A stretch of 64,000 nucleotides of DNA from Pseudanabaena sp. 'Roaring Creek' (GTDB taxonomy: Bacteria; Cyanobacteriota; Cyanobacteriia; Pseudanabaenales; Pseudanabaenaceae). Below, piece by piece: positions 1 through 64,000 of this stretch. Position numbers and translations under genes: made by a program. Positions within the stretch are counted from its first letter, which is position 1. Each line of letters opens with the position of its first letter. The stretch is from the NCBI RefSeq assembly GCF_001402795.1, contig NZ_LIRE01000676.1:1-64000 (forward strand), given 5' to 3'. Below the pieces are notes generated by a model that ran no database searches, was not told where the DNA came from, and saw only the letters and a list, made by a program, of their open reading frames with translations.

Positions 1-2
1 AA

Positions 3-1100
3 CTAAAACAATATCCTTCAATTGATTATAATGAATTATATAAACAGATTGATGCTAGGTTTAAATCATTTTTAGATGGCTTGAAAGATTCTGAAGAAGA
101 GCAATTGAATATTAGTGGGAATGACTTTATAAGAGAACAAATTGATCAATTATTTTACAATAAAATTGGTTCTCCTCCAAGCAAATCTGAGTTAGATTCT
201 ATATATGAAGAAGGCAAAGAAAGATATTCAAATTTTTATCCTCCGGGATTTAAGGACAATACAGCAGAAAAAAAGAAAAGTCCTTATTTATGTAATGGGT
301 TGATTTTTAAACGTGAATATGGTGATTTAATTGTCTGGAAAGAAATTCTTAAAAAGGTAGAAGAAGAACAGTGGAAATATATAATTTTTGTTACTGATGA
401 TGATAAGGAAGACTGGTGGCGAGAAGAGGATGGAAAAACATTAAGCGCATGTCCTCAATTAACAGAAGAGATTTTTAAGTTTGGTATTAAATGTTTTTAT
501 ATGTATTCTTCTGATCGATTTTTGAAATTTGCTAAACAATATATACCAGAAGTTGATGTTAAAGAAGAATCAATTGGACAGGTTGAAGAGTTTATAGAAC
601 TTGCGCGAGAACAAGAAGCCGAAGAAAATAAAACTGATATATTAAGAATGTTAAGTTCACGTAAAGTCAATCTTTTAGTTTCAGAATGGCTTGTTGATAA
701 TTATTCTTTTGAAGAAATTATTGTGCAGGAAACAGGAATAGATATTATTTGCTTAACAACATTAGATTCATTAGATAATCAATTGAAGGTCGGATATGAA
801 GTGAAAAACTCACACAAATTTAGACTTTCTCGATTGGGAATGAGAAATTCGTTAAATCAGATTGTGAGTTATATCCAATCCTCTCAACTTGATAAAGCTT
901 ATCTTGTAATTGTTATTCCTTCTTCTGACTCAACGACTTTAGCAATTAAAAGTTTTACAATTTCCCTAAAAGAACTCATGATTGATACACCCTTAACTAA
1001 CTTTACAATTGGCTTGATCGTAGGTACTATCATCAATAATCGTATTGATTATCCTTCTCCATCTCTTTGCTTTAATGAGCTTGCACGTATTGAACCTTAA
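3..1100 (+). CDS. PIN-like domain protein with possible PD-(D/E)XK C-terminus, 5' partial
   Basis: The reading frame is open from the left edge, so the true start lies outside the window. The first half resembles bacterial PIN_8-type proteins: a GDLIVWKEIL segment (near base 320) is followed by IIFVTDDDKEDWW and a predicted helical stretch, the pattern of the Asp-rich second half of a PIN nuclease. The second half (from about base 640) contains GIDIICL followed by YEVKNS, which resembles the D...ExK core of restriction-like nucleases; this second assignment is inference. It may be an RNase or DNase with a defence or toxin role. Codon use is clearly more AT-rich than the genes that follow, which fits separate acquisition. 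A strong hairpin follows the stop codon. Confidence 0.6.
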   Translation, partial: LKQYPSIDYNELYKQIDARFKSFLDGLKDSEEEQLNISGNDFIREQIDQLFYNKIGSPPSKSELDSIYEEGKERYSNFYPPGFKDNTAEKKKSPYLCNGLIFKREYGDLIVWKEILKKVEEEQWKYIIFVTDDDKEDWWREEDGKTLSACPQLTEEIFKFGIKCFYMYSSDRFLKFAKQYIPEVDVKEESIGQVEEFIELAREQEAEENKTDILRMLSSRKVNLLVSEWLVDNYSFEEIIVQETGIDIICLTTLDSLDNQLKVGYEVKNSHKFRLSRLGMRNSLNQIVSYIQSSQLDKAYLVIVIPSSDSTTLAIKSFTISLKELMIDTPLTNFTIGLIVGTIINNRIDYPSPSLCFNELARIEP

Positions 1101-1103
1101 ATT

Positions 1104-1137
1104 TTCTTAACGAAGAAGGGAAGTTCTTCGTTAAGAA
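1104..1137 (+). terminator. Hairpin terminator after the PIN-like gene
   Basis: A 14-bp perfect inverted repeat (TTCTTAACGAAGAA and its complement) with a 6-base GGGAAG loop begins a few bases after the stop codon. The flanking T and A runs make it a likely bidirectional Rho-independent terminator. Confidence 0.7.
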
Positions 1138-1174
1138 ATAACTATCAACAAAATAGTATGATCGCATCTCGAAT

Positions 1175-1191
1175 GGGTTCGGGGTTGAGGG
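1175..1191 (+). repeat. Dispersed 17-bp element, copy 1 (exact)
   Basis: Exact GGGTTCGGGGTTGAGGG, in the gap between the PIN-like gene and the HAD gene. First of 17 copies in the window. Confidence 0.85.
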
Positions 1192-1231
1192 GCATTTCAT
1201 GGAATCAGTAATTCGTGATATCATTAACGTG

Positions 1232-1247
1232 TTGATAACATATTGAT
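1232..1247 (+). promoter_or_regulatory. Shared 16-bp motif TTGATAACATATTGAT, site 1
   Basis: The motif ends a few bases before the ATG of the HAD gene. Close versions occur at 58021 and 60795. Its position over a start codon suggests an operator or another protein-binding site; the function is inferred only from position and recurrence. Confidence 0.4.
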
Positions 1248-1250
1248 GAT

Positions 1251-1964
1251 ATGCCGCAGGAAATTAAATGCCTTGTTGTGGACAAAGACAATACATTAGT
1301 TCTCCCAAAATCTGGGGAAACGTTTGTTCAAGCACCTGACGATCAGGTATTGATTGATGGTGTATCTAAGGCGCTTCGACAGTATGTTGACAATGGTTGG
1401 TCTATTTCGATCGCAAGTAATCAAGGTGGATGTGAGATAAGAACCTGTCATCCAAATGCTCTGCCAGTAGGGGCATACTATTTGGATCGTGACACCCCTT
1501 TAAAAGTTGAACAGGTTGCGATTTTGCATGGCAAGGTTGCGATCTATACAAATCCACAGCCAAAAGATATTATTTTCCTGCCTCTGGACGCGATCGCTAG
1601 ATTTCAGTACAAGACTATTGACATGGCAATTTCGGAAATGAGATTTGCTATGGAACTGACTGGAATTCAAAAAGGTTATTTCTGCCCAGATATGGCTGGA
1701 CAGGAATGCTATGCAGTGGGAAAATCGGCAACAGCAGAGGTAGGAGAAGTATCTCCTGTTACAAGAGGTTTATATCGAAAACCCAATGGCGGAATGCTTC
1801 AAGAAGCCCTTTTTGATTCCTGTGGAGAATATCTGACAGCTCAAGAGATAGCCAGTCGCGGTATTGAATTTCTCATGGTTGGAGATCGCCAAGAAGATCT
1901 TGAAGCGGCAAAGAAAGCTGGTGCTAAATTCAAGTACAGGACGCAATGGATAGATTTGGATTAA
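1251..1964 (+). CDS. HAD-family phosphatase (HAD-IIIA / polynucleotide 3'-phosphatase-like)
   Basis: All four HAD motifs are visible: VVDKDNT near residue 10 (nucleophile and acid aspartates), SNQGG near residue 57, a Lys in RKPNGGM near residue 176, and VGDRQEDLEAAKKAG near residue 211. The NQGG form of motif II is typical of the HAD-IIIA group, which includes PNK 3'-phosphatases and GmhB-like enzymes. The 237-residue length suits a stand-alone phosphatase without a kinase domain. A role in trimming 3'-phosphates during phage nucleic acid repair is plausible but not shown. The stop overlaps the next gene by 19 bases, so the two are probably co-transcribed. Confidence 0.8.
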   Translation: MPQEIKCLVVDKDNTLVLPKSGETFVQAPDDQVLIDGVSKALRQYVDNGWSISIASNQGGCEIRTCHPNALPVGAYYLDRDTPLKVEQVAILHGKVAIYTNPQPKDIIFLPLDAIARFQYKTIDMAISEMRFAMELTGIQKGYFCPDMAGQECYAVGKSATAEVGEVSPVTRGLYRKPNGGMLQEALFDSCGEYLTAQEIASRGIEFLMVGDRQEDLEAAKKAGAKFKYRTQWIDLD

Positions 1965-2551
1965 TTCAAACCTGTCGAAAATGTCAAGGAAAACTTGTCA
2001 AAAATGGGCGATCGCACAATATCCAACGGTACGTCTGCTCTAACTGTGGTAAATATTCCAGTGAAGGTAAGCGTAAGCGTGGTGGACAGTGTAAAGGCGA
2101 TCGCCCAATGACTGGTTACGAACGATTAAAAAATAGTAGGAATAGACGTATGAAAGCAAAAGAACTTGCATCCATTTTGAATGGACGAGAAATAGGTGAA
2201 GAGATTACCGCCGAAGAAATTGAAGGTGTAATTGAAAACAATTTAATAGTTGCTTTTGGGTATAGCGACGATACTCTTGTCGTTCACGGTGTAAAGGAGC
2301 GAGTTGACAGCCTATCGATCGTTCGTGTTAATGGCAAATTTTTTGATAAGTCCGAACTCCAAGAGGACAAGTCGATCTTGGCTAAGTATGGCTTTAACAT
2401 TGAGCCTGATATTGCGATTGATGCGATCGATGACCCTGAAGATTTTGATGGTTATTGGCGCATTAATGTAAGCGGTGTTGAAAGCTTTCCTTTTACCATC
2501 TATGAGGGTAAATATCCATTCTGTCTTGGGGCTGTAATCCAGATTGAATAG
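1946..2551 (+). CDS. Zinc-ribbon protein fused to a phage-type C-terminal domain
   Basis: The first 35 residues form a zinc ribbon (CRKCQGKLVKNG then RYVCSNCG), similar to the N-terminal ribbon of IS1-type InsA and of many phage proteins. A basic linker with DRPMTGYERLKNSRNRR follows. From about residue 70 the protein changes to MKAKELASILNGREIGEEIT and a VAFGYSDD segment, a pattern I associate with small uncharacterised phage proteins that normally begin at that methionine. This suggests a fusion of two formerly separate genes. Nucleic-acid binding is inferred from the ribbon. It overlaps the HAD gene in another frame. Confidence 0.6.
   Translation: MDRFGLIQTCRKCQGKLVKNGRSHNIQRYVCSNCGKYSSEGKRKRGGQCKGDRPMTGYERLKNSRNRRMKAKELASILNGREIGEEITAEEIEGVIENNLIVAFGYSDDTLVVHGVKERVDSLSIVRVNGKFFDKSELQEDKSILAKYGFNIEPDIAIDAIDDPEDFDGYWRINVSGVESFPFTIYEGKYPFCLGAVIQIE
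2507..2551 (+). repeat. 45-bp duplication, copy 1 (3' end of the zinc-ribbon gene)
   Basis: These are the last 45 coding bases of the zinc-ribbon gene. Copy 2 at 2831 differs by only about three bases. Confidence 0.85.
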
Positions 2552-2568
2552 TAAATATTAAATAACCT

Positions 2569-2835
2569 ATGGAAATCAAACTCCTCTCATCCCCAGCAAA
2601 GCAAATTGCCGAAGATATTCTCAAAGGAGCTTTACCTCCTGAAACTTATGACATCGAGGTTATCTATTGGTTATTGCATCTTGAACCCAATTTAACCGTT
2701 TATCGGATTGATGAGTTTAATCAAAACGGTGGAGGTGATGAACGACTTGACATTCCTATCAAGGTTGTGTTTTCTGCCAATCAAATCAAGATTGCGCTAG
2801 AAAATGATATTGAGATGCGTCCTCAATTGAGGTAA
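2569..2835 (+). CDS. Hypothetical protein, 88 residues
   Basis: This short acidic protein is not recognised. It begins MEIKLLSSPAKQIAEDILKG and has no evident membrane segment or catalytic motif. It is bracketed by two near-identical 45-bp copies of the 3' end of the preceding gene, so it may have arrived by, or be moved by, recombination between them. The start ATG is 18 bases after the preceding stop. Confidence 0.6.
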   Translation: MEIKLLSSPAKQIAEDILKGALPPETYDIEVIYWLLHLEPNLTVYRIDEFNQNGGGDERLDIPIKVVFSANQIKIALENDIEMRPQLR

Positions 2836-2875
2836 ATATCCATTCTGTCTTGGGGTTGTAATCCAGATCGAATAA
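2831..2875 (+). repeat. 45-bp duplication, copy 2
   Basis: Near-perfect copy of bases 2507-2551. It overlaps the last codons of the 88-residue gene and runs into the gap after it, where it no longer encodes protein. Confidence 0.85.
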
Positions 2876-2910
2876 TTAATTTTGACTCAACCAAACAATA
2901 AAGCAAAAAA

Positions 2911-3348
2911 ATGGGATATCTAAACAGAAGATACGAGCAAGCAGGATCGAAAGAATGGAATAATTTTCCCTTGTACTCTGAGCGATATGGGAAATGGTAT
3001 CAGGACATCCATGAAGTCTATGAGTGGAACGAACAGCATGTTCAAGAGAGTCAGCCCGAACTTGCTGAATTAAAGGAAGAATGGGATAAAGCTAAGCTTA
3101 CGGCTGAAGGTATTTGTGATTTTGATTGCCTTTACCTATCAATACCTGAATACCTCCCGACCTTGGATTTTTCGGAAGACATACAACTGCCTGACAATGT
3201 TGACGATCTATCTGAAATCTTGCCCGCCAATATTTCAGCAATGCTAAATCAGCTAAATACTCTAATCATTGAGACTAAGTTTGTTGTCAGTTACTCAGAA
3301 ACAAAGTTTAAGCCAATTCCAGACACTTTAGGGTTTACCGCCAAATAG
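2911..3348 (+). CDS. Hypothetical protein, 145 residues
   Basis: Unrecognised soluble protein, rich in aromatic residues at the N-terminus (NNFPLYSERYGKWYQDIHEVYEWNEQH). No membrane segment or known motif is seen. It is in the same orientation and series as the small genes around it. Confidence 0.55.
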   Translation: MGYLNRRYEQAGSKEWNNFPLYSERYGKWYQDIHEVYEWNEQHVQESQPELAELKEEWDKAKLTAEGICDFDCLYLSIPEYLPTLDFSEDIQLPDNVDDLSEILPANISAMLNQLNTLIIETKFVVSYSETKFKPIPDTLGFTAK

Positions 3349-3359
3349 GGCAGGAAATT

Positions 3360-3744
3360 ATGATTTTATCTACCACGTCAAAAATGCCAAAAAGGTTATC
3401 TGAAATCAAGCCTTATCAAGAAATTGAAGAACCAAGGCTAAGGCTTGCAGTTTACCAGCTTGCCAAAAAAACCAAAAATTTAGGGGCTTGCTTGAAATTT
3501 GCGATGTGGCTTTCTCCATGTCGAGAAAGCCGACAAAAACACAGGCAGCAAAAAATTGTCCAACTTCTTGCAGGATATTAATGAGCTTCAAAGAGAATCG
3601 GGATTTTCTCGGAAATCTATCATAGAAGCAACTTTTCGACTAAGAGATATTGGCTGCATCAAGATCGAGCATGAAAATCGCATACCGCACTATCTGCTTA
3701 TCCCAGAAAAGCTTCCTAAACTTGGTCACTATAGAGATATTTAA
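3360..3744 (+). pseudogene. Possible frameshifted winged-helix-type gene
   Basis: An ATG frame runs from 3360 to a stop at 3581. A second, +1 frame opens at 3496 and runs to 3744. The first frame has a helical N-terminus with LRLAVYQLAKKTKNLGACL. The second continues with SGFSRKSIIEATFRLRDIGC, which looks like the recognition helix and turn of a winged-helix DNA-binding domain. The shift must lie between 3496 and 3581, where an A6 run occurs at 3550-3555. This could be a decayed gene, a sequencing error in a homopolymer, or programmed slippage. A DNA-binding role is inference. Confidence 0.45.
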
Positions 3745-3773
3745 AAATATCAATAACGTGGTAATATCATATC

Positions 3774-3848
3774 TGCGGAGTGGAGGAGCTTGGTTACCTC
3801 GTCAGTCTCATAATCTGAAGTTCGGCAGTTCAAATCTGCCCTCCGCCT
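3774..3848 (+). tRNA. tRNA-Met (CAT anticodon)
   Basis: A cloverleaf can be folded by eye: acceptor TGCGGAG with CTCCGCC (six pairs; first pair mismatched), D-stem GAGG/CCTC, anticodon loop CTCATAA with CAT, and T-stem GGCAG/CTGCC around TTCAAAT. The loop CTCATAATC is typical of elongator tRNA-Met, but a CAT anticodon modified to read AUA (tRNA-Ile2) cannot be excluded. CCA is not encoded. Phage tRNAs usually supplement host translation. The mismatch at 1:72 recalls an initiator tRNA but the other landmarks do not. Confidence 0.75.
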
Positions 3849-3850
3849 TC

Positions 3851-3867
3851 GGGCTTAGCCCTTTTTT
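3851..3867 (+). terminator. Short terminator-like hairpin after the tRNA
   Basis: GGGC-TTA-GCCC followed directly by six T residues, immediately after the tRNA. The stem is short, so this is only a candidate. Confidence 0.35.
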
Positions 3868-3870
3868 ACC

Positions 3871-3910
3871 ACAAAAGAAAGCGATCGCAATTACGATCGC
3901 TTTCTTTTGT
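3871..3910. terminator. 17-bp hairpin built on GCGATCGC
   Basis: ACAAAAGAAAGCGATCG pairs perfectly with its complement at 3894-3910 around the loop CAATTA. The T-rich descending arm suggests a terminator for the tRNA transcript. It shows a HIP1-type core recruited into a hairpin. Confidence 0.65.
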
Positions 3911-3935
3911 CTAACAAAATTATTAAATCAAAAAG

Positions 3936-4430
3936 ATGCAAAAAATCACTGAGTTGAATGAACCTCCGATTGTAAATGCATTTTATTTAGTACCTTGCAT
4001 TTTGATAGGCGATCGCAAGTTCGAGGGATTCAAAAAAGGGGAGTATTGCCCTGTGCTATTACCTTGGCATAATGATGCAGATATTGGGCTAAAAGAAGGT
4101 CATTATCATTACGATTTTCGGTTTATAAATCCACTCATAAAAATTCGTAACAACTCAGTACTAAATGAGATTACTAGGAAACCTCATTCGGATATTCCTT
4201 TCGATATTACAATTCACTGGAAAAAGAAAAAGTGCTTTGATCCTGATGCTAGATACAGTCGTATTCAGAAGCTAATCGATTTAGATTCTACCAAAAGACT
4301 TGTTATGAAAGATAATATCTGCCCACATCGAGGGACACTGCTGCATAGCATTCCTATTCATGATGGCTGCGTAACTTGCCCGACGCATGGATTAACTTGG
4401 AATTGTAAATCGGGTGAGCTGGTGGTCTAG
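3936..4430 (+). CDS. Rieske-type [2Fe-2S] domain protein
   Basis: The C-terminus carries both halves of a Rieske cluster site: CPHRGTLL near residue 128 and CPTHGLTWN near residue 148, i.e. C-x-H and C-x-x-H with about 16 residues between them. The residues between and after these motifs (a GCVTC strand and the terminal SGELVV) match a minimal Rieske fold. The N-terminal 120 residues are not recognised and show no signal peptide or oxygenase catalytic domain. Small Rieske proteins without partners are known in some phages but their substrate is unknown. It converges on the RusA gene, overlapping it by four bases. Confidence 0.75.
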   Translation: MQKITELNEPPIVNAFYLVPCILIGDRKFEGFKKGEYCPVLLPWHNDADIGLKEGHYHYDFRFINPLIKIRNNSVLNEITRKPHSDIPFDITIHWKKKKCFDPDARYSRIQKLIDLDSTKRLVMKDNICPHRGTLLHSIPIHDGCVTCPTHGLTWNCKSGELVV

Positions 4431-4867
4431 TACAGAACTATTAGCGTACTAGGCGATCGCTTATCTGAGTGATTTAGGAACATGCATTGTTCTGGCACGA
4501 CCATAAAATGATCTCCTCTTAGTATATTTGCATCTACTAAAGCATCTGCACAAGAACCACCAGCATTATCACCGTCCTGCTTTCGATTATGCTTACCGTC
4601 GAAGATATACATAATGTTGGCTTGAACTAAAGGGAAATTGTATTTTGGATATTCCAACTTGATGCAAGACAATAACCCAGCAACTTTAGACTTCCAATCC
4701 ATATAATCCGAGGGCATATATACAGTACCCGTTTCAGTATTCATTCTCGGTCTTTCTTTAGCGATGACAGAACCATTAATCCTGAACATGATTGATTCTT
4801 TCATCGCTGACTGTAAGTGCTTAATTTGCTCCGTGATCGCCCAATCTCGTAACTCGCAATCTGTCAT
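4427..4867 (-). CDS. rusA: RusA-like Holliday junction resolvase
   Basis: The core matches the RusA family: FRINGSVIAKERPRM near residue 28 (substrate-binding loop with RPR), then KQDGDNAGGSCADALVDA near residue 96, which supplies the conserved acidic residues, and a following GDHFMVVPEQ. The family resolves branched DNA during phage replication and packaging. Family members usually start close to the FRINGS strand, so an internal ATG at 4789 is an alternative start; the longer N-terminus was kept because it is open. The gene is opposite to its neighbours. Confidence 0.75.
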   Translation of the reverse strand: MTDCELRDWAITEQIKHLQSAMKESIMFRINGSVIAKERPRMNTETGTVYMPSDYMDWKSKVAGLLSCIKLEYPKYNFPLVQANIMYIFDGKHNRKQDGDNAGGSCADALVDANILRGDHFMVVPEQCMFLNHSDKRSPSTLIVLY

Positions 4868-5179
4868 AACAATCCTGAAAAGTCTTAACTAAATATAACA
4901 GCAATGTATTGATTCCGTGCCATTTTTTAATTCTTTTACAACAATTAAAATGAAAGCGATCGCCGAAGGGATATGTCAGAAGTAGATCTAGCAGGATACG
5001 ATTCTGACAAATGTTTATTTCTATCTTTGCCAAATTCAAGTTAGAATCTATCCATAAGAGTAAGTAGCTTAATTGGAAGATACCTATAACTTTACCATCT
5101 ACACCAAGTGGGGATATCGCCATGTAATGACAAGAACTTTAGGGATTTATATTTGAATGTTTTTGAGAATTGTATTCGA
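4868..5179. other. Gap without convincing gene
   Basis: About 310 bases with no good coding frame. A 100-codon minus frame overlaps RusA but has no start signal or recognisable sequence. A HIP1 site is present; otherwise nothing is seen up to the palindrome at 5180. Confidence 0.5.
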
Positions 5180-5205
5180 GGGGAAGTAGATATATCTACT
5201 TCCCC
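5180..5205. terminator. 26-bp perfect palindrome
   Basis: GGGGAAGTAGATA followed directly by its reverse complement, then CTTTTA. The perfect symmetry plus a T run suggests a terminator or a dimeric operator just before the next gene's ribosome site. Confidence 0.6.
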
Positions 5206-5223
5206 TTTTACTTAGGAGTGGTT

Positions 5224-5721
5224 ATGCGATTATTGTTTGCTCAAGAGATACTGACGGAACTTGGATACAACCTTGGTGCGATCGCCGATCCGATTGCCGA
5301 ATTAAAAAATGTAATAGAAATGGGTTCGGGGTTGAGGGTACATAACGATAATTTTGAAGAATCTTTACTTGAAGGATTGGGCTATCGCGCCGACGCAATT
5401 ACGCCAGAATCATTTGAGGATTCTGTACGGTTAATCTGCAAACCCTATCGGATTGATGCTGAGGCAGACCCTAGAGATATGGTTGTGGGTGCAGCTATAG
5501 ATGACTTAGGCAAGCATGTTACTGCATTCACCGAAGAGATTTCTAAAAAGGTCAAGCAATGGCAAGAAGAAGGCTTAGGATTGCAAGAAATTGGCGATCG
5601 CATTGACACAATTTACAGTAGCCCAGATTATCTAGGGAAATCATTTACAGATAGTTTGGCTGATTGGTTTGCAATCTCTTATTTGGGAGGTGTAGACGAG
5701 ATTTCTTCCGAGGGCAGCTAA
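5224..5721 (+). CDS. Hypothetical protein with in-frame dispersed element
   Basis: Unrecognised 165-residue acidic, mostly helical protein (MRLLFAQEILTELGYNLGA). The ATG at 5224 was chosen because TAGGAG lies just upstream and the longer frame would have to cross the palindrome at 5180. Residues 33-38 (GSGLRV) are encoded by an exact copy of the dispersed 17-bp element. The gene overlaps the 3' end of the convergent tail gene by four bases. Confidence 0.6.
   Translation: MRLLFAQEILTELGYNLGAIADPIAELKNVIEMGSGLRVHNDNFEESLLEGLGYRADAITPESFEDSVRLICKPYRIDAEADPRDMVVGAAIDDLGKHVTAFTEEISKKVKQWQEEGLGLQEIGDRIDTIYSSPDYLGKSFTDSLADWFAISYLGGVDEISSEGS
5322..5338 (+). repeat. Dispersed 17-bp element, copy 2 (exact, in frame)
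   Basis: Exact copy inside the 165-residue gene, read as GSGLR. Confidence 0.85.
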
Positions 5722-6536
5722 CCTGCGACCAATCGCAAACCACCGATGGGAATATATATTTTCTTACCAATATTTACTGGGTACGGTAAGGTCAATAATG
5801 GGCAAACAATTAGATTTCCACCAACAGCAGCAGTCCAAACACCTACATTATTGATATCAGGAGTAGCGCCGAGGCTATTACCAAAAGGAAGGATTAAAGC
5901 ATTAGATATTTCTTTTGTGCTTCCAACTGATGTCACTGGTGTCCATCCCGCAGGGGAGATCGCTAATCTTGTAGTAGCAATTAAAGAAGTTACTTCTGTC
6001 CCTGCGCCAGTTGGATCAAGGCTATTGCTCAATCCAACGTAGAGATTTGTAAATGAGTCTGGGTGAGCAGTTCCCAATAGCCAATTAAGCTGATTAGTCC
6101 TCTCCCAAACTGACCAAGATATAATATCGAGCGATAATGTTATGGCACTAGCTGCGATCGTAACAGGATCGCCAGTGTTGAACGTCAATGGCAATGCTGC
6201 ACCTGTCGAGTCTTGCAACGGCACAGGCATTAGGAAGTTGCCGCCTACTTGTGAGTCCCACAATCCAAGAAAGGCTACAGATCCCCCTATTAAGGCATTT
6301 CCCCAGTCCAATAGCAAGGAATTGCTTGCTTGAACATTCGATCCGACAGTTGTAGGGGTTGAAAAACTGGAAGCTGATATCCTGCCAGAGACAAGAGTAG
6401 GAGTAATCTCGTTACTACCAGTTACGTCTACACCTGAAGTATGGAATCCCCACCATAGGGTCGGGGGAGATGGGTAAGCATTACCAAGAATGTAGCCTAA
6501 TTGGATTGATTGAAGATACGAGGATGTAAAAGTCAT
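5718..6536 (-). CDS. Tail fibre/tip protein with two similar domains
   Basis: Beta-rich protein of 272 residues with two related halves: each has a WWGF or YVGL strand, a run of Ser/Thr-rich strands, a NSLLLDWGN or NALILPFGN strand, then G(L/V)W(D/T)..VGGN. The small, repeated beta domains and position at the end of a minus-strand run of fibre genes suggest a tail fibre or receptor-binding accessory component. It has no signal peptide. The assignment to the tail is from context and composition. Confidence 0.6.
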   Translation of the reverse strand: MTFTSSYLQSIQLGYILGNAYPSPPTLWWGFHTSGVDVTGSNEITPTLVSGRISASSFSTPTTVGSNVQASNSLLLDWGNALIGGSVAFLGLWDSQVGGNFLMPVPLQDSTGAALPLTFNTGDPVTIAASAITLSLDIISWSVWERTNQLNWLLGTAHPDSFTNLYVGLSNSLDPTGAGTEVTSLIATTRLAISPAGWTPVTSVGSTKEISNALILPFGNSLGATPDINNVGVWTAAVGGNLIVCPLLTLPYPVNIGKKIYIPIGGLRLVAG

Positions 6537-6540
6537 ATTT

Positions 6541-7230
6541 TTAGATGAATTTGAAAGTATTTACAATATCGGAAGTAACGGTCATGTTTACGAACTTAGG
6601 GTCTGATACTCCCATAGCTTGTTTTAATGGTTCAGTCGCGGCAAAATTTTCCCCGTTAAGCCTGTTGTAGATTGCACCTGCAAAGGGTAGCTTAGTCAGA
6701 TTTTTGACCGAATTATGCATATAGGTATCCGATTGCAAATAATTCGGGAAAGCACTTGATTTAACAATCAGAGAAGATCCACAATATTCTTTAAATCCTT
6801 TATCGATAAAGATTAGATTACCTTTCTGTTCGTTAATAAATCCTGCTTCTAAATAATACCCCTCGGTAACAGGTGGATTTGCAAGAACGTATTCAACGAT
6901 ATTATTACTAACGAAATCATCAGCATCGATAGGCATTAAATAGCTAGGGTCGTATCGTTTTGCATAATCAAACCCGATTTGTAGCTTTTGGGCGCGATCT
7001 TTTTCTTTCTCCCGAAAGCTTGCCAGAAGGTTGGGAGATTTTATATCAGTTAGAACCCAATCAATATTGATACTCTCAAGAATTGGCTGTTGATTACAAA
7101 CGACGATTGTTCTGAAACTGCTATTAGATTGATTTTGAATTGAATCCAGAGTTTTTCTCAAAAGACTGGATGCTTTCAACCAGTCATGACAAGCGGCGGG
7201 TGATTTTAATGCGACTAAGAAAACGAACAT
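6541..7230 (-). CDS. GT2-type glycosyltransferase in the tail-fibre cluster
   Basis: Begins MFVFLVALKSP, then RKTLDSIQNQSNSSFRTIVVCNQ, the usual first helix and strand of GT-A transferases, followed by a DADD motif near residue 118 within YLMPIDADDFV, which would bind the metal and nucleotide sugar. The ATG at 7230 is preferred because the longer frame would overlap the upstream lectin gene by about 95 bases. It is 229 residues, a single catalytic domain without membrane segments. It sits between two fibre genes, so it may glycosylate a fibre or a host surface polymer; the acceptor is unknown. Confidence 0.7.
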   Translation of the reverse strand: MFVFLVALKSPAACHDWLKASSLLRKTLDSIQNQSNSSFRTIVVCNQQPILESINIDWVLTDIKSPNLLASFREKEKDRAQKLQIGFDYAKRYDPSYLMPIDADDFVSNNIVEYVLANPPVTEGYYLEAGFINEQKGNLIFIDKGFKEYCGSSLIVKSSAFPNYLQSDTYMHNSVKNLTKLPFAGAIYNRLNGENFAATEPLKQAMGVSDPKFVNMTVTSDIVNTFKFI

Positions 7231-7234
7231 ATTT

Positions 7235-8131
7235 TTAACTAAAAGGGTAGCTAATACCCGCTCCAGAGTTGTAGATTTGCGTCCAGTCGTCGGGACTGAG
7301 TGGCGCGTTGTAGAAGAGCATCTCGTCAAAAATTACGCCGGTGTAAGAACCCTGAAACCTAAGATCGACCTCATCGAGCGTCCCTGAAGGATATCCGTAA
7401 GAGTTGCGATAAGAGGTTAAGCCAGAGTCGGTAGCGATCGCTGAATCACTTATACGAAAAGAGTAATCTCCCGAAAATGGATTTAGTTCGATGTTGAATA
7501 AATACCAATTCCCTAGAATGATATATCCATCGCCAAGAGTTGAGGTATCAACACTTAAAGAGTAGTGCGTACCGCTAGAATCGGTTAATTTTAACATAGG
7601 AGAATAGGGATCGAAGTTTATCTCAAATTGAGGAAACCCACTACCACCACCCTGTCCTTCGTAAAAGACTTTTCTATTACCGAGTGGAAGAGCGCTAAAT
7701 TTCACCCATACTGCAATGCCTAAGAATCCAGTCGCGCAAAGATCGAATTTTGCAGATTCTAAATGTGGAGCGATAAGCCCTGATTTGTTCATCTGTCCGC
7801 CCAGAGCCGAGATATTGACTGCGTTGCCTATTAAGCCCGATGGGTAGGTCGCGCTGTACGAGGGGAAATAGAACCAATAATTATCCGTACTATCTGGACT
7901 GTGCAAAGCGCTAGAAGTGTCGTCAAACTTGAAGTAAGCAAGCGTTTTATTGAGCAACCCTGATGATGGTGGAGTTATCCCCCCTGACATCAGGGCTGAA
8001 GAAGTGGATTGCGATATGGCAATCTGCGGAACTAATTGAGATGGATAACCCGACGAATTTGCGCTGGCGATCGCAGGTTTAAGTAACATGGGACGACCAG
8101 TTATGTACCCAAAAGCAAGTTGAGGAAACAT
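7235..8131 (-). CDS. LamG/concanavalin-type lectin fold tail protein
   Basis: After about 65 residues the sequence follows the LamG-type jelly-roll: LAYFKFDD, then IAVWVKFSALPLGNRKVFYEG, WYLFNIELN and finally VIFDEMLFYNAPLSPDDWTQIYNSG, which is the common end of LamG_3 domains. Such domains bind glycans or proteins and are common at phage tail tips. It starts where the 790-residue fibre gene ends, with no gap, so the two are co-transcribed. Receptor binding is inference. Confidence 0.75.
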   Translation of the reverse strand: MFPQLAFGYITGRPMLLKPAIASANSSGYPSQLVPQIAISQSTSSALMSGGITPPSSGLLNKTLAYFKFDDTSSALHSPDSTDNYWFYFPSYSATYPSGLIGNAVNISALGGQMNKSGLIAPHLESAKFDLCATGFLGIAVWVKFSALPLGNRKVFYEGQGGGSGFPQFEINFDPYSPMLKLTDSSGTHYSLSVDTSTLGDGYIILGNWYLFNIELNPFSGDYSFRISDSAIATDSGLTSYRNSYGYPSGTLDEVDLRFQGSYTGVIFDEMLFYNAPLSPDDWTQIYNSGAGISYPFS

Positions 8132-10504
8132 TTATATACTCCTATATCCAAGACTTGCTGGGCTTCCGTGCATAATTCCACCACGACAGACGAAAGTAAT
8201 GATATCCATTTTGGTAGGGGTAGTAGACAAAACTGGTCGCCCATACGCACCCCAGTCCACTGTTCCAGTCGTACCGTCATCCCAAGTTACGGATCTCCCT
8301 CCGATTGAATCTTGAATAAGGTAGATAATCCAAGAACCACCAGATTTTAAATTTGCGAATGAAATTAAGGTATCGCCAGTCAGTGTTACCTCGGCATTGC
8401 CTAAATTTAGATCGATAGTAGTAGTTGCGGCGAATGTTGCCACGGAAATTTGAACTGCTTGTGAACCTCGAAAAGTTTGATTCTTGTTAAGCTGGGCAAC
8501 GATCGCTTCATATCGACCGGGTTGATTGGTGAGCCGATCGGTAGGCTTGAAGAAGCTGTTACCATCATCCGCGCTATACGACAGAGCATTCCATACAACT
8601 TCAAGACCAATATCCGAGATCTCTCGTCTGTGGGAATTCACATAAGACCCAGAAGGTAGTGACCTTAGTACTGCGGCATTTGCAACGCCATACTTCCAGT
8701 AATCACTTGATTGATATAGTTCAGCCAATGTCCCAGAAGCTTCGTAAATATTGCCCGAAGCTGTACTGTGATCGATACTCGTTACGCGATCGGTGAAAAT
8801 AAAGGCGATCGCGACTTCATAATTGTCTGTAGAGAATATACTGCTTGCCCCTATTGGGGCGATAGTGTAAGTGCCATCAGCAGCACGGTATAAGCCAAAA
8901 GTATCGTCAGGATTAGTAGGAAGACTGCTAATAGTATTGCCAGTGCTAACGAGTCCTATCGTAAATGTTTGCGCTGACCCTGGGAGTACAATTGTATCGA
9001 AGTAATTAATAGTGCCACCACCGACAGGGCGCACATAAATCCGAATAGCTGAGGCATTAAAAACACCAAGATTGCTCCCTGCAATAATATCTGGATAATT
9101 AATAGAAATTGTATTTGGATAATTTGCTATAAATTGCAACGCTAATGCCGAACTAAGCGCATAGCTGCCTGACCAAGCTAAAGTATGTCCAATTCCATTA
9201 ACCGTCCCGACTAATGCGCGTTGCCTTGCTCCTGCAACAGTAGAGTCTGCAACATAGAGAGAGCCGTTAATTGAAATAAAAACTTTTTGGCTTGCGGTAT
9301 TTGGTTCTAACCCGATAACAGGGGATTCGGGAACACCCGTAAAAGTATATGCGCCAACTCCCGCGATCGCGATACTTCCAGAACCCTGCAAACCTTTTGC
9401 AGCGTTACCTCCTGAAGCTGGAACGATGTGCCTACGGTCAAATTCACCTGTTATCAAACTGCCATTAATCGCACCATTGGCATCAAATCGGGCAAACTCC
9501 GAGTAGATATATGGAGTAGCCCTAAGCACAGACCCTTGCACTGGGCGATTTTCTAATTGAAATGCTCTACAATTTAACTGTACTTGCAACAGGATTGCAC
9601 TTCCAACTGGTAAATCCTTTTGCAGCACCATCCCAGTTTGCGAACCTGAATAGGGGACTGTCGTATTTACAATCATTGATGAAGTATCAAGTACTCCCGT
9701 CGCTACCGTGACAAATCCTTGAAAAGTGATTGCCGCAAGCCCCACAAACTGGCTAGATATGTCAACATTATCCATGTCGAAGGTTAATCCAATCTGTGTT
9801 CCTTGGGGAACGATATTGGTGTCGTTGTTATATAGCCAAAATCCCACACTCTGGCTGTAAGTTCCATCGATCGCATAGCTTGGTATCAGGATTACAGAAG
9901 TATCAACGATATCTGTAACTGCAATGTCCGCCCCATTCGTCAAAGTGCTATCGGTAACATAAGTTGAATAGACTTGAGGATAAGCAGGCTTCCACCCTGT
10001 CGGGCTGAATACCGCATCATAGGCGACAAAACTACTTGGTGAGGCGATCGCTCGGCGCATCCCATGAATGGGACTTGATGGCAAACTGCTCGAATCCGCG
10101 ACAGTAAGCGAGTTGATTTGTAAGTGGCTGTCTTGATTCAGCGTAATTGCGGCGGGCAATGGGTAGATGGTTCCATTTGCTTGATAGCCGGGGAAAGTTG
10201 CGATCGTCACCGCTGTTGTCATATCGTTTGATGCTGACATCAAGATAACGTATTCCTGAATATCTACACCAAAAATTCCACCCACAGCCGCAGGTTGTGC
10301 GCCAGTGGGAATTGTGACTATAATCGACTGCCCAGCAACAACGGTAATAGAAGAAACTGTCCCTACAGCGCTATATCCCGCACGATTGCGGTATTGCATC
10401 CAGAAATATTTAGTCCCAGCCGATGCTGAGGTCAAACTCCCAGTCCCTAAGCTTAGTTGCGGTGCTGGTGGTGTTTTTGGTGTTCCCTGGTATTGGTATC
10501 TCAT
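8132..10504 (-). CDS. Large tail fibre protein, 790 residues
   Basis: Long beta-rich, Ser/Thr/Gly-rich sequence without catalytic motifs. The N-terminal 90 residues (GTKYFWMQYRNRAGYS, then VVAGQSIIVTIP) resemble a fibronectin-III-like sandwich. A later stretch near residue 350 carries EFDRRHIVPASGG. The C-terminal 90 residues (IDLNLGNAEVTLTGDT then WIIYLIQDSIGGRSVTWDD) look like a terminal domain found in other phage fibre proteins. It is directly followed by the lectin and is likely the fibre shaft carrying it. Confidence 0.7.
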   Translation of the reverse strand: MRYQYQGTPKTPPAPQLSLGTGSLTSASAGTKYFWMQYRNRAGYSAVGTVSSITVVAGQSIIVTIPTGAQPAAVGGIFGVDIQEYVILMSASNDMTTAVTIATFPGYQANGTIYPLPAAITLNQDSHLQINSLTVADSSSLPSSPIHGMRRAIASPSSFVAYDAVFSPTGWKPAYPQVYSTYVTDSTLTNGADIAVTDIVDTSVILIPSYAIDGTYSQSVGFWLYNNDTNIVPQGTQIGLTFDMDNVDISSQFVGLAAITFQGFVTVATGVLDTSSMIVNTTVPYSGSQTGMVLQKDLPVGSAILLQVQLNCRAFQLENRPVQGSVLRATPYIYSEFARFDANGAINGSLITGEFDRRHIVPASGGNAAKGLQGSGSIAIAGVGAYTFTGVPESPVIGLEPNTASQKVFISINGSLYVADSTVAGARQRALVGTVNGIGHTLAWSGSYALSSALALQFIANYPNTISINYPDIIAGSNLGVFNASAIRIYVRPVGGGTINYFDTIVLPGSAQTFTIGLVSTGNTISSLPTNPDDTFGLYRAADGTYTIAPIGASSIFSTDNYEVAIAFIFTDRVTSIDHSTASGNIYEASGTLAELYQSSDYWKYGVANAAVLRSLPSGSYVNSHRREISDIGLEVVWNALSYSADDGNSFFKPTDRLTNQPGRYEAIVAQLNKNQTFRGSQAVQISVATFAATTTIDLNLGNAEVTLTGDTLISFANLKSGGSWIIYLIQDSIGGRSVTWDDGTTGTVDWGAYGRPVLSTTPTKMDIITFVCRGGIMHGSPASLGYRSI

Positions 10505-10638
10505 GTAGCGATTTTATTAATGCGATCGCTGGGTTATCTACTTTGTGGCTATATTAGCGATTTACGATAGGTATGGACTGTTAGCATGTTTCCGTGGGGT
10601 TATTGATCTAAAGATTGCGGATTGATTTTCATGCTGGT

Positions 10639-10989
10639 TTAGCTTGAAACCCTGACTAATAGATCGTTTACTTCACATTTCAATGCTTGGCAAAGCGCGT
10701 CTAAAGTATCTAGTTGAATACCTTTAGCCCGACCTTGCTCCAACTTTTGAATATTTTGAGGCGACATACCAGCGAGCTTAGCCAAATCGTACTGACTTAG
10801 CTCACGGGACTCTCTTACGTTTTTAAGTCTGATTTCAATCTTGCAAATAGAATCGATTGCCTCAACCTGATGTTTGCCAACATTGTTTAGAGGTGGAGTG
10901 AACCACTCAATAAGCGCCATCTCAACGCTAGGTAGCAAATCAGCCTCCATAAACAAATAAGCAATTCTTACATTACCTATCGCTTGCAA
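10639..10989 (-). CDS. Helix-turn-helix protein with a 5'-truncated GIY-YIG domain
   Basis: The C-terminal half is an XRE-type HTH: LKNVRESRELSQYDLAKLAG then SPQNIQKLEQG. The N-terminal half reads LLPSVEMALIEWFTPPLNN, the usual tail of a GIY-YIG nuclease domain. Translating the same frame upstream, to a stop at 11116, adds IYFAIDSQRNIQYIGRSVDV and a KQRWSNHH segment, the missing GIY-YIG core, but there is no usable start codon there: only a TTG at 10989 or later. The gene seems to have lost its beginning exactly at the 24-bp inverted repeat at 11092. GIY-YIG plus HTH fusions are known in cyanobacteria and their phages; the present product probably lacks nuclease activity. Confidence 0.6.
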   Translation of the reverse strand: MQAIGNVRIAYLFMEADLLPSVEMALIEWFTPPLNNVGKHQVEAIDSICKIEIRLKNVRESRELSQYDLAKLAGMSPQNIQKLEQGRAKGIQLDTLDALCQALKCEVNDLLVRVSS

Positions 10990-11091
10990 ATCATCAAATT
11001 TATGATGGTTTGACCATCGTTGCTTTACGTCTACTGATCTCCCAATGTATTGAATGTTCCTTTGTGAGTCAATCGCAAAATAAATTGCTGA

Positions 11092-11143
11092 TTGTCTGCG
11101 TTGCCGATTTTGCCTTTAGAGGCAAAATCGGCAACGCAGACAA
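11092..11143. repeat. 24-bp perfect inverted repeat with 4-base loop
   Basis: Arms 11092-11115 and 11120-11143 are exact complements around TTAG. It lies at the broken 5' end of the GIY-YIG/HTH gene. It could be a transposon remnant (MITE-like) or a very strong hairpin. Confidence 0.8.
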
Positions 11144-11300
11144 ATCTAAGCTTTTTGGACTAATCATTTTTTTAGTTACGGAAACTGGAAACAAAATTAC
11201 ATAGCTTTTTGTAGCGATGGGAGAGGGGCGATCACTAGAAGCTAACTTTCGAGTTGAGACTCTTTAGCTGATTGCGCTAACTCATTGATTGATACTCCAT

Positions 11301-11511
11301 ATCCAAAACCAAAGAGCTAGCTGAGTAGAGTTAGTCGATGACGTTTTATTTGTATATGTGACCTACCAAGGTCTTTTTCATATCCTGTGCGATCTCCTTA
11401 TTGCTAATGGTGATGGTCTTCTTAATTGTTGCGATCAGGTCTTTTTGGTGTTAGGCGATCGGGAACCTGTTCAGATTTGGCTCAACATCAATGCCATTTA
11501 ACTTTTTGGCT
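11301..11511 (+). pseudogene. Decayed copy of the short-gene locus at 37.0-37.7 kb
   Basis: Bases 11301-11320 are identical to 37046-37065 (end of the 66-residue gene), and 11324-11511 match, with indels and substitutions, the 3' part of the 97-residue gene (about 37533-37711), including the final codons and stop. The middle is deleted and frames are broken. The similarity ends abruptly at 11511, just before the TnpB element. Confidence 0.7.
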
Positions 11512-11553
11512 CTTTGATATAGATAACACAAAACTAAACAATGGCGAGATTAA

Positions 11554-12879
11554 ATGGCTAAACTAAAGAAACTGATGGGAGTGCAGCAAAATTTACTGGA
11601 CTGCGATAAGGAAACTTTGGCAGTTATTACATATTTGTGCGAACAGTCTAATAGTCTCTACAATTGCGGGATTTATTGGGCGCGACAAATCTTCTTTAAG
11701 ACTAATCGCATCATCTCCAAGTTCGATCCTATCTACGAAGTTGGTGGGAACATTCACGCTCAAGCTATGCCGTCTGTAGCTGCACAGCAAACCTTGTTGA
11801 GCGTATCGGAAGCCTTTAAGTCCTTTAAAGAACTCCGTGCAATGTTCTATCGAGGCGAGTTAGAGAAGATGCCAAAAGTGCCAAATTACCGCGATTCGGG
11901 TGGTCTGTTTAAAGTTGCTTTCCCAAACAGGGGAGATGGAAAACCCACGTTTAAAGATGGCATGGTTCGATTCCCGTTGGGTTTACAGGTAAAGCGTTGG
12001 TTTGGAATTAAAGAATTCTTTCTGCCATTACCTAAAAACCTTGATTTTACTAAGGTTAAAGAGTTTACAATCTTGTCCAAGAATGGTTCATTTTACCTAG
12101 AATGCAGCTATGCAATGGAGAAAGTTCAGGTAGATGTAGACCCAAACCAAGCATTAAGTATTGATTTGGGAACCTCAACAAATCTAATGGCTTGCGTTGA
12201 TACTCTGGGTAACTCATTCCTAGTCGATTCGCGCCAAGCTAAGGCAATGAACCAGCTTTACAATAAGCGAGTAGCCAACCACAAGCAAGGCAAGGCTAAG
12301 GATTACTGGGATAAAGTTCTAGATGGCATTACCCGTAAACGCAACCATCAAATGCGCGACATGGTAAACAAATCAGCACGGAAAGTAATCAATCACTGTC
12401 TGAAACATGGCATTGGTACTATTGTTGTTGGTTGGAATGATGGCATTAAAACCGAATCGAATATGGGTAAAACCAATAACCAATCATTCGTCCAGATGCC
12501 CCTAGCAAGGCTAAAAGGTCGGATTGAGCAACTCTGCTTAATCTACGGAATATATTTTGTGCAAAGTGAAGAAGCTAATACCTCTGCGGCATCCTATCTA
12601 GATGGAGACTCCCTGCCCGAACATGGTCAAAAGCCTGTTGGGTGGAAAGCATCTGGTAGAAGAACGAAGAGAGGCTTGTATCGTACAAGTGATAAAAGTT
12701 TAATAAATGCTGACCTCAATGGGGCTGCAAATATTCTACGCAAGGTAGCCAGAAACTTAGACTTAGATCTATGCAGACTGGGTAGACGGTGTTTGTCCAC
12801 CGTAAGCAGGGTTAGAATTTGGTTAACGAAGCCTAATCTTGTCCGAAAGACTCCCCGTCTCTTCAGAGCGGGGAGTTAG
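11554..12879 (+). CDS. tnpB: TnpB, RNA-guided RuvC-like nuclease of IS605 family
   Basis: The three RuvC acids are present: Asp in LSIDLGTSTNL near residue 205, Glu in QSEEANTSAAS near residue 349, and Asp in NADLNGAANILRK near residue 391. Length (441) is usual. The zinc-ribbon cysteines found in many TnpBs are absent: the TSAASYLDGD and GRRTKRGLYR segments replace them, as in a known zinc-less branch common in cyanobacteria. The 3' end overlaps a GC-rich hairpin that is probably part of the guide RNA (omega RNA). The nuclease therefore looks intact. No TnpA neighbour is seen. Confidence 0.85.
   Translation: MAKLKKLMGVQQNLLDCDKETLAVITYLCEQSNSLYNCGIYWARQIFFKTNRIISKFDPIYEVGGNIHAQAMPSVAAQQTLLSVSEAFKSFKELRAMFYRGELEKMPKVPNYRDSGGLFKVAFPNRGDGKPTFKDGMVRFPLGLQVKRWFGIKEFFLPLPKNLDFTKVKEFTILSKNGSFYLECSYAMEKVQVDVDPNQALSIDLGTSTNLMACVDTLGNSFLVDSRQAKAMNQLYNKRVANHKQGKAKDYWDKVLDGITRKRNHQMRDMVNKSARKVINHCLKHGIGTIVVGWNDGIKTESNMGKTNNQSFVQMPLARLKGRIEQLCLIYGIYFVQSEEANTSAASYLDGDSLPEHGQKPVGWKASGRRTKRGLYRTSDKSLINADLNGAANILRKVARNLDLDLCRLGRRCLSTVSRVRIWLTKPNLVRKTPRLFRAGS
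12850..12876 (+). ncRNA. Right-end hairpin / putative omega RNA scaffold of tnpB
   Basis: ACTCCCCG pairs with CGGGGAGT around an 11-base loop at the very end of tnpB. Such right-end hairpins in IS605-type elements belong to the omega RNA, whose guide would be the bases just after the element. The RNA itself is inferred. Confidence 0.5.
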
Positions 12880-12919
12880 TCAAGGTGGTTAAACTTTAAG
12901 TGACATTGCGATCGCAAAT

Positions 12920-12936
12920 GGGTTCGGGGTTGAGGG
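12920..12936 (+). repeat. Dispersed 17-bp element, copy 3 (exact)
   Basis: Exact copy between tnpB and the next minus-strand gene, with HIP1-type GCGATCGC sequences close on both sides. Confidence 0.85.
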
Positions 12937-12946
12937 TACACGATCG

Positions 12947-14689
12947 CTATTCAATATAGGCGCTTGCGTCAATAAGAGTACCAGTATTGTTATTAACGCC
13001 AGTGTAAGGGTAAAGGGCAGTAGTAAATGAAATAGTGTCACCTATTGATGTAATTACTACATCAAGATTAGCGCTACTGGATATATCTGTCGGGGGTGTA
13101 ACCGAGAATACGTTGTTTCCAATTAAATTGGGGGAATAGAAAGAAAAAATATTGTGTCCGTTCCTTGAATCTCCTTCAGGGAATAGTGCGCTATCCGATC
13201 CGTCGGTAGGAGTTGTAAAAGCATCAAGATTAAAAAAAACTGGTTGAGTGTTGCGTTCTCGATAAGCAATTTTTGCTGTAGACGTAGCTGAATCGTAGTA
13301 ATTTAAAAGAGAATTTTGCAGATCCTTTCCTATCGATCGAGGACTATCTAATATCAGGGTGGATTGATCCGATTTGATACCTATCCTCGCAGTTAATTGA
13401 TTTGAATCGTCATAATTTAATTGCAAGCTATCAAAGGTTGGCGTACTCTGATCTGTTGAAACGGTTAGACTCTTTTTCGTTATAGATCCAATTTTATTAT
13501 TCAATGCATCAATATAAAACGATCGAAATTTAGCTTCATATACCTTCGGACGTTCAGGGAGCGTAGGTAACGTGCAATCGATAATATCTACACTTACGCC
13601 TATTCCTGGTTCATAAGAGAAGGGAACACCCCAAAAAATTCGACTAGCAGGTACTGGATAAGGGGTTTCCGGTTGGAGAGTCGTAACACCGGGAGGCACT
13701 GAGCAAAGGAGATATACCTTATCGATACCTGACCCAAATTCAATAAATTTAATTGTGTCGCCTCGCTCGGCATTAAAAGGAACGTAGTATTGGTAAAAAA
13801 CCCCGACAGGCAATTTGCCTATCGGATCTATGGAGTACAGAATCAATCCTTTACTTGTCTTATTGTATCCAGCATAATAAGTACCACCATTATAAATATT
13901 ACCGTCATAATCCGTAGATCCATAATATGGAGAAGGTGGAACTGTTATCACATAGAGTATGACGCTACTATACGAATGACAAATTTTTGGTCGAGTATCC
14001 GGCAAAGGGGGTTGTATAGGAGTCACATCTACAACACTACTTGCATCTATCGTCGTAAGAAACCCATTCTGAAATGCAGAATTACCTAGTCCAGAAAATG
14101 TATACGATCCTTCAGAGACAGGTATCGTTAAAGGGAGTTCATATAATTGCCCACTCAAGATCGCACAAAATTTATAGCTGGTATCATCGCTACTAGACAC
14201 TAATATAAAGCTTACAATCCAATCATCTTGCCCACTCCCAGTCTTATTGATGTTTGGATTATTGCCAAACCAAGTAAATCCAGATTCTAAATTGTAGATA
14301 ACTTCTGGTGTATCGCGATCGCCACCAACATAAAGGGTAGCCGAAGCAAGGGTCGGGGGAACAGTTGTGGGATCTGCCGCAATTATTTTCTTAAAAAGCA
14401 TTATGACGGTAGAAGTGGATGCAGTCGAGATAGGAACGCTTTTCCTCTTATATATGGTCTTTTGTTCTATAGTTCCAGACTGCCTCGCTGAGACTGCATA
14501 CCATTGACCATCATCAGTTTTCAATGCAACGCAATCACCAGCAGAGATTCTCCCACCCGATTTCGCTAGGATCATTCCACCGTCACTCTGGACGGTGCAA
14601 TTCCCATCTGGATCTGTGCCAATAGTTTTACCAAAAACTATATTTTGATTTTGCTTTAAAAGTTTCGTTAACTGTTCTTCAGGTGTCAT
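12947..14689 (-). CDS. Phage tail/baseplate-type protein, 580 residues
   Basis: Unrecognised in detail. The N-terminal 75 residues (NIVFGKTIGTDPDGNCTVQ, then GGRISAGDCVALKTDDGQWY) look like an OB-type barrel as found in tail spike or baseplate hub subunits. The rest is beta-rich and aromatic, with proline-rich linkers, and has no catalytic motif. It overlaps the next upstream gene by four bases and follows the large hub-like gene, so it probably belongs to the tail tip. Confidence 0.5.
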   Translation of the reverse strand: MTPEEQLTKLLKQNQNIVFGKTIGTDPDGNCTVQSDGGMILAKSGGRISAGDCVALKTDDGQWYAVSARQSGTIEQKTIYKRKSVPISTASTSTVIMLFKKIIAADPTTVPPTLASATLYVGGDRDTPEVIYNLESGFTWFGNNPNINKTGSGQDDWIVSFILVSSSDDTSYKFCAILSGQLYELPLTIPVSEGSYTFSGLGNSAFQNGFLTTIDASSVVDVTPIQPPLPDTRPKICHSYSSVILYVITVPPSPYYGSTDYDGNIYNGGTYYAGYNKTSKGLILYSIDPIGKLPVGVFYQYYVPFNAERGDTIKFIEFGSGIDKVYLLCSVPPGVTTLQPETPYPVPASRIFWGVPFSYEPGIGVSVDIIDCTLPTLPERPKVYEAKFRSFYIDALNNKIGSITKKSLTVSTDQSTPTFDSLQLNYDDSNQLTARIGIKSDQSTLILDSPRSIGKDLQNSLLNYYDSATSTAKIAYRERNTQPVFFNLDAFTTPTDGSDSALFPEGDSRNGHNIFSFYSPNLIGNNVFSVTPPTDISSSANLDVVITSIGDTISFTTALYPYTGVNNNTGTLIDASAYIE

Positions 14690-14868
14690 TTCTGAGTTAG
14701 GGTTGAGGTAGAAACTGCTGTACCTTCGATCTCAAAGGCGATTAAAGACGTTTTCCCATTCAAGGTAATAGACAATCCATCCTGCGATCGTGTAATGCTT
14801 GGAGTGGCAGCTTTAACAATATCGTTAAGCCTCTTTATTACATCACTCTCGCTACTGTTGAGGGGCAT
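14686..14868 (-). CDS. Small hypothetical protein in tail operon, 60 residues
   Basis: The ATG at 14868 follows AAAGGAG with eight bases of spacing, so it was preferred over the longer frame. The product MPLNSSESDVIKRLNDIVKA then turns beta-rich (LSITLNGKTSLIAFEIEG). It overlaps both neighbours slightly, as expected for a tightly packed tail operon. Function is unknown. Confidence 0.55.
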   Translation of the reverse strand: MPLNSSESDVIKRLNDIVKAATPSITRSQDGLSITLNGKTSLIAFEIEGTAVSTSTLTQK

Positions 14869-17275
14869 TGAAGTTTCTCCTTTGAGAAGTATTGTAGACA
14901 AAAGAACCGTAAGTTTGTTGAGAAGTCGTTACCCGAACGTCGGGGGCAATTTTACTATCTAGGTTTCGGGCAAAAGTTGCTTGTTTAAGAGTCACTGTTC
15001 TAGCTTGATCGAAACCACAGTCAACTTGAGTTCCTTCTGAGATCACCATCAGATTACCATTTTGTAGCCCACGATATTCCAAGCTATTTGAAACTGTTGA
15101 AGCTCTCAACTGCCCGTCTGAGAAGCCAACGCGATCGCCACTGCGAATAGTTGGATAGTACCACGCTATTTTTTTAGATACGACTGCATCGTTAATCCCA
15201 ATCATCCTTAAATCGGTTTCCAATAATAGTACTGCATCAGCCTGAGTCTTCGCATAGGGAAGATCGATTAAATCGCTATCAGTATAACGAAGCAAGATAT
15301 TAGCTGGGTATGCTCCGACCAAATCGGAAGAAGCATAATACTTATTGTAGGTATAATTCCTTCCTGCATTAGGATTGGCGACAAGTTGAACTTCTCTTGC
15401 ATTTCCCCATTTTTTGATTTGGGCTTGAGCTACTGGTGGTTTGCCTTTCTTAATTGATTTGGTTGCTTCATTTGCAGCTTCTGTAAAATTACTCCCTTGA
15501 GCCGAATCATTCAATGAAATTTCTTCGTACAATTCGGCATAATCAAAAGGTTCAGAAGAATATTTATTTGTAATACCTGTATTGATAGCATCGACAAATA
15601 CTTGCCTAATAACGCTGGTATAAGCCTCATCCCCAGTAAATAGGTATTCAGGTCTATAATCTCCAACTTTGCGAGTAATCTCAGGGAGGTACGGATTGAA
15701 TACAGGGCTTTTTGTGTAGGCAAATGCTGACTTAAAGCTAGATTCAGACTTTAGCCAGAATGGTTCAGAGTCAGTAGGGTTAGCAGTCACGATCCCAACA
15801 TAATACTCGTCATCAATTACTTGGATGCCGTTCTGAGTCTTGTACTGTACTGGAATATTACCCCGAACAACTGTGTCGGGGGAAAGGTCTGTATATTTTT
15901 GGATCTCTATAGTAAATGGGGTTGGAGTAGATTTCCCGTAAATAGATCTTAATGGTGCAGTCTCTACTCCCGAAGTGCCACTTATCGGAATCTTTTGAAA
16001 ATCACAAAGTTCGGCAGTGTACTTAGATGTCAAGTACGTGGCATTTGATACGGCAGGAGGACTAGCATATATTGATTCTAATTTAGTCGATTCTTTTTGG
16101 AATCGTACATACTTCCAACCTGTGGTTGTAGTTCCAATCATATACTTCGCGTTATTAAGTACTATTTGGTTCCCGTTTACTGAGATTACATTTACAGAAT
16201 CGGGATTAGCAAACAGTCTTACCTGTTTTCCTTGATTAACTGCGCTCACGGAAAAAACAGAAAATATCGATTTGTAGGTATAAGTGACAACTTGCTCCTC
16301 TATTTGTTGCCAAAAGAGGCTTGGAGATCCTTCTAACCTGAATGATGTCCCAGATCCTTGGGCAATATCAATACCGCGATACATGTAGCCATATATCTTA
16401 GTCGTTTCTTGAATCACGACATTATCGACCAATTGAGTTTTCGTATAGATTTTCTTTGGACCAGATACATCAAAGTTTGAATCTAGCGATTTAAGCACTC
16501 CCGATGCTTCTTGGGGGGATAAAGTACTAGCCTCTTTACCCTGTTCAGATGTTTGCAAAACTGGCTGAATCGGTAGCAGCAAAGCATCAACTTGATCGAA
16601 TGGATCTCTTGAAAACTCACCAGTAATCGCAACTCTGTCGATAATTGGTAATATCGGATTGCGTTTTTTCGTTCCCGAATCTATGACGACTGAATCTGGC
16701 ATGTAGTAGCTACCAACTCCATCAATAGGAATCAGTTTTACTGAGTCAACATCTGAAAAGCGCACAAAGCATCCAATTCTTCGGCAATTCGTTTTTAATA
16801 TTTCTTCAAAAGTCGTCTCTGACTGGGTAGGACTATAAAATATTCCTGGTCCACTATATGAAACACCTAAATATGCTGCGATCGCAGCTACGTTTAATCC
16901 TGAAGCAAATTTGAATCGAGAAAAGTTATCTCTTTGTAAGAACGGGTTCAGGTTTACCTTTCTTTGGCACAACGCTTTCCACTTGGATTCTAGTTGTACT
17001 GATACATCATAGACATCGATATCACCCCGACCGTAGCGAGATCTATGTATCGATACGCCAGCGGCAGCAACTACAAATCCTAATCCTTCAATACTAATTT
17101 GTGTTAAATCGGGGTAAGCATTAGCAATTGTTTGGGCGATCGCATAAGTACAGCTTTTATAGACAATTTCCCCAGTTGGGTAGTCTTCGATCTTATCTGT
17201 CCAACGAAGGCTTCCGACCTGCAATGAATATGGCAACGAAGGATATGATGTAAGAACCTGCGTGACTGTGGACAT
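14852..17275 (-). CDS. Large tail-tip/baseplate hub-like protein, 807 residues
   Basis: Soluble mixed alpha/beta protein with no signal peptide. Landmarks are an N-terminal beta segment (LPYSLQVGSLRWTDKIEDYP), a FEEILKTNCRRIGCFVRFSD stretch near residue 157, and a C-terminal region with SDLIDLPYAKTQADAVLLLE and RSGDRVGFSDGQLRAS. The layout of a ring-like N-terminus followed by strands with RxGDRV recalls gp27/gpD-type hub proteins, but I do not see enough to be sure. It lies first in the tail-tip operon after DUF6527. Confidence 0.5.
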   Translation of the reverse strand: MSTVTQVLTSYPSLPYSLQVGSLRWTDKIEDYPTGEIVYKSCTYAIAQTIANAYPDLTQISIEGLGFVVAAAGVSIHRSRYGRGDIDVYDVSVQLESKWKALCQRKVNLNPFLQRDNFSRFKFASGLNVAAIAAYLGVSYSGPGIFYSPTQSETTFEEILKTNCRRIGCFVRFSDVDSVKLIPIDGVGSYYMPDSVVIDSGTKKRNPILPIIDRVAITGEFSRDPFDQVDALLLPIQPVLQTSEQGKEASTLSPQEASGVLKSLDSNFDVSGPKKIYTKTQLVDNVVIQETTKIYGYMYRGIDIAQGSGTSFRLEGSPSLFWQQIEEQVVTYTYKSIFSVFSVSAVNQGKQVRLFANPDSVNVISVNGNQIVLNNAKYMIGTTTTGWKYVRFQKESTKLESIYASPPAVSNATYLTSKYTAELCDFQKIPISGTSGVETAPLRSIYGKSTPTPFTIEIQKYTDLSPDTVVRGNIPVQYKTQNGIQVIDDEYYVGIVTANPTDSEPFWLKSESSFKSAFAYTKSPVFNPYLPEITRKVGDYRPEYLFTGDEAYTSVIRQVFVDAINTGITNKYSSEPFDYAELYEEISLNDSAQGSNFTEAANEATKSIKKGKPPVAQAQIKKWGNAREVQLVANPNAGRNYTYNKYYASSDLVGAYPANILLRYTDSDLIDLPYAKTQADAVLLLETDLRMIGINDAVVSKKIAWYYPTIRSGDRVGFSDGQLRASTVSNSLEYRGLQNGNLMVISEGTQVDCGFDQARTVTLKQATFARNLDSKIAPDVRVTTSQQTYGSFVYNTSQRRNFNAPQQ

Positions 17276-17529
17276 TAAACGCTCTCTAAATCGACGATTT
17301 TCCCAGCTAACTCATGACTGCAATCATTTAGAAACTGCCATTGCCCATTGGTTATAAATGAATGACATGTATCCAACTTCTCAGCATTGACAAGTATTGA
17401 CGGACGGAAGGTTGGATTATCCTTGTCCCCTGTTAATGACCATCGGCTATCAAGCAAATGGTGCGTTTTGCATCCTGGGCAATAAACTAAATATCCATCA
17501 TCAACTTTCCTGAGCTTTCCTAATTTCAT
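17275..17529 (-). CDS. DUF6527-type protein
   Basis: The sequence matches the DUF6527 pattern: YLVYCPGCKTHHLLDSRWSL, then GDKDNPTFRPSILV, CHSFITNGQWQFLNDCSHEL and AGKIVDL. The family is small, has conserved Cys and His that may bind zinc, and is common in phages, but its function is unknown. The full family length is present (84 residues). Its stop codon overlaps the start of the hub-like gene. Confidence 0.8.
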   Translation of the reverse strand: MKLGKLRKVDDGYLVYCPGCKTHHLLDSRWSLTGDKDNPTFRPSILVNAEKLDTCHSFITNGQWQFLNDCSHELAGKIVDLESV

Positions 17530-17643
17530 GATATTTTGAAAGTGATATCCCGATCATTCTTAATCGATCGCCAATTAAGCCACATCCAATCGCTAAATAG
17601 GCGATCGCAATATCCTGAAAGCAAACTTTGTCTAAGGAGAATT

Positions 17644-17829
17644 ATGAAAAATGGCGCTCAACTTTGTGGTTGTGACGATTGCAAAAAAAATAAGCGCTCA
17701 AAATCTGATTGCGGTTGTGGTGGTAAGGGCAAGAAATTAGCACAGCCAAAAAAGTTGCTCAAACTTGACTCTACAAAATCCCCTGAATATACCATTGCAT
17801 TCCTGGAAGCCAGAAAGATTTATAGCTAA
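17644..17829 (+). CDS. Small Cys-rich protein, 61 residues
   Basis: The ATG at 17644 follows TAAGGAGAATT. The N-terminal 30 residues are rich in cysteine and glycine (LCGCDDCKK and DCGCGGKG), followed by a lysine-rich stretch. The CxCxxC and CxC spacings suggest metal binding. It is the first plus-strand gene of the head block, five bases before the next start. Confidence 0.6.
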   Translation: MKNGAQLCGCDDCKKNKRSKSDCGCGGKGKKLAQPKKLLKLDSTKSPEYTIAFLEARKIYS

Positions 17830-17833
17830 GAAC

Positions 17834-20308
17834 ATGCAATCAAATAATGCCTACCTAATTGGCGCAATGCTCGATCCCCTTGTTGCCGAATTTATGTCTC
17901 CCGCTTACTGTGAGGCAAGGCTTGAGGTTGAAATTCGCATGGATGAATTGCGCCATAATTGCCCATCTCGCGCTGGGTTCGTTTGTGTTGCAGATCCTCG
18001 CGTCAAGGGGGGGCATTACTACAGGAAACATGTTGAAGGTGAAGGCGTAAATGCTTTACCTCCTAGCCGACTTGAAAAAGCATTGGATCGACATGAGGAA
18101 AGATCTCAAAACGGTGGTCTTAGTACTCTTGGTAAAGTTGCGATCACCAGTGGCTTAGCTGTCGGTGGATTGGCTGGGATTGGTGCGATCGCTAATTCTG
18201 GGCGATCGCCTGTTGCTGGGGAAGAAGTCAAGTCAACAAACACTGCGGCAACCCCAACTACCCCAAAAGCGACTACTACGCCATCAGCTACGTATTCAGC
18301 AGCAAGGCAGCAAGCATTATTGTCGCCAAGATTTAGGCGAATGGGTTCTAAGGATGAAACCGTTAATAATGGAGTAATAACAGTGCCGCCGATGGATTCC
18401 CCACAGGCAGCAAGGCGAAAACGTGGACAACCTCAGTATGTGCAGAGTACTACTCCTACTGTGACTTCTACTGGCGGATACGTTCATCCATCACCCATAC
18501 CCCCTTGGTCGCCATCTTTAATACCAACAAATAGTAATGCTAAATCTAAAGGCTTTCAGGAAGCATTAGCGAAAGTTGGCATGGCTCCTACTGGTACGGC
18601 TCAGTCGCCATCATTAATACCTGTAACTTCTGTTACTCCTTCAACTGAGACTGTGACCTCCAATCCCGAACCCACTCAGCCAAAAACAAGGGTAATTTCT
18701 GCCAAACCAACTATCATTTCTAATCCGAAGGCAGCGACACAAAGGGCAGAGGAAGCAATCAAATCAGGGTATCAAACGAACGCGATCGCGGATGTTGCAG
18801 GTACTTATGGCTATAAATCCTTGACTGGCATCAAGGAAATGCTTTCAACCAAAGGAGTAATCTCGAAGGGCAGCAAAGGGAATGATGAATTATCTAGCAT
18901 GATAGACAATCATATGCTCGTCGGGCATGAATTATTAGTTCAAACTGAAGCGAAGAACGGTCGTCAACGTGGGTTTGGCAAGGACAATATTGGTATGGCT
19001 AGGATACCAATGTATACAACTGTAGAAACTCTGACGCAAGAAGCTACTGCGATTTCAAGTGGTGTAGGTACGCTAGCCCAAAGAATACCAAAAGCACGCA
19101 AGCTGGCTGAGGCGATTACCGAAAAACTGAACGATCCTGAATTGAATGACGAACAAAGGGTTCATCTATCTTCTTATCGCGATAATTTGACTATTGGGAT
19201 TGGGATAAATGAGGCAAAGCTTGCGCGATCGCAAACATTAAAGATACCCTCACGAGTTCCATATACTCCTACTCCTGATGATGGCAGTCATCCTCTTGGT
19301 CCACCTGCTAAAAGCACTGAAAGCCGACCCATTTCAGCTTTAACCAAACAATTAAGTACTATGCCAGCATCAAAGTTGGCAGCAAAAATTGAGAAAGAGG
19401 CAAATATTGGGGATAATGCTCCATTCTGGTACGCTCTGAAACGTACACCAGTGCAGGAAAAGCCCACAGTATCTCAAGCAATAAAAGGTGCTTATAAGCA
19501 GATGACCGATCCTGTTGGAAAGGAATTTATTAAAGACTTCCATGATTTTCATCTAATTGATGGTTCTACTGATATTCCACCTATGCGAAGGAGTAAAAAC
19601 AATCCTCAGAAAAGCCCTGAACCCTCAACGACGCAGGTTAATACTGTGAGTAAACCTAAACCCAGTGTTGCCGAGGTGAAACCAGCAACCAAGCCTGATA
19701 GTGGAATCCTTAAAGTTACAAATCCTGACGGCAAGGAACAAACAGTTCCCATTGAAAAATCAACTGCTACGAAACCCACTAAAGATCCTTCTGAGATATC
19801 GAGTCAAAAAGCATCTGATGCATTAGAGCGTGTTGAGGCTGCAAAAAACCGAATAAAAGCAGTTACAGACAATATTCTTGAGCATGTCTTGAAAGGTGAT
19901 GCTCATGATTATCTGCACCTCTTAGATAATCAACCTAAAACAATCGCAACATTTAATAAACATTCAACGCAAGAACAGAAAGATATAGTGACCAAGGCGA
20001 TCGCAAAGTTGAACTCATCCATCAAGCATCCTGAAGCCAATATGTTTTACGAGGATATGCACTCAAGGCTTACAGGCAAGAAGAAACTGCCTAAAATCGA
20101 GCAAGCTAGTCCCTCAACCCCGAACCCATCAGCAAGAGCCGAGCGAGATGCCCCCTCAACCCCGAACCCACCCGTAAAGAAACAGAGGAAATCTAAAGCA
20201 GATAGGGAAGTCAAAAAAACTATTAAAGACTCGTTTATTGATCGCGATATCTATTCCCTCGCCAGAGAGAGAGCTAAACAGCAATTTCTTCGGAGGGTTG
20301 CAGCTTGA
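17834..20308 (+). CDS. Large low-complexity virion-type protein upstream of Mu F-like gene
   Basis: The ATG at 17834 follows the preceding stop by four bases; a longer frame would overlap it. The N-terminus has a two-Cys segment HNCPSRAGFVCVADPRVKGG, then a glycine-rich hydrophobic stretch near residues 97-122 (SGLAVGGLAGIGAIA) that may span or enter a membrane. A long Pro/Ser/Thr-rich linker follows, then a helical domain near residues 300-480. The C-terminus carries two copies of PSTPNP, encoded by the dispersed element. It is not recognised; position suggests a minor or internal head protein. Confidence 0.55.
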   Translation: MQSNNAYLIGAMLDPLVAEFMSPAYCEARLEVEIRMDELRHNCPSRAGFVCVADPRVKGGHYYRKHVEGEGVNALPPSRLEKALDRHEERSQNGGLSTLGKVAITSGLAVGGLAGIGAIANSGRSPVAGEEVKSTNTAATPTTPKATTTPSATYSAARQQALLSPRFRRMGSKDETVNNGVITVPPMDSPQAARRKRGQPQYVQSTTPTVTSTGGYVHPSPIPPWSPSLIPTNSNAKSKGFQEALAKVGMAPTGTAQSPSLIPVTSVTPSTETVTSNPEPTQPKTRVISAKPTIISNPKAATQRAEEAIKSGYQTNAIADVAGTYGYKSLTGIKEMLSTKGVISKGSKGNDELSSMIDNHMLVGHELLVQTEAKNGRQRGFGKDNIGMARIPMYTTVETLTQEATAISSGVGTLAQRIPKARKLAEAITEKLNDPELNDEQRVHLSSYRDNLTIGIGINEAKLARSQTLKIPSRVPYTPTPDDGSHPLGPPAKSTESRPISALTKQLSTMPASKLAAKIEKEANIGDNAPFWYALKRTPVQEKPTVSQAIKGAYKQMTDPVGKEFIKDFHDFHLIDGSTDIPPMRRSKNNPQKSPEPSTTQVNTVSKPKPSVAEVKPATKPDSGILKVTNPDGKEQTVPIEKSTATKPTKDPSEISSQKASDALERVEAAKNRIKAVTDNILEHVLKGDAHDYLHLLDNQPKTIATFNKHSTQEQKDIVTKAIAKLNSSIKHPEANMFYEDMHSRLTGKKKLPKIEQASPSTPNPSARAERDAPSTPNPPVKKQRKSKADREVKKTIKDSFIDRDIYSLARERAKQQFLRRVAA
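20111..20127 (-). repeat. Dispersed 17-bp element, copy 4 (exact, in frame)
   Basis: Reverse-orientation exact copy, read as PSTPNPS in the large virion-type protein. Confidence 0.85.
20153..20169 (-). repeat. Dispersed 17-bp element, copy 5 (exact, in frame)
   Basis: Second exact reverse copy, 42 bases (14 codons) after copy 4 and in the same frame, read as PSTPNPP. Confidence 0.85.
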
Positions 20309-21006
20309 TTCCCGATTACCTTAAACTGCCACCATTGTTAGCCATAGACCTATTAAAAAGTCGAATATCTCTACCTATTGATTTCAAAGGTTTGGATGCT
20401 CGACTCCATGACTATGCATTTATGGTTTCGGGATTAATGCGGGCAGACTTGCTAGAAACTACCAAGAAATTGCTATTGCGATCGCTTGAGAATGGCGAAT
20501 CAGCTAGTGATTTTGCCGAGAACTTGCAAAAGGCGATCATGAATTCTGGGTGGAGTCTTACTGGTACACATGTAAAAACGATATTCACGATGAATATTAA
20601 CAAGATTAACTGGGATGGTAGAAAGTCTCAGATGACTAGCCCAGCAATGCGAAAAGCCCGTCCGATCTGGATTTGGAGGTGGAGAGATAGTCCAATCGCT
20701 CCTAGACTTGAGCATCAAAAGCTCAATAATAAAGGTATTCCAGCAGATCACCCATTCTGGGAGTCAATTTCTTTCCCCTGTGGATATGGTTGTAGGTGTT
20801 CTGCATTTTGCGCTACGGAGGATTATTGCAAACGAAACGGGATCGAAATACTAACTACCCCACCCGATATTAGATTAATTGTCGATCCACCCTTTCGCCG
20901 CAAATCAGACAATAAGACGAGGGAACAGATTTTAAAGCCTGGATTAGCAAGGCTTTCCCCGGACCTGCGATCGCAGGTAGCAAGAGAACTAAAGGTGAAA
21001 ATATAA
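20305..21006 (+). CDS. Mu F-like minor head protein
   Basis: The C-terminal half matches the phage Mu F domain: WIWRWRDSPIAPRLEHQKLN, then ADHPFWESISFPCGYGCRCS. In that family D-x-R...H...G....HP-FW...P-P-x-x-x-x-CRC is the conserved pattern. The first 100 residues are helical. Mu F-like proteins contact the portal and act early in head assembly. It starts with TTG overlapping the previous stop, and is followed with no gap by the Mu gpG-like gene. Normally a portal gene lies just before; none is present here. Confidence 0.8.
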   Translation: MIPDYLKLPPLLAIDLLKSRISLPIDFKGLDARLHDYAFMVSGLMRADLLETTKKLLLRSLENGESASDFAENLQKAIMNSGWSLTGTHVKTIFTMNINKINWDGRKSQMTSPAMRKARPIWIWRWRDSPIAPRLEHQKLNNKGIPADHPFWESISFPCGYGCRCSAFCATEDYCKRNGIEILTTPPDIRLIVDPPFRRKSDNKTREQILKPGLARLSPDLRSQVARELKVKI

Positions 21007-21455
21007 TGGCTGACCTAACAACAATCTCAATCGAATTTATAGATCGCGCTATTCAAGAGAAACTGAAGGAGATCGCCGACAGTGTTGCCGATCCATCAGA
21101 TTTAATGGACGAAATAGGTCAGATAGTCCTGTTAGGAACCGACTTACGATGGGGAAACGAAGTAGATCCTAATGGCATTCGCTGGGCTGAGGATTCAGCA
21201 TATACTCGCGCCCAGAAAATAGCAAAGGGTCGAATCGACAAAATTATGCAAGACACTGGGAGGGGTCGTGCATCAATCCATTACCAAGTCAACAAAGACA
21301 AGGTTGTAATCGGGACAAATGTTGGCTATCTTGTTGATTTTCAGCTTGGAACAAACGGTCAGAAGAAGAGGGTATTTCTTGGGGTATCCAAGGATGATGA
21401 GACTGAAATAATGCTTGCGGCAAATGCTTATATTCAGAATGCAATCAACTCTTAA
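21006..21455 (+). CDS. Mu gpG-like virion morphogenesis protein
   Basis: Recognised from the order NEVDPNGIRWAEDSAYTRAQ, MQDTGRGRASIHYQV, VVIGTNVGYLVDFQLG and RVFLGVSKDDE, which follows the Mu gpG / tail-completion pattern (W, tG.L, vGt..YA.ihq.G, R.flG.s..d). These proteins join head and tail. The 149-residue length is normal. Its ATG overlaps the previous stop codon. A dispersed element copy follows the stop by a few bases. Confidence 0.75.
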   Translation: MADLTTISIEFIDRAIQEKLKEIADSVADPSDLMDEIGQIVLLGTDLRWGNEVDPNGIRWAEDSAYTRAQKIAKGRIDKIMQDTGRGRASIHYQVNKDKVVIGTNVGYLVDFQLGTNGQKKRVFLGVSKDDETEIMLAANAYIQNAINS

Positions 21456-21462
21456 CTCGGAT

Positions 21463-21479
21463 GGGTTCGGGGTTGAGGG
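21463..21479 (+). repeat. Dispersed 17-bp element, copy 6 (exact)
   Basis: Exact copy in the 31-base gap between the gpG-like gene and the inverted regulator/HicB/ParB cassette, that is, at the cassette junction. Confidence 0.85.
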
Positions 21480-21486
21480 ACTAAGA

Positions 21487-23400
21487 TCAGCAATTTGAGA
21501 ATAAATGGCTAGGTAAGGTTGCGCTATTTGCTACTTTTTGAATCCTGGCAAACATTTGCTCGTTTGAAACGATATAGTCGCATTTCACACCACAAGACTT
21601 TGCAGCGTAGGGCAGTAACCCATTGGTGCAAAAAGGATCGAGAAAGGTATCTGAAGGATCGCAAAATATATTTACTAGGCTTGGATGAATAATGTCTCCA
21701 CGTTCCGAAACTTTTAGCCCATATTCCCGCATGATTGTATCGCTTCTACCGGTAAATACTAGCAAATGAAAGCATTCCTGTGTCCTGATAAATGGTGAGA
21801 TTATCGTTGATGTGGTAATCGTGACAATTGGTTTTGAATATTTGCTGACTGGTTTATTATCAATCGATCTGAGATACAGCTTTTGCATGTTGCTGACATT
21901 GTTCTCAAGTTCTTCGATAATGGCGTATGACAAGTCCGATGGGCAGAGAATTACTACAATGCCATCTTCATCTAGCATGTCTCGTAGGCGATCGCAATGT
22001 TCAAAAAACTCGTCAATAACTGTATCTTCCATCGTGATACGGGTGATTATCACAGGATAAGTGACATTAGTGGATTGTGAATAGCTTGTTAGGGTTTCAT
22101 TAAAGCCTCTTGGTGTATATTCTTCAAAAATCCTTTTACGCTTCTCGATGTCAACTTTGTGGGTAGATTCTTCAGCAAATCCAATTTGTCCTGATATTGG
22201 ATGCACCACTAAGTTAAGCATTGGGTCAGCATCAGCCTGTGGGTTTACTGCTAGAATTTTTTGCCCTTTAGAGATATTTTCAGCCGCTTGCCTTTGAAGA
22301 TAATCAAAATATTTTTCTTCAATATCTTTATAAAAATTGGTAATTGCTTTGAAAGCAATATCGATATGAATTTCAAACCAACACTCATTTTGAGATGAAA
22401 TACGAATCAATTCTTTAAGGAATTCTTCTTTTGGAAATCCTGTTTTCCGTTTTGCCCCTTTACCGACCTCATAATAGTCAGTGGATAAGGGCAATCTATT
22501 ATCGTTGTAGTGATCCTCTGCCGATTGTAACAATGAAGGTATCAACTCAGCTAGCTCAGACTGTTCTCGAATACTAGCGCTGAACTGTTTATAGATTTCG
22601 GTGCGAACTTTTTCCCATACTAACCAAGCTTTCCATCTACTCGATTCGATCTTCTTTCTCGTCTCTTTTAGCAATCGGATTAATTTCACCTGCTTTGCTT
22701 GAAGCATGGGATCGCTTAACCGCATCCTTGCAAACCAGATCTGATCGTCATCCGGGAGTTGCCCAATTTCGCGGGCTTCATAAATTGAAAATCGTTGGTC
22801 TTTACTTTGCGAATCGTCCTTGACCTTGATCGCTTTTTGGAATGAGGGATATACATCATTCATCTCAGCAACAAGCTTATTAATGAATTTGTATGAAATG
22901 CGCCAAATGGTTATAGTTGAGGCTTCGATCGATGTCCATAAAGCTACAGTATGAAGATCTTGGGTTTTATCTAACAGGTGGCACACCACCTTGAGAGCAT
23001 ACCAATCAGGCACTTTTCGCCCCTGCAACGTAAGAAGACAGACCTCTGCCTGAATATCGGTCATCTCACGAACAATACAAGGAGCATATTCTTTTTCCAG
23101 CACCCACAAAGCGACAAATGTGTGATGCCCACGTACTAGCCTAAATTTCCCGTTAGGCATTGGACGAACGACGATGGGTGCGCTGGTGTCGTATCCATTC
23201 GTGCGGATCTTGGCAACCAGTCTTTCGACCTCCTCCTCCTCCACATTAATGTCCATACCGATAAGTTGCGAGTATTTTTCGCTGTGTTGCGCTGGATTAA
23301 TTGGATCGGGTTCGATTTCTTTGAGTGGTATCTCCCGAATAGGCTCCGTTGCAACCTCCGCATATTGGGCTGGATCGAATAAAGTGGTCTGATTAGTCAT
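21487..23400 (-). CDS. ParB-like nuclease domain fused to a degenerate DNA methyltransferase
   Basis: Residues 18-120 form a ParB N-terminal domain: IPLKEIEPDPINPAQ, then PIVVRPMPNGKFRLVRGHHT. A helical middle follows. The last 150 residues resemble an N6/N4 DNA methylase in permuted order: an FRTQEC-like strand region and DPFCTNGLLPYAAKS, in place of the usual DPFAGSGTT SAM-binding loop. No DPPY-type catalytic motif is visible where it is expected, so the methylase half may be inactive or divergent. ParB-methylase fusions are common in phages. It overlaps the HicB-like gene by eight bases. Confidence 0.65.
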   Translation of the reverse strand: MTNQTTLFDPAQYAEVATEPIREIPLKEIEPDPINPAQHSEKYSQLIGMDINVEEEEVERLVAKIRTNGYDTSAPIVVRPMPNGKFRLVRGHHTFVALWVLEKEYAPCIVREMTDIQAEVCLLTLQGRKVPDWYALKVVCHLLDKTQDLHTVALWTSIEASTITIWRISYKFINKLVAEMNDVYPSFQKAIKVKDDSQSKDQRFSIYEAREIGQLPDDDQIWFARMRLSDPMLQAKQVKLIRLLKETRKKIESSRWKAWLVWEKVRTEIYKQFSASIREQSELAELIPSLLQSAEDHYNDNRLPLSTDYYEVGKGAKRKTGFPKEEFLKELIRISSQNECWFEIHIDIAFKAITNFYKDIEEKYFDYLQRQAAENISKGQKILAVNPQADADPMLNLVVHPISGQIGFAEESTHKVDIEKRKRIFEEYTPRGFNETLTSYSQSTNVTYPVIITRITMEDTVIDEFFEHCDRLRDMLDEDGIVVILCPSDLSYAIIEELENNVSNMQKLYLRSIDNKPVSKYSKPIVTITTSTIISPFIRTQECFHLLVFTGRSDTIMREYGLKVSERGDIIHPSLVNIFCDPSDTFLDPFCTNGLLPYAAKSCGVKCDYIVSNEQMFARIQKVANSATLPSHLFSNC

Positions 23401-23623
23401 TTACGTCAATGGTGATTAAAGACATGGTATAAATCTCTTCTTTAGGTAATTGTATGCCTGTTTTCTTCGCAAGTGCAAGATATGCGGCGATCGCCTGTGT
23501 TAAACCTTTTTCCTCTTGAGTCAGCGATCGCGCAAAAATAAGGCATCCGGGTAATTCAGGAATTGTTGTTAAGTAGCCACCATCAGGTAGTTTCTTGCGA
23601 ATTAGATGAAATCTTCTTTTCAT
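23393..23623 (-). CDS. HicB-like antitoxin-type protein, no HicA visible
   Basis: The 76-residue product has the HicB beginning: KLPDGGYLTTIPELPGCLIFA, then a helix with EEKGLTQAIAAYLALAKKTG and IQLPKE. This fits the HicB/UPF0150 N-terminal fold. The usual C-terminal DNA-binding helix is short or lacking, and no HicA-type toxin with a double-stranded-RNA-binding fold lies next to it. It overlaps the regulator and ParB genes by a few bases, so it acts in their operon. Confidence 0.65.
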   Translation of the reverse strand: MKRRFHLIRKKLPDGGYLTTIPELPGCLIFARSLTQEEKGLTQAIAAYLALAKKTGIQLPKEEIYTMSLITIDVND

Positions 23624-24171
23624 AGCGCCGAAACCTCATTGGATGGGATACGCATTCCTTCAGCCACAAATACTACAGCAATTTTATTTGGATCTGCTTT
23701 ATGTTTATACTCACCAATCCCACCATAGTTGTCGATTAGGATATAGTTTTCTTCTAAAGGATTTACCCCGGACTCGGTTAAATAAATTGCCTCTAGCGGA
23801 AAAAATGATTGAATTGTTCGTTTAAGCGCACTTGCAATCACAAATAACTCTTCGGCTGGGCATGTCCTACCATCGAGTTGCTCAATTTTTGAGAGTTTAG
23901 ACTTATCTAAAGCTGCCCCTGAGTTATAACCAAGCTTTCTTAATTTGTTTTCCACTTCTTCAATGCTTGATGGAAGCGTGGTTAAAGTATGCCCAGCCTT
24001 AATTCTGTAATAGGCAATATTTTTTGCTACAAAATCTCTAAGGATTTTTAATGCTCCCAGCCTATTTACGACCTTAGATATTTCTTCTTCAAGATCTGCC
24101 TGAGACATGCCAACATCCGATCGAGTGTCTGCGATCTTTCTGGCTATACGTTGACGTAGGTATTTTGGCAT
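23620..24171 (-). CDS. XRE-type regulator
   Basis: The ATG at 24171 (MPKYLRQRIARKIADTRSDV) was preferred over the longer frame, whose first 39 residues look non-coding. It has a helical N-terminus (GMSQADLEEEISKVVNRLGA), then KLSKIEQLDGRTCPAEELFV near residue 120, which looks like the second half of an HTH with its terminal helices. The C-terminus GIGEYKHKADPNKIAVVFVA resembles an effector-binding or dimerisation strand. It heads the minus-strand cassette inside the head genes and is divergent from the DUF2213 gene, 119 bases away. Confidence 0.55.
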   Translation of the reverse strand: MPKYLRQRIARKIADTRSDVGMSQADLEEEISKVVNRLGALKILRDFVAKNIAYYRIKAGHTLTTLPSSIEEVENKLRKLGYNSGAALDKSKLSKIEQLDGRTCPAEELFVIASALKRTIQSFFPLEAIYLTESGVNPLEENYILIDNYGGIGEYKHKADPNKIAVVFVAEGMRIPSNEVSAL

Positions 24172-24290
24172 CGTTATAAATCGTGGTAGTGATTCGATTT
24201 TGACATGAAATCGATATGTTATAGCGTATTTGATCGCCAATTTCGCGAACGTCGTAAAAACATATCGAGGATAAGCGAAAGTTTGCATTA

Positions 24291-25769
24291 ATGTTTCCTC
24301 GAAAGCAAATGGCTTTTCGCTTTGACGATATATCCAATTTTTTTACTCGCACTGAGGAGCGCGAGGATGGAGTCTATGCTTTTAGCACTATCGCGAGAGA
24401 TGGGTTACTAACTTACTTCACGGCAGAAGGCAAAAGAGTTAATGAACTCCGTCCAGCTTCAGCAAATCGTGATGAGTCTTTTTTAAGTTCTTTACAAGGA
24501 TTACCTGCCACCGTCGAGCATCCTAGAGCGCTACTTACTAACAGAGAATCCTCAGTTGGTGAGTTGGCAGAAAAAGGAAGCTATCAAGACTCTGAAGGGG
24601 TAGTCAATAGTGTATTGCGATTGAAAGACCTTGACGTAGCTGCTAGGGCAAAAAATGGTGAAAAAAGTGGATTAAGTCTAGGTTATAAAGCCAAAATTGT
24701 CGAAACACCTAATGGAGTTTGGTATGACTCTATCGATAACATCACCTACCGAGGAGATTTTGTCGCAGTTCAAACTGAAATTGAGCCAAATCATATTGCG
24801 CTGACTGATTCTGCTAGAGGTGGCAAAGGCGTAAAAATCCATTTCGACAGCGCTAATGTGCCTGTTGGAGAGTATGTGAGGGTCGAAAGATCCGATTCTG
24901 TTTGCACTAAGGAAGTGGGAGTAAGCGTTGTTCAGAAATTGGAAGGTAAACCTATAATGTCCACCAAAACGGTACGGATTGATAATGTTGACTGGGAAAT
25001 TGAAGCTGGAGCTGCGGCAGTTCTCGCTCAAAAGCTTGCTCGGTTAGATACGTTAGAAAAAACTTCGGCAGAATTGGCAGCTAGTCTTCAAGAAGCTGCA
25101 AATTCTTTGCTTGAAAAAGATAAATTATTGGATGCTGCTGTTGGGCGTGCTGATGGTTTTGAAGAAGCGATCGTCTTGATTGGCGATGAGTTAGATCAGC
25201 TTCGTGCGGATGCCAAGAAGGTGGCAGATGACGAGGATGATGACGATAACGATGAGGATGACGATGAGGATGACGATGAGTCATCTACGAAAGATAAGCC
25301 CATGAAGGGTAAAAAGTCTAAAAAGAAAAAGATGGACTCGGCTTCAATCAATGCTTTCTTGCAACGTCCTGAAGTTCAAGAACATATCGGGGAATTTATT
25401 GAAGATGAGATTGGTTCTCGTCTTGATGCATTCACTCGTACTAGCGAACTTCTTGAAGCAAATGGTGTCAGCCTTGAGGATGCTGGCATTACTTACCGAA
25501 TGGACGCTATGACCACTGTTCGTACTGCGATCGCAGTACTGAACAAAAATTCAGACTTCTCGGAAAAGTCGGATGATTACGTGACTGCTCGGTTTGACTC
25601 TTACTACGATTCAATTGGTCAAAATTCCTTACATACTCAAAAGTTTGCATCAGTTGTTAACACAGTTAGAAACGACAGTGCAAACGAATCTAGTCGGAAT
25701 TCGCAACCTCGGAAGGATGCTCGTTCAGAAAACCACAAAAGACCTCTCGCTCTATCTAAGGGGAAATAA
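24291..25769 (+). CDS. DUF2213 prohead protease/scaffold fusion
   Basis: The first 200 residues match DUF2213: RFDDISNFFTRTEEREDGV, SSLQGLPATVEHPRALLTN and a GLSLGYKAKIVET strand. This family is a phage prohead protease-like fold. A helical middle follows, then an extreme acidic stretch near residues 310-330 made of D and E, a lysine-rich patch and a helical C-terminus, which is the usual look of a scaffold domain to be cleaved. The alternative ATG at 24309 gives a shorter start. It precedes the cement and capsid genes in the standard order. Confidence 0.75.
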   Translation: MFPRKQMAFRFDDISNFFTRTEEREDGVYAFSTIARDGLLTYFTAEGKRVNELRPASANRDESFLSSLQGLPATVEHPRALLTNRESSVGELAEKGSYQDSEGVVNSVLRLKDLDVAARAKNGEKSGLSLGYKAKIVETPNGVWYDSIDNITYRGDFVAVQTEIEPNHIALTDSARGGKGVKIHFDSANVPVGEYVRVERSDSVCTKEVGVSVVQKLEGKPIMSTKTVRIDNVDWEIEAGAAAVLAQKLARLDTLEKTSAELAASLQEAANSLLEKDKLLDAAVGRADGFEEAIVLIGDELDQLRADAKKVADDEDDDDNDEDDDEDDDESSTKDKPMKGKKSKKKKMDSASINAFLQRPEVQEHIGEFIEDEIGSRLDAFTRTSELLEANGVSLEDAGITYRMDAMTTVRTAIAVLNKNSDFSEKSDDYVTARFDSYYDSIGQNSLHTQKFASVVNTVRNDSANESSRNSQPRKDARSENHKRPLALSKGK

Positions 25770-25772
25770 AAA

Positions 25773-26645
25773 ATGGGACAAACAACTTATCGCAATCGCT
25801 ATTCCATAGCGATCGCAGGGATGGTTGATGGATTAGGAGACGGACAAGGAGAACCCTATCTTAACGATGGTGGCTTTGTTGCCGAATCTTGGACAATTAC
25901 AACTCCCACTACTCCTGCTGACAATACTTTATACAGCATTGCAGTAACCGATAGATACCATCCAAATCCTCCGATTGTGGCTTCCTTCACTACTAGCATT
26001 GGTACGTCCCGCGCCGATCTAGCCGCAGGTCTATATGCTTCTGCGCGGAACAATATGATGTTTACTGGATTGCTGTTAGTAGTCAATAACACCAGCACTA
26101 TTGTCCTAACTCATCGTCAAACAAATATACCTTTCTTCCCAGTTGTTAGTGGTGGCGGTGCAGCACCATTGACAGTACCGACCACACCGACCACACCTGC
26201 CTCGGCTCCTATGCTGATTGGCTTTGGATTGGGAGTAACTCGGATTGCAGGTGGTAGTACTTCTGTACGTGGCAACAAATCAGCCCGACTTCCCATTGCA
26301 GGTGATACAGCCAATTATATTGCTGGATTCACAATAGCTACTCGCAATAGCCAAAAAGATCGGGTTGGTGAAGGTGCTTTGGTTGGTTATGAGCCTGGCG
26401 GATTAGCGATGAATGTTTTGCAACGTTGTGCAAACCTTCCTGGTATTTGGGTTCCCACTTTAGAAACTTCTATCAATCCTGATGCTGATTCCGTTTATTT
26501 ATCAGTCCTGTCGGGGAGTCAAGGCTATGTCCAAAAAACAAATGCCAACAGTGCGATCGATATTTCCCCCAAAGGACGGTTCAGATCTTTCATTACTACT
26601 TCAGTAAATGGTCAGAACCTTGTTTTAGTCCAAGCCGACTTTTAG
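25773..26645 (+). CDS. Structural cement/head decoration protein
   Basis: Beta-rich 290-residue protein with MGQTTYRNRYSIAIAGMVDG at the start, a GVTRIAGGSTSVRGNKSARL middle and EGALVGYEPGGLAMNVLQRC. The features and position between DUF2213 and the capsid gene match the Gp24-type cement proteins of DUF2184 phages. No cysteines except one. The gene follows DUF2213 by three bases. Confidence 0.65.
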   Translation: MGQTTYRNRYSIAIAGMVDGLGDGQGEPYLNDGGFVAESWTITTPTTPADNTLYSIAVTDRYHPNPPIVASFTTSIGTSRADLAAGLYASARNNMMFTGLLLVVNNTSTIVLTHRQTNIPFFPVVSGGGAAPLTVPTTPTTPASAPMLIGFGLGVTRIAGGSTSVRGNKSARLPIAGDTANYIAGFTIATRNSQKDRVGEGALVGYEPGGLAMNVLQRCANLPGIWVPTLETSINPDADSVYLSVLSGSQGYVQKTNANSAIDISPKGRFRSFITTSVNGQNLVLVQADF

Positions 26646-26654
26646 GAGAAAAAC

Positions 26655-27569
26655 ATGGCTACAAAAGAAAAAGAAATTCGGATGGATGAGTATACTTTGG
26701 GGGCGTTTAAGGATCAACTTCTTTTCCTTGAACCTCAACTCCTTGAAGAAGAAATGGAGGATCTATATTTCGCTGATGGCACTCTGATACCAATGGAAAA
26801 CCTAGAAATCCCTTGGGCACAAGATACTGCGTATCGCCAGACCACTGGCTTAGGCTCATGGGAAATTGCTAGAGATTACATCACCCATATCCCAATGGTG
26901 GAAACCTTATCTCAAGAGTTTCGCCAAAAGGTGTTTAAGTTTATCGCAGGTTATCGTTACACCGATGACGAAATGATGCAAGCCGTTCATTTGAATGAGC
27001 CGATCGAAGAGTCAAAGATGAAAACAGTTATTACTGCTGGTAATCAAAAACTTGATGATTTGATCTTTAAGGGTGGGGATGGCTTGCAAGGGTTCCTAAA
27101 TCATCCAGACACCCTCAAAATGTATGCGGCTTACCCTATCTCTGCCGCTTCGACAGCAAATCAGATTCTTGCTACTTTGATCAATGGTGAGAATGCGATG
27201 GTCAATCTTACTAGGAACATTGAAAAGCCTGATACGATGCTGATTGCTAAGGTCGCCTATGACTACGCAAACTATGCACAGTTGAATACGATCAATGACA
27301 CTTCAATCCTTGAGTACTACCTCAAGAAAAGTCCATATATCAAAAACGTTCAACCTTTACTGCCTTTAAACGGGGTTGGAGAGAACGGATCGAATGTTGC
27401 CTGTTTATACAAGCGCGACAAATCCAAATTGAAGGCGAGAACTACTGAGTCAATAGGATTCCGTAAGTTTATCCCTACCGCATGGGGCATCGAAAGGACT
27501 GCAACGATGCGCTATGGCGGATTAATCCTTTACCGTCCATATAGCATTCTCTGGATGCATTACATCTAA
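26655..27569 (+). CDS. Major capsid protein (DUF2184 type)
   Basis: Recognised from the phage capsid family DUF2184 by the segments ALPWAQDTAY-like LEIPWAQDTAYRQTTGLGSW, VETLSQEFRQKVFKFIAGYR and PTAWGIERTATMRYGGLILY near the C-terminus. The 304-residue size fits the HK97-fold members. It has a good ribosome site (AGGAGAAAAAC) before the ATG. It follows the cement gene, as expected for a high-expression head protein. Confidence 0.75.
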   Translation: MATKEKEIRMDEYTLGAFKDQLLFLEPQLLEEEMEDLYFADGTLIPMENLEIPWAQDTAYRQTTGLGSWEIARDYITHIPMVETLSQEFRQKVFKFIAGYRYTDDEMMQAVHLNEPIEESKMKTVITAGNQKLDDLIFKGGDGLQGFLNHPDTLKMYAAYPISAASTANQILATLINGENAMVNLTRNIEKPDTMLIAKVAYDYANYAQLNTINDTSILEYYLKKSPYIKNVQPLLPLNGVGENGSNVACLYKRDKSKLKARTTESIGFRKFIPTAWGIERTATMRYGGLILYRPYSILWMHYI

Positions 27570-27573
27570 ACTA

Positions 27574-28011
27574 ATGTCCAAACAGCAATTAGAACAAATC
27601 GTCTTACAAACGGAAGACATTCGTAAATTCGTGCATGGCGATCTCTTGATCGCCGCAACGATTGAAGATGAACTCGAATTTGTAGTAAAAAACTATCCCG
27701 AATTATTCTTGGACAAGATAGAGAAAAACCATCGTTCGCGAGGAGCTACTTTATCTTGTATCGGTGAAAAGGGTGTTATTACTCAATTCCACTCAGAAAA
27801 AATTGATGGATTTGCTGAAGATTCTCTCGCGTTTGAAATCCGCGATACGATCAAAAACTTCAATCCTGAGAATGATTGTGTGATCGTTCATGTTGGGCGA
27901 GATGCTCAAGCTTGCGTCGGAATATTTAGTATTGCCTCTCTCCGTGACTATAGGAGCCAAAGATTAATTCAATTTGGCGAACAAGATTTAATTATTTACA
28001 CCACTGATTAA
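27574..28011 (+). CDS. Hypothetical head-region protein, 145 residues
   Basis: Unrecognised. Acidic alpha/beta protein starting MSKQQLEQIVLQTEDIRKFV with a central TLSCIGEKGVITQFH strand. It sits four bases after the capsid gene in the head operon and may be a connector or assembly factor. No motif supports a specific role. Confidence 0.5.
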   Translation: MSKQQLEQIVLQTEDIRKFVHGDLLIAATIEDELEFVVKNYPELFLDKIEKNHRSRGATLSCIGEKGVITQFHSEKIDGFAEDSLAFEIRDTIKNFNPENDCVIVHVGRDAQACVGIFSIASLRDYRSQRLIQFGEQDLIIYTTD

Positions 28012-28013
28012 CT

Positions 28014-28634
28014 ATGTCAACAACCAACACAGAAACTTTGAAAGATTCCCAAAAGAAAAGTTCGGTATCCCCCAGCCCCGAACCCAACGTTGAAGTTGAA
28101 CCTGAAAAAGTTGAACCTCTTTTTATAACTTGGATCTATAGACCCAGAGTGGAAGGCAATAATGCTCCAGTCTGTTTTCAGTACCCACCTAACGATGCAG
28201 AGTCTTTGAAAGTCTTAGCTCAAAGTGATTTGGCTAAGTCAAACACTGAACTTCCTATGGAAAGCAAGTTTCTTGTTGAAGGTATGAATTCGATTCCGAT
28301 TGATGTGGTGAGAGCAATCCAATCTCATCCTGCTTCGGCAAGAGCGCTAGAGTATAAAGTAGTTAATGGTTCGATCGAAATCCTTGAAATGGATCATGCC
28401 GACGTTGAAGGTGTCTCAGTCGATACAGCCGCATCAGTCCATTACACTCCAATTAAGGCGATCAAGTTAATTAATGCTTGTTATGATCTTGAAGCATTGA
28501 AGAGTTGGAAATCTCGCGAGATTGGCGTAGCGCGTAATGAGGTCCGCAAGGCAATTGATCGACGCATTACTATGATCAATGATGAGATCGCAGAACGAAT
28601 CAAGTCCCAACAGAGCAAACACCTCGAAAGTTAA
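28014..28634 (+). CDS. Hypothetical head-region protein with variant dispersed element
   Basis: Unrecognised 206-residue acidic protein. Residues 16-24 (SVSPSPEPN) are encoded by a variant of the dispersed element. After a flexible acidic N-terminus the sequence turns mixed (TWIYRPRVEGNNAPVCFQYP) and ends in a basic helix. The start is two bases after the preceding stop, so it is part of the head operon. Confidence 0.5.
   Translation: MSTTNTETLKDSQKKSSVSPSPEPNVEVEPEKVEPLFITWIYRPRVEGNNAPVCFQYPPNDAESLKVLAQSDLAKSNTELPMESKFLVEGMNSIPIDVVRAIQSHPASARALEYKVVNGSIEILEMDHADVEGVSVDTAASVHYTPIKAIKLINACYDLEALKSWKSREIGVARNEVRKAIDRRITMINDEIAERIKSQQSKHLES
28069..28085 (-). repeat. Dispersed 17-bp element, copy 7 (two mismatches, in frame)
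   Basis: Reverse copy with two changes, read as SPSPEPN. Confidence 0.6.
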
Positions 28635-28638
28635 ATAA

Positions 28639-29058
28639 ATGACTTCTGTACCAGTCTCAACAGCAAGTTTTTTCGCGATCGAGCAGTTCAGGAAGTTCAG
28701 CACCATAGATGTAACGTCTGTCCAGATGTGGCTAGACGTTTATTCTGGGATGTGTCCAATTGAGCAGTTTGATACTCGTGCAGAGCTTTGCGTGATGTTG
28801 CTAACGGCACATACGTTAGAACTGACAATGGAGGAAGATGTTATCGATGCATCAAACGCTGTTTCGATCGCAAGTGGAGGGGCGATGGCAAACAGAAGGG
28901 TATCTTCAACGCCAGCTCCAAACTCTGCGAACGATACTTATTTATCGAAAACCGCCTTTGGGCAACAGTTTATGGTTATTAGAGATTTTATAAGCGGAGG
29001 GAACTCATTCTTTGGCGACAATTTAGTTTTAGTTGTCCCGCCATTTTTGGCATGGTAG
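28639..29058 (+). CDS. DUF4054 head-tail protein
   Basis: Matches DUF4054: an aspartate- and phenylalanine-rich N-terminus with RAELCVMLLTAHTLELTM, then NAVSIASGGAMANRRV, and TAFGQQFMVIRDFISGG before a short hydrophobic tail. In DUF4054 phage proteins this order (A.LtaHlLal... sas.G.vs..... T.yGq.fw.l) is typical and they are head-completion or adaptor proteins. It follows the capsid gene in the normal order. Confidence 0.65.
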   Translation: MTSVPVSTASFFAIEQFRKFSTIDVTSVQMWLDVYSGMCPIEQFDTRAELCVMLLTAHTLELTMEEDVIDASNAVSIASGGAMANRRVSSTPAPNSANDTYLSKTAFGQQFMVIRDFISGGNSFFGDNLVLVVPPFLAW

Positions 29059-29204
29059 CAGAGTATCAAGCTGGCGCTATAAAAAGACTGATTAGAGAAA
29101 AAAATCTGTAGTAATCGCTTTATTCGCTTTTTAAAAAATATTGTGTTGCCTGCCTTTAAATTGAATTTAAAAGTAGTCTTTCTTTTGCGCCCACAACAAT
29201 AGTC

Positions 29205-29621
29205 ATGGTATTTGCTCATTTGCAGTCTCAAATCCAACCAACTCGCGATCGCGTTGCCGAATTTGCCTCTGGTACATCAAACATTGAGGGGTTGGTTGTG
29301 GTAAAGAGGACTAGCATACAAACCACTTATTTAGAAATTAAGCCAGATCCTTGGATAAACAATGTCACTGCAAAAATGGTTTCATTTTTGGGGCAAGCTG
29401 GCATTCAGGTCGGCGTGAATGACTTTGACGTAAAAGGAATTAGCGCTAAATACACTCAAGAACAACTTAATGGGATAGGTATTTCCTATATTGTTGGTGC
29501 TGATATGTCTACAGGTATTCCCGTTGGTGGGATTCTTTGTCAAGAAGTGATGGGAACCTTGAATAACACTCGTTCGGGTATTAGCTGGGATATTGTTCTT
29601 ACAAGGAAGCAGGGTAGATAA
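29205..29621 (+). CDS. Hypothetical phage structural-region protein, 138 residues
   Basis: Unrecognised. Begins MVFAHLQSQIQPTRDRVAEF, then a beta-rich centre ending in GISWDIVLTRKQGR. No membrane segment. It lies after the adaptor gene, separated by 146 bases without a gene, and is followed with no gap by the next gene. Its size and place would suit a head-tail connector. Confidence 0.45.
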   Translation: MVFAHLQSQIQPTRDRVAEFASGTSNIEGLVVVKRTSIQTTYLEIKPDPWINNVTAKMVSFLGQAGIQVGVNDFDVKGISAKYTQEQLNGIGISYIVGADMSTGIPVGGILCQEVMGTLNNTRSGISWDIVLTRKQGR

Positions 29622-30788
29622 ATGGGTTTAACCAATGCGATCGCTATTTTAAGAAGGCAAGATGCCAAACTAAAGGTTGAAGTCCCTGCTTCACAGCACC
29701 ATAAGGCTTATAGCTATTACAAGGAAGGTCATGAACCCTCAACCCCGAACCCATCGGGCAAAAGGAAAGGTAGGGGTGGCGCGATCGCGGCAGGTATCGG
29801 TGGCGCGATCGCTGGTGGCGCGTTGACAGCAGGAATTTTGGCAATGCGTAGGGGTAAAGCTGGTGAAGAACCTATTGAGCCAAAAGGTTCTCTAAAAGCA
29901 AACAATGATATTGATGCTGATTCTAGGGAAGTTAGCAATGGTATAAAGGGTTCTAGTAGTTCTAGATTACTGGGAGGGGAATCGCGTAAAAAGCCTTTAA
30001 TTACTCCACCTCCAATGAGTAATTCTGACAGAGTATTAGTTACTCCTGCGCCAAGAAAGAGTCTCAAAGAAATGGTTAAAGAGGGTGTTGGTGATGGTAG
30101 CCCATCTAAGCAAAATGCGGGGTTAGCAAAGCCTAAAAGCCTTAAGGATATGGTTCAAGAAGGAGTTAAAGCTCCTTCTACGTCCAAACAAAATGCTCAG
30201 ATAGTGACCGAGAAATCGGAGAATTTATTGACAAAGGGGGTTAAAGCACTCCGTAAATTCTCTAATAAAAATCACTCCGAACAAGGAGTCCAAGCGAAAC
30301 CTAAAAAAAGTTTGTCAGATATGGTAAAAGAGGGGGTTACCACTCCCTCTTTATCTAAGCAAAATGCATCTTTCTCCATCGATCCCGATGTTGGTTCTTC
30401 TGCAACCACACCTAAACGAAAAGGGCTTTTAGATAAAGGCATTGCGGCAATTCGTAAGATGACCAAAGAGGGTATAGATCGCGATCGTAAAGCTGGCGGA
30501 GCATTTGCCGAAAGGGAGGTAGATCTTAATAAGGTTGCCCATACCGCAGGGCAAAAGTCCCGAATTGCTGCCCAGAACCTAACGACATTTGCTAAAGCCT
30601 ACTCTGAAACATTTGGCAAGAAACAACCTAAAGCTGTGGATGTAAAGTCCACAGAAGTCCATGAATCTTTGCCAGAGGGTAAAACAGTGCCAAAACAATC
30701 TACATCAAAAAAACAATCTAAGAAAAAGTCTCCTACTGCGGCAGAGAAGAGGGCTATCCAAAAACAGATCGATGACATTGATAAATAA
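29622..30788 (+). CDS. Repetitive basic protein with glycine-rich hydrophobic segment
   Basis: Unrecognised 388-residue, lysine- and serine-rich protein. After residues 38-44 (PSTPNPS, encoded by the dispersed element) comes a glycine-alanine hydrophobic run GIGGAIAGGALTAGILAM near residues 55-72. Then a 22-residue motif occurs three times: KSLKEMVKEGV...SKQNA near 146, 172 and 229. The first two copies are adjacent; the third follows LLTKGVKALRKF, which is itself repeated later as LLDKGIAAIRKM. The C-terminus is basic. It may be an internal virion or ejected protein; the evidence is only its composition and neighbours. Confidence 0.5.
   Translation: MGLTNAIAILRRQDAKLKVEVPASQHHKAYSYYKEGHEPSTPNPSGKRKGRGGAIAAGIGGAIAGGALTAGILAMRRGKAGEEPIEPKGSLKANNDIDADSREVSNGIKGSSSSRLLGGESRKKPLITPPPMSNSDRVLVTPAPRKSLKEMVKEGVGDGSPSKQNAGLAKPKSLKDMVQEGVKAPSTSKQNAQIVTEKSENLLTKGVKALRKFSNKNHSEQGVQAKPKKSLSDMVKEGVTTPSLSKQNASFSIDPDVGSSATTPKRKGLLDKGIAAIRKMTKEGIDRDRKAGGAFAEREVDLNKVAHTAGQKSRIAAQNLTTFAKAYSETFGKKQPKAVDVKSTEVHESLPEGKTVPKQSTSKKQSKKKSPTAAEKRAIQKQIDDIDK
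29736..29752 (-). repeat. Dispersed 17-bp element, copy 8 (exact, in frame)
   Basis: Exact reverse copy, read as PSTPNPS in the repetitive basic protein, just before its hydrophobic segment. Confidence 0.85.
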
Positions 30789-30861
30789 ATCGCTGATTTA
30801 AGTTTAAATCGTCAATTCTCACCCCAACTAATTAAATTAATTCGATACACAGGAAACAGCA

Positions 30862-31827
30862 ATGCCAGCATCTACAGAGTACAAGATCGGTAAATTATGT
30901 GGAAGAATGGATTCCGAATCTGTCCTTACAGATATTCGACAAATGCGAATCGATCGCGCAGCTCCTAAATGCGGATCGGGAACAAAACTATGTGGGAATA
31001 GTTGTGTTCCTCAAGCTCATGTTTGCAAGAATCAAGGTGGTGGTGGCGCAGGTGCGGCGATCGGTGCGGGTGCAGCAATCGGTGCAGGGATTGGTATCGC
31101 AGCAGGAATTCATGCTTTGAGGAATCAAAAGCCTAATGCTTTGAGTGGCGCTCCTAAGAAAGCTATTAGTGCTAGAAAAGTTGGAAATAATGTAGTGACA
31201 GATGCCCCTGACGAAAACATTAAATCGGCAGATCCTAATCCAATTAATAATGCAAGGCGATCGGTAAATCGTGCTGCTGGCAACGTGAAAAACAATGTAA
31301 AGAATGCGGCATCCAATGCCCAAGCAAATTCCCCGTTTAAGAAAAAACCTGAGAAGCCTTTAAAGTCAGCAAATATTGACTCACTGATTGGCAGGTTGGA
31401 CTCTTTTTTGCAGGAACGCACCGATTCCCCTAAATGCGAACCAGGCAATAAGCCTTGTGGCAAACGATGCATACCTGAGAAGCATAGCTGTTCTGCGGAA
31501 ACTGCCAAAGGAGCTTTAAATGGTGCTGGTCACGGAGCATTGGGATTGTTAGGGCTGCCTGGTGCGATTGTTAACGGTGCAATTGGCGCTAGAAATGGAG
31601 GAGGAGGAAAAGGTGCGTTCAAGGCGATCGGTAGAGGACTTGCTGGACCAGTTGCAGGGGCGGTTTATGGTGGATTAAGGGCAAGAGGGCATGGTCGAGG
31701 AGCTAGTGCTGCTGCTGGTATTGCGTCAACTATTGGGACTGGTCTAGCTATTCATGCTGGTATCCATGCCGTTCGTAAAATGAAAGAAAAAGAAGATGAG
31801 AAGAAGTCGGGATCTGTAACAAAATAG
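30862..31827 (+). CDS. Four-Cys motif and glycine-zipper protein
   Basis: This 321-residue protein contains the motif C-x6-C-x3-C-x6-C twice: C37-C44-C48-C55 and C192-C199-C203-C210, with the common text CG..C(V/I)P.....C. Each is followed by a glycine/alanine run with repeated GxxxG: GAAIGAGAAIGAGIGIAAGI near residue 70 and AGPVAGAVYGGLRARGHG with further GIASTIGTGLAIHAGIHAV at 280-305. Both ends of the hydrophobic runs finish with IHALRNQK/IHAVRKMK, so the two halves look duplicated. Membrane insertion or metal or disulfide knot formation is inference. Confidence 0.55.
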   Translation: MPASTEYKIGKLCGRMDSESVLTDIRQMRIDRAAPKCGSGTKLCGNSCVPQAHVCKNQGGGGAGAAIGAGAAIGAGIGIAAGIHALRNQKPNALSGAPKKAISARKVGNNVVTDAPDENIKSADPNPINNARRSVNRAAGNVKNNVKNAASNAQANSPFKKKPEKPLKSANIDSLIGRLDSFLQERTDSPKCEPGNKPCGKRCIPEKHSCSAETAKGALNGAGHGALGLLGLPGAIVNGAIGARNGGGGKGAFKAIGRGLAGPVAGAVYGGLRARGHGRGASAAAGIASTIGTGLAIHAGIHAVRKMKEKEDEKKSGSVTK

Positions 31828-31845
31828 TGCCTTGAGAGGATTGCG

Positions 31846-34800
31846 ATGAATGCATACGAATATTCCAAACTGGCAGCAAGAAACGATGCTGCCAGAAAAT
31901 TAAAGTGTAAACCAAGTTTCAAACAAGTTGGGGCAGCTTGTAAACCTTTAAAAAACAATATAGCTTCTGAGCCTAATAACTCTTTGGGGCATAAAGCAAT
32001 CCTCCCAATGAACGTTTCAGCAGGACTCATACTGACTGCTGGGATAGGAGTTGCGAGCGCTACTATTGCTAATGACGTAAACAATGTAGTCGCAGACGTT
32101 TCCCATTTAGAGAAAACTCCTATCGGGGATAAGTTTGATAAAGTGGCAATCGCCAAAGAATATGACGAAAAATTTAAGCCGGGCGATTTAATTAGAAGCG
32201 CTTTCCCTCTTCCCGTTGGCAAAAATAAATATGCTTATCATTATGCAATTTATGCAGGGAATGGCGATGTTATCGAGTCTGCGCCAGACAAATCTGGCGG
32301 AGCAGGAATTGTAAGAAATTTTGCCCATGATTCTGACACACCTGGCTTAGCGACGACAAAATATGAGTTAGTAGATCTGCCTCCTGATGATGGGACAAGT
32401 CCTATACACTCTCGCGCTCATACTCTTGAGCTAGCTAAAAGCATGGTAGGGTTGCCCTTTAAATTTGACCTTATTGAATCAAACTGCGAAGCTTTTGCTA
32501 GAACAATTGCCTATGGAGGTACAAAAGGCGCACAGAGTGAAAAGGTTAGCAAATTTGGGCTAAAAACGGTTACTTCGGTTTTTGATGTTGTCGATCGCGT
32601 TGCTCTTGGTGGAGTATTGGGTAAAGGAATTCATTCCGACGAAATCAGGAAAACCCTTGAGGATCACAACTATGACCCTGAATTGATTAAAACTATCTTT
32701 AAAAGCAAAATAGATGAGAGACAGAAAGAAATAGCTAAAAAAAGAACTGATTCGGATACAAATCCACTCGCCGATCTAAACGATCCTAAAGAATTTACTC
32801 AGCTAGTTCAACAAGCTTCCTCTAGCTTTCAGGGTGCGGCAAAGCTGATATTTGAGAAAGAGATGTATAAGGTGTATTTGATCGCCTTATTTATGTCAGT
32901 GTCTAAGCCAAGCGCTGAAAGCTCTAGCAAAAAAGATAGTACTGTAGAGGATTTGATTGCCGAAATTCTGCGTAGATCCTCAGTCAGACTGGATACCAGA
33001 GTACTGCACTGCAAATCGGGATATAAGCAGATAGGAAATGCTTGCAAGCCTATCAGAAATACGGCTACGACACAACAATCAAATGGCAGTAATATTGCAC
33101 TCCCGTCGATCGCTAGTACTGCGATTATTCTAGGAGGATTGGCAACTGCTGGCGCAGTCGTCGGTAATGATGTATCTAAACTTAGCGATCCAGAAGAAAT
33201 TAAAAATGCGAGGGTAGTTCCTGCGAATGTAGCTCCGAGCAAAGAAATCCTTGCAGATTACGAGAAAAATTTCAAGAAAGGGGATTTAATTAAAAGGGGT
33301 TTCAAAGGACCTACTGGGCAATATAACTACCATTACGCAATTTATGCTGGTAACGGGGAAATCTTTGAGCTTGCTATGGACAAGTATCGAGGTTCAAGCG
33401 TCCAAAGGAATAAAATCGGTCGAACTACTGAAACAGAAGGACTTGAGTACCAACTCGTCAAAGACCTCCCCAAAGGGGCATTACCAAAATATTCGAGAGA
33501 TAAATCCCTCAAAATAGCAGAGTCTTTAGTTGGAGTTCCCTTTAAATTTGATGGAGTGAGTACTAATTGTGAATATTTTGCTCGATTGGTAGTTGAAGGA
33601 TCTGCAAGAAGTTCACAGATGGAATCTTTAGGTGGATTCACTAAAGTTCTTATTAAAGGATTAATTAAAACCCAGAAAAATCTTAGCGATGGGCATCCAG
33701 TTGAGGAGGTTGCCAAGATTCTTATGGACAATAATTATAATCCTGATTTAATTAAAGCTGTATTTAAAACCAGCGTAGAAAAAAGGCAGCATCAAATAAA
33801 TAATACAAAGGGCATATGGCGAGGGGATAGCCAATCCGAAAATGATATGTTTGCTAACTCAGGAATTAAGTCGCCTCAAGATTTTGTCGATTTAGTTCAA
33901 AAAACATCATCAAATTTTGATGGTGTAGCAAAACAAGCTCTAGAGCAACAAATGTATAAAGCTTATTTGATCGCCTTATTTGCTTTAACCTCACCAAAAA
34001 TATCAAAGATTAAACAAGATAGCTTTGAGATAGCTTCAGATCATCAAAAAATGGTTAGCGCAGTGCTATCAATTATCTCAAGGACTTATGGTGGAATTTC
34101 CACAATTGTTAGCTTAAATCGCAATCCTAATGGGCTTATTACAGTTTATTTCCGACCTTTATCCAATCCGCGATCGCTGATCAAGATGAAAATCGGCAAT
34201 TCAATTTCATACAAAGATATTACGGATCAAAGCGAAAATCGCAATTTCAACTCTGATGTTCGGGTTGATTCATCATATATCTCAGAGTATTTAGCCACTC
34301 AATTAAGGCTAGACAGTATCATTGGTAAGCAGCAGAAAAAATGTGTCAAAGGGACACCATGTAAAGGTGAGTGCATTCCCAGATCTAGTACCTGTGAAGT
34401 CGAACTTGAGAAAGTTATTGATATTCCTACCATTCAAAAGTTAGATCCCCCAACCCCCAACCTCGAACCCAGTAGAATTACTGCTACTGTTGAGCATGAT
34501 ATTTACGACATGATGAATATTCGAGATCTCAAGGAAGAAGCTCGAAAAAAAGGTGTTATGCGATATTCTTACATGACCCAAGACCAGTTGAAATCAGCTA
34601 TTAAAGTTCACGATTCTGACCCAAACTATCAAGAATCAATTAGAAAATCCTTGCAACATCACAAGGATTTAGCAACCCTTAAGAAGACTAAGAATACTGA
34701 AATTGGTAGGGCAATTTCAACAATCAACCCTGCGCTGGGTCGGCAATTTAATTTATTGACGGCTATTAGTAAGAAATTTCAAAATAATCCTACCGAGGCA

Positions 34801-35946
34801 CTTATTTATGCTTTGCCCGCGATCGCTGGTACTACTAAGGTGGTAATGGGGATTTTACAAAAGCAAAGGACATCAAATATCAAAGAAGCTGCTGGTGCAG
34901 CGGTAAATGATGCCGAGGACTATCGCAAAGATATTGATGAGAATAGCAATCCCGATAGCGTTAATTTCTATGTTGGTGGTTATGGTCGAGGTAGCAAAGA
35001 TTTATATAACAAAGTGGCTAACTCTCCACTTGCAAAGGATGAAGATACTGATTGGCTAAAAAAAGGAGAGAACATTCCTATTAATAGGGAAGGTGAAGAT
35101 GTACCTATTGCCCACAACCCCAGCCAAGCACTTGGTAACAATATTACCACTGGCTACAATGTTGTCATTAATAACACCATGAAACGAGGCAAAAGCAAGG
35201 AAGCAGTCGAGCTAGCTGCAAAGCTGTATGCCCAAGGTACAAAATGGCGCACTGATGAGAATGGTATCAAATCTATGCCCTCAATCCAAGTTCTTGCGGC
35301 AGAGGATGGAGGTGTTGTCGCTAGAGATGCGATCGAGATTTTGCAGCAAATGCCGAAAGACCCGACCACTAAATTTCGTGGTAAGGACATAGCCGATCGC
35401 GTCAAATTGGTTACTTTAGGTACGCCTTATTTTGGAGAGACTAAAGCAAATATTCCTGAAGTCAATTTAGTTGGCGACGGAGATCCTTGGGGTTCTTTGC
35501 CATTTAATAAAGGTTCGCAAACCCATCGTGTTACAGGAATTGGTGGTGCTAGTCAGTCTGCTTATACAAGTAGTTCTAACGGTATTGATGCTATCTTCAA
35601 AAATCTTCGATCTGGTTCTGAGAATCGCGGAGTAGTTGATGCCGATAGTGTCAAGGAAGCTGCGTCTGCTCAGAAAAAATCTGAGACCCAACAGGAAAAA
35701 GAAGCTTCCCAAGCCAATGCAGCAGCAGATAGAGCCGAAAGTGATAAAGCTAGGGCTGAGAAACAAGCCCATGTTGACAAGTTAATTCGAGATGAATTAA
35801 AAGCTCATGCTGGCAATAGTATCGAAGAATTAGAACGCTTAATTAAGGACCCAGATGCTTTTGCCAAGGCTAAGAAAAAAGTCAGCGATCGACTTAGAAA
35901 TGAGAAACAAGCTGCGGACTTTGCTAAGAGATCTGGTGTTGCTTAG
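31846..35946 (+). CDS. Tandem LRAT-like protein with a C-terminal lipase-like domain, 1,366 residues
   Basis: Residues about 18-375 and 386-715 are a duplication, 368 residues apart. Each has CK...KQ(V/I)G.(A)CKP at the start, a hydrophobic glycine-rich stretch, then an LRAT/NlpC-like core: YHYAIYAGNGDV with His132 and H496, and SNCEAFAR / TNCEYFAR with Cys214 and Cys575. The second His usual in LRAT is replaced by Glu. A four-Cys motif (from residue 833) and a SAP/Rho-N-like helix pair (IRDLKEEARKKG...LKSAI, near 890) follow. The end resembles an alpha/beta hydrolase (YVGGYGRGS, LVTLGTPYFG), but the nucleophile-elbow serine position is Glu (AEDGG). The C-terminus is coiled-coil. Thioester or acyl-transfer chemistry is inferred. 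Confidence 0.6.
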   Translation: MNAYEYSKLAARNDAARKLKCKPSFKQVGAACKPLKNNIASEPNNSLGHKAILPMNVSAGLILTAGIGVASATIANDVNNVVADVSHLEKTPIGDKFDKVAIAKEYDEKFKPGDLIRSAFPLPVGKNKYAYHYAIYAGNGDVIESAPDKSGGAGIVRNFAHDSDTPGLATTKYELVDLPPDDGTSPIHSRAHTLELAKSMVGLPFKFDLIESNCEAFARTIAYGGTKGAQSEKVSKFGLKTVTSVFDVVDRVALGGVLGKGIHSDEIRKTLEDHNYDPELIKTIFKSKIDERQKEIAKKRTDSDTNPLADLNDPKEFTQLVQQASSSFQGAAKLIFEKEMYKVYLIALFMSVSKPSAESSSKKDSTVEDLIAEILRRSSVRLDTRVLHCKSGYKQIGNACKPIRNTATTQQSNGSNIALPSIASTAIILGGLATAGAVVGNDVSKLSDPEEIKNARVVPANVAPSKEILADYEKNFKKGDLIKRGFKGPTGQYNYHYAIYAGNGEIFELAMDKYRGSSVQRNKIGRTTETEGLEYQLVKDLPKGALPKYSRDKSLKIAESLVGVPFKFDGVSTNCEYFARLVVEGSARSSQMESLGGFTKVLIKGLIKTQKNLSDGHPVEEVAKILMDNNYNPDLIKAVFKTSVEKRQHQINNTKGIWRGDSQSENDMFANSGIKSPQDFVDLVQKTSSNFDGVAKQALEQQMYKAYLIALFALTSPKISKIKQDSFEIASDHQKMVSAVLSIISRTYGGISTIVSLNRNPNGLITVYFRPLSNPRSLIKMKIGNSISYKDITDQSENRNFNSDVRVDSSYISEYLATQLRLDSIIGKQQKKCVKGTPCKGECIPRSSTCEVELEKVIDIPTIQKLDPPTPNLEPSRITATVEHDIYDMMNIRDLKEEARKKGVMRYSYMTQDQLKSAIKVHDSDPNYQESIRKSLQHHKDLATLKKTKNTEIGRAISTINPALGRQFNLLTAISKKFQNNPTEALIYALPAIAGTTKVVMGILQKQRTSNIKEAAGAAVNDAEDYRKDIDENSNPDSVNFYVGGYGRGSKDLYNKVANSPLAKDEDTDWLKKGENIPINREGEDVPIAHNPSQALGNNITTGYNVVINNTMKRGKSKEAVELAAKLYAQGTKWRTDENGIKSMPSIQVLAAEDGGVVARDAIEILQQMPKDPTTKFRGKDIADRVKLVTLGTPYFGETKANIPEVNLVGDGDPWGSLPFNKGSQTHRVTGIGGASQSAYTSSSNGIDAIFKNLRSGSENRGVVDADSVKEAASAQKKSETQQEKEASQANAAADRAESDKARAEKQAHVDKLIRDELKAHAGNSIEELERLIKDPDAFAKAKKKVSDRLRNEKQAADFAKRSGVA
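34454..34470 (-). repeat. Dispersed 17-bp element, copy 9 (two mismatches, in frame)
   Basis: Reverse variant, preceded by an extra PPTP-coding tract; read as PPTPNLEPS in the LRAT protein linker. Confidence 0.55.
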
Positions 35947-35953
35947 ATATATA

Positions 35954-35970
35954 CCCCCAACCCCGAACCG
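35954..35970 (-). repeat. Dispersed 17-bp element, copy 10 (two mismatches)
   Basis: Reverse variant in the gap just after the LRAT gene, with GGCGATCGC next to it. Confidence 0.6.
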
Positions 35971-35990
35971 ATCTGGCGATCGCATCTGGT

Positions 35991-36356
35991 CTAAGCCAGT
36001 TTCCGATTCAGCATCTCAATTAGTTGTCTCACACTCTCGGCTTGCTTATCGGCGATCGCGGACTGGTATGAAATTGTTGTCTCAATCCTTGCCATACGTT
36101 CATTAGATTTTACGATACTATCTTCAATCCTTGCCATGCGATCGTTTGACTCCTGAAACGATTGGCTTATTGTCTCACGGCTTTCCCTAGCCTCTTCGGA
36201 GACACCATTTATTTCCGCCTTGAGGTTAGGTACTTCTAGATACAGTGCTTGTACTAGTTGCCCTATTTGCTCGATCAATGCGTTGATGCGATCGCCTTGC
36301 TGATCTACCTTGTCCGCAAAACGATCTAATCTTTCGTCTGTCCATGTCGAAGTCAT
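35991..36356 (-). CDS. Coiled-coil protein, paralogue of 47675
   Basis: 121 residues beginning MTSTWTDERLDRFADKVDQQ, almost entirely helical with heptad patterns (EARESRETISQ, NDRMARIEDSI repeated as NERMARIETTI). The first 60 residues match the protein at 47675-48103 closely. WTDERLDR-type proteins are frequent in cyanobacteria and uncharacterised. It is on the opposite strand to the flanking tail and head genes. Confidence 0.65.
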   Translation of the reverse strand: MTSTWTDERLDRFADKVDQQGDRINALIEQIGQLVQALYLEVPNLKAEINGVSEEARESRETISQSFQESNDRMARIEDSIVKSNERMARIETTISYQSAIADKQAESVRQLIEMLNRKLA

Positions 36357-36397
36357 ATTTTTTCTTCGGTGGTTTTTTCTGATTTTAACTTATTAGG

Positions 36398-36613
36398 CTA
36401 AACATCTTCATCGCAAAGCTGGAGTAGCTCATCCAAATGTGTACATTCAAAATACTTACAAAGTATTTCAACAGTATTTCGATCAAATCTATCGATCTGA
36501 TCGCGGTAAAACTTACTGATGGTCGTCGGGCTTAACCCTGTCTCGGCTGCAACAGTCTTTTGAGTAACCCCTTTCTTGTCCATAAGGGCGGCTAGATTGC
36601 TTTTCAATTTCAT
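36398..36613 (-). CDS. Small XRE-family repressor
   Basis: 71 residues that form just one HTH_3 domain: LAALMDKKGVTQKTVAAETG then SPTTISKFYRDQIDRFDRNT and VEILCKYFECTHLDELLQL. Such stand-alone domains act as repressors of phage control regions. The promoter candidate on the minus strand has its -10 only seven bases before the ATG, giving a leaderless or nearly leaderless mRNA. An inverted repeat between it and the opposite promoter is the likely operator. Confidence 0.8.
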   Translation of the reverse strand: MKLKSNLAALMDKKGVTQKTVAAETGLSPTTISKFYRDQIDRFDRNTVEILCKYFECTHLDELLQLCDEDV

Positions 36614-36619
36614 TGCCTC

Positions 36620-36647
36620 AGAATATCACGTTGCTAGTATATGTCAA
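36620..36647 (-). promoter_or_regulatory. Repressor promoter with operator half-site
   Basis: On the minus strand TTGACA (36642-36647) and TATTCT (36620-36625) are 16 bases apart. The -35 lies inside GCTAGTATATGTCAA, one arm of the operator at 36633. The -10 ends seven bases before the repressor ATG. Confidence 0.6.
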
Positions 36648-36679
36648 AAAACAAGATAACTACAAACTAACAAGCTAAG

Positions 36680-36708
36680 TTGACATGATACTAGCTAGCT
36701 GTTATATT
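36680..36708 (+). promoter_or_regulatory. Divergent promoter with operator half-site
   Basis: TTGACA (36680) and TATATT (36703) are 17 bases apart, a near-consensus sigma-70 promoter on the plus strand. TTGACATGATACTAGC is the inverted partner of the 36633 site with one extra base. The repressor at 36398 probably controls both directions. The first downstream gene starts at 36903. Confidence 0.65.
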
Positions 36709-36902
36709 GCTGCTATACAAAAGGCGATCGCAGGTCTAGTCCGCAAAAACTTTACCGATCACCTCTTATAACCCCGTTCTATAGGAGTTTTAATATCATA
36801 ACTGAATGTGTTGACTTGGTTTTTCATCTAATCAACAAGTGCTAGATACCACCTTAGCACAATGCCACCTCAAAGTCTTGCCACCTACACTTTTTTCAAT
36901 TT

Positions 36903-37103
36903 ATGAAAACCGACGAAACTTTTGAATATTGCCGTGAAATATTGGATGGGCTGATGGATCAGTGTATTGCAATTGACGATCTTCTTGAGGAATCTGAAAC
37001 TAATTCACTTCCCGAAGATACAAGAAAATCTCTAAAACGACTCAAATCCAAAACCAAAGAGCTAGCCGATCGCACCCTTCAAGAATTTTGGAGAGTTGAA
37101 TAA
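36903..37103 (+). CDS. Small helical protein (unit A), 66 residues
   Basis: Acidic-basic helical protein MKTDETFEYCREILDGLMDQ ending LADRTLQEFWRVE. It is not recognised. A frameshifted second copy lies at 37180-37380 and its C-terminal codons also survive at 11301, so the gene belongs to a repeatedly duplicated locus. It is the first gene after the divergent promoter. Confidence 0.6.
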   Translation: MKTDETFEYCREILDGLMDQCIAIDDLLEESETNSLPEDTRKSLKRLKSKTKELADRTLQEFWRVE

Positions 37104-37105
37104 TT

Positions 37106-37380
37106 TTGAAGTACAAAATTGAATATGCGATCGCTGCAATGCTCCTTAGCATAGTGCCACTGCAATGTTTTGCAAACTACGCTCATTTAAACGCCAACAA
37201 TTTCGATTATATCCGCAAGATGTTGGGTGGACTTATCGATCAGTCCATGTCATTTAACGATCTTCTATATAGCCCTAAATCTACTGCGTTTCCAGATAGT
37301 GTTCAGAAAATCGCTAAATCGACTCAAATCTAGAATCAAAGAATTAGCCGATCGCACACTTGAAGAATTTGGATCTGAAT
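37106..37380 (+). pseudogene. Fused and frameshifted duplicate of units B and A
   Basis: The start MKYKIEYAIAAMLLSIVPLQ resembles the beginning of the 97-residue gene at 37416 (unit B). After a short segment it continues with a unit A copy (FDYIRKMLGGLIDQSMSFND) that breaks frame near 37305, the rest being in the next frame as SLNRLKSRIKELADRTLEEF. The first frame stops at 37333. It is therefore a decaying tandem duplicate. Confidence 0.6.
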
Positions 37381-37415
37381 GTTCGGAAACATATAAAATT
37401 AAAAGGAGAATAGCT

Positions 37416-37709
37416 ATGGAAACCTATATTGAATCAGCGATCGCGGTAATGCTCCCAAAAATCACAGTTCCATCTGGACTGTCTTTAGAAGAAGAATTTG
37501 CTTTGTTCCGTAACAGGGCTAAACCTTTCCAAGTAGAGTTAGTCGATGACGTTCTATTTGTATATCTAACCTACCAAGGTTTGGCTTGGATTCTATGCGA
37601 TCGCCTTATTGCTAATGGTGATTGTCTACTTCATTATTGCGATCGGGTTTTTGTGGTTTTTGGCGATCGGGAACCTGTTCAAATTTGGCTCAACATCAAT
37701 GCCATTTAA
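37416..37709 (+). CDS. Hypothetical protein (unit B), 97 residues
   Basis: The ATG at 37416 follows AAAAGGAGAATAGCT and was preferred over the longer frame, which reads through unit A's damaged copy. The product, METYIESAIAVMLPKITVPS then VELVDDVLFVYLTYQGLAWI and QIWLNINAI at its end, has no known motif. Its 3' part is also found, decayed, next to tnpB at 11324. It precedes the homing endonuclease gene by 53 bases. Confidence 0.6.
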   Translation: METYIESAIAVMLPKITVPSGLSLEEEFALFRNRAKPFQVELVDDVLFVYLTYQGLAWILCDRLIANGDCLLHYCDRVFVVFGDREPVQIWLNINAI

Positions 37710-37762
37710 CTTTTTGGCTGTGCGATCGCGTACAGCTTCCAAATTCTTTAAAGGAGAATATT

Positions 37763-38965
37763 TTGTCTGACATATTAAATCCATTAGAATATTTGCAATC
37801 GCTTCCAAAGTATCCTTTGTTTGCGATTAAGAATAATCATTGCCTGAATCTAAATAATTGTGGAGTATATGCGATTTTTGTCGAACCAAATAACAAAATA
37901 TATATAGGTAGTACGGGAGTTTCTTTCAATAAAAGGCTTAATAGTCACAAGTATCGCCTAAGAAGAAAGATGCATCATACAATTGGATTACAGCATTCAT
38001 TTAATAAATATGGACTTGATTCTTTATTTATATCTATTGTTGAGATTGTAAATAATCAAGATTATTCAAATATTGAGTCTTTCAAGGATGGATTACTTGG
38101 AGTTGAGCAATATTGGATCGACCTAATCCCAAGCAATTTAAGCCTGAACTGTTGTCTGATCGCTGGTTCATCCCTTGGCAGACCTGTTAGAGAAGAAGAC
38201 AAGGTTGTATTATCATTGCTAGCTAAAGAAAGGATGAGAGCAAATCCCCATTTAATAGAGAAAATGGTTGCGGGAACAAAAGCATGGGCTTCTGTTGAAG
38301 AAAATAGAATAGCACTTTCCGAAAGATGTAAAAAATATATGCATTCACCCGAAGCCACAGAACGGAGAAAGGTTTCTTTGCGTTCTGAAAAAACAAAATC
38401 ATTGCAATCTTTGACCACGAAGAAAATGTGGCAAAGACCTAATTATCGTGAGAATATATCCAAAAAAGTCAAGGAATTCTACTCTAGCTCGGTAGGAAAG
38501 GAGATGCAAAGTGCAAAAGGAAAAAAATGGGCATCTATACAAGAGAATAAAGACAGAAATTCCATAAAAATTAAAAAGAGGTTTGAAGATCCTGAATATA
38601 GAAGAAGGAACAAAGAGCATCTAACCAATATGAATCGGAAGAATGCTTATAAAACAAGCGAAAGGAGTAAGGCATTATGGGCGGATGAAGATCACAAAAA
38701 ATTACGCTCTCTCAAAATTCAAAGAGGAAAGGCTAAGAAATCTTTGCCTTTTTGCCTGTACTCACCTAATGGGGAAATTTATGTCACTGATAGCATTACT
38801 GCATTTGCAAAACAGTTTAGTCTTAGTCAGTCCTCTTTGGGTGCTATTGTTCGGGGAGTAAGTAAGTCCCACAAACTTTGGACTGGGACGACCCTTGACT
38901 CATGGAAAAATGTACCTATAGAAGCTATTCGGATACTTTGGGCAGAGCATGATGATCTCCCTTAG
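37763..38965 (+). CDS. GIY-YIG homing endonuclease with NUMOD-type repeats
   Basis: The TTG at 37763 was chosen for the AAAGGAG just upstream. The GIY-YIG domain starts with CGVYAIFVEPNNKIYIGSTG near residue 37, with a conserved Arg and Glu later (LGVEQYWIDLI). The middle has repeated basic motifs (ERRKVSLRSEKTKS, RRRNKEHLTNMNRKN) typical of NUMOD3-type DNA-binding segments. The C-terminus (FCLYSPNGEIYVTDSITAFA then SLSQSSLGAIVRG) is an IENR-type HTH. It appears intact at 400 residues. It has no intron or intein around it, so it is free-standing. Confidence 0.8.
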   Translation: MSDILNPLEYLQSLPKYPLFAIKNNHCLNLNNCGVYAIFVEPNNKIYIGSTGVSFNKRLNSHKYRLRRKMHHTIGLQHSFNKYGLDSLFISIVEIVNNQDYSNIESFKDGLLGVEQYWIDLIPSNLSLNCCLIAGSSLGRPVREEDKVVLSLLAKERMRANPHLIEKMVAGTKAWASVEENRIALSERCKKYMHSPEATERRKVSLRSEKTKSLQSLTTKKMWQRPNYRENISKKVKEFYSSSVGKEMQSAKGKKWASIQENKDRNSIKIKKRFEDPEYRRRNKEHLTNMNRKNAYKTSERSKALWADEDHKKLRSLKIQRGKAKKSLPFCLYSPNGEIYVTDSITAFAKQFSLSQSSLGAIVRGVSKSHKLWTGTTLDSWKNVPIEAIRILWAEHDDLP

Positions 38966-38989
38966 CAAAGTAATGTCTATTTTTTAATG

Positions 38990-39337
38990 CTATTTAATCC
39001 TTTTGTATTTTACCCATCGATCTTTATCTAGATTTTGCATCTGCATTTCATCGCCATCAATTTTAATATCAATTATATTTTTTACTCCTTTGTCCGAGAT
39101 AAAAACAATACGATTATCGGAAGTTATTTCATAGTTTATTGTAGATGAGAAAAGATGCTCTCCCTTGAGATAGCAGTCAGATGTTAAAAATTTGTCTACA
39201 TATTCCTTAATACATGTCTCACCTCCTGCCGTAATAGCAACTTGTTCCCATTTTCCTTTGATCTGATCCTTTATACCAGAACCGCAACCAGCACTTACTG
39301 TCGCAACTACAACAGCAACAAAAAATAATTTCCGCAT
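38990..39337 (-). CDS. Putative lipoprotein
   Basis: Residues 1-18 form a signal peptide with a lipobox: MRKLFFVAVVVATVSAGC, where Cys18 would be lipidated after SAG. The mature 98 residues are beta-rich with WEQVAITAGGE, ITSDNRIVFISDKG and IDIKIDGDEMQM, resembling a small lipocalin-like or DUF-type sandwich. It is alone on the minus strand between the endonuclease and tape measure. A superinfection-exclusion or host-surface role is speculative. Confidence 0.65.
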   Translation of the reverse strand: MRKLFFVAVVVATVSAGCGSGIKDQIKGKWEQVAITAGGETCIKEYVDKFLTSDCYLKGEHLFSSTINYEITSDNRIVFISDKGVKNIIDIKIDGDEMQMQNLDKDRWVKYKRIK

Positions 39338-39421
39338 AGTATTTCGCTAAATCAGCCTAATTTAATGGCAGTGGCAATGACAGACCGATCATATCGCTAA
39401 ATAGTGATCGCGAAAATCAAA

Positions 39422-42400
39422 ATGTCAGCAACTTCCTCCAATGCCCTTGAGATATTAATTACGGCTAGAGATGATGCTAGTAAACAACTATCCGTAATTT
39501 CAAATGGGATAGGAGATGTTGGGAAACAGTCGATTTTGGCTACAACTGGAATAACCAATTTTGGGGCTAGCCTTGTTAAAGCCGCAGATGGAACTGTAGC
39601 AACAAAGCTTCAACAGATTTCTGGCGCAATTATTGATATAGGGCAGAAATCTCCATCCGCATTATTGGCGACAGCTACTGGATTCATTTCTGTTGTTGGC
39701 GCAATTCAAAATAGTAGTATTGCGATCGCAGCATTTCAAGGAGTAATCGTATCTTTAGAGTCTGGATTGATTGATGCAAAAGCGTCTTTAGTAGATATAA
39801 AGGACAGCTTGATCGATGTTGGGAAAGTATTTGGTGGATTAGATTTACAAAGTAGTGCAACCAAAAATCTTGTAACTACGATCAAAGCAATTGAAGAAGT
39901 TGCTACAAACCCCACGATTATTAAAGCATCCGAGGTAATCAAAGGCTTTTTAAATGACTTAAGTTTTAATGCTGGGCAAAATACTGGCAAAGCATTCCAG
40001 ACCCTTTTTAACTTATTTGATGAGATCTCGGCAACAGCAAAAGCTACTGCCGAAAAAGTCCAATCATTTTTCGCAGGTATCACATTCTTTGAAGATGCAA
40101 AAAATTCTATTAGCGAACAACTAGGGAATATTGACCTAACAAAACTAAAAGACCAGATTGACTCAACTTTCAGTAATGCAAAATCATTTCTGGATGAGCA
40201 ATTAGAGAAGGTTGACTTCTCGGCATTCAAAGATCGATTTGATTCCACTATCGAAGACGTTGGTGTTTTCCTTAAAGAGCAATTAGGGAAAGTAGACGGT
40301 TCGGGGTTGAGGGGCAATTTTGAGAGTGCGATCGCGACTATTGGTTCGTATCTGAACGATCAATTAGGCAAAGTAGACCTAACAGGGCTTAAAGAAAGCG
40401 CTGAGGAGGCATTTAATACAGCCACAGTATTCTTTGATGAACAACTTAGTAAAATTGACTTAACTGGGTTAAAAGAAAGCGCTGAAGGAGCGTTCAGTTC
40501 TGCAAAAGCTTTTCTGGATGAACAACTATCCGAAGTGGATTTTACTGGACTAAAACAAGGATTTGAGTCAGTATTAGCATCGGTTCAAAGTAGTGCGAAT
40601 AGCAAATCGATAGCCAGTGTATTTGAACAGGTATCTCCACAGCTACAGAAAATAGCTAGTAATATTTCAACTACTTTAGGTCCAGCGATTGCTCCTGTTT
40701 TTGAAGGAATCAACAAAGGGTTATCTGAAGCATCCGGTGAAGTAGCAAAATTTCTTTCAAATAGTGGAGTTCTCACAACAACAGAAGTAACTAAAATTCA
40801 ATCCGAGCTTAAAAATTTAGGATCGAACACGATAGAGGTATTCGACCAAATCTTTTCTAGATTCTTTCAGGGAGTTGGGACAGAAGCAAAAACCAATCTA
40901 AAGGTCGTAGAAACAGAAGTTACAGCAGTCCTTGAAACAAGTTTAGGGCAAAAGTTTGCTAAAGCGGGTATCGATTATGGTCAAAAGTTAGCATCTGGGA
41001 TAGAGAGTGCAGTCAATGGAGGGCTAAAAGGAGTTGATGCAATTCTAAATGCCGTTGAAAAAAGGGCAAATGCACTTAGAAATGTTCGAGAGACTTCAGG
41101 ATTTATCCAACAAGCCACCCTTACCCCAGCAAATATTCCTGGCGCAGAAGCATTCGGGAAACTTAAGGAAGAATCAACTAAATTACTTACCAGTCTGAGC
41201 AATGTCGGTCAAGAACTTTTATTCTTAACCTATGGCGTTCAGCAGTTAACAAGTGCGTTTAGCGCTCCTTTCGATATTTTTATTGGGCAAAATATTAGGC
41301 TTCAAGCCACATTATTATCAACACAAGCGCAAATCGTATCTACCAACAAAGTCTTTAAAAATGGGCTTGAGGTAACATCAGCAACCGAGGCAATTCAATC
41401 GCTCGGTGCAGTCTCAAAAAGAACTATTACTGATATTCAAGAAGGGGCATTAAAGTTAGTAGGGTTAGTCTCGACCGACCTAGTCGATCAAATTCTCCCA
41501 GCCGTAACTCAGAACTTGTCCCAATTAGGGGGTAAATTAGGCGATGTGCCAAAACTGGTTACTTCACTTGGCGCAGCACTAGGAACGCTTGGAATACCAC
41601 TTTTTGAGGCGAGAGAATCTCTTTCTCTAATTGCATCGGGAACGGTTACCGTTGAAAATCGACTTGCACGATCTTTGTCGATTACTAACCAACAAGTCAA
41701 TTTATGGAAGTCCCAAGGTAGTTTAATTGACAACCTAACAAAAAGACTACAACCATTCGTCGAGGGTAATGCATTAGCTGCTCAAACTATCGGTGGCGTA
41801 ACGTCAAACTTAAAAGAAGTTTTCCAACTCCTTACTCAACGAGCTGGGGAGACTTTCTTAGATGTTGTTGTTCAAAGATTGAATGTAGTCTATAAATTAG
41901 TCGATATTACTACTGTTGAAGGCAGAAAGAATTTTGAAGATCTTCAAGGTATTGTTGCGGGAGTTGCTAAAAATATATTTGATGGATTTGTTAAATTCGG
42001 TGATGGTGTAGCAGCTTTATTTAAAGCGATCGCGCCAGCAATCGCGGGATTTATCCAAGTTGGTGCTAAAACAATTGGCGATCTACTTAGTTTCGTTGGC
42101 GATACTCTTAAGACATTAGCCGATGGACCACTGAAATATCTATTTGCCGCATTAGGTGCGCTCAGTCAGTTTGCAGATGTGTTCACTGGCATCTTTAAGA
42201 TTGGCTTATTCCTAAAGATACGGGAGGTTATTTTAGGATTGGCTATAGGTGGCATTGGTTTGCTAATCCAAACTTTGCCGGTAGTAAGTACTTTATTTGG
42301 ATTATTTTCTCTACGGTCGAACGGGGCAGTTCTCGCCTTGACAAACTTGCGAGGAGCTTCAAATACAACTGTTGCTTCAATCTTGACATTAGGTAAAAAC

Positions 42401-45400
42401 ATAAATGTAATTCCTGGTGCTTTGCAAGCAGTATCAAAGGCAGTTCCATTCTTAGGAGCAAGTCTAAGTACTTTAATTCCTCAGTTTTCACAAATTGGCA
42501 TTGCCGCGATCGCTTTAGGAGAGAAATTCCCTTTTATTGGTGCAATATTTGAATCGCTTGATACAGCAATCCCTAAATTGATTGCTGGGTTTGCAAGACT
42601 GGCGATCGCAGCACTTGAGACAGCAGATGCATTTGTAGGTGCTGGGGGAGCTTTAGGCGTATTTGCAGAGTTTGCCACTAGCTTTAATACGGAACCAATT
42701 ATTGCTGGGCTAACTAAATTAACGACTATCACAAAATTAAGTGAAACAGGACTCAATTCATTTGGCAAATCTGTAGGAGGGCTTAGATCGACCATAATTA
42801 CATCGTTGGGATCTTTTGCTTTTAGCGCTCTATTATTTGCGGGTGCATTCCAATTGTTTGAGAAATTTCAACCTGTATTTGAAGAAATTGGGAAAGCTGC
42901 CGCAGAAGCATTTGGTCAATTAGTTTTTCTTGCAAAAGTCGTCGTAGAAGGATTGAAAAGCCCTCTTGCACTGGTAGTCACTTTAGGGACAGCCATAACT
43001 TTTCTTGCCTTTGCTATTAGCAACGATTTAATCACTGTTATCGGACGGGTAATCGCATTACAATTTGTTGGTTATCTACAGGCGATCGCGGGCGCACTTA
43101 GTTTCCTAGCAGGTGCAGAAGGCACAGCCAAGGTAGCTGCCGCGATTGAGGCAATGTCTGTAACTGGAGTTGGATCGTTAGCCAAGCTTAAAATTGCCTT
43201 TGTAGAGCTAGTTCCCGTAATCCTAACTGCTCTAGCTCCATTGCTTTTAATTATTGCTGCGCTAGGAACAATTGCGATAAAAGCAAACGAATTCAAACAA
43301 GAAGATGAGATTAATGCAGACAATGCATCAACAGGTCAAGCCGAGCAAGCTGATAACAAAACTTTTTCTCTGTTGGGTAGATCCAAAAAGTCAAAGGCAA
43401 TTTCCGATAAGGCAGCAGGCAGTGGCGTAAAGCTATCGAAAGAACAATATGCCGACAATGCAAAGCTCCAAAAAGAGATTGAGGAACAGATTAACTCGGA
43501 AACGGTACGTAAGGCAGGATTAGAAGAAGGGCTTAATGGTATTTCCACCTCTACGGAAAGAGACAATCAAAATAAAAAAATTAAAGATGCAACTGACAAC
43601 ATCGATCGCCTTAAGAAATCCGTAGAAGGAGTAGAAACCTCCGCGAAGGATTTACCTAAATACGGATCGGCTGTCGAGCAATTTACTCGTAATGTTGACA
43701 ATGCTAAAAAATCATTAATTAATGCATCGGGCGACCCAGCAATATTTAAGCAACAAATCAATACTCTCCTAGAGGGTTCCCAACAACTTCAGGACATGGG
43801 AGCAATCACAGTAGAAGATGCTGTCAAAACCTACAAAGAGATTGCGAGTAATACCAGTGCTGATGCCGAAACCCAGATTAAGGCACAACAGGCTATCACT
43901 GCTGCATATAAATTAGAGTCTCAGAAGCGCATTGCTACCTATGATACTCAGATAGCTAAAACCTCTGCCTTGGTTGCTCAAGGGAGGATTTCAGAGTCCG
44001 AGGCGATCGCGTTAACGTCAAAAGCTAATCTTGATAAATTGAAGGAAGAAGAGGAAGCGATTTCTAAGAGCTATAAAGCCCGTGCTGAAATCATTGATAG
44101 TAATACCAAAAATGCTGTTGATAGTGCTAAGCAAGATCGATTAATTGCTGATGCTAAACTCGCCGCAGCACAAGGAGATCCAACCAAATTAGCAGATATT
44201 AAAGCTCAACAACTAAAGGGAGTAGACGACAAGAAGCAAGCTGTAGAGGATGACTTAAATAAAGCTAAGGCTGAACTGGCTAAGCTAGAAGAGAACAATG
44301 CCCTTGGTTCGCGCACTGGCGAGTCTACAGCCGCAATTGACGAAGCCCACGTAAAAGTCCAGAGATTACAGAACCAATTCGAGAAATTGGCAACATTTAG
44401 AGGGACTCTTGATTCGACGATTAAGATAGATGCTGATGTCCTTAAGGATGTAAAGGAATTACCCAGTCAAATTGAGGAGGCACAGGCTAAGCTTGCTGAA
44501 TTGAAGAAGGGTAGAGATTCCAAAAAAGCGAATTTAGATAAAGAGAACTTCTTCAGTTCCCCGCAGGACAGGAAAGTTGCAAAGGTAAAACTTAAAGAAG
44601 ATGACGATGCAGTAAATGAGCAGGAAGGAGTTGTGAATGCCCTCCAAAGTAGGTTTACCAAAGCTCAAAAAGCTACTACTCCTGACAAGGAAAATGAGAA
44701 AGCTGCCTTGAGTGAAAAGCAATCTGCGATCGATGCAGAGAACAAAGCTGTCGCCAATGGGCAGAAGGTTAAGACGGAAGCTCAACTTGCTGCCGACTCT
44801 GAACTGCAACAGAAACGTGCGGCGATCGCTCAGAAAATTGCCGAAGACCAGATAAAAATCCTTGATTCTCAGATTAAAACTGCCGGAGAAGTCCAGAAAG
44901 TAGGTGAAACGCAACGTCTAGGGGAGATCGCGAAACTGCGGAAACGTGGAGTGATCCTCGAATCTGAGGCGAAATTACAAGAGACTGGTGAGAAAAAGAA
45001 GGAAATCGATCTTGAACTATCTCTCGAACAACAGAAACTTATCAAATTCAACGAACTCGATAAAAAAGGGATTGGTGTCAGCCAAGAAGTGCGCCGAGCA
45101 TCAGTCCTCAAAATTGCCGAGTTGACAAAGCAGCAAACTGAAATCGAGCTTGCTGCGATTGATGGTTTGGTTGCCGCAATCAAGGATCGGCTTACACTTG
45201 CCGCACAACAATACGGCATTACAATTGAGAAACAGAACCTTAAACTTGAAAAGCAGAAGTTACTTTATACTGCCCTTGAGAGGACTCTTGCCAACCAAGA
45301 TCGTTTGGCTCAGTCCTCAAAAAAACTAAACGATTCTGTAGTTGCGGTACATGAATCAGATCTCAATGTTTTAACCAAAATTTATGACAAACAACAACAA

Positions 45401-46765
45401 GCCATCCGTGACGCGGGTGGTACAGGTAATTCTGCCGACAAGGAACTAGAAGAGAAGAAATTACTACTTGCAGAACAGTTGGCAAAGATTAAATTGGAAT
45501 CCTTGCTCCGACAGCAGGTGTTCGAGCGTGAATCACTAGAACGAGATATTCAAAAACGAGATCTGCTCCTAGAACGTCAAAAGCTTGAAAATCAAATCAA
45601 TATAGCTAAGAAAAAAATTGACTTAGCCACTGGTGAAGTTGGTATTAAAACGGCTGAGGAAGAGGTTAAGTTAAAACCCGAATCGGCTGAGGCAAAGCTA
45701 AAACTTGCCCGCGCAAAATTAGATCAACAAAAGAATGAGCTTGAATATGGCGGATTAGTCCAAGAGAGTGGTTTCCTCAATGAGACTGGGCGATTAAATA
45801 AAGAACAGAATGGTCAGGAGCGAGAAACCCTACAAAATAATCAATTCGCCCAACGTACAACTGCAAACGCCGAATTTGCCAGTGCATTGACCGATCCTGC
45901 ATTACAACAACAGTTATTGCAACAAATCGAGGTTCAAACTAAGCAAAGAGCTTTTGGGGTGCAGGGACAAACCCGTATTACTGGCGATCAGGCTAGGGCA
46001 TTAATCAATGCCCCTATACCCGATGTTCGTGGTGCATCCCTTTCCGACCCATCTAAGTATGGGGAGGTCTTGAAGCGATCGGAATCCAACCCTAACGGCA
46101 CGTTAACGACTGAAGCACCCAAGCCAAAGGACAATAGCTTTGCTACCTCATTTGAAGAATTACAGCAAAAATACCCTGACAAGGTCGGTAATATTGACGA
46201 CCTCAATAAAAAGTATGGTGGGAAAGACGCTACTACGTTTGAAGAACTAAATGCTAAATATAGTGGCAAGCCCGCAGATAATGCGGACCCTACAGCAAAA
46301 ATTGGATCTTCCTTCGATAGACTGAACAAACAAATTGATGAAGGCTTTACTAAAGTACTGATTGCCCCTCAGTTAAAGGTCGATGAAATGACATCAGGGC
46401 TTGAGGCTCAATTCAACAAAATCACAACCCAAATCAAGGATAATCCCATCACTATTTCCCTTGATAATTCAGCTTTAGATAAAGCCAAAGCTGAGTTAGA
46501 CAAACCTTTAAAGGTGATCGATGAGGATCAACTTAAAAGGCTTGAAGGTATCTTGGGTGCTTTAAGTCAAGGTGGCAGCAATCTCGATATTAAGACTGCT
46601 GGTGTCAATGCTGCCGGCGCAGGAACCACGACTATAAACGCCCCAATTACAGTAAACAACCCTCAAAATGGGGCTAGCAATGCCCAAGACATCCCCAAAG
46701 CAGTCAGCAATGCCCTAGACTCTGTGCTTAAAAGAGTCGCGAATATCGTAAGTTCTACGAAGTAG
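39422..46765 (+). CDS. Tape measure protein, 2,447 residues
   Basis: The ATG at 39422 was preferred over GTG at 39404 as the product then begins MSATSSNALEILITARDDAS, a common start of tape measure proteins. It is overwhelmingly helical, with hydrophobic patches around residues 900-1300 (several 15-20 residue stretches) that may be the transmembrane part, and heptad-rich Lys/Glu-rich coiled coils from about 1400 to 2100. A six-unit 27-residue repeat occupies 40115-40600. Such proteins set tail length; at about 1.5 angstrom per residue it implies a tail near 370 nm. The C-terminus is Ser/Asn-rich. Confidence 0.85.
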   Translation: MSATSSNALEILITARDDASKQLSVISNGIGDVGKQSILATTGITNFGASLVKAADGTVATKLQQISGAIIDIGQKSPSALLATATGFISVVGAIQNSSIAIAAFQGVIVSLESGLIDAKASLVDIKDSLIDVGKVFGGLDLQSSATKNLVTTIKAIEEVATNPTIIKASEVIKGFLNDLSFNAGQNTGKAFQTLFNLFDEISATAKATAEKVQSFFAGITFFEDAKNSISEQLGNIDLTKLKDQIDSTFSNAKSFLDEQLEKVDFSAFKDRFDSTIEDVGVFLKEQLGKVDGSGLRGNFESAIATIGSYLNDQLGKVDLTGLKESAEEAFNTATVFFDEQLSKIDLTGLKESAEGAFSSAKAFLDEQLSEVDFTGLKQGFESVLASVQSSANSKSIASVFEQVSPQLQKIASNISTTLGPAIAPVFEGINKGLSEASGEVAKFLSNSGVLTTTEVTKIQSELKNLGSNTIEVFDQIFSRFFQGVGTEAKTNLKVVETEVTAVLETSLGQKFAKAGIDYGQKLASGIESAVNGGLKGVDAILNAVEKRANALRNVRETSGFIQQATLTPANIPGAEAFGKLKEESTKLLTSLSNVGQELLFLTYGVQQLTSAFSAPFDIFIGQNIRLQATLLSTQAQIVSTNKVFKNGLEVTSATEAIQSLGAVSKRTITDIQEGALKLVGLVSTDLVDQILPAVTQNLSQLGGKLGDVPKLVTSLGAALGTLGIPLFEARESLSLIASGTVTVENRLARSLSITNQQVNLWKSQGSLIDNLTKRLQPFVEGNALAAQTIGGVTSNLKEVFQLLTQRAGETFLDVVVQRLNVVYKLVDITTVEGRKNFEDLQGIVAGVAKNIFDGFVKFGDGVAALFKAIAPAIAGFIQVGAKTIGDLLSFVGDTLKTLADGPLKYLFAALGALSQFADVFTGIFKIGLFLKIREVILGLAIGGIGLLIQTLPVVSTLFGLFSLRSNGAVLALTNLRGASNTTVASILTLGKNINVIPGALQAVSKAVPFLGASLSTLIPQFSQIGIAAIALGEKFPFIGAIFESLDTAIPKLIAGFARLAIAALETADAFVGAGGALGVFAEFATSFNTEPIIAGLTKLTTITKLSETGLNSFGKSVGGLRSTIITSLGSFAFSALLFAGAFQLFEKFQPVFEEIGKAAAEAFGQLVFLAKVVVEGLKSPLALVVTLGTAITFLAFAISNDLITVIGRVIALQFVGYLQAIAGALSFLAGAEGTAKVAAAIEAMSVTGVGSLAKLKIAFVELVPVILTALAPLLLIIAALGTIAIKANEFKQEDEINADNASTGQAEQADNKTFSLLGRSKKSKAISDKAAGSGVKLSKEQYADNAKLQKEIEEQINSETVRKAGLEEGLNGISTSTERDNQNKKIKDATDNIDRLKKSVEGVETSAKDLPKYGSAVEQFTRNVDNAKKSLINASGDPAIFKQQINTLLEGSQQLQDMGAITVEDAVKTYKEIASNTSADAETQIKAQQAITAAYKLESQKRIATYDTQIAKTSALVAQGRISESEAIALTSKANLDKLKEEEEAISKSYKARAEIIDSNTKNAVDSAKQDRLIADAKLAAAQGDPTKLADIKAQQLKGVDDKKQAVEDDLNKAKAELAKLEENNALGSRTGESTAAIDEAHVKVQRLQNQFEKLATFRGTLDSTIKIDADVLKDVKELPSQIEEAQAKLAELKKGRDSKKANLDKENFFSSPQDRKVAKVKLKEDDDAVNEQEGVVNALQSRFTKAQKATTPDKENEKAALSEKQSAIDAENKAVANGQKVKTEAQLAADSELQQKRAAIAQKIAEDQIKILDSQIKTAGEVQKVGETQRLGEIAKLRKRGVILESEAKLQETGEKKKEIDLELSLEQQKLIKFNELDKKGIGVSQEVRRASVLKIAELTKQQTEIELAAIDGLVAAIKDRLTLAAQQYGITIEKQNLKLEKQKLLYTALERTLANQDRLAQSSKKLNDSVVAVHESDLNVLTKIYDKQQQAIRDAGGTGNSADKELEEKKLLLAEQLAKIKLESLLRQQVFERESLERDIQKRDLLLERQKLENQINIAKKKIDLATGEVGIKTAEEEVKLKPESAEAKLKLARAKLDQQKNELEYGGLVQESGFLNETGRLNKEQNGQERETLQNNQFAQRTTANAEFASALTDPALQQQLLQQIEVQTKQRAFGVQGQTRITGDQARALINAPIPDVRGASLSDPSKYGEVLKRSESNPNGTLTTEAPKPKDNSFATSFEELQQKYPDKVGNIDDLNKKYGGKDATTFEELNAKYSGKPADNADPTAKIGSSFDRLNKQIDEGFTKVLIAPQLKVDEMTSGLEAQFNKITTQIKDNPITISLDNSALDKAKAELDKPLKVIDEDQLKRLEGILGALSQGGSNLDIKTAGVNAAGAGTTTINAPITVNNPQNGASNAQDIPKAVSNALDSVLKRVANIVSSTK
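40115..40600 (+). repeat. Six 81-bp units encoding EQLxxxD repeats in the tape measure
   Basis: Six in-frame units of 27 codons, each starting (E/D)QL..(V/I)D and with a phenylalanine-rich end. In unit 3 the residues GSGLRG come from the dispersed 17-bp element but the unit is still 27 codons. Confidence 0.75.
40297..40313 (+). repeat. Dispersed 17-bp element, copy 11 (one mismatch, in frame)
   Basis: Forward copy with the first G replaced by C; read as GSGLRG in the tape measure repeat. Confidence 0.75.
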
Positions 46766-46767
46766 GG

Positions 46768-46784
46768 GGGTTCGGGGTTGAGGG
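46768..46784 (+). repeat. Dispersed 17-bp element, copy 12 (exact)
   Basis: Exact copy starting three bases after the tape measure stop. Confidence 0.85.
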
Positions 46785-46817
46785 TTGAATACAAAATTTT
46801 TGGTAGTGCTAAATAGG

Positions 46818-46852
46818 TAAGGGTAGGCGGCGCGAAGCGCCGCCTACCCTTA
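46818..46852. terminator. 16-bp GC-rich hairpin between convergent genes
   Basis: TAAGGGTAGGCGGCGC pairs perfectly with its complement around a GAA loop. It sits between the tape measure and the minus-strand gene at 46874, so it could terminate both. A second, smaller inverted repeat (CTCTCC/GGAGAG) follows. GC-rich hairpins of this kind are frequent in cyanobacterial intergenic DNA. Confidence 0.7.
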
Positions 46853-46873
46853 ATCCTCTCTCCAAGGAGAGGG

Positions 46874-47284
46874 TCAAACAGAAATAAGAGTTCTTTCGAT
46901 CCCCTCGAATGTTTTCCCATCTCTCTTGTCCCCATTTACTACAGGGGTAAGAACAGGATTTAGGATTGGCGCATAGACGCACCAACAAATAACGATCGCA
47001 TCGAACTGAAGAGTATTATCTGACGTAGTAAAAAATTCCACCGAATCTACAACCCAGTCTGACTTACGGGAATGAGTTGTGCCATCTTCAAGCTGATCTG
47101 GACTTAGAGATTCCTTTACCGTTACTGGATGGATAGGGCGATCGCCTTTTTTGGGTATGGGTTTTGGAGAAAAATCTAGTTTAGTGTATAAGATGTCGGT
47201 AAAGCGGTTGCAATGAGTTAGCTTGCGATCGCTAGCTCCTTCGAGTTGATCTGGCTTTGCTTTATAAATAATATACTTACTCAC
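46874..47284 (-). CDS. Hypothetical protein, 136 residues
   Basis: Unrecognised. Starts MSKYIIYKAKPDQLEGASDR and has a related PDQLEDGTTHS stretch near residue 62, so it may contain a weak internal repeat. No membrane segment. It overlaps the 73-residue gene upstream by eight bases and is in the same minus-strand pair. Confidence 0.5.
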   Translation of the reverse strand: MSKYIIYKAKPDQLEGASDRKLTHCNRFTDILYTKLDFSPKPIPKKGDRPIHPVTVKESLSPDQLEDGTTHSRKSDWVVDSVEFFTTSDNTLQFDAIVICWCVYAPILNPVLTPVVNGDKRDGKTFEGIERTLISV

Positions 47285-47498
47285 TATTCTTGCCTCCTGC
47301 TAATTTTGGAAATTCGGCATTGCCTTCGTAAAAGCATTCATGGGTCAGAATCGGGTCTTTTGTCAACTCAAAATGGGAGTAGTCCCAACCATACTTTCTG
47401 CCCATCTTTATGCATTGTTCTTCACTCGTTGCGCCATGCTTAGTATAAAACGGTTGGTCTTCATCATGGGTATCTTGTGGCAAATTCTTGGTCGCCAT
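47277..47498 (-). CDS. Small hypothetical protein, 73 residues
   Basis: Acidic and hydrophilic, beginning MATKNLPQDTHDEDQPFYTK and with two cysteines. Nothing is recognised. It overlaps the next gene by eight bases, which supports translational coupling. Confidence 0.5.
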   Translation of the reverse strand: MATKNLPQDTHDEDQPFYTKHGATSEEQCIKMGRKYGWDYSHFELTKDPILTHECFYEGNAEFPKLAGGKNSE

Positions 47499-47602
47499 TG
47501 AGCCTCAGTATAGGTTTCATTGGTTAGAATCTAATGGGATCTAGTAACAAGCGATCGCTTAGTAAATAAATACTATCTCACAAATCCAACAAAATAACGA
47601 AT

Positions 47603-47619
47603 GGGTTCGGGGTTGAGGG
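47603..47619 (+). repeat. Dispersed 17-bp element, copy 13 (exact)
   Basis: Exact copy in the gap upstream of the coiled-coil paralogue's 3' end, followed by TACATAAAA. Confidence 0.85.
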
Positions 47620-47674
47620 TACATAAAAAAGCTATTAAATTCAGTACTGGCTTTTTTATACTAAATCGAATGGA

Positions 47675-48103
47675 CTAAGCTTGTTTTCGATTAACCATTT
47701 CGATCATTAATCTGATATTCTCTGCCTGAACTTTTGCAGTATCGGCTTGAGCCTTAGCTGATTCTGCCTGAATTTTAGCTGCTTCTGCTTGGATTTGTGC
47801 GGCGATCGCCTGTTGCCTTGCGACCTCTTTTAGCTCAACGAGTTCAGCATGAAGAGTCTCACGTTGTTCCCTAGCTTCTTCTCGAACGCTATTGACTTCA
47901 GCCTTAACCGTAGGCAGTTCAAGGTACAATGCCTCAATAAGCCTACCAATTTGTCCGACTAGGTTATCAATTCTTTCACCTTGTTGATCGACTTTGTTAG
48001 CAACAAGATCTACCTTATCGGCAACGAGATCTACTTTGCCAACAACGAGATCTACCTTATCGGCAAAACGATCTAGCCTTTCATCTGTCCATGTTGAAGA
48101 CAT
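47675..48103 (-). CDS. Coiled-coil protein, paralogue of 35991
   Basis: The ATG at 48103 gives MSSTWTDERLDRFADKVDLV, matching the start of the paralogue at 35991. It then has a heptad-like series of KVDLV(A/V)(G/D/N)K repeats and a long Ala/Gln-rich coiled coil (AAQIQAEAAKIQAESAKAQA). The extra repeats explain its greater length. A role in the phage is unknown. The gene is divergent from the tail gene at 48197, 93 bases away. Confidence 0.65.
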   Translation of the reverse strand: MSSTWTDERLDRFADKVDLVVGKVDLVADKVDLVANKVDQQGERIDNLVGQIGRLIEALYLELPTVKAEVNSVREEAREQRETLHAELVELKEVARQQAIAAQIQAEAAKIQAESAKAQADTAKVQAENIRLMIEMVNRKQA

Positions 48104-48196
48104 CGCAACTTGCACCAAAAAACTTGTCTAGACATAGTTTATCGCCAATTTCACCGAAATGGTTATTAGAACAACCTTGCAATCAACAATCTTTGC

Positions 48197-49654
48197 ATGG
48201 TTGTTTCACTTTTAACATTCGATAATTTCGCGCTACTTCCAGAATCTATAAATTTTGGTGAGGCAGAAACTCGTGAAATCCCAAAACAAGTTGAAGGAGG
48301 TGGATTATATCGAATCAAAGCCTTCCGAGCTAACCTCTCCTTAGCGATACAAGGCGTAAATGATATCGAGGCAGCTTATTACATTGGAGCGGCTCAAAAC
48401 CTATCAGATTTGCGCGATCGCATTACCTACGGTGGAAAAACCATCACGAATTGCTATTTAGTCTCTGCTGCGCCAAAAGGATTTATGTCTGTGGGCGATC
48501 GCACCAATGTAGATACCTTGGAGTTGGTGTATGAGTCGAGAGATTGGAGTAATCAGATTGTTCAGGAAATATTTCAGGGGTTCACAATCGACTTGGATGG
48601 GATAAAGTACACCGATGGGGAATCGGTAAGCGTACAGTATGCCGATGGCGCGATCGTGCGGACGGCGACCATTAAAAAGCGAAAGCTATCAATCACAATT
48701 AAAGGCAGCACCCCACAGGACTATTCTTATTTTTTAAACATTCTTTATGCGAACCCTGTAAACCCTCCAAAGGAAACTTTCACTTTGGGTGGGATTACTT
48801 TAAAGGATGCGATCTTAACCTCTGTCGTGCCGTCAGCAGCAATCAATTCGAGTTTCGGGGTCATATCCGATACATTAACTCTTGAATATGAGTCGAGAGA
48901 CTATGACGTACCCTACTCGCAAGGGACGTTTCAAGGATATCCAATCGCAAATATTAGCATTGGCGCGGATACTAAAGTTTTTGCTCTCAATCAACCAGGC
49001 ATAGGGCGGAGAGACGTTACGGTTTACAAGAGAAAAGCATCGTTTAACCTCATTGGAACACCCGCTTCACTGGCACTAGGGTACGTGCAAATAATCGACG
49101 ATACATCTTCCGCATTATACCCACCACTAAAAGATATAACGATCGCTGGATATCGAATTACAGATGCGGTCCTTACCAATGTAGTCCTCGGAGAAACAGT
49201 ATTTCTTGCAGGGCAAGAGATCCGCAGTACATTACAACTGGAATACACCAGTCGCTACTGGTCTTACGATCCAACTGGTGGGGGTGCTGCAAACTTCTTT
49301 GATGGATACGAAATCGATAGTGTTAGCTTTGGCGAAGTAGATGGCAATACCGTGCAATTGAATTTTAATGGGTCTTTGCGTAGTCTAGCGATCGCAAGAA
49401 CGTCAATAACATTTACTTTAGTTGGAGTAAAAGCTGACTCAGTAACCTCTTATCGAAGTGTAGCCGCAGCTTCAAGAGGAGTATTGCTTTATGGAGGCAT
49501 CCCAACTTTAAGGAATTTAAACTTTTTGGGAGTAACTTTAAATAATTGCTACCTAATAAATGCGTCGGCATCTGGCAAAGAATATCTATTTGGAAGTGAG
49601 AAACATGTGGATAGTTTAAGTTTAATTTATGAGTCGTTCGATTGGGATTATTAA
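48197..49654 (+). CDS. Tail protein made of four tandem domains
   Basis: 485 residues in four related units of about 120 residues. Each unit ends with the text L.L.YESRDW or YTSRYWS or YESFDWDY and has TLGGITLKDAILTSV-like and T.KKRK.S..IKG-like strands. The single-unit gene at 52529 is a relative and ends YETFGYVLV. The repeated beta units in the tail module suggest a tail-tube or baseplate component. No known family name is claimed. Confidence 0.6.
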   Translation: MVVSLLTFDNFALLPESINFGEAETREIPKQVEGGGLYRIKAFRANLSLAIQGVNDIEAAYYIGAAQNLSDLRDRITYGGKTITNCYLVSAAPKGFMSVGDRTNVDTLELVYESRDWSNQIVQEIFQGFTIDLDGIKYTDGESVSVQYADGAIVRTATIKKRKLSITIKGSTPQDYSYFLNILYANPVNPPKETFTLGGITLKDAILTSVVPSAAINSSFGVISDTLTLEYESRDYDVPYSQGTFQGYPIANISIGADTKVFALNQPGIGRRDVTVYKRKASFNLIGTPASLALGYVQIIDDTSSALYPPLKDITIAGYRITDAVLTNVVLGETVFLAGQEIRSTLQLEYTSRYWSYDPTGGGAANFFDGYEIDSVSFGEVDGNTVQLNFNGSLRSLAIARTSITFTLVGVKADSVTSYRSVAAASRGVLLYGGIPTLRNLNFLGVTLNNCYLINASASGKEYLFGSEKHVDSLSLIYESFDWDY

Positions 49655-49681
49655 TCGCTGAAATCGCGCATTATCAGAATA

Positions 49682-49724
49682 TGTAGAGATCTAATGCCAA
49701 AAATTATTGCATTGGATCTCTACA
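49682..49724. terminator. Imperfect 16-bp hairpin after the four-domain tail gene
   Basis: TGTAGAGATCTAATGC pairs with 49709-49724 with one mismatch around an 11-base AT-rich loop. The arm is followed by C and six A residues. It lies between two same-direction genes. Confidence 0.5.
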
Positions 49725-49734
49725 CAAAAAAGCA

Positions 49735-50709
49735 ATGTCACCACAACAACCAACCACTAAAGTAGAACCTCGCAACCTATTCTACACAAAGGTTTTTATC
49801 TTTCTTTCAATTAGCTTCCTCTCTGGTTCTCTGGCAATGCTTGATGACATTTATAAAAACGGGTTGACCTTCCTAAAAGGTGGAACTGTTGGCATTTCTC
49901 TACTCAGTGCTATCGGTGTAACTGTCGATAAAATGGAAAAGGAGACGAACACTTCTACCCCAGAATGGTTCGCTTTTGGCAGAAATCCAGATAAGGCGCT
50001 TGTTAATGCGAATGCTATCAATGAAGCAAACCAAGCTTTACCACCCTCAATGAGATTACAGACTCCAGGATCACTTGCAGAAGAACTTGTCAATGACATT
50101 CCAATGGTGAAACAATTATCCAAGGACTTAACTAATCCGATCGCTTTGGCTGAAGATGCGATCTCAGATATTCCTGAAGTAGATAAATTAATTGCAAAAG
50201 CTCGGAAAAATCCGTTTGGGAAAGCCAAACAAGTCGCACAGACCGTAGGGAATGCGACAGGTGCGGGCGTATCTGGTGTTTTTGGAGTGCTTGGAATAGT
50301 GGCGAAAGCAACTTTGCAAGGCTTGACAGGTAATCTTCCTGCATCTGGTCAAACTGTCGTAATAACCCCATCCAACAGTCAGCAGCAGTTAGCTTCTGCT
50401 AATATTCCTCAAATTGTAGATTCAGCCGAACAAATCAGCAAAAAGATTAATACAAGTCCGGTTGCAGTAATTGGGGCTGTTGTTCAAGATATTGACCCTG
50501 GCGATAAAACTATAGCTACTGCGATCGCAGTAGCTGGCGATGTGTCAAACATTGCATCAGCACCTATTAAGGGAATTGGAGATTTGGTTGAAGATATTTC
50601 GCCAGACCCAAACGTAGAAACTGTCGTCAACGACGTAGAAAAAGCTGCTTCTATTGCTACAAGTCCTATTGGTGCAGGCATCGGAATTATATCTTCTTTA
50701 TTCCATTAA
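49735..50709 (+). CDS. Membrane protein, candidate holin or lysis-associated
   Basis: The N-terminal 60 residues contain two hydrophobic stretches: VFIFLSISFLSGSLAML and a KGGTVGISLLSAIGVTV run. The remaining 260 residues are Ala/Val/Ile-rich with repeated DIP or DISP-type turns. Two membrane segments at the start and the endolysin gene five bases later suggest a lysis role. The length (324) is much larger than usual holins, so a fused function or another membrane role is possible. Confidence 0.45.
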   Translation: MSPQQPTTKVEPRNLFYTKVFIFLSISFLSGSLAMLDDIYKNGLTFLKGGTVGISLLSAIGVTVDKMEKETNTSTPEWFAFGRNPDKALVNANAINEANQALPPSMRLQTPGSLAEELVNDIPMVKQLSKDLTNPIALAEDAISDIPEVDKLIAKARKNPFGKAKQVAQTVGNATGAGVSGVFGVLGIVAKATLQGLTGNLPASGQTVVITPSNSQQQLASANIPQIVDSAEQISKKINTSPVAVIGAVVQDIDPGDKTIATAIAVAGDVSNIASAPIKGIGDLVEDISPDPNVETVVNDVEKAASIATSPIGAGIGIISSLFH

Positions 50710-50714
50710 ATAAT

Positions 50715-51482
50715 ATGCTTACAATTCAAGTAATCAATGATACTTATCTCAAGGCGAACCCAGTTCAAGCAAGTGAATTGGGTAACGATCAAAAGGTATT
50801 TATCCCAGCTAGCGACAAGACTCTTGAGATTTCTAGCTATGGGTATTACCCCGATGGACAGCACCTTCAATGCTTGATCGTGCAACCACCTATGCAATTT
50901 TTTGCTTTTCTCAAACATATCAAATTGTTCAAAGATGGCGATCTTGTATCTAGGGATTTAGTTAGCCAAAGCCAACTTGAAGCGATCGCGCCAAATTCCG
51001 ACCCTGCTCGGCTAGCGCAATTATTGCCTTACTTAAATTCGACAATGATTCGTTATCAAATTAATACCCCTCTCCGCAAAGCGCACTTCCTCTCGCAGAC
51101 TGCCCATGAAAGCGATGGCTTCAATACCAACGAAGAATATGCTTCGGGGAATGACTACGAAGGTTGTGAAGATTTGGGGAATGATGTGCCGGGTGACGGA
51201 GTTCGATTCAAAGGTAGAGGTTTAATCCAAGTTACAGGTCGGACAAATTATGCTGCTTGCGGCAAAGCTTTGGGCATCGATCTTATTGATAACCCAACAA
51301 GACTCGGTGACTTCGACCTTGCCTGTTTGAGTGCTGGTTGGTTCTGGGATATGAACGGGCTTAATGCCGATGCCGACATTGATGATATTCGAGTAATTAC
51401 CAGAATTATCAATGGTGGCTACAACGGACTTGATGATCGCCAAGCTTATTTGGATAGAGCAAAAAGTATATTTGTTAGCTAA
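50715..51482 (+). CDS. GH19 endolysin with N-terminal SH3-like region
   Basis: The N-terminal 65 residues (NDTYLKANPVQASELGNDQK then VFIPASDK) resemble the short SH3-like wall-binding segment known in cyanobacterial peptidoglycan proteins. The catalytic part is typical GH19: KAHFLSQTAHESDGF with the catalytic Glu near residue 133, FKGRGLIQVTGRTNYAACGK, and ITRIINGGYNGLDD. Such enzymes cut cell-wall glycan. The length fits a single-domain lysozyme. Its stop overlaps the next start. Confidence 0.85.
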   Translation: MLTIQVINDTYLKANPVQASELGNDQKVFIPASDKTLEISSYGYYPDGQHLQCLIVQPPMQFFAFLKHIKLFKDGDLVSRDLVSQSQLEAIAPNSDPARLAQLLPYLNSTMIRYQINTPLRKAHFLSQTAHESDGFNTNEEYASGNDYEGCEDLGNDVPGDGVRFKGRGLIQVTGRTNYAACGKALGIDLIDNPTRLGDFDLACLSAGWFWDMNGLNADADIDDIRVITRIINGGYNGLDDRQAYLDRAKSIFVS

Positions 51483-52333
51483 TGTTCCAACTTTTGTCTG
51501 CCGATTTACCTACCACACCGCAGAAAGCTCCTGCTCAGACCTCAACACCATTCATGCGGCTATGGAATGGGAATGGCGCATCTAGGTCGATGGCTCCCAT
51601 TGCGATCGCAGATTACCTAAAGATGTATGCAAATAGTGTAGGTTTAGAGCCAATAGTCTTTCATGGCATTACCCCTTCAAGGACAGGAATCTACTATACC
51701 TACACTTTGCCCCTTGCTGCCTATCAAGTATATATGCAGGGCTTTAAGCAAATCACAGATCCAAGATCTGCCCCCCCTAATTCCTTCTGGCTGAATGGAC
51801 AGATCGTAAATATAATTAAGACGACACCAGCTACAGAGGTAAATTTAGATGCTGTACTAAGCGCAACTGCGGCATCTACTCCAATCGCAAATCAATATCA
51901 AGTCAATACTTCATCATGGGGAACATTTACCGTTCCTACCAACATATTTGTTGATGGCATTGAGTTGACCCAATCTGACACCAATTCGCCAGGAACGTTT
52001 CAGGTGCTTAGCAATGCAATTAACATTTATACCTCAGCCCCATTACCAGTAGGTAGTGTGGTAGTTCATATAAATCAAAATGTACCCCCAACCCCGAACT
52101 CAGTCGTTGCTACTTACGACCTTCCTTCCTTCGCTCATGTTGCGGACTTGGCTGGGCGATCGTACTTTCGGGCATCCAACTACTTATCCCCTAATGAGTA
52201 CGATTTTGTGAGCGATGACACACAAAGTATAAGCCTGTTCGCACCATTGGCTATGTTCACTGGTCTTGAGGTCTTTACTAAAATGGATGTTCTTAATGCG
52301 ATCGCTAAAGATGTGACAAGTATATCTTTTTAA
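51482..52333 (+). CDS. Hypothetical tail-region protein, 283 residues
   Basis: Beta-rich, Ala/Thr/Ser-rich protein without recognised motifs. It has YYTYTLPLAAYQVYMQGFKQ near residue 78 and a repeated strand pattern later, including VPPTPNSVV, encoded by a variant dispersed element. It starts within the endolysin stop codon. A tail or lysis accessory role is suggested only by position. Confidence 0.5.
   Translation: MFQLLSADLPTTPQKAPAQTSTPFMRLWNGNGASRSMAPIAIADYLKMYANSVGLEPIVFHGITPSRTGIYYTYTLPLAAYQVYMQGFKQITDPRSAPPNSFWLNGQIVNIIKTTPATEVNLDAVLSATAASTPIANQYQVNTSSWGTFTVPTNIFVDGIELTQSDTNSPGTFQVLSNAINIYTSAPLPVGSVVVHINQNVPPTPNSVVATYDLPSFAHVADLAGRSYFRASNYLSPNEYDFVSDDTQSISLFAPLAMFTGLEVFTKMDVLNAIAKDVTSISF
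52085..52101 (-). repeat. Dispersed 17-bp element, copy 14 (two mismatches, in frame)
   Basis: Reverse variant, read as PPTPNS. Confidence 0.6.
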
Positions 52334-52423
52334 GAGCGAATATCCCGAATTTTATTAGGTAATTCTTTTCCTGAGTCAATGTAGAGAAGGTTGGATCTCA
52401 ATCGGTGTCAGTGGTGATACATC

Positions 52424-52455
52424 CCCCGTTAAATTATTAACGGGGGTTTATTTTG
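52424..52455 (+). terminator. Rho-independent terminator
   Basis: CCCCCGTTAA pairs perfectly with TTAACGGGGG around a four-base loop, followed by TTTATTTT. It follows the endolysin and tail-region genes. Confidence 0.8.
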
Positions 52456-52528
52456 GTCAAATTCGCGATAAACCCAGCATTAAATAGAAGTAGAGAGAAC
52501 CTGAGACTAACTATAGGTTTATCTAGCT

Positions 52529-52924
52529 ATGCCTGATCTCAATATCTCACTAATTCCAATACCTGATTTACCAGAGTTTGTCGCAGATTCGGCAACAATC
52601 GGGCAGGGTAATGCGATTCCTCTCAAAATCAATTACAAAAGAGTTATCACAGAATTCTCCGCAGCAAAAAGAACTATTGAGTACACATGCTCCGGGCTAA
52701 CTGGCGACCAAATTACTTATCTGCAATCTTTAGTAAATACCAATTTAAAAAATCTACTCCGACGGACAGATCCAGTTTCGCAGGACATTAGCATGTCGGG
52801 TTTGCTGTTCACGGGTTGTTTCATTCGCTCAGTTTTGCCGAATGGTGCGCTTACTATTGAATCTCAGTCCTTGATTGATTCTACCAAGATCATTTACGAA
52901 ACTTTCGGATACGTCTTGGTCTAA
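52529..52924 (+). CDS. Single-unit relative of the four-domain tail protein
   Basis: 131 residues with the same end as the repeated units at 48197: TKIIYETFGYVLV against VDSLSLIYESFDWDY, and a matching LLFTGCFIRSVLPNGALTI strand. It may be the minimal form of that domain. It is separated from it by a terminator and four genes. Confidence 0.55.
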   Translation: MPDLNISLIPIPDLPEFVADSATIGQGNAIPLKINYKRVITEFSAAKRTIEYTCSGLTGDQITYLQSLVNTNLKNLLRRTDPVSQDISMSGLLFTGCFIRSVLPNGALTIESQSLIDSTKIIYETFGYVLV

Positions 52925-53284
52925 TTGCGATCGAGTGGTCTAGGGGATTTTTACTACTGTATATGGGTTTTAGCTTCTAAAAACACCAAAAAACAGCATA
53001 TCGTGAGCGCCCATTCGGACGCTTTTTTATTGCTCTTTAATAAACCTTGACTTTCCAAAAAAAGTTCTTGCTTAAATTGTTTGATCGATTCTTCAATAGA
53101 TTTACGCTTGGAATTAAAGCGAAAAGTAAGTCTTATATACCTATGCGATGCACCTTCCTAATTAACCTTAGTTCGATAGGGCTATTCATTGTGGCTTTAT
53201 TTTCTCCTGAATTTTATTGCTTTTTTGGATGAGGTTGCCCTGATCTCAAAACGGAGATTCTCTATTTCTTTCAATATCTTTGTC
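52925..53284. other. Gap with terminator-like hairpin only
   Basis: About 360 bases. AGCGCCC and GGACGCT around ATTC, then six T residues (53009-53030), forms a terminator-like hairpin with one mismatch. A 61-codon plus frame is hydrophobic and has no start signal. Nothing else is seen. Confidence 0.5.
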
Positions 53285-55774
53285 TTATTCTCCTAAGTCA
53301 TCCTGAATTTTTGCTAGGAGTTCTTCGCAGTCTTTGACTAAGGGAATGCCAAGTTCTTGGGAGAGGGTGAGGGCGGCTTGGCAATGGGTGAGGGCGAGTT
53401 GGGGTTGATTGGTTTGATGGGCGATTTCGGCAAGGGATTTGAAACTATGGGCGGTTAAATCTTTAATGTTAATTTCTTGGGAAATAACTAAGGATTCTTG
53501 AATTTTGGTTTCTGCTTCGCTGTAGTTTTTAAGTTTGATTAACGAATACCCTATATTGTGTAAAGAAATTGCTACTCCTCGCCGATAGCCGATTTCTTCA
53601 CTGATGTCGTGATATTGGTGGTGGTGGGCGATCGCTTTTTCATACTGCCCCAAGGATTCATAACAATTGCCTAAATTTCCTAGAGATCTTGCCAACCCTT
53701 GCCGATCGCCGATTTCTTCACTGATATCGTGATGTTGCTGGTGGTAGGCGATCGCTTTTTCATACTGCCCCAAGCCTTTATAACAATTGCCTAAATTTCC
53801 TAGAAAACTTGCCACTCCTTGCCGATCGCCGATTTCTTCGCTGATGTCGTGATATTGATGGAGATAGGCGATTGCTTTTTCATACTGCCCCAAGAAATAA
53901 TAACAAATTCCTAAATTCCTTAGAGATCTTGCCACCCCTTGCCGATCGCCGATTTCTTCACTGATGTCGCGATATTGATGGAGATAGGCGATCGCTTTTT
54001 CATACTGCCCCAAGGAATTATAACAACTGCCTAAATTTCCTAGAGAACTTGCCACCCCTTGCCGATCGCCGATTTCTTCACTGATGTCGTAATTTTGCTG
54101 GTGGTAGGCGATCGCTTTTTCATATTGCCCCAAGTCTTTATAACAATTGCCCAAACGGTTCAATGATTTGCGATGACAATCTTGTTCCCGTTGACTCCCT
54201 GCGATTACCTGCTCATATAACTGTACTTGTTGACGATAAAACCCTTGTAAATACAAAAATTGATTAACCGATTTATTTTTCCCTTCCCCCCCTCGTTCCT
54301 CATTCAAAATATCAAAAGCTAACTGCCATTCTCCCAACTCCCCTGCATGGTAAAACCCCTCTAAATACGCCGTCAAATCCTCCAAGGATTCCCAAGGTGG
54401 CGCAGGTAAATGTGCCAAAAAATAATCCAACGCAGCTTGATGCGCCGATCGCAACAACCCAGAATCCGCTTGCTGTTGCACCACCATCGAAATTAAAGGC
54501 AAAAACTGAAACCGTCGCGGTTTTCCCTTGAGAGGTTCGGGGGGAAACTCCTGCAACAACGACAAACGCGCTAAATACCGTAACTCTGCATCCGTTACCT
54601 CGGCTGTTAACCCCTGAGCTAACCCTAGATCAAAAATCCCTCGCAATACCGATAACCGCTTTAAAATATCCCCTAACTTTGCCGATAATCGCGCCAAACT
54701 CGCCGCAACTACTTCTCTGACACAGGTTTCCCTATCACGGTGATAACCCTCCACCGTAAACAAATCTAAACCCAAATTTTCCGCCTCTGTCACACCAACC
54801 CCTTCCCCTAACTTGTCCCGCATCAAACTCGATACCAGTTGCATCAAGAGAGGATGCCGATCCATTCGGTTCACAAAATGGGCTAATTCCTGCTGCGTAC
54901 CCGTTAATCCATAGTCTTCCGTCACCAAACGCATCGCATCGGCTTCCGCTAACCCCTTTAGGGCTAACCAATAACAACGCGGCTGCAAATTGGCGCTAAA
55001 CACTGGCTGTTCCCGACTGGTGAGCAATAGCTTACTATGCATCCCATTCCCTAACCATTGGCTCAAAAATTGACCATAAACCGACTTCCCTTCTGCTGGT
55101 ATTACCGTTTCCATATTGTCCAACACCAACAAACAAGGCTCAGCGATTAACCCTTCGACGATCTGTCCAATTAACGTCTCTTCGTCCCATTTTTCATCAT
55201 AATCTCGTCCCAACTGCTCCAATAACCATCGCCCAAATTGTGCCAAGGGATAAGGCTGGATAAAACTCACCCACAACACTCGCCAATCAGGGGCTAACTG
55301 CTCCTTGAACTTCACCGCTAAAGCCGATTTACCATAGCCTCCTGCGGCGGTCATCCCGATTAAGCGGACTTTCTCATTGCTTAGGGCGGTTTGGAGTTCC
55401 TTGATTTCATCCTGTCGTCCCTGCCATTCAACTACAGGCGGAGGTGTCGTATTTAAGGTTGCAGCGATCGCCACGGCTTGAGACGTTTGACGAGACTTAG
55501 CGGGATGCCATTCATTGGGGTCAACGATCTCCGTGACCTCTACACGCAAAGCAGCACAAATAGCTAGGATGCAATCTCGATCAATGCGTTCACCGTTAAA
55601 AAATCGTCTTACCGTTCTTGATTCGACTGAAGCTTGAGCGTTCTGAGAAATGCGATCGGCAATGCCTTCATAGGTCAAACGGGTTCCATCCGCTTCGCCA
55701 GCCGCCTTAACCTCACGAAGTTTTCGCAGTCCCGCAACGGTTGCGGCGATCCCTCTATTGCGCTGTGTAGGCAT
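53285..55774 (-). CDS. STAND NTPase with HTH and TPR repeats
   Basis: Residues 1-85 are an XRE-type HTH (TYEGIADRISQNAQASVESR then RTVRRFFNGERIDRD). The NTPase domain has a Walker A AAGGYGKSAL near residue 150, a Walker B with CLLVLDNMETVIPAEG near 215, and later conserved motifs of NB-ARC. From about residue 530 come at least five 40-residue TPRs with nearly the same text (GQYEKAIAYHQQ..DISEEIGDRQG). HTH plus STAND plus TPR proteins are frequent in cyanobacteria and many act in defence or signalling. The trigger is unknown. The repeats appear recently duplicated. Confidence 0.75.
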   Translation of the reverse strand: MPTQRNRGIAATVAGLRKLREVKAAGEADGTRLTYEGIADRISQNAQASVESRTVRRFFNGERIDRDCILAICAALRVEVTEIVDPNEWHPAKSRQTSQAVAIAATLNTTPPPVVEWQGRQDEIKELQTALSNEKVRLIGMTAAGGYGKSALAVKFKEQLAPDWRVLWVSFIQPYPLAQFGRWLLEQLGRDYDEKWDEETLIGQIVEGLIAEPCLLVLDNMETVIPAEGKSVYGQFLSQWLGNGMHSKLLLTSREQPVFSANLQPRCYWLALKGLAEADAMRLVTEDYGLTGTQQELAHFVNRMDRHPLLMQLVSSLMRDKLGEGVGVTEAENLGLDLFTVEGYHRDRETCVREVVAASLARLSAKLGDILKRLSVLRGIFDLGLAQGLTAEVTDAELRYLARLSLLQEFPPEPLKGKPRRFQFLPLISMVVQQQADSGLLRSAHQAALDYFLAHLPAPPWESLEDLTAYLEGFYHAGELGEWQLAFDILNEERGGEGKNKSVNQFLYLQGFYRQQVQLYEQVIAGSQREQDCHRKSLNRLGNCYKDLGQYEKAIAYHQQNYDISEEIGDRQGVASSLGNLGSCYNSLGQYEKAIAYLHQYRDISEEIGDRQGVARSLRNLGICYYFLGQYEKAIAYLHQYHDISEEIGDRQGVASFLGNLGNCYKGLGQYEKAIAYHQQHHDISEEIGDRQGLARSLGNLGNCYESLGQYEKAIAHHHQYHDISEEIGYRRGVAISLHNIGYSLIKLKNYSEAETKIQESLVISQEINIKDLTAHSFKSLAEIAHQTNQPQLALTHCQAALTLSQELGIPLVKDCEELLAKIQDDLGE
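53610..54200 (-). repeat. 120-bp tandem TPR-coding repeats
   Basis: Five units of 120 bp (40 codons) with only a few differences. Each contains GGCGAT(C/T)GCTTTTTCAT and GATTTCTTC(A/G)CTGAT. Copy number may vary between strains. Confidence 0.75.
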
Positions 55775-55920
55775 GGCTCAACCAAGTTTTTCTGACTGTG
55801 TGGATTTAGTTTAACTCAATATCAAAGAGGACAGAAAAGGCAGTTAAGAAAAGTTTGCTATCTGCCTTAACCCGTCTGGAGGTTTCAGGTCATTTTTTCG
55901 ATGATGGCATTGTCAACTTT

Positions 55921-56160
55921 ATGGAGAACTTCCCCATGACTCCCTTCCAACGATTTGTTAAGCTCGTAATTATTGCCAACCTTTTGTTATTCCCGCCAAC
56001 ACAGAGACGAGCTTTCTTACAACGATTTCTTAAGTTTGTAATCATTGCCAACACGTTACTGCATCTGTTCGCCTCCTTCGGTTTAAAACTCGATTTAGCC
56101 CACTCTTTTAAAGAACCTCCGCTCGTACCACCTAGTCAAACTTGCACCAAGCAACCCTAA
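55921..56160 (+). CDS. Small membrane-type protein, uncertain
   Basis: An ATG frame of 79 codons with two similar hydrophobic segments: RFVKLVIIANLLL and RFLKFVIIANTLL, encoded by a direct repeat of about 35 bases, 72 bases apart. No known family. It lies alone, opposite to its neighbours, and could be non-coding. Confidence 0.35.
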   Translation: MENFPMTPFQRFVKLVIIANLLLFPPTQRRAFLQRFLKFVIIANTLLHLFASFGLKLDLAHSFKEPPLVPPSQTCTKQP

Positions 56161-56166
56161 CCAGAC

Positions 56167-56228
56167 AGATTGCCGACTTTTTTAGACAAGCAAAGACAAT
56201 TTGCAAATTTACAAAAAGTCGGCAATCT
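56167..56228. repeat. 16-bp inverted repeat with 30-base spacer
   Basis: AGATTGCCGACTTTTT (56167) pairs exactly with 56213-56228. The spacer is AT-rich and the arm ends in T residues. It may be a terminator between converging genes or an element end. It does not match the repeat at 11092. Confidence 0.65.
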
Positions 56229-56263
56229 CAACTTCGCCACTCTGGTAACCTACTAACCATTCG

Positions 56264-57400
56264 TTAAGAGGGTTCGGGGTTCAGGGAAGACTGTTGCTCT
56301 GCAAAGAATCTGTCCATGATTACAGGAATAGTTTCGACATCGATAACTTTAGGCTCGATTTCATCAGGTTGTTCAGGAGCCATCATTGCAGCAATCTTAC
56401 TCACATACTCCCTTGCCTCGTCAGTCAAATTACTAAGGCGATCGATTGTTTCTTTCTCGTTATTAACTCGATTTAAAATGCCATTGATTCTTTTTAAATC
56501 ATCATTATTGAATGCTTCGTTAGCTGCCTCTTTAATTTTTAACAACAGTGTTTTAGAGGCATCAGACTTTGCTGGAGGCAAGGCTGATTGCCCAGCCCCG
56601 ATCGCCTTATTTTTATTATCGAGATTTGGTTGACTGTGAAGTACGCGGACATACTCTCCAACAGAAGTTACAACTTCTTTCCAGATTGGTCGCCACGATT
56701 CTTTGGTCATGACTTCATCTTCGCCAATCCAAACAGTTTTGTCACCGAGTGTCCATAGGGTCGCAAAGGTGACGACTTTGTTCGTCTCTCTGGCAGATGG
56801 ACGTTTTTCGATCCCAATCTTTACTGCATGAGCAAGCCTGTGGTCATTGCGATTCGTCTTCTTATGGTCTTGAGTGACCACAACCCTTAGCTGGTTAAAC
56901 AATGAAATCGCAAAAATATTGTCAGGGCGCATCCTGATGCTGTATTGATTTTGCCTATCGATGGCTCTAAGGTAAATATAAGTCTCAGCATTTTCAATAC
57001 TCTGTGTCAATTCTGCTAATGCCCTCTCCTTCTTTTCACGCAATTCGGGCTTGTTGGCTAATGCTTCGATCTCTTCTTCAAGCTCAGCGATTTTATTTTG
57101 TGATTCCAACTGCTTACCTTCGTCTAGCTGCACCTCGCGGATTTGGTAATTGACGATCGTACATTCAATGCCAACGTAATCAAAGTCTACCCATTGCTTT
57201 GTGGGGTCAGCAATGTTTGTATCCTTGACCTGCCATCCAAGGCTACCGCGTTGATCGATCGCGATTTCGATGGGCTTAGGATATCCCTTATCGGGGAGTT
57301 TACTTAATCCTCCACGACCAAATCCACGAGCATTCTGAGGCGTAATCATGGTGATGTAAACTTCTCGAATCATCTGTTCTAGAGTCAATTCTTCTAACAT
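56264..57400 (-). CDS. Hypothetical early-type protein, 378 residues
   Basis: Unrecognised. It has a mixed N-terminal half (GWQVKDTNIADPTKQWVDFD), a coiled-coil near 95-140 (KIAELEEEIEALANK) and a second mixed domain with FNQLRVVVTQDHKKTNRNDH. The last residues LNPEPS are encoded by a variant of the dispersed element, so the C-terminus seems altered by it. It follows the next gene upstream by one base. Confidence 0.5.
   Translation of the reverse strand: MLEELTLEQMIREVYITMITPQNARGFGRGGLSKLPDKGYPKPIEIAIDQRGSLGWQVKDTNIADPTKQWVDFDYVGIECTIVNYQIREVQLDEGKQLESQNKIAELEEEIEALANKPELREKKERALAELTQSIENAETYIYLRAIDRQNQYSIRMRPDNIFAISLFNQLRVVVTQDHKKTNRNDHRLAHAVKIGIEKRPSARETNKVVTFATLWTLGDKTVWIGEDEVMTKESWRPIWKEVVTSVGEYVRVLHSQPNLDNKNKAIGAGQSALPPAKSDASKTLLLKIKEAANEAFNNDDLKRINGILNRVNNEKETIDRLSNLTDEAREYVSKIAAMMAPEQPDEIEPKVIDVETIPVIMDRFFAEQQSSLNPEPS
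56270..56286 (+). repeat. Dispersed 17-bp element, copy 15 (one mismatch, in gene end)
   Basis: Forward copy with one change; read on the minus strand it encodes LNPEPS, the end of the 378-residue protein. Confidence 0.75.
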
Positions 57401-57401
57401 G

Positions 57402-58019
57402 TTAATTCCCTCGATTATTTAATTCCCAACGTCTGATTGCCGCAGACCATTCTGCGTTGTGATTCCAATTCATCCGAATAATTTCATCACCTGACGGCAG
57501 ATAATATTTGCGATCTAAAGAAGTAGCACCACGAAAGTCGTTAAGCTCTAACGTGCTTACATATCGCCAGTCATTCCCAGCTCGTTCTTCCCTTTTCCAA
57601 TAAGGGGATGCCGCTTTTGTATCGCGAAACTGAAAACTGTTGCTAAAAGAGTATTTCCAGTAAATTACAGAACCTTCTGGCAATACTTGTACCCTTTCCC
57701 ACTCACCCTTGGCGATCGCTACTGATTGAGCGATATACTTCCACTTGGGTAAGTACTTGATGACATTTGCAATCTCTTTGGCGGTTACAAATTGGGCTAG
57801 GGCAATTTTCTCAAACGCTGGATGCATCCATATCAGGGAATAATACCCTGAACAAAGACTAGGTATATTTTCGTGTTCAACTATCTCTAGTTCTGGTTCT
57901 AAAGATTCTTTTAGAGTACCAATGAGTCGTTTCGAGCTTTTGCTTCTGCCCATGTTTGTCCTAATGCCTTTACCACTGTATCCCAATCCGCATCCAGTGT
58001 TTTTCACAAGTATATCCAT
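57402..58019 (-). CDS. Hypothetical protein, 205 residues
   Basis: Unrecognised. The ATG at 58019 was kept; a second ATG at 57953 (MGRSKSSKRLIGTLKESLEP) is a possible alternative. The middle has KYLPKWKYIAQSVAIAKGEW and the C-terminus YYLPSGDEIIRMNWNHNAEW. The 16-bp motif of 1232 lies directly upstream of the ATG. Confidence 0.5.
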   Translation of the reverse strand: MDILVKNTGCGLGYSGKGIRTNMGRSKSSKRLIGTLKESLEPELEIVEHENIPSLCSGYYSLIWMHPAFEKIALAQFVTAKEIANVIKYLPKWKYIAQSVAIAKGEWERVQVLPEGSVIYWKYSFSNSFQFRDTKAASPYWKREERAGNDWRYVSTLELNDFRGATSLDRKYYLPSGDEIIRMNWNHNAEWSAAIRRWELNNRGN

Positions 58020-58020
58020 A

Positions 58021-58036
58021 TTGATAACATGTTGAT
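58021..58036. promoter_or_regulatory. Shared 16-bp motif TTGATAACATGTTGAT, site 2
   Basis: Just upstream of the ATG of the 205-residue gene, overlapping where its leader would be. It differs from site 1 by one base. Confidence 0.4.
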
Positions 58037-58042
58037 ATTGTA

Positions 58043-58399
58043 TTAATCAAGGGAAATATTTATTGCCTTTTCTGCGGAATCAGCTAATATTTTCAATCTG
58101 CGACCATATATCGCTTGCCGGGAAACATTAAAGTCCTTTGCGATCGCAGCTAAACTCCGATTCCTTCTGGACAAGATAGCTCGGTCGATAGGGTCAATCT
58201 GATCGCGAAGTCGATACCCAAGGCTTTTTTTAACCTCTGCTACATTATGCTTTCTAAGCAACCGACGAATGCGATCGCTATTGATATTGAAGCAAAAACG
58301 CGATTCCAATTCAGCAGAAATTTCGTTAGCTGTTTTCCAATCCGTTGTAAGAATCGATTTAACTCTTTCTAATAATTCTGCACGATCAGCCTGATTCAT
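58043..58399 (-). CDS. DNA-binding protein with two HTH-like segments
   Basis: The product of 118 residues has one segment with WKTANEISAELESRFCFNIN and RIRRLLRKH (winged-helix-like) and a second, RSLAAIAKDFNVSRQAIYGR, a clear HTH. Early phage regulators often have this composition. It overlaps the next upstream gene by four bases. Confidence 0.6.
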   Translation of the reverse strand: MNQADRAELLERVKSILTTDWKTANEISAELESRFCFNINSDRIRRLLRKHNVAEVKKSLGYRLRDQIDPIDRAILSRRNRSLAAIAKDFNVSRQAIYGRRLKILADSAEKAINISLD

Positions 58400-58851
58400 C
58401 CCACCACCCGATTCTCCGCAGATTTTGCCGCCCGCTGCAACAAATTTTCTTTTTTCTCGTTTTTTAATTCAAGTAATTGCATTAGCAGCATTTCTGGATT
58501 CTCCAACAATTCTGCTGATAGGGAGCTTTCACTTTTTATTGAAACCCTTACGGCTATGTCAGTGATTTTGCCATCTCTTTTTGACTTAACAAAGGCACGA
58601 GAATCAGTTATATAACCAATTTTTGACTTTCCGCAATTCAGGGAACCATCTGCCATATTTGGAGAATTGACGATTGTGTGAATCCAATAATCACCGTCAG
58701 GAGTTCGTGTAATTTCGACTTCTCCACCCGGAAATTTGACAAGAAAGAGATCGTATTCAGGTTTTTTGATGTCTCCTGTAAGTTCTATACCCATACAGTT
58801 ACTACCAAATTTCTCGATCTTAAGATGTGAGCCAGTACCTTTTTTAGCCAT
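58396..58851 (-). CDS. Hypothetical protein, 151 residues
   Basis: The ATG at 58851 follows GGGAGAACC and was preferred to a longer frame whose extra residues would be encoded by the dispersed element. The product begins MAKKGTGSHLKIEKFGSNCM, is beta-rich at first (GGEVEITRTPDGDYWIHTIV) and ends in a helix with repeated LL. Nothing is recognised. Confidence 0.5.
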   Translation of the reverse strand: MAKKGTGSHLKIEKFGSNCMGIELTGDIKKPEYDLFLVKFPGGEVEITRTPDGDYWIHTIVNSPNMADGSLNCGKSKIGYITDSRAFVKSKRDGKITDIAVRVSIKSESSLSAELLENPEMLLMQLLELKNEKKENLLQRAAKSAENRVVG

Positions 58852-58889
58852 TGGTTCTCCCTTTTTTAATTCGTGATCGCCCCTCGACT

Positions 58890-58906
58890 GGGTTCGGGGT
58901 TGAGGG
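58890..58906 (+). repeat. Dispersed 17-bp element, copy 16 (exact)
   Basis: Exact forward copy flanked by GATCGCCCCT and GGACGATCGC; it forms an inverted pair with copy 17. Confidence 0.85.
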
Positions 58907-58922
58907 ACGATCGCTAGTTTAA

Positions 58923-59147
58923 TTACCAATAATTCGTAAAAGTAGTCTTCCTAGAACCTTTTGGGGTAAAAGCTTTCTGGACACAGACCCTATCGCCATC
59001 TGGTGTATTAGGAATCCAGCCCGCACTGGTTCCATCCGAGTTCCTAGCCTCTGAAGCCTTGATTCTGCGATAAACAGATTTACCGTAACGATCCTTTTCA
59101 ACGATTTCTCCGTGTTGGAGTCTGTTTAAGATATTTGTACTTAGCAT
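58923..59147 (-). CDS. Small hypothetical protein between inverted elements
   Basis: 74 residues, basic, beginning MLSTNILNRLQHGEIVEKDR and ending RKTTFTNYW. A KDRYGKSVYRRIKA segment could bind nucleic acid. It lies precisely between the inverted copies 16 and 17 of the dispersed element. No family is recognised. Confidence 0.5.
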   Translation of the reverse strand: MLSTNILNRLQHGEIVEKDRYGKSVYRRIKASEARNSDGTSAGWIPNTPDGDRVCVQKAFTPKGSRKTTFTNYW

Positions 59148-59185
59148 GAGTTGATTCCATTAAGTTTTACAAGATTCGCGATCGC

Positions 59186-59201
59186 CCCTCAATCCGAACC
59201 C
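59186..59201 (-). repeat. Dispersed 17-bp element, copy 17 (one deletion, one change)
   Basis: Reverse copy, degenerate, with the same GATCGCCCCT and GGACGATCGC flanks as copy 16. Confidence 0.65.
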
Positions 59202-59247
59202 AGTCAAGGGACGATCGCGATAGTTAGCTGTTGGTAAATGATGGACA

Positions 59248-59523
59248 TTACAATCCACTCCTGTTTCGCGAGTTATATACAATTTGCAATGAACTGGCGA
59301 CAAATCCTAGAAGAAATGCTCCTGCCGCGACCCCAGAAGTAACAGCACCAAGCTCATCACCTTGCTTGACTTGATTGATTGCCGCAAAAACATTGTCAGC
59401 ACATGCAGTCGCAGTGGCTTCCATTGGAGGAACAATACTAGGGTGAGGATTTACGGTGTCAGCACCATCCTTCAATTTGCGAGTTCGTTTTGGACGAGCT
59501 GATTTGAGCCTTTTGGTTGCCAT
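59248..59523 (-). CDS. Small membrane protein, 91 residues
   Basis: A basic N-terminus (ATKRLKSARPKRTRKLKDG), then a Gly/Ala-rich hydrophobic segment GAVTSGVAAGAFLLGFVASSL near residues 60-80 that could span a membrane, followed by a short basic tail. Nothing else is recognised. Its start overlaps a short upstream frame (59472-59627). Confidence 0.5.
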   Translation of the reverse strand: MATKRLKSARPKRTRKLKDGADTVNPHPSIVPPMEATATACADNVFAAINQVKQGDELGAVTSGVAAGAFLLGFVASSLQIVYNSRNRSGL

Positions 59524-59627
59524 ATTTTTTTTGGGTGATAAGTCTTGACTACGAGGAACAATTGACCATTTCTGCTTACTTCAAGTTCTTGACGAAGGCG
59601 ATCGCGTTCTTTATTTTTGTTCGACAT
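59472..59627 (-). CDS. Very short possible gene, 51 residues
   Basis: ATG frame giving MSNKNKERDRLRQELEVSRN then GQLFLVVKTYHPKK. It overlaps the 91-residue gene by 52 bases in another frame. The frame is below usual length limits; only the plausible amino-acid make-up supports it. Confidence 0.3.
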   Translation of the reverse strand: MSNKNKERDRLRQELEVSRNGQLFLVVKTYHPKKIWQPKGSNQLVQNELAN

Positions 59628-59683
59628 CAGAATCCTCAAACTAGCTGCAACTGCGATCGCTTAGTTACCTCGCGATCTGCATT

Positions 59684-60469
59684 TTAAATAGACTCTTTAG
59701 GGAAAGAGTAAGTTATGGTTATATTCTTCTCAGTAACCACAAAAGGATATTCTTCTGAGAAGATTTGATCCAGTGGAATATCTGAGTAATTGTGATACAC
59801 CGCAACTTCATCGTCTCCTACAGGATCAATTAATTCAAAGTTTTGAATTAATTTGCCATCCTGGACCATTTGGGATAATGTTTCATGCCAAAGCTTTTTG
59901 TCAAACTTGAGGTTGAAATACTTGTAAGAATGGGTGGTAAATCGAGAACGGTAGAATGGGCTATTGTGAAGGCATTCTAGGGCGATATTGATCAGTCCTA
60001 AAGGAGTTGGGGATATCGCAGTCTCTTTCAGTTGCTCAATTTTGATGGAAGCGATCGCGACTTCGACGATCTCATTAATGAGATATTCTGCGTCATCCTC
60101 ATCCATCAAAGTGACATTAGCAAAACCCCTCTTTGCCCTTTGAGTAGCAGCCGATACTGTGTATTCTAGCCTTTGGATTTTGCGGGCAGTTTCGACAGAA
60201 ACGCCCATCTTGCGGGCTTCAAGGTCGAGTTCTTTTTCTCGCTTTAATTCTCGGCTAGCTTTTACTTCTATACGGAAAGCAAGAAGTTCATCGTGGAAAG
60301 ATTCAAAGCCCTCAGTCTCCTCAATATCCCAAATAGGATCGTAAAGCCAATTTTCTTTCAGCCTTTCGACATCTTCTCGTGTAATTTTATTCTCTGCCGA
60401 TGCACCACGATCTGAACATACATTTGGATCGATGATGGGCAAATCACTGATTAATTCATTATATGGCAT
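59684..60469 (-). CDS. Hypothetical protein, 261 residues
   Basis: Acidic helical protein. The N-terminus (MPYNELISDLPIIDPNVCSD) is followed by helices rich in Glu and Lys (RELKREKELDLEARKMGVSV) and a C-terminal region with FSEEYPFVVTEKNITITYSF. No family is recognised. It lies in the minus-strand early-type set, after a gap that holds a 57-residue gene. Confidence 0.45.
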   Translation of the reverse strand: MPYNELISDLPIIDPNVCSDRGASAENKITREDVERLKENWLYDPIWDIEETEGFESFHDELLAFRIEVKASRELKREKELDLEARKMGVSVETARKIQRLEYTVSAATQRAKRGFANVTLMDEDDAEYLINEIVEVAIASIKIEQLKETAISPTPLGLINIALECLHNSPFYRSRFTTHSYKYFNLKFDKKLWHETLSQMVQDGKLIQNFELIDPVGDDEVAVYHNYSDIPLDQIFSEEYPFVVTEKNITITYSFPKESI

Positions 60470-60563
60470 TTATTAATCCCTGTTGTCCTGTCGTTGTAAC
60501 TGCGATCGCTTAGTCCCCTCGCGATTATTGTCTTAGATTTGTTTTACAGCAGATAAACGCGGA

Positions 60564-60737
60564 TTATTTGCTGTAAATTACCCAGTGTTTTTTGAAATCG
60601 TCTTCAGACCAATTATCTTCAACACCATCACAGACAAGAATGTGAATTGTGTGCTTACCATCAACGATTTCTCGTTTTTTGTAGCTTGCAATGCGCTTGG
60701 AATGGATATTTCTAAAGTAATGAGTAGTTTTTTCCAT
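60564..60737 (-). CDS. Small gene, 57 residues
   Basis: ATG frame giving MEKTTHYFRNIHSKRIASYK then KHTIHILVCDGVEDNWSEDD and KKHWVIYSK at its end. AAGAG lies six bases upstream. A long run of sensible, folded-looking residues and no overlap with other genes make it a good candidate. Function is unknown. Confidence 0.55.
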   Translation of the reverse strand: MEKTTHYFRNIHSKRIASYKKREIVDGKHTIHILVCDGVEDNWSEDDFKKHWVIYSK

Positions 60738-60794
60738 GTTTTACTCTTATTAAATTGTTTTGAAAATCCATTTATTCATAAACAATTTAATATA

Positions 60795-60810
60795 TTGTTA
60801 ACGTATTGAT
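60795..60810. promoter_or_regulatory. Shared 16-bp motif TTGTTAACGTATTGAT, site 3
   Basis: Overlaps the last codons of the helicase gene and the gap beyond. It differs from site 1 by two bases. Confidence 0.35.
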
Positions 60811-63800
60811 ACCGTATCAGTATCGCCATCAGTTGTCAAGCGTAGATCGCTTTTTCCCTGAATGCCGTAGTCTTTTTTGATGTCTGGGAAGTCCAAAACG
60901 TTAGACTTCGGAGCATTTATCGCCTCAGCAGTAGATTTGATCTCAACCAGCCAGTTGGGATAATTATCTTCAGGTCTGAACCAGAATGAGTAAACTTTCT
61001 CTCGAAGTTCACGGATGATTGCAGGATTTTCACGATCGGGCATTAAAGAAGGTTGTGATTTCATAGCGAACTCAAATTCTTCTTCGTCCCCAATAGCAAA
61101 TTGTTGCTCACTGGCTTCTTGCTGAAAGATGGTTTCTAACTCGTCAATCAATACCTTTAGATTGGCAATGCGATCGAAGCAGTTATTCCCATCCTCATCA
61201 ACAAACTGTTTGTTTAGCTCTTTCCCGACTGACAGCATTTTACTCTCAATCGAAATCAATCTATTTTCTTCTTTAATGAGGTTTGAGCCAGTTTGAGAAA
61301 AAGATTTCTTGATTTCTCTAAAATAACAGGTATTAGAAATAGAAACCTTAAGCCCATTTGGAAACAGCAAAAAGCCATTGGCATGGTAGCCACTCATGCC
61401 AACTTTCGGGATATACATGTAGATATCACAACCGCAATAGGTCGCAACCTTGCGTTGGGGTTCAGAGAATCTACCCTTTTTTTGAGATGATTCGGCATAA
61501 TCATTCATGCTATCGACTAAGTATTCCTCTCTGGAATCACCTTCATAGGCGATACCATCAAGCCCAATAATCCGATCGATTGGCAATGTAGGGGGCTTCT
61601 CTTTCTTAACCCTGGACCTCTTTTTAGTCACCTCTGTTTCTGCGTCAGAAGTAGGGGTTAATACTGGTTCCTCTGCTAGCTTAACTAGGTATGGCTCAAC
61701 ATAGGCTGTCGCATCCTTAATTAGTGCAATTTGGTCAATGAGATCGATCCTTTCATGGGGAAGGTTTAATTCCTCCTTCTCCAAGCTGCGGCGATTCATT
61801 TGCCAAGCTCGTTCCTCGGCAAGCAGCATTACTAATTCGCCTTCCGCCTTGAATTTCTCCATAATTCGAGGATCGCTAGATGCGATCGCCTTCATTTGGG
61901 CATAGGTCATTGGCTCAACATCGATATCGCCACACTTCCTATTTTTAGAATTAAGATTACTAAATTGTCTAAATCCATCTGCCTTCGCCTGTAAAGCTTG
62001 AGCCTTAAATCCGTCAATCGAGGCTGACCCTTGAGAGCCTTGAGTGAGGTATTGAAAGTCATAGACTATATAATCCTCAAACATAGACCCAGGACGTTCG
62101 ATCCGCCCGATGCGTTGATCGTCCTTAGCAGGAGTCCAAGGAACGTCAATTTTATGAATAGCGATTAAACGTTTCTGGACATTTACACCAGTGCCGAGCT
62201 TTTCTGTAGATCCCATGACTACAGCGATCGCGCCATCATTGACATCCTTGAATAAAGTATCACGTTTGTCTTTTTCATAATCATGAATAAACACAAACTG
62301 ATCTTCGGGCATCCCTAAAGCACAGCAAACTTGCTTTATATATTGGTAAGCGGTGAATTCAGTACTGCCATAATTCTCAGGAATCATGGCAAGCTCCCAT
62401 ATCAAATCCTCGCAAGCCTCATGACGGCTTTTAAAGAGGATAGACTCATAAGTACCATCAAGGCTTTTGTTGTACCAATACCCTGTACTAACATCCTTGA
62501 TTAAATACCCAATTCTAATACCATTATCCTTTTTGGAAGAACCCTGAGCAACAATAATGCTCCTATTAGATTCAACAACAACTTTGTAAGGCTTTTGCTG
62601 TTTTTTCGGAGTGCTGACATCGGAAAAGACAAGTTGGGTTGCCTTCACATCTCTTGTTGCTTGCCAGATTTTCCACACATTCCACGCACAGGCATTTAAT
62701 TTATGGTTGACCCAATCCCTCGCATTAGGATCGACAAGTGCCATGTGCATACACCCAAGGATGCCATCTGTCGTAATGACCAGCATGTTATCTTCTTTTG
62801 GATCTACTTCTCTATTCTTAACTGCCAAAGCTCTGGCAACGAGAGAATTCATATAGGCAATTTGGGAAGCATGAGGTTCCGAAGACAACACTATATGCCG
62901 AATATTCGGGCGGCGTAATTTCAGATCTTGCTTCGTTTTAATATCCATGCTCTGAGCGCACATGTTTTTCAACTCAGGGATATTATTGAAATTGGAAAAC
63001 CGTTCCTTTTTCTTCAACCTACCCGTAGCACTGATTTCAAGTGAACTAACAATCTTGCCGAACATTGCCCGCCATGCATCAAAACTATCTAGACCCAATT
63101 CCTTGAGTAGATCTGGTTGTAATAGCATTTGGTTGGAATACATCTGTGCAATCGTATTAACTAAATGCGTTCCTGTTAGCAAGACAACCCTCTTGTTGCG
63201 ACGATACAAATCGTGGAATTTCAATAGCGCATCCCCAGCTTGTTTGCTGCCATCGCCAGAAGGAATCCCGGCTACATTGCGAAGCGTGGATTTGATCGGT
63301 ATATTGAGCAAGCAGTGCGCCTCATCAAAAATGACACAATCAATTCCCAAATCCTTCCAATACAGGGAGTCGTCCTTCCCGGATTTCAGATTATTAAGAT
63401 GTTTTACGATCGCATCTTTCTTCTGAACTCTCTGCTTTTGAGCCTTTTTACTGTTACTTTTTTCCATCTTGGATAGTTCAGCCTTGAGATGATATTGCTC
63501 CACCTCAGAGGAATACGGAATTGCCTCAAAATCTTCCTTAGTGCAAATTGCAATGTCATAGCTTTCAAATGCTAGACGGGAGAGAAACTCCCTTCTTAGG
63601 TCAACATTAGTATCTGGCGATCTCACTAACAACGTTGCCTGTGGGAATACGCCACGACATTGATCAGCGAATTGAGTAGTTGTAGAGCCGAGTACAACAA
63701 TTAGAGTTTTATGATTGGCGATCAATTCGCGAAGTTTCATTGCGATCATCGCAGCTTCCAAGGTCTTCCCAGCACCAACACAATGATATGCTCCAGTCCC

Positions 63801-64000
63801 TTTGCCATGATTGCGGATGACAAGTTCGACGAGATCTAATTGATGGTCGTGAAAAGTCAAAGGCTTACCTTGGAAAATTTCGGCAGCTTGTGGGAATGTT
63901 AGATAACTGCCGTCTAGGGTAGGGACTTTGTAGACGTTAATTTCACTGTTGTACCAATCGGTCAGGAGGATTGCTCGGTCTAGATCGCTCCACAACCACT
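60798..64000 (-). CDS. SNF2-like SF2 helicase, 5' partial at right edge
   Basis: The frame is open to the window edge, so the N-terminus is missing. Motif I is GAYHCVGAGKTLEAAMIA, motif II IFDEAHCL, motif III LLTGTHLV, and motif VI DQRIGRIERPG preceded by STEKLGTGVNVQ. The text before motif I (NVYKVPTLDGSYLTFPQAAE and HDHQLDLVELV) matches the large phage and plasmid proteins in which an N6-methylase domain precedes the helicase, so such a domain may lie outside the window. A role in DNA handling or anti-restriction is inferred. Confidence 0.75.
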   Translation of the reverse strand, partial: WLWSDLDRAILLTDWYNSEINVYKVPTLDGSYLTFPQAAEIFQGKPLTFHDHQLDLVELVIRNHGKGTGAYHCVGAGKTLEAAMIAMKLRELIANHKTLIVVLGSTTTQFADQCRGVFPQATLLVRSPDTNVDLRREFLSRLAFESYDIAICTKEDFEAIPYSSEVEQYHLKAELSKMEKSNSKKAQKQRVQKKDAIVKHLNNLKSGKDDSLYWKDLGIDCVIFDEAHCLLNIPIKSTLRNVAGIPSGDGSKQAGDALLKFHDLYRRNKRVVLLTGTHLVNTIAQMYSNQMLLQPDLLKELGLDSFDAWRAMFGKIVSSLEISATGRLKKKERFSNFNNIPELKNMCAQSMDIKTKQDLKLRRPNIRHIVLSSEPHASQIAYMNSLVARALAVKNREVDPKEDNMLVITTDGILGCMHMALVDPNARDWVNHKLNACAWNVWKIWQATRDVKATQLVFSDVSTPKKQQKPYKVVVESNRSIIVAQGSSKKDNGIRIGYLIKDVSTGYWYNKSLDGTYESILFKSRHEACEDLIWELAMIPENYGSTEFTAYQYIKQVCCALGMPEDQFVFIHDYEKDKRDTLFKDVNDGAIAVVMGSTEKLGTGVNVQKRLIAIHKIDVPWTPAKDDQRIGRIERPGSMFEDYIVYDFQYLTQGSQGSASIDGFKAQALQAKADGFRQFSNLNSKNRKCGDIDVEPMTYAQMKAIASSDPRIMEKFKAEGELVMLLAEERAWQMNRRSLEKEELNLPHERIDLIDQIALIKDATAYVEPYLVKLAEEPVLTPTSDAETEVTKKRSRVKKEKPPTLPIDRIIGLDGIAYEGDSREEYLVDSMNDYAESSQKKGRFSEPQRKVATYCGCDIYMYIPKVGMSGYHANGFLLFPNGLKVSISNTCYFREIKKSFSQTGSNLIKEENRLISIESKMLSVGKELNKQFVDEDGNNCFDRIANLKVLIDELETIFQQEASEQQFAIGDEEEFEFAMKSQPSLMPDRENPAIIRELREKVYSFWFRPEDNYPNWLVEIKSTAEAINAPKSNVLDFPDIKKDYGIQGKSDLRLTTDGDTDTVSIR

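Follow-up and report, generated by a model that had tools for sequence, protein, structure and literature searches.

The question raised by the long ORF at 31846..35946 of the window, the whole 64,000-nucleotide stretch from Pseudanabaena sp. 'Roaring Creek' analysed here, is whether it specifies one giant phage protein, as an earlier note on this DNA had it, or a string of separable parts. The ORF is uninterrupted and encodes 1366 aa, and to that extent the earlier description stood; its product, however, is most likely not a single giant enzyme but a polyprotein assembled from tagged units and provided with probable processing sites. The gene sits in a head-to-tape-measure cassette beside other tagged genes, in keeping with the place among virion genes that had been proposed for it (all features given here are on the forward strand). 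The cassette includes a DUF2213 head-maturation protease with an acidic scaffold-like region (24291..25769), in which 13 RxD sites were found compared with 3.1 expected, and the major capsid protein (26655..27569), with RMD at residues 9–11; 1460 named phage records matched one DUF2213-type protease. Residues 1–26 of the phage T1 capsid protein are unmodelled, which is compatible with processing but provides no evidence for it. Two further neighbours possess Gly/Ala-rich hydrophobic segments: one (29622..30788) has a single such segment and RQDA at residue 12, and the other (30862..31827), which carries two RxD + four-Cys motifs, is likely to be another tagged cargo protein. A homologue of the CL131 tape-measure protein is encoded at 39404..46765.

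The core YHYAIYAGNG...NCE is present twice in the ORF, at residues 131–215 and 495–576, as previously noticed, and the duplication extends beyond this LRAT core to the entire unit of approximately 370 aa, comprising an RxD site, a Cys pair, a hydrophobic segment, the LRAT domain and a helical tail (38 % identity in the unit alignment). As read from its sequence, the protein is a series of tandem units that follow the formula R-x-D-(A/S/T), Cys motif, hydrophobic segment and cargo domain. Unit 1 is preceded by the putative processing site RND/A (residues 12–14, 31879..31887; the slash marks the predicted cut) and contains the two-Cys motif CKPSFKQVGAACKP (residues 21–34, 31906..31947), a hydrophobic segment (residues 51–75, 31996..32070) and LRAT domain 1 (32170..32520), with a second putative site, RTD/S (residues 300–302, 32743..32751), at the border between LRAT 1 and the helical tail. 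Unit 2 repeats this order: the putative site RLD/T (residues 381–383, 32986..32994), the two-Cys motif CKSGYKQIGNACKP (residues 389–402, 33010..33051), a hydrophobic segment (residues 422–440, 33109..33165), LRAT domain 2 (33268..33606) and the putative site RGD/S (residues 659–661, 33820..33828) at the position equivalent to RTD/S of unit 1. The earlier observation that each copy has its own Cys (Cys214 and Cys575) and its own hydrophobic segment was thus confirmed; the putative membrane anchors of the LRAT units were assigned from a hydropathy plot (Kyte–Doolittle). Two putative sites, RVD/S (residues 806–808) and RLD/S (residues 821–823), both within 34261..34314, precede unit 3, which has the four-Cys motif CVKGTPCKGECIPRSSTC (residues 833–850, 34342..34395), and a decayed alpha/beta-hydrolase module follows at residues 1022–1265 (34909..35640). 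On this sequence evidence we lean towards the reading that the ORF specifies a cargo polyprotein for the virion of a CL131/PaV-LD-like phage with a DUF2213 head protease, the units of which would be cut apart and delivered.

The short motif R-x-D recurs in the target, the capsid protein and the protease/scaffold. Within the target, R.D[AST] was found six times compared with 0.9 expected, at unit borders, although these statistics are partly post hoc. Among the four-Cys motifs, 32 of 38 had an RxD no more than 30 residues upstream (4.6 expected), about one in six being without, and the ORFs richest in RxD were mostly head-maturation proteases. In PaV-LD, a comparison that was made after the R-x-D idea had been written down, R-x-D-(A/S) occurred 22 times in the structural proteins (4.9 expected) and not once in 44 non-structural proteins (3.7 expected). 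No excess of R-x-D-(A/S) was detected in the controls or in 2AV2. Since phiAC-1 likewise showed no RxD excess and Rtp has K/R-x-D only as single sites near N-termini, not all DUF2213 phages follow the code. Among the papers searched, none dealt with an 'RLDKKCG' motif or with prohead cleavage at RxD. The same distribution bears on an alternative that we regard as unlikely, namely that R-x-D and the Cys motif together form a docking or encapsulation tag for scaffold or capsid, the whole protein being an internal or neck structure. The RxD lies few residues from the Cys motif, so that both could belong to one small domain, and some units are separate genes for which cutting would be unnecessary. 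However, RxD is frequent in the protease/scaffold and is found near the capsid N-terminus, where the Cys motif is absent, the preference for Ala or Ser next to the Asp fits a cut site, and the target sites at residues 300 and 659 are distant from every Cys motif, at the border that follows the LRAT domain.

The assignment of the repeated domain to the LRAT family, already suggested in the earlier note, was upheld by profile and by fold. Pfam LRAT (PF04970) scored 58 bits for the whole protein against a curated cut-off of 24.3, with two separate places at 34.2 and 29.8 bits, both above the cut-off, whereas NLPC_P60 reached 22.5 bits on the 1366-aa protein, just under its cut-off of 23. In the AlphaFold2 (AF2) model of the LRAT domain (pTM 0.73), the predicted permuted papain-like fold matched human PLAAT/HRASLS phospholipase-acyltransferases using Foldseek (7zom, E 2.6e-6, TMt 0.79), and all PDB fold matches with E < 1e-3 were PLAAT/HRASLS lipid enzymes. 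The Cys in NCE and the His in HY-x-[IV]Y are retained in both domains (Cys214/His132 and Cys575/His496) and are invariant in the phage relatives found. At the third catalytic position both copies have Glu in place of the second active-site His (Glu144 and Glu508), as stated earlier, and this position is Glu, Asp or His across all the phage LRAT relatives found. The accompanying hint that Glu for His means inactivity was not sustained: YaeF/YiiX relatives use a Cys-His-Glu triad, and mutagenesis of LRAT suggests that the third residue may be dispensable (PMC3142127). His at this position is not regarded as strictly defining the LRAT family. Because Cys and His are invariant, the third residue is polar and Glu is normal in YiiX enzymes, the LRAT domains, unlike the hydrolase module, do not look dead from their sequence.

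In common with LRAT/PLAAT thiol acyltransferase-phospholipases (HRASLS, H-REV107; PF04970), the phage domains have the permuted papain-like fold, the HY-x-[IV]Y and NCE motifs and a nearby membrane anchor; they differ in having Glu instead of His as the third residue, in being duplicated inside a polyprotein, in the Cys-motif tag and in a putative anchor that is N-terminal to the domain. With YaeF/YiiX-like permuted NlpC/P60 enzymes, of which YiiX is lipid-binding (PMC3142127), they share the Cys-His-Glu triad but differ in their profile and fold matches to LRAT/PLAAT and in the usual NlpC/P60 Tyr, which is Phe in the target LRAT domains. We think it improbable, more so than the docking tag, that the LRAT-fold domains serve to open the cell wall during entry, as NlpC/P60-type hydrolases of peptidoglycan or protein. 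Cell-wall enzymes are common in virions, which counts for such a role, as does the near-threshold NLPC_P60 score. NlpC/P60 and LRAT also form one superfamily (PMC3142127). Against this, the fold matches below E 1e-3 are exclusively to lipid enzymes, both the permuted order, with His preceding Cys, and the hydrophobic segment next to the domain are in line with lipid enzymes, and lipase-like units occupy the same slots in related phages. The possibility of a virion-borne lipid enzyme, raised in the earlier note, is supported as such.

The C-terminal module matched an alpha/beta-hydrolase fold (6nkc, E 8.9e-4) and has homologous modules in Aphanizomenon phage CL131, where it carries Pfam DUF900, and in an IMG/VR relative. 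Since GHSAGG of the intact modules is replaced by AAEDGG in the target, the Ser column is occupied by Glu1153; the His column holds Ala. With both Ser and His lost, the module looks dead on sequence, as the earlier description of an inactive-looking lipase end without its nucleophile Ser had anticipated. Asp as a substitute nucleophile was considered and dropped, because the residue in the Ser column is Glu and the catalytic His has gone as well. The dead-looking hydrolase unit, together with the Phe in place of the usual Tyr, could be taken to mean that the LRAT units are late intracellular toxins, superinfection-exclusion factors or non-catalytic binding modules rather than virion cargo, but this is doubtful, to a degree similar to the cell-wall role, given that divergent copies all retain Cys and His together with a polar third residue, that the decayed hydrolase exemplifies relaxed constraint in the same protein, unlike the LRATs, and that the gene lies within the head-to-tape-measure cassette beside tagged genes.

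The tag–anchor–LRAT order recurs in independent phage loci, and the cargo is swapped in related loci between hydrolases/lipases, DnaJ, kinases and LRAT. A second dual-LRAT polyprotein, encoded on another phage contig directly upstream of the protease gene, has 12 R.D[AS] compared with 1.6 expected; LRAT may have been duplicated on more than one occasion. CL131 gp047/gp048 share with the target the genomic slot, the Cys tags, the RxD sites and a homologous last module, but their cargo consists of alpha/beta hydrolases, two with an intact GHSAGG, with no LRAT. The main text of the published work on CL131 virion mass spectrometry does not mention gp048. IMG/VR scans with the window sequence (whole protein and unit alignment) found no relative; the IMG/VR relatives were recovered by motif scans and by scans using relatives as queries. 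Short-motif tblastn against named phages found little other than CL131, and no NCBIfam family was matched.

If the ORF does encode a cargo polyprotein, the DUF2213 protease would cut after R-x-D during head maturation, with Ala, Ser or Thr as the next residue, to yield two membrane-anchored LRAT enzymes (about residues 15–302 and 384–661), helical linkers and the hydrolase piece. The released pieces would remain in the particle and be ejected together with the DNA, whereupon the LRAT enzymes may insert into the membrane of the host. There they would attack acyl groups, carried by membrane lipids or by lipoproteins, through a thiol mechanism based on Cys-His-Glu, the reaction being presumably phospholipase A or acyl transfer and the purpose probably easier genome entry or a change of the envelope early in infection. 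Short-motif processing by a head protease, packaging and ejection, as postulated for the target, have precedents in P1 DarA, which undergoes trimming by the head protease and is ejected (PMC12810830), and in the head proteins of SPN3US, whose gp245 cleaves after A-X-E and favours Ser as the following residue (PMC10052503). In those systems mostly N-terminal propeptides are removed, whereas in the target the cuts, at R-x-D, would part tandem cargo units from one another. Like the target, with its two LRATs and its hydrolase module, the polyvalent proteins (Iyer et al., 2017; PMC5512222) combine several disparate domains in a single phage polypeptide; they were proposed to be injected and processed, and a zincin peptidase is common among them but not obligatory; the words LRAT, lipase and transmembrane are absent from that paper. 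No zincin metallopeptidase or other catalogued polyvalent domain was detected in the target using Pfam, PHROGs and NCBIfam.

Whether the arrangement is general is evenly balanced: DUF2213 phages may use a cargo code of R-x-D followed by Ala or Ser, Cys tag and membrane segment to string together enzymes, cut them in the prohead and deliver them, with payloads that include LRAT, lipases, DnaJ and kinases and with LRAT as a recurrent payload. If true, this would account for a group of giant virion genes annotated as 'hypothetical' in cyanophages and in other phages of aquatic habitats, and would point to a cleavage code that can be read from sequence for some members of the large DUF2213 protease family. 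It would also mean that phages carry lipid enzymes of the LRAT/PLAAT type, which are more familiar from animal cells and eukaryotic viruses.

The ORF at 31846-35946 (+) singled out in the earlier note is real and encodes a protein of 1366 aa without interruption. The Pfam LRAT profile matched the protein (PF04970; 1.4e-15, 58 bits vs a cut-off of 24.3) in both copies of the LRAT-like core, which confirmed their assignment to this known family, and the best solved relatives from sequence alone were human PLAAT/HRASLS enzymes. Structure prediction bore out the similarity: residues 88-245, modelled with AlphaFold2 (pLDDT 74, pTM 0.73), had 7zom as their top PDB match (E 2.6e-6, TMt 0.79), and the matches below E 1e-3 were PLAAT/HRASLS catalytic domains only. 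The duplicated unit, of approximately 370 residues (38 % identity), spans R-x-D, a Cys pair, a hydrophobic segment, the LRAT domain and a helical tail.

The replacement of the second active-site His by Glu reported in the earlier note was found in both units, but a reading of it as a sign of inactive LRAT domains was not supported: YaeF/YiiX enzymes use Glu as the third catalytic residue (PMC3142127); LRAT mutagenesis suggests that this residue is perhaps dispensable (PMC3142127). Among the phage relatives identified, neither Cys nor His varied and the third position was Glu, Asp or His, so that the pattern of the catalytic triad is kept at the sequence level. One point calls for caution: shortly ahead of NCE, where a Tyr would be expected, the two window copies have Phe and most relatives have Trp; Tyr is present in L062, an IMG/VR contig. 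The lipase-like C-terminal end does lack its nucleophile, with AAEDGG in place of GHSAGG, and has lost the His too; its model (pLDDT 67.5) matched lipases and cutinases (6nkc, E 8.9e-4) and it is a decayed lipase-like module. Three alpha/beta-hydrolase modules occur in gp048 of Aphanizomenon siphophage CL131, two with GHSAGG intact, whilst the last, the counterpart of the module here, has AHGYGG.

The window covers most of a contig of 66,577 bases that lacks a terminal repeat, within a draft genome of 5.5 Mb that has cyanobacteria among its relatives. The region is phage; it may be an integrated prophage or else the contig of a free phage within the genome bin. The DUF2213 head-maturation protease (24291-25769), major capsid protein (26655-27569), DUF4054 head protein and tape-measure homologue (39404-46765) are in the same order as in CL131, and the LRAT gene lies after the head genes and before the tape measure, the slot occupied by CL131 gp047/gp048. 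A GIY-YIG nuclease-domain ORF (37622-38965, +) follows the LRAT gene, ahead of the tape measure, and is possibly a homing-type insertion. The contig also encodes an 829-aa protein (53285-55774, −) with a weak NB-ARC match at the cut-off and strong TPR repeats, which may belong to the host, as a STAND-type protein encoded at the edge of a prophage, or represent a defence-like gene that is carried.

R-x-D-(A/S) was recorded as a hypothetical DUF2213 protease site ahead of the test on phage PaV-LD. The PaV-LD structural proteins contained 22 R.D[AS] (4.9 expected, z 8.0), or 13 (4.1 expected) without the protease, and the 44 non-structural proteins contained none (3.7 expected). In PaV-LD there was no excess of R.D followed by any other residue, nor of the control motifs D.R, R.E and K.D. 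Most of the RxD-richest ORFs encoded head-maturation proteases fused to scaffold-like regions (13 RxD vs 3.1 expected in the window, 15 vs 4.0 in PaV-LD). The window, CL131, PaV-LD and S-CBS4 capsid proteins all have R-[ML]-D in their first 11 residues, and RxD lay ≤30 residues upstream of 32 of 38 four-Cys motifs (4.6 expected). Nodularia phage 2AV2, with a capsid protein of another type, showed no R.D[AS] excess (3 vs 2.8), and the results for phiAC-1 and Rtp show that the R-x-D code is not followed by all DUF2213 phages. The LRAT protein has six R.D[AST] (residues 12, 300, 381, 659, 806 and 821; 0.9 expected), at unit borders and at equivalent places after each LRAT; this statistic is in part post hoc, as it was in this protein and CL131 that the motif first came to light. 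Many of the IMG/VR contigs behind the RxD counts are near-duplicates picked by an RLDK pattern, whereas PaV-LD and S-CBS4 were chosen independently of it.

A second polyprotein, of 1988 aa, is encoded by L062 (3300027878_000003, 67 kb). It has two tag-anchor-LRAT units with the same helical tails; several R-x-D-S repeats come next, and after these a GG-x-YLRK tag with hydrophobic segments. The protein contains 12 R.D[AS] (1.6 expected), at the borders. The gene directly downstream encodes a DUF2213 protease (phrog_530 3.9e-56; DUF2213 1.2e-31) with 14 RxD. LRAT copies were 46-49 % identical within each polyprotein vs 30-35 % between the two, indicating independent duplication or homogenized copies. 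In the window, an 847-aa ORF (17765-20308, +) has RMDE, then CPSRAGFVCVADPRVKGGHYYRK, then a hydrophobic segment; this tag is similar to the G-x2-WV-x-D-x-RV-x-GG-x-YLRK tags that are repeated in L062, and the same cargo system may thereby have a second type of tag.

A Cys motif precedes the LRAT and hydrolase units examined, usually together with a hydrophobic segment. Four-Cys tags, e.g. CKVGKPCGDICIPKKNEC, occur in CL131 gp044, gp045, gp047 and gp048. In the IMG/VR relative L005, gp047 is fused with a further hydrolase unit and the gp048 homologue contains a DnaJ domain, and a Thermosynechococcus MAG has a two-Cys form (RLDKxCGxSxI...C) ahead of LRAT and DnaJ. Scanning IMG/VR DNA for R-L/F-D-K-x-C-G-x3-I-P gave 37 stretches; the motif was in frame in most, and several neighbouring genes often carried it. 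A set of 64 proteins, almost all of them with the motif, gave matches to kinases (seven), DnaJ (seven), LRAT (five) and alpha/beta hydrolases (about four). Protein-kinase-like domains in several Cys-tagged virion-region proteins (L050:2484-5417 and similar IMG/VR proteins) suggest delivered kinases. CL131 gp044 (L002:9277-9957) and L005:7743-8435 are Cys-tagged, differ after the tag and share a THNHP motif, which we take to be reminiscent of JAB/MPN-type peptidases; Pfam gave no support for that identity. PaV-LD ORF061, 065, 078, 079, 080, 081 and 085 share a four-Cys tag of YNCGxACI type (YSCGKSCI in ORF085), with RxD just upstream in most; they are a set so far unrecognized in a named phage.

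A limited literature search found no earlier case of an LRAT domain that serves, in duplicate and with tags, as cargo of a putatively processed phage polyprotein, and no close LRAT relative was present among 50,697 named phage records, the sole match being the C-terminal part, in CL131. Precedents exist in other phages. The SPN3US head protease gp245 cuts after A-X-E, a similarly short motif, and favours Ser as the following residue (PMC10052503). In P1, the head protease removes an N-terminal piece of DarA, and DarA is ejected along with the DNA (PMC12810830). By analogy with these two systems, we infer that a head protease would cleave the polyprotein after R-x-D and that the LRAT units would be packaged in the particle, ejected and inserted into the membrane, where they may act on acyl lipids or lipoproteins to the benefit of the phage.

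Follow-up and report, generated by a model that had tools for sequence, protein, structure and literature searches.

The window, that is, the whole stretch of 64,000 nucleotides analysed here, is part of contig C82 (66.6 kb) in a 5.48-Mb genome of 770 contigs, which its relatives and its HIP1 content mark as probably cyanobacterial. Within it, a head maturation protease, a major head protein, and an endolysin were matched by PHROGs. The gene of interest lies at 39404-46765 on the forward strand and, according to a mechanical open reading frame call, encodes a protein of 2453 amino acids from a GTG start. In tblastn searches its product aligned with proteins annotated as tape measures in 12 phage records, among them Aphanizomenon phage CL131, PaV-LD, and nine Nodularia phage records, and it is therefore tape-measure-like by homology. 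The best match, in CL131, covers 55% of the query at 28.7% identity (E 4e-53), and neither Pfam nor PHROGs returned a match for the product. The gene probably sets tail length.

The window shares a short dispersed motif with other contigs of the genome. The motif-bearing contigs C82, C206, C301, C638, and C660 amount to 121 kb together. Since four of the five have exact end overlaps of 92-159 bp, they probably belong to one replicon, either a cyanophage or a phage-plasmid; C638 was assigned to it by motif and content alone. Gene calls in these contigs, as well as in the plasmid and phages compared below (pLBA, A-1, and N-1), come from a crude codon scorer.

Near the start of the tape-measure-like gene, six 27-codon units of 81 nt each lie side by side at 40115-40600 (forward strand), and their alignment holds no indel, exactly as the first-pass annotation had described. 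The strongest self-match of the protein is by far that at lag 27 (score 156), followed by its multiples (108, 81, and 54). In order, the units read EQLGNIDLTKLKDQ.., EQLEKVDFSAFKDR.., EQLGKVDGSGLRGN.., DQLGKVDLTGLKES.., EQLSKIDLTGLKES.., and EQLSEVDFTGLKQG.. from their beginnings. Unit 3 (EQLGKVDGSGLRGNFESAIATIGSYLN, 40277-40357, forward strand) stands out by an exact copy of the 16-mer GGTTCGGGGTTGAGGG at 40298-40313 (forward strand). Together with the next two bases, this 16-mer makes up six codons (40298-40315) that encode GSGLRG, so the earlier attribution of these residues to the dispersed element holds to the letter. At the same place the other five units read LTKLKD, FSAFKD, LTGLKE, LTGLKE, and FTGLKQ. 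Both flanks of the patch still align without gaps to the other units (KVD before; NFES versus GFES/RFDS after), and where the motif family has a 5' ATG the unit has a GAC codon of its own, which makes the tape measure copy a 16-mer and not a 19-mer. Unit 3 also holds a second dispersed motif that fits the 27 codons, namely the HIP1 octamer GCGATCGC at 40328-40335.

The motif is both abundant and confined. Exact copies of the 16-mer number 11 in the window and 19 in the genome, all 19 on the five contigs, and when up to two mismatches are allowed, 32 of the 33 genome sites are found there. We define the family as the 31 sites that match the 17-mer with at most two mismatches in the 121 kb. At zero, one, two, three, and four mismatches, these 121 kb hold 17, 8, 6, 3, and 0 sites of the 17-mer, compared with 0, 0, 0, 0.2, and 1.2 in simulated sequence; likewise, the 19-mer with up to three mismatches was found 16 times in the window versus an expected 0 in the shuffled window. 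Over the 31 sites, conservation is limited to positions -3 to +16, with a weak signal to +21. The motif is asymmetric, lacks dyad symmetry, and has flanks that hardly pair (T-1/A+20 in 20 sites, A-2/T+21 in 13). It corresponds to about 2.4 heptamers with three G runs (GGGTTCG GGGTTGA GGG), and in 30 of the 31 sites neither its length nor the order in which the two unlike heptamers follow each other varies.

As for their placement, the sites favour intergenic gaps, since only 15 of the 31 are genic where coding sequence makes up 74% (p 0.003), and on C82 they are spaced more evenly than expected at random (P 0.02). Twelve sites run opposite to the gene in which they lie, three are on the same strand, and 16 are intergenic. 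Within genes, most opposite-strand copies encode PSTPNP or NPEP, using two frames, and coding constraint could be the cause of this orientation bias in the in-gene subset. Reading frame and strand vary among the in-gene copies, so that it is the DNA that is conserved and not the peptide. The tape measure copy is the clearest sense-strand case, unlike most in-gene copies, which counts against the reading that we favour below.

Besides the one in unit 3, the window has the following copies. On the forward strand, an intergenic copy at 1173-1191 lies upstream of a HAD-type phosphatase gene; the copy at 5320-5338 reads MGSGLR in an open reading frame of uncertain start; those at 12918-12936 (about 40 nt past a TnpB-like gene) and 21461-21479 (in a 31-nt gap) lie between convergent genes; another at 46766-46784 follows immediately after the stop of the tape-measure-like gene; and those at 47601-47619 and 58888-58906 are intergenic, while a variant at 56268-56286 lies at the 3' end of the opposite-strand gene 56264-57400. 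On the reverse strand, the copies at 20111-20129 and 20153-20171 lie within gene 17834-20308, where the first encodes PSTPNP and the second, 42 nt from it, lies in a local duplication; variants within genes 28014-28634 (28069-28087) and 51590-52333, a called gene (52085-52103), encode SPSPEP and PPTPN, respectively; the copy at 29736-29754 within gene 29622-30788 again encodes PSTPNP; and one more variant lies between convergent genes at 35954-35972. The reverse-strand variant at 34447-34472, within gene 31846-35946, alone has one heptamer more than the rest, a hint of occasional slippage.

Only one partial relative of this phage was recovered from viral contigs with the major head protein and terminase as queries, namely L037 (IMGVR_UViG_3300015198_000201, IMG/VR, 8.5 kb), which carries a portal, a terminase, and a TnpB-like gene. 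Its proteins are 53% (terminase), 58% (phosphatase-like gene), and 65% (uncharacterised gene) identical to those of this phage. L037 holds two exact motif copies, both in or near genes that are 58-65% identical and both orthologous to sites here: the first, at 2003-2021, corresponds to the copy at 1173-1191, and the second, at the 5' end of the uncharacterised gene, to that at C301 24455. In the latter gene, five consecutive site codons are identical, compared with 69 of 210 codons elsewhere. Conservation at orthologous places means that the motif is held in place and is not merely hopping. A 'ParB-like' label given by eye to this gene was dropped, as Pfam returned no match. Single motif copies in two congeneric genomes share a similar start-codon context. 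Altogether, the 17-mer occurs in seven stretches of the viral contigs, six of which have single copies with unlike flanks and are probably chance occurrences, given the size of the collection.

For the tape measure protein itself, an exact-peptide scan found no relative in viral contigs or genome contigs, nor was one found in 25 other genomes of the genus. Distant homologues, which align mainly over the middle of the protein, occur in the 12 phage records, in three plasmid records (one match being weak and without tape measure annotation), and in 10 of the 290 other genomes of the class that were searched. No comparable lag-27 array is present in the homologues of CL131, PaV-LD, Leptolyngbya boryana plasmid pLBA, or Nodularia kac68, or at the N-termini of four tape measure proteins from the class genomes; with the array as query, one weak match was obtained (24% identity, E 1.8e-5), and phages gave no convincing one (best E 0.05). 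In one of the four class-genome proteins (L066, G253:C245:10000-22000), a repeat at lag 27 (score 100) lies close to the C-terminus, placed unlike the array here. The in-gene copies were also used as a test for insertion, in which 13 genes set against 32 relative loci yielded a single spanning alignment, to CL131 at 25.7% identity, too poor to be of use.

The array itself offers the closest comparison. Only about half of the bases agree between its units. The units other than unit 3 are 8, 8, 9, 10, and 12 mismatches away from the 16-mer; as near to the 16-mer as the closest units are 129 of 7347 positions in the gene, the site itself excluded. By itself, the 18-nt patch does not stand out in divergence, ranking 63 of 384 18-nt windows in the array, with column agreements of 0.52-0.64 among the other five units and 0.38 for unit 3. 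An exact match to the family thus identifies the patch, and because the array is already diverged, the amount of change does not tell how it arose. At the protein level, GSGLRG and LTGLKE score +7 in BLOSUM62, within the top 2.3% of hexapeptides in the tape measure protein, with G and L kept, S for T, and R for K, as if the tolerance of the protein had steered where a site could form. The first-pass annotation had suggested selection for a sequence that already fitted; this fails at the DNA level, where the nearest units differ by eight mismatches, and finds weak support at the protein level. In an AlphaFold model made without an alignment, the patch corresponds to residues 132-137 of the modelled piece, of which 128-134 are unassigned and the next helix runs from 135. 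Since the pLDDT is 47.7, this is only a hint that the patch may sit at a break or turn between two helices.

We consider it fairly probable that the motif represents an asymmetric site private to the phage, some 16-19 bp long, present at about 31 places in the 121-kb genome and likely bound by a putative phage DNA-binding protein, and that such sites form within genes by substitution and not by mobile insertion, one of them in unit 3 without any change in length. A site recognised by this protein would arise within a gene as bases are substituted in place, either step by step or several in a small cluster, and it would persist where the encoded protein tolerates the change. In unit 3, it would have formed over six codons, turning LTGLK(E)-like residues into GSGLRG. 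The binding protein, its role, and selection for the tape measure copy are parts of this reading that we infer. Substitution without insertion in unit 3 is supported by the sequence comparison: the unit is still 81 nt long with ungapped flanks, and five sister units of equal length argue against a jumping sequence. The earlier proposal that existing codons were replaced and 27 codons kept is upheld in this respect. On the other hand, the two copy pairs that arose by local duplication (20111/20153 and C206 8059/8147) were added by lengthening and count against the substitution reading.

The nearest system in the literature concerns the Nostoc phages A-1 (L103 and L105; KU234533, 68 kb) and N-1 (L104 and L106; KU234532, 65 kb), reported to have 43 and 21 asymmetric dispersed motifs, respectively, whose orientation relative to the flanking genes varies and for which promoters or stoperators were proposed (PMC4916379). 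The family described here did not appear in the literature found on stoperators and cyanophages, on dispersed cyanophage repeats, or, among 10 of 164 papers, with the motif letters. We count 75 copies of TGACTCCGGGG and none of TGATTCCGGGG in A-1, versus 78 copies of TGATTCCGGGG and one of TGACTCCGGGG in N-1; 20 simulations of each gave 0 copies. The two motifs differ at one base (position 4) in essentially every copy, which amounts to a concerted switch. Because both phages have the same recorded host and yet differ in nearly all copies, this suggests that the motif's reader belongs to the phage and not to the host. Like the family studied here, these motifs are phage-private, asymmetric, and G-rich, occur in dozens of copies, are enriched in intergenic regions, and have no fixed orientation (within genes, 21 same versus 20 opposite in A-1 and 13 versus 18 in N-1). 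They differ from it in sequence and in their higher density, and both phages have tail sheath genes, whereas none was found in this phage among the genes scanned.

A-1 and N-1 share 58 reciprocal best pairs with a median identity of 65%, so that copies present in one phage can be compared with the orthologous sequence in the other; of the 41 A-1 copies that lie in genes, 4 are not covered by these pairs. Thirteen motif copies, which also show the switch of one base, have an identical codon position in A-1 and N-1, and three more lie within 30 nt. Among the phage-specific in-gene copies that are well aligned (local identity of at least 30%, with 15 poorly aligned ones set aside, 8 in A-1 and 7 in N-1), 15 are ungapped (9 in A-1, 6 in N-1), whereas 6 of the 21 are gapped in the site (4 and 2, respectively), which counts against the substitution reading. 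The orthologous 11-mers of the nine ungapped A-1 copies are 1, 1, 2, 2, 4, 4, 6, 6, and 10 bases from the motif, and those of the six N-1 copies 1, 4, 4, 6, 7, and 9, where the background divergence is 3.7 +/- 2.1. As the copies are mostly ungapped and near this background, copying of a block is not required. Judging from these alignments, gain or loss of an in-gene motif by ordinary substitution without a change in length appears to be usual for this class.

The strongest competitor, although we think it doubtful, is templated replacement in one step, in which short ectopic gene conversion or a polymerase template switch would have overwritten the six codons of unit 3 with 16-19 nt taken from another copy of the motif. 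The 16-mer is exact and the 121 kb hold no sites at four mismatches, GGGTTnA-like microhomology exists in sister units (unit 5, TTAACTGGGTTAAAAG), the 3' side of the copy runs on as GGGGCA like several other copies, and template switching is described as a known source of clustered substitutions. This is offset by the flank shared with a donor, common only over a few bases, and by the 8-12 changes in 16 nt that would be needed, close to the ordinary divergence of units that already differ at about 50% of positions. For that reason the gene-conversion-like copying once proposed for this patch is not needed, and the same goes for A-1 and N-1, where 5 of the 15 ungapped orthologs are one or two bases from the motif and the rest around or above background, a pattern that fits stepwise change.

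It is improbable that a mobile sequence was inserted and then offset by a deletion, or that the unit is a recombined one acquired from another phage. Some copies did multiply by local duplication, as in the two pairs mentioned above, but in unit 3 both patch flanks align ungapped to other units, convincing terminal inverted repeats are lacking (20/31 and 13/31 pairing at the best offsets), and the insertion and the deletion would have to match exactly in size. Even less probable is a host-recognised recombination hotspot (Chi-like) or another host-read signal enriched in the phage: the motif is indeed short, asymmetric, G-rich, and dense in the phage, but the host chromosome is without it (32 of 33 sites being on phage contigs), and A-1 and N-1, with the same recorded host, differ at one base in nearly every copy. 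An intramolecular quadruplex usually needs four G runs, and the motif has only three. We give the least credence to spread of a heptanucleotide STRR-type or G-quadruplex repeat by slippage, which can point to the 2.4 heptamers, the three G runs, the extra heptamer at 34447-34472, and the G-rich heptamer arrays reported from Nostoc (PMC4692102), yet is largely refuted by the fixed length in 30 of 31 sites, since slippage would vary the copy number.

Substitution in place can also be set against known repeat systems. Cluster A mycobacteriophages are reported to have 20-30 asymmetric stoperators across the genome that vary in sequence between phage lineages, are bound by a known immunity repressor that stops transcription, and lie mainly in one orientation relative to transcription (PMC6550527). 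The 31 asymmetric sites without dyad symmetry resemble these, whereas the single orientation is absent here as well as in A-1 and N-1. By analogy, our best reading is that the family is stoperator-like in function; because the orientation feature fails over all sites and binding is only predicted, we do not file it as a proven member. For the mode of spread, HIP1 would be the nearest precedent, as its spread via nucleotide substitutions is the title statement of Robinson et al. 1997 (cited in PMC4390886). HIP1, common among the genomes of cyanobacteria, is palindromic and 8 bp long, whereas the motif here is asymmetric, longer, and confined to the phage; the comparison rests on the length-neutral array and on the 15 ungapped versus 6 gapped copies of A-1 and N-1, and not on an ancestral sequence. 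STRR heptanucleotide repeats vary in their number of tandem heptamers, which is fixed here in all but one site. Inserted repeats of the MITE or REP type lengthen the sequence that receives them, while unit 3 has the length of the other five, and their terminal inverted repeats were not found in flanks with weak pairing and, apart from the weak signal to +21, no conservation beyond -3/+16.

That a length-neutral change in a tape measure protein would be tolerated, as the first-pass annotation assumed, is backed by experiments in another phage, TP901-1. Replacement of one repeat by 6 or 11 alanines reportedly had little effect on infection, whereas deletions of sub-repeats often broke plaque formation or particles (PMC5099701). 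Both proteins have repeated units, and in TP901-1 periodicity matters more than residue identity, although its repeats (about 11 residues, judged from the alanine replacement) are shorter than the 27-residue units here, and sections 6 and 7 of that paper do not mention a dispersed motif.

A private motif of this kind also occurs in the L. boryana plasmid pLBA (L081/L082), which holds 33 copies of TGTTCTGGGG in 77.8 kb, compared with a mean of 0.13 and a maximum of 5 for shuffled motifs, and these are oriented 19 opposite versus 7 same relative to genes. In another genome, 33 of the 48 copies of TGTTCTGGGG fall within one chromosomal stretch of 75 kb that holds a relative of pLBA (G215:C1:1388236-1463479). 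Across 11 sequence sets with a tape measure gene, to which A-1 and N-1 do not belong, a private motif was clear in two, namely this phage and pLBA. In CL131 (first 100 kb) and PaV-LD, the only words of this sort were HIP1-like or CRISPR-like, and candidate words that a scan without dispersion filter gave for CL131 are probably its CRISPR repeats. The candidate motif of G149 was likewise rejected, as it turned out to be two CRISPR-like arrays. These long arrays, of one repeat with 34 and 39 units (G149:C1:1105105-1107482 and 1147386-1150114), flank a tape-measure homologue at 1138455. A candidate in G253 has six exact copies within about 8 kb.

By eye, a (T/C)TC(N)GGGG look is common to GGTTCGGGG.. 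in this phage, TGTTCTGGGG in pLBA, TGACTCCGGGG in A-1, and TGATTCCGGGG in N-1. Tentatively, then, it is possible that unrelated cyanophages and phage-plasmids each carry a private, genome-wide, asymmetric family built on such a core, in which a shift in the specificity of a phage-encoded reader would rewrite all copies in concert, and that sites would be made in place in virion genes, including the tape measure gene, with protein length unchanged. The tandem array serves here as an internal ruler, by which the dispersed motif can be seen to have entered coding sequence with its length unchanged. Together with A-1 and N-1, it offers a testable case of a putative phage DNA-binding protein and dozens of sites that co-evolve, and it suggests that virion genes pay in amino acids for such sites.

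Two other kinds of repeats were observed in passing. Repeated stretches at 11298-11649 and 37043-37726 of the window and at C206 10206-10348 lie by the TnpB-like gene (11554-12879) and a GIY-YIG gene (37622-38965); those within C82 have 188 bp in common (at 88%), C82 and C206 have 143 bp in common (at 99%), and the stretches are probably remains of IS605-type elements. Further downstream, at 53285-55774, the gene for an NB-ARC/TPR protein contains about five tandem repeats of 120 bp.
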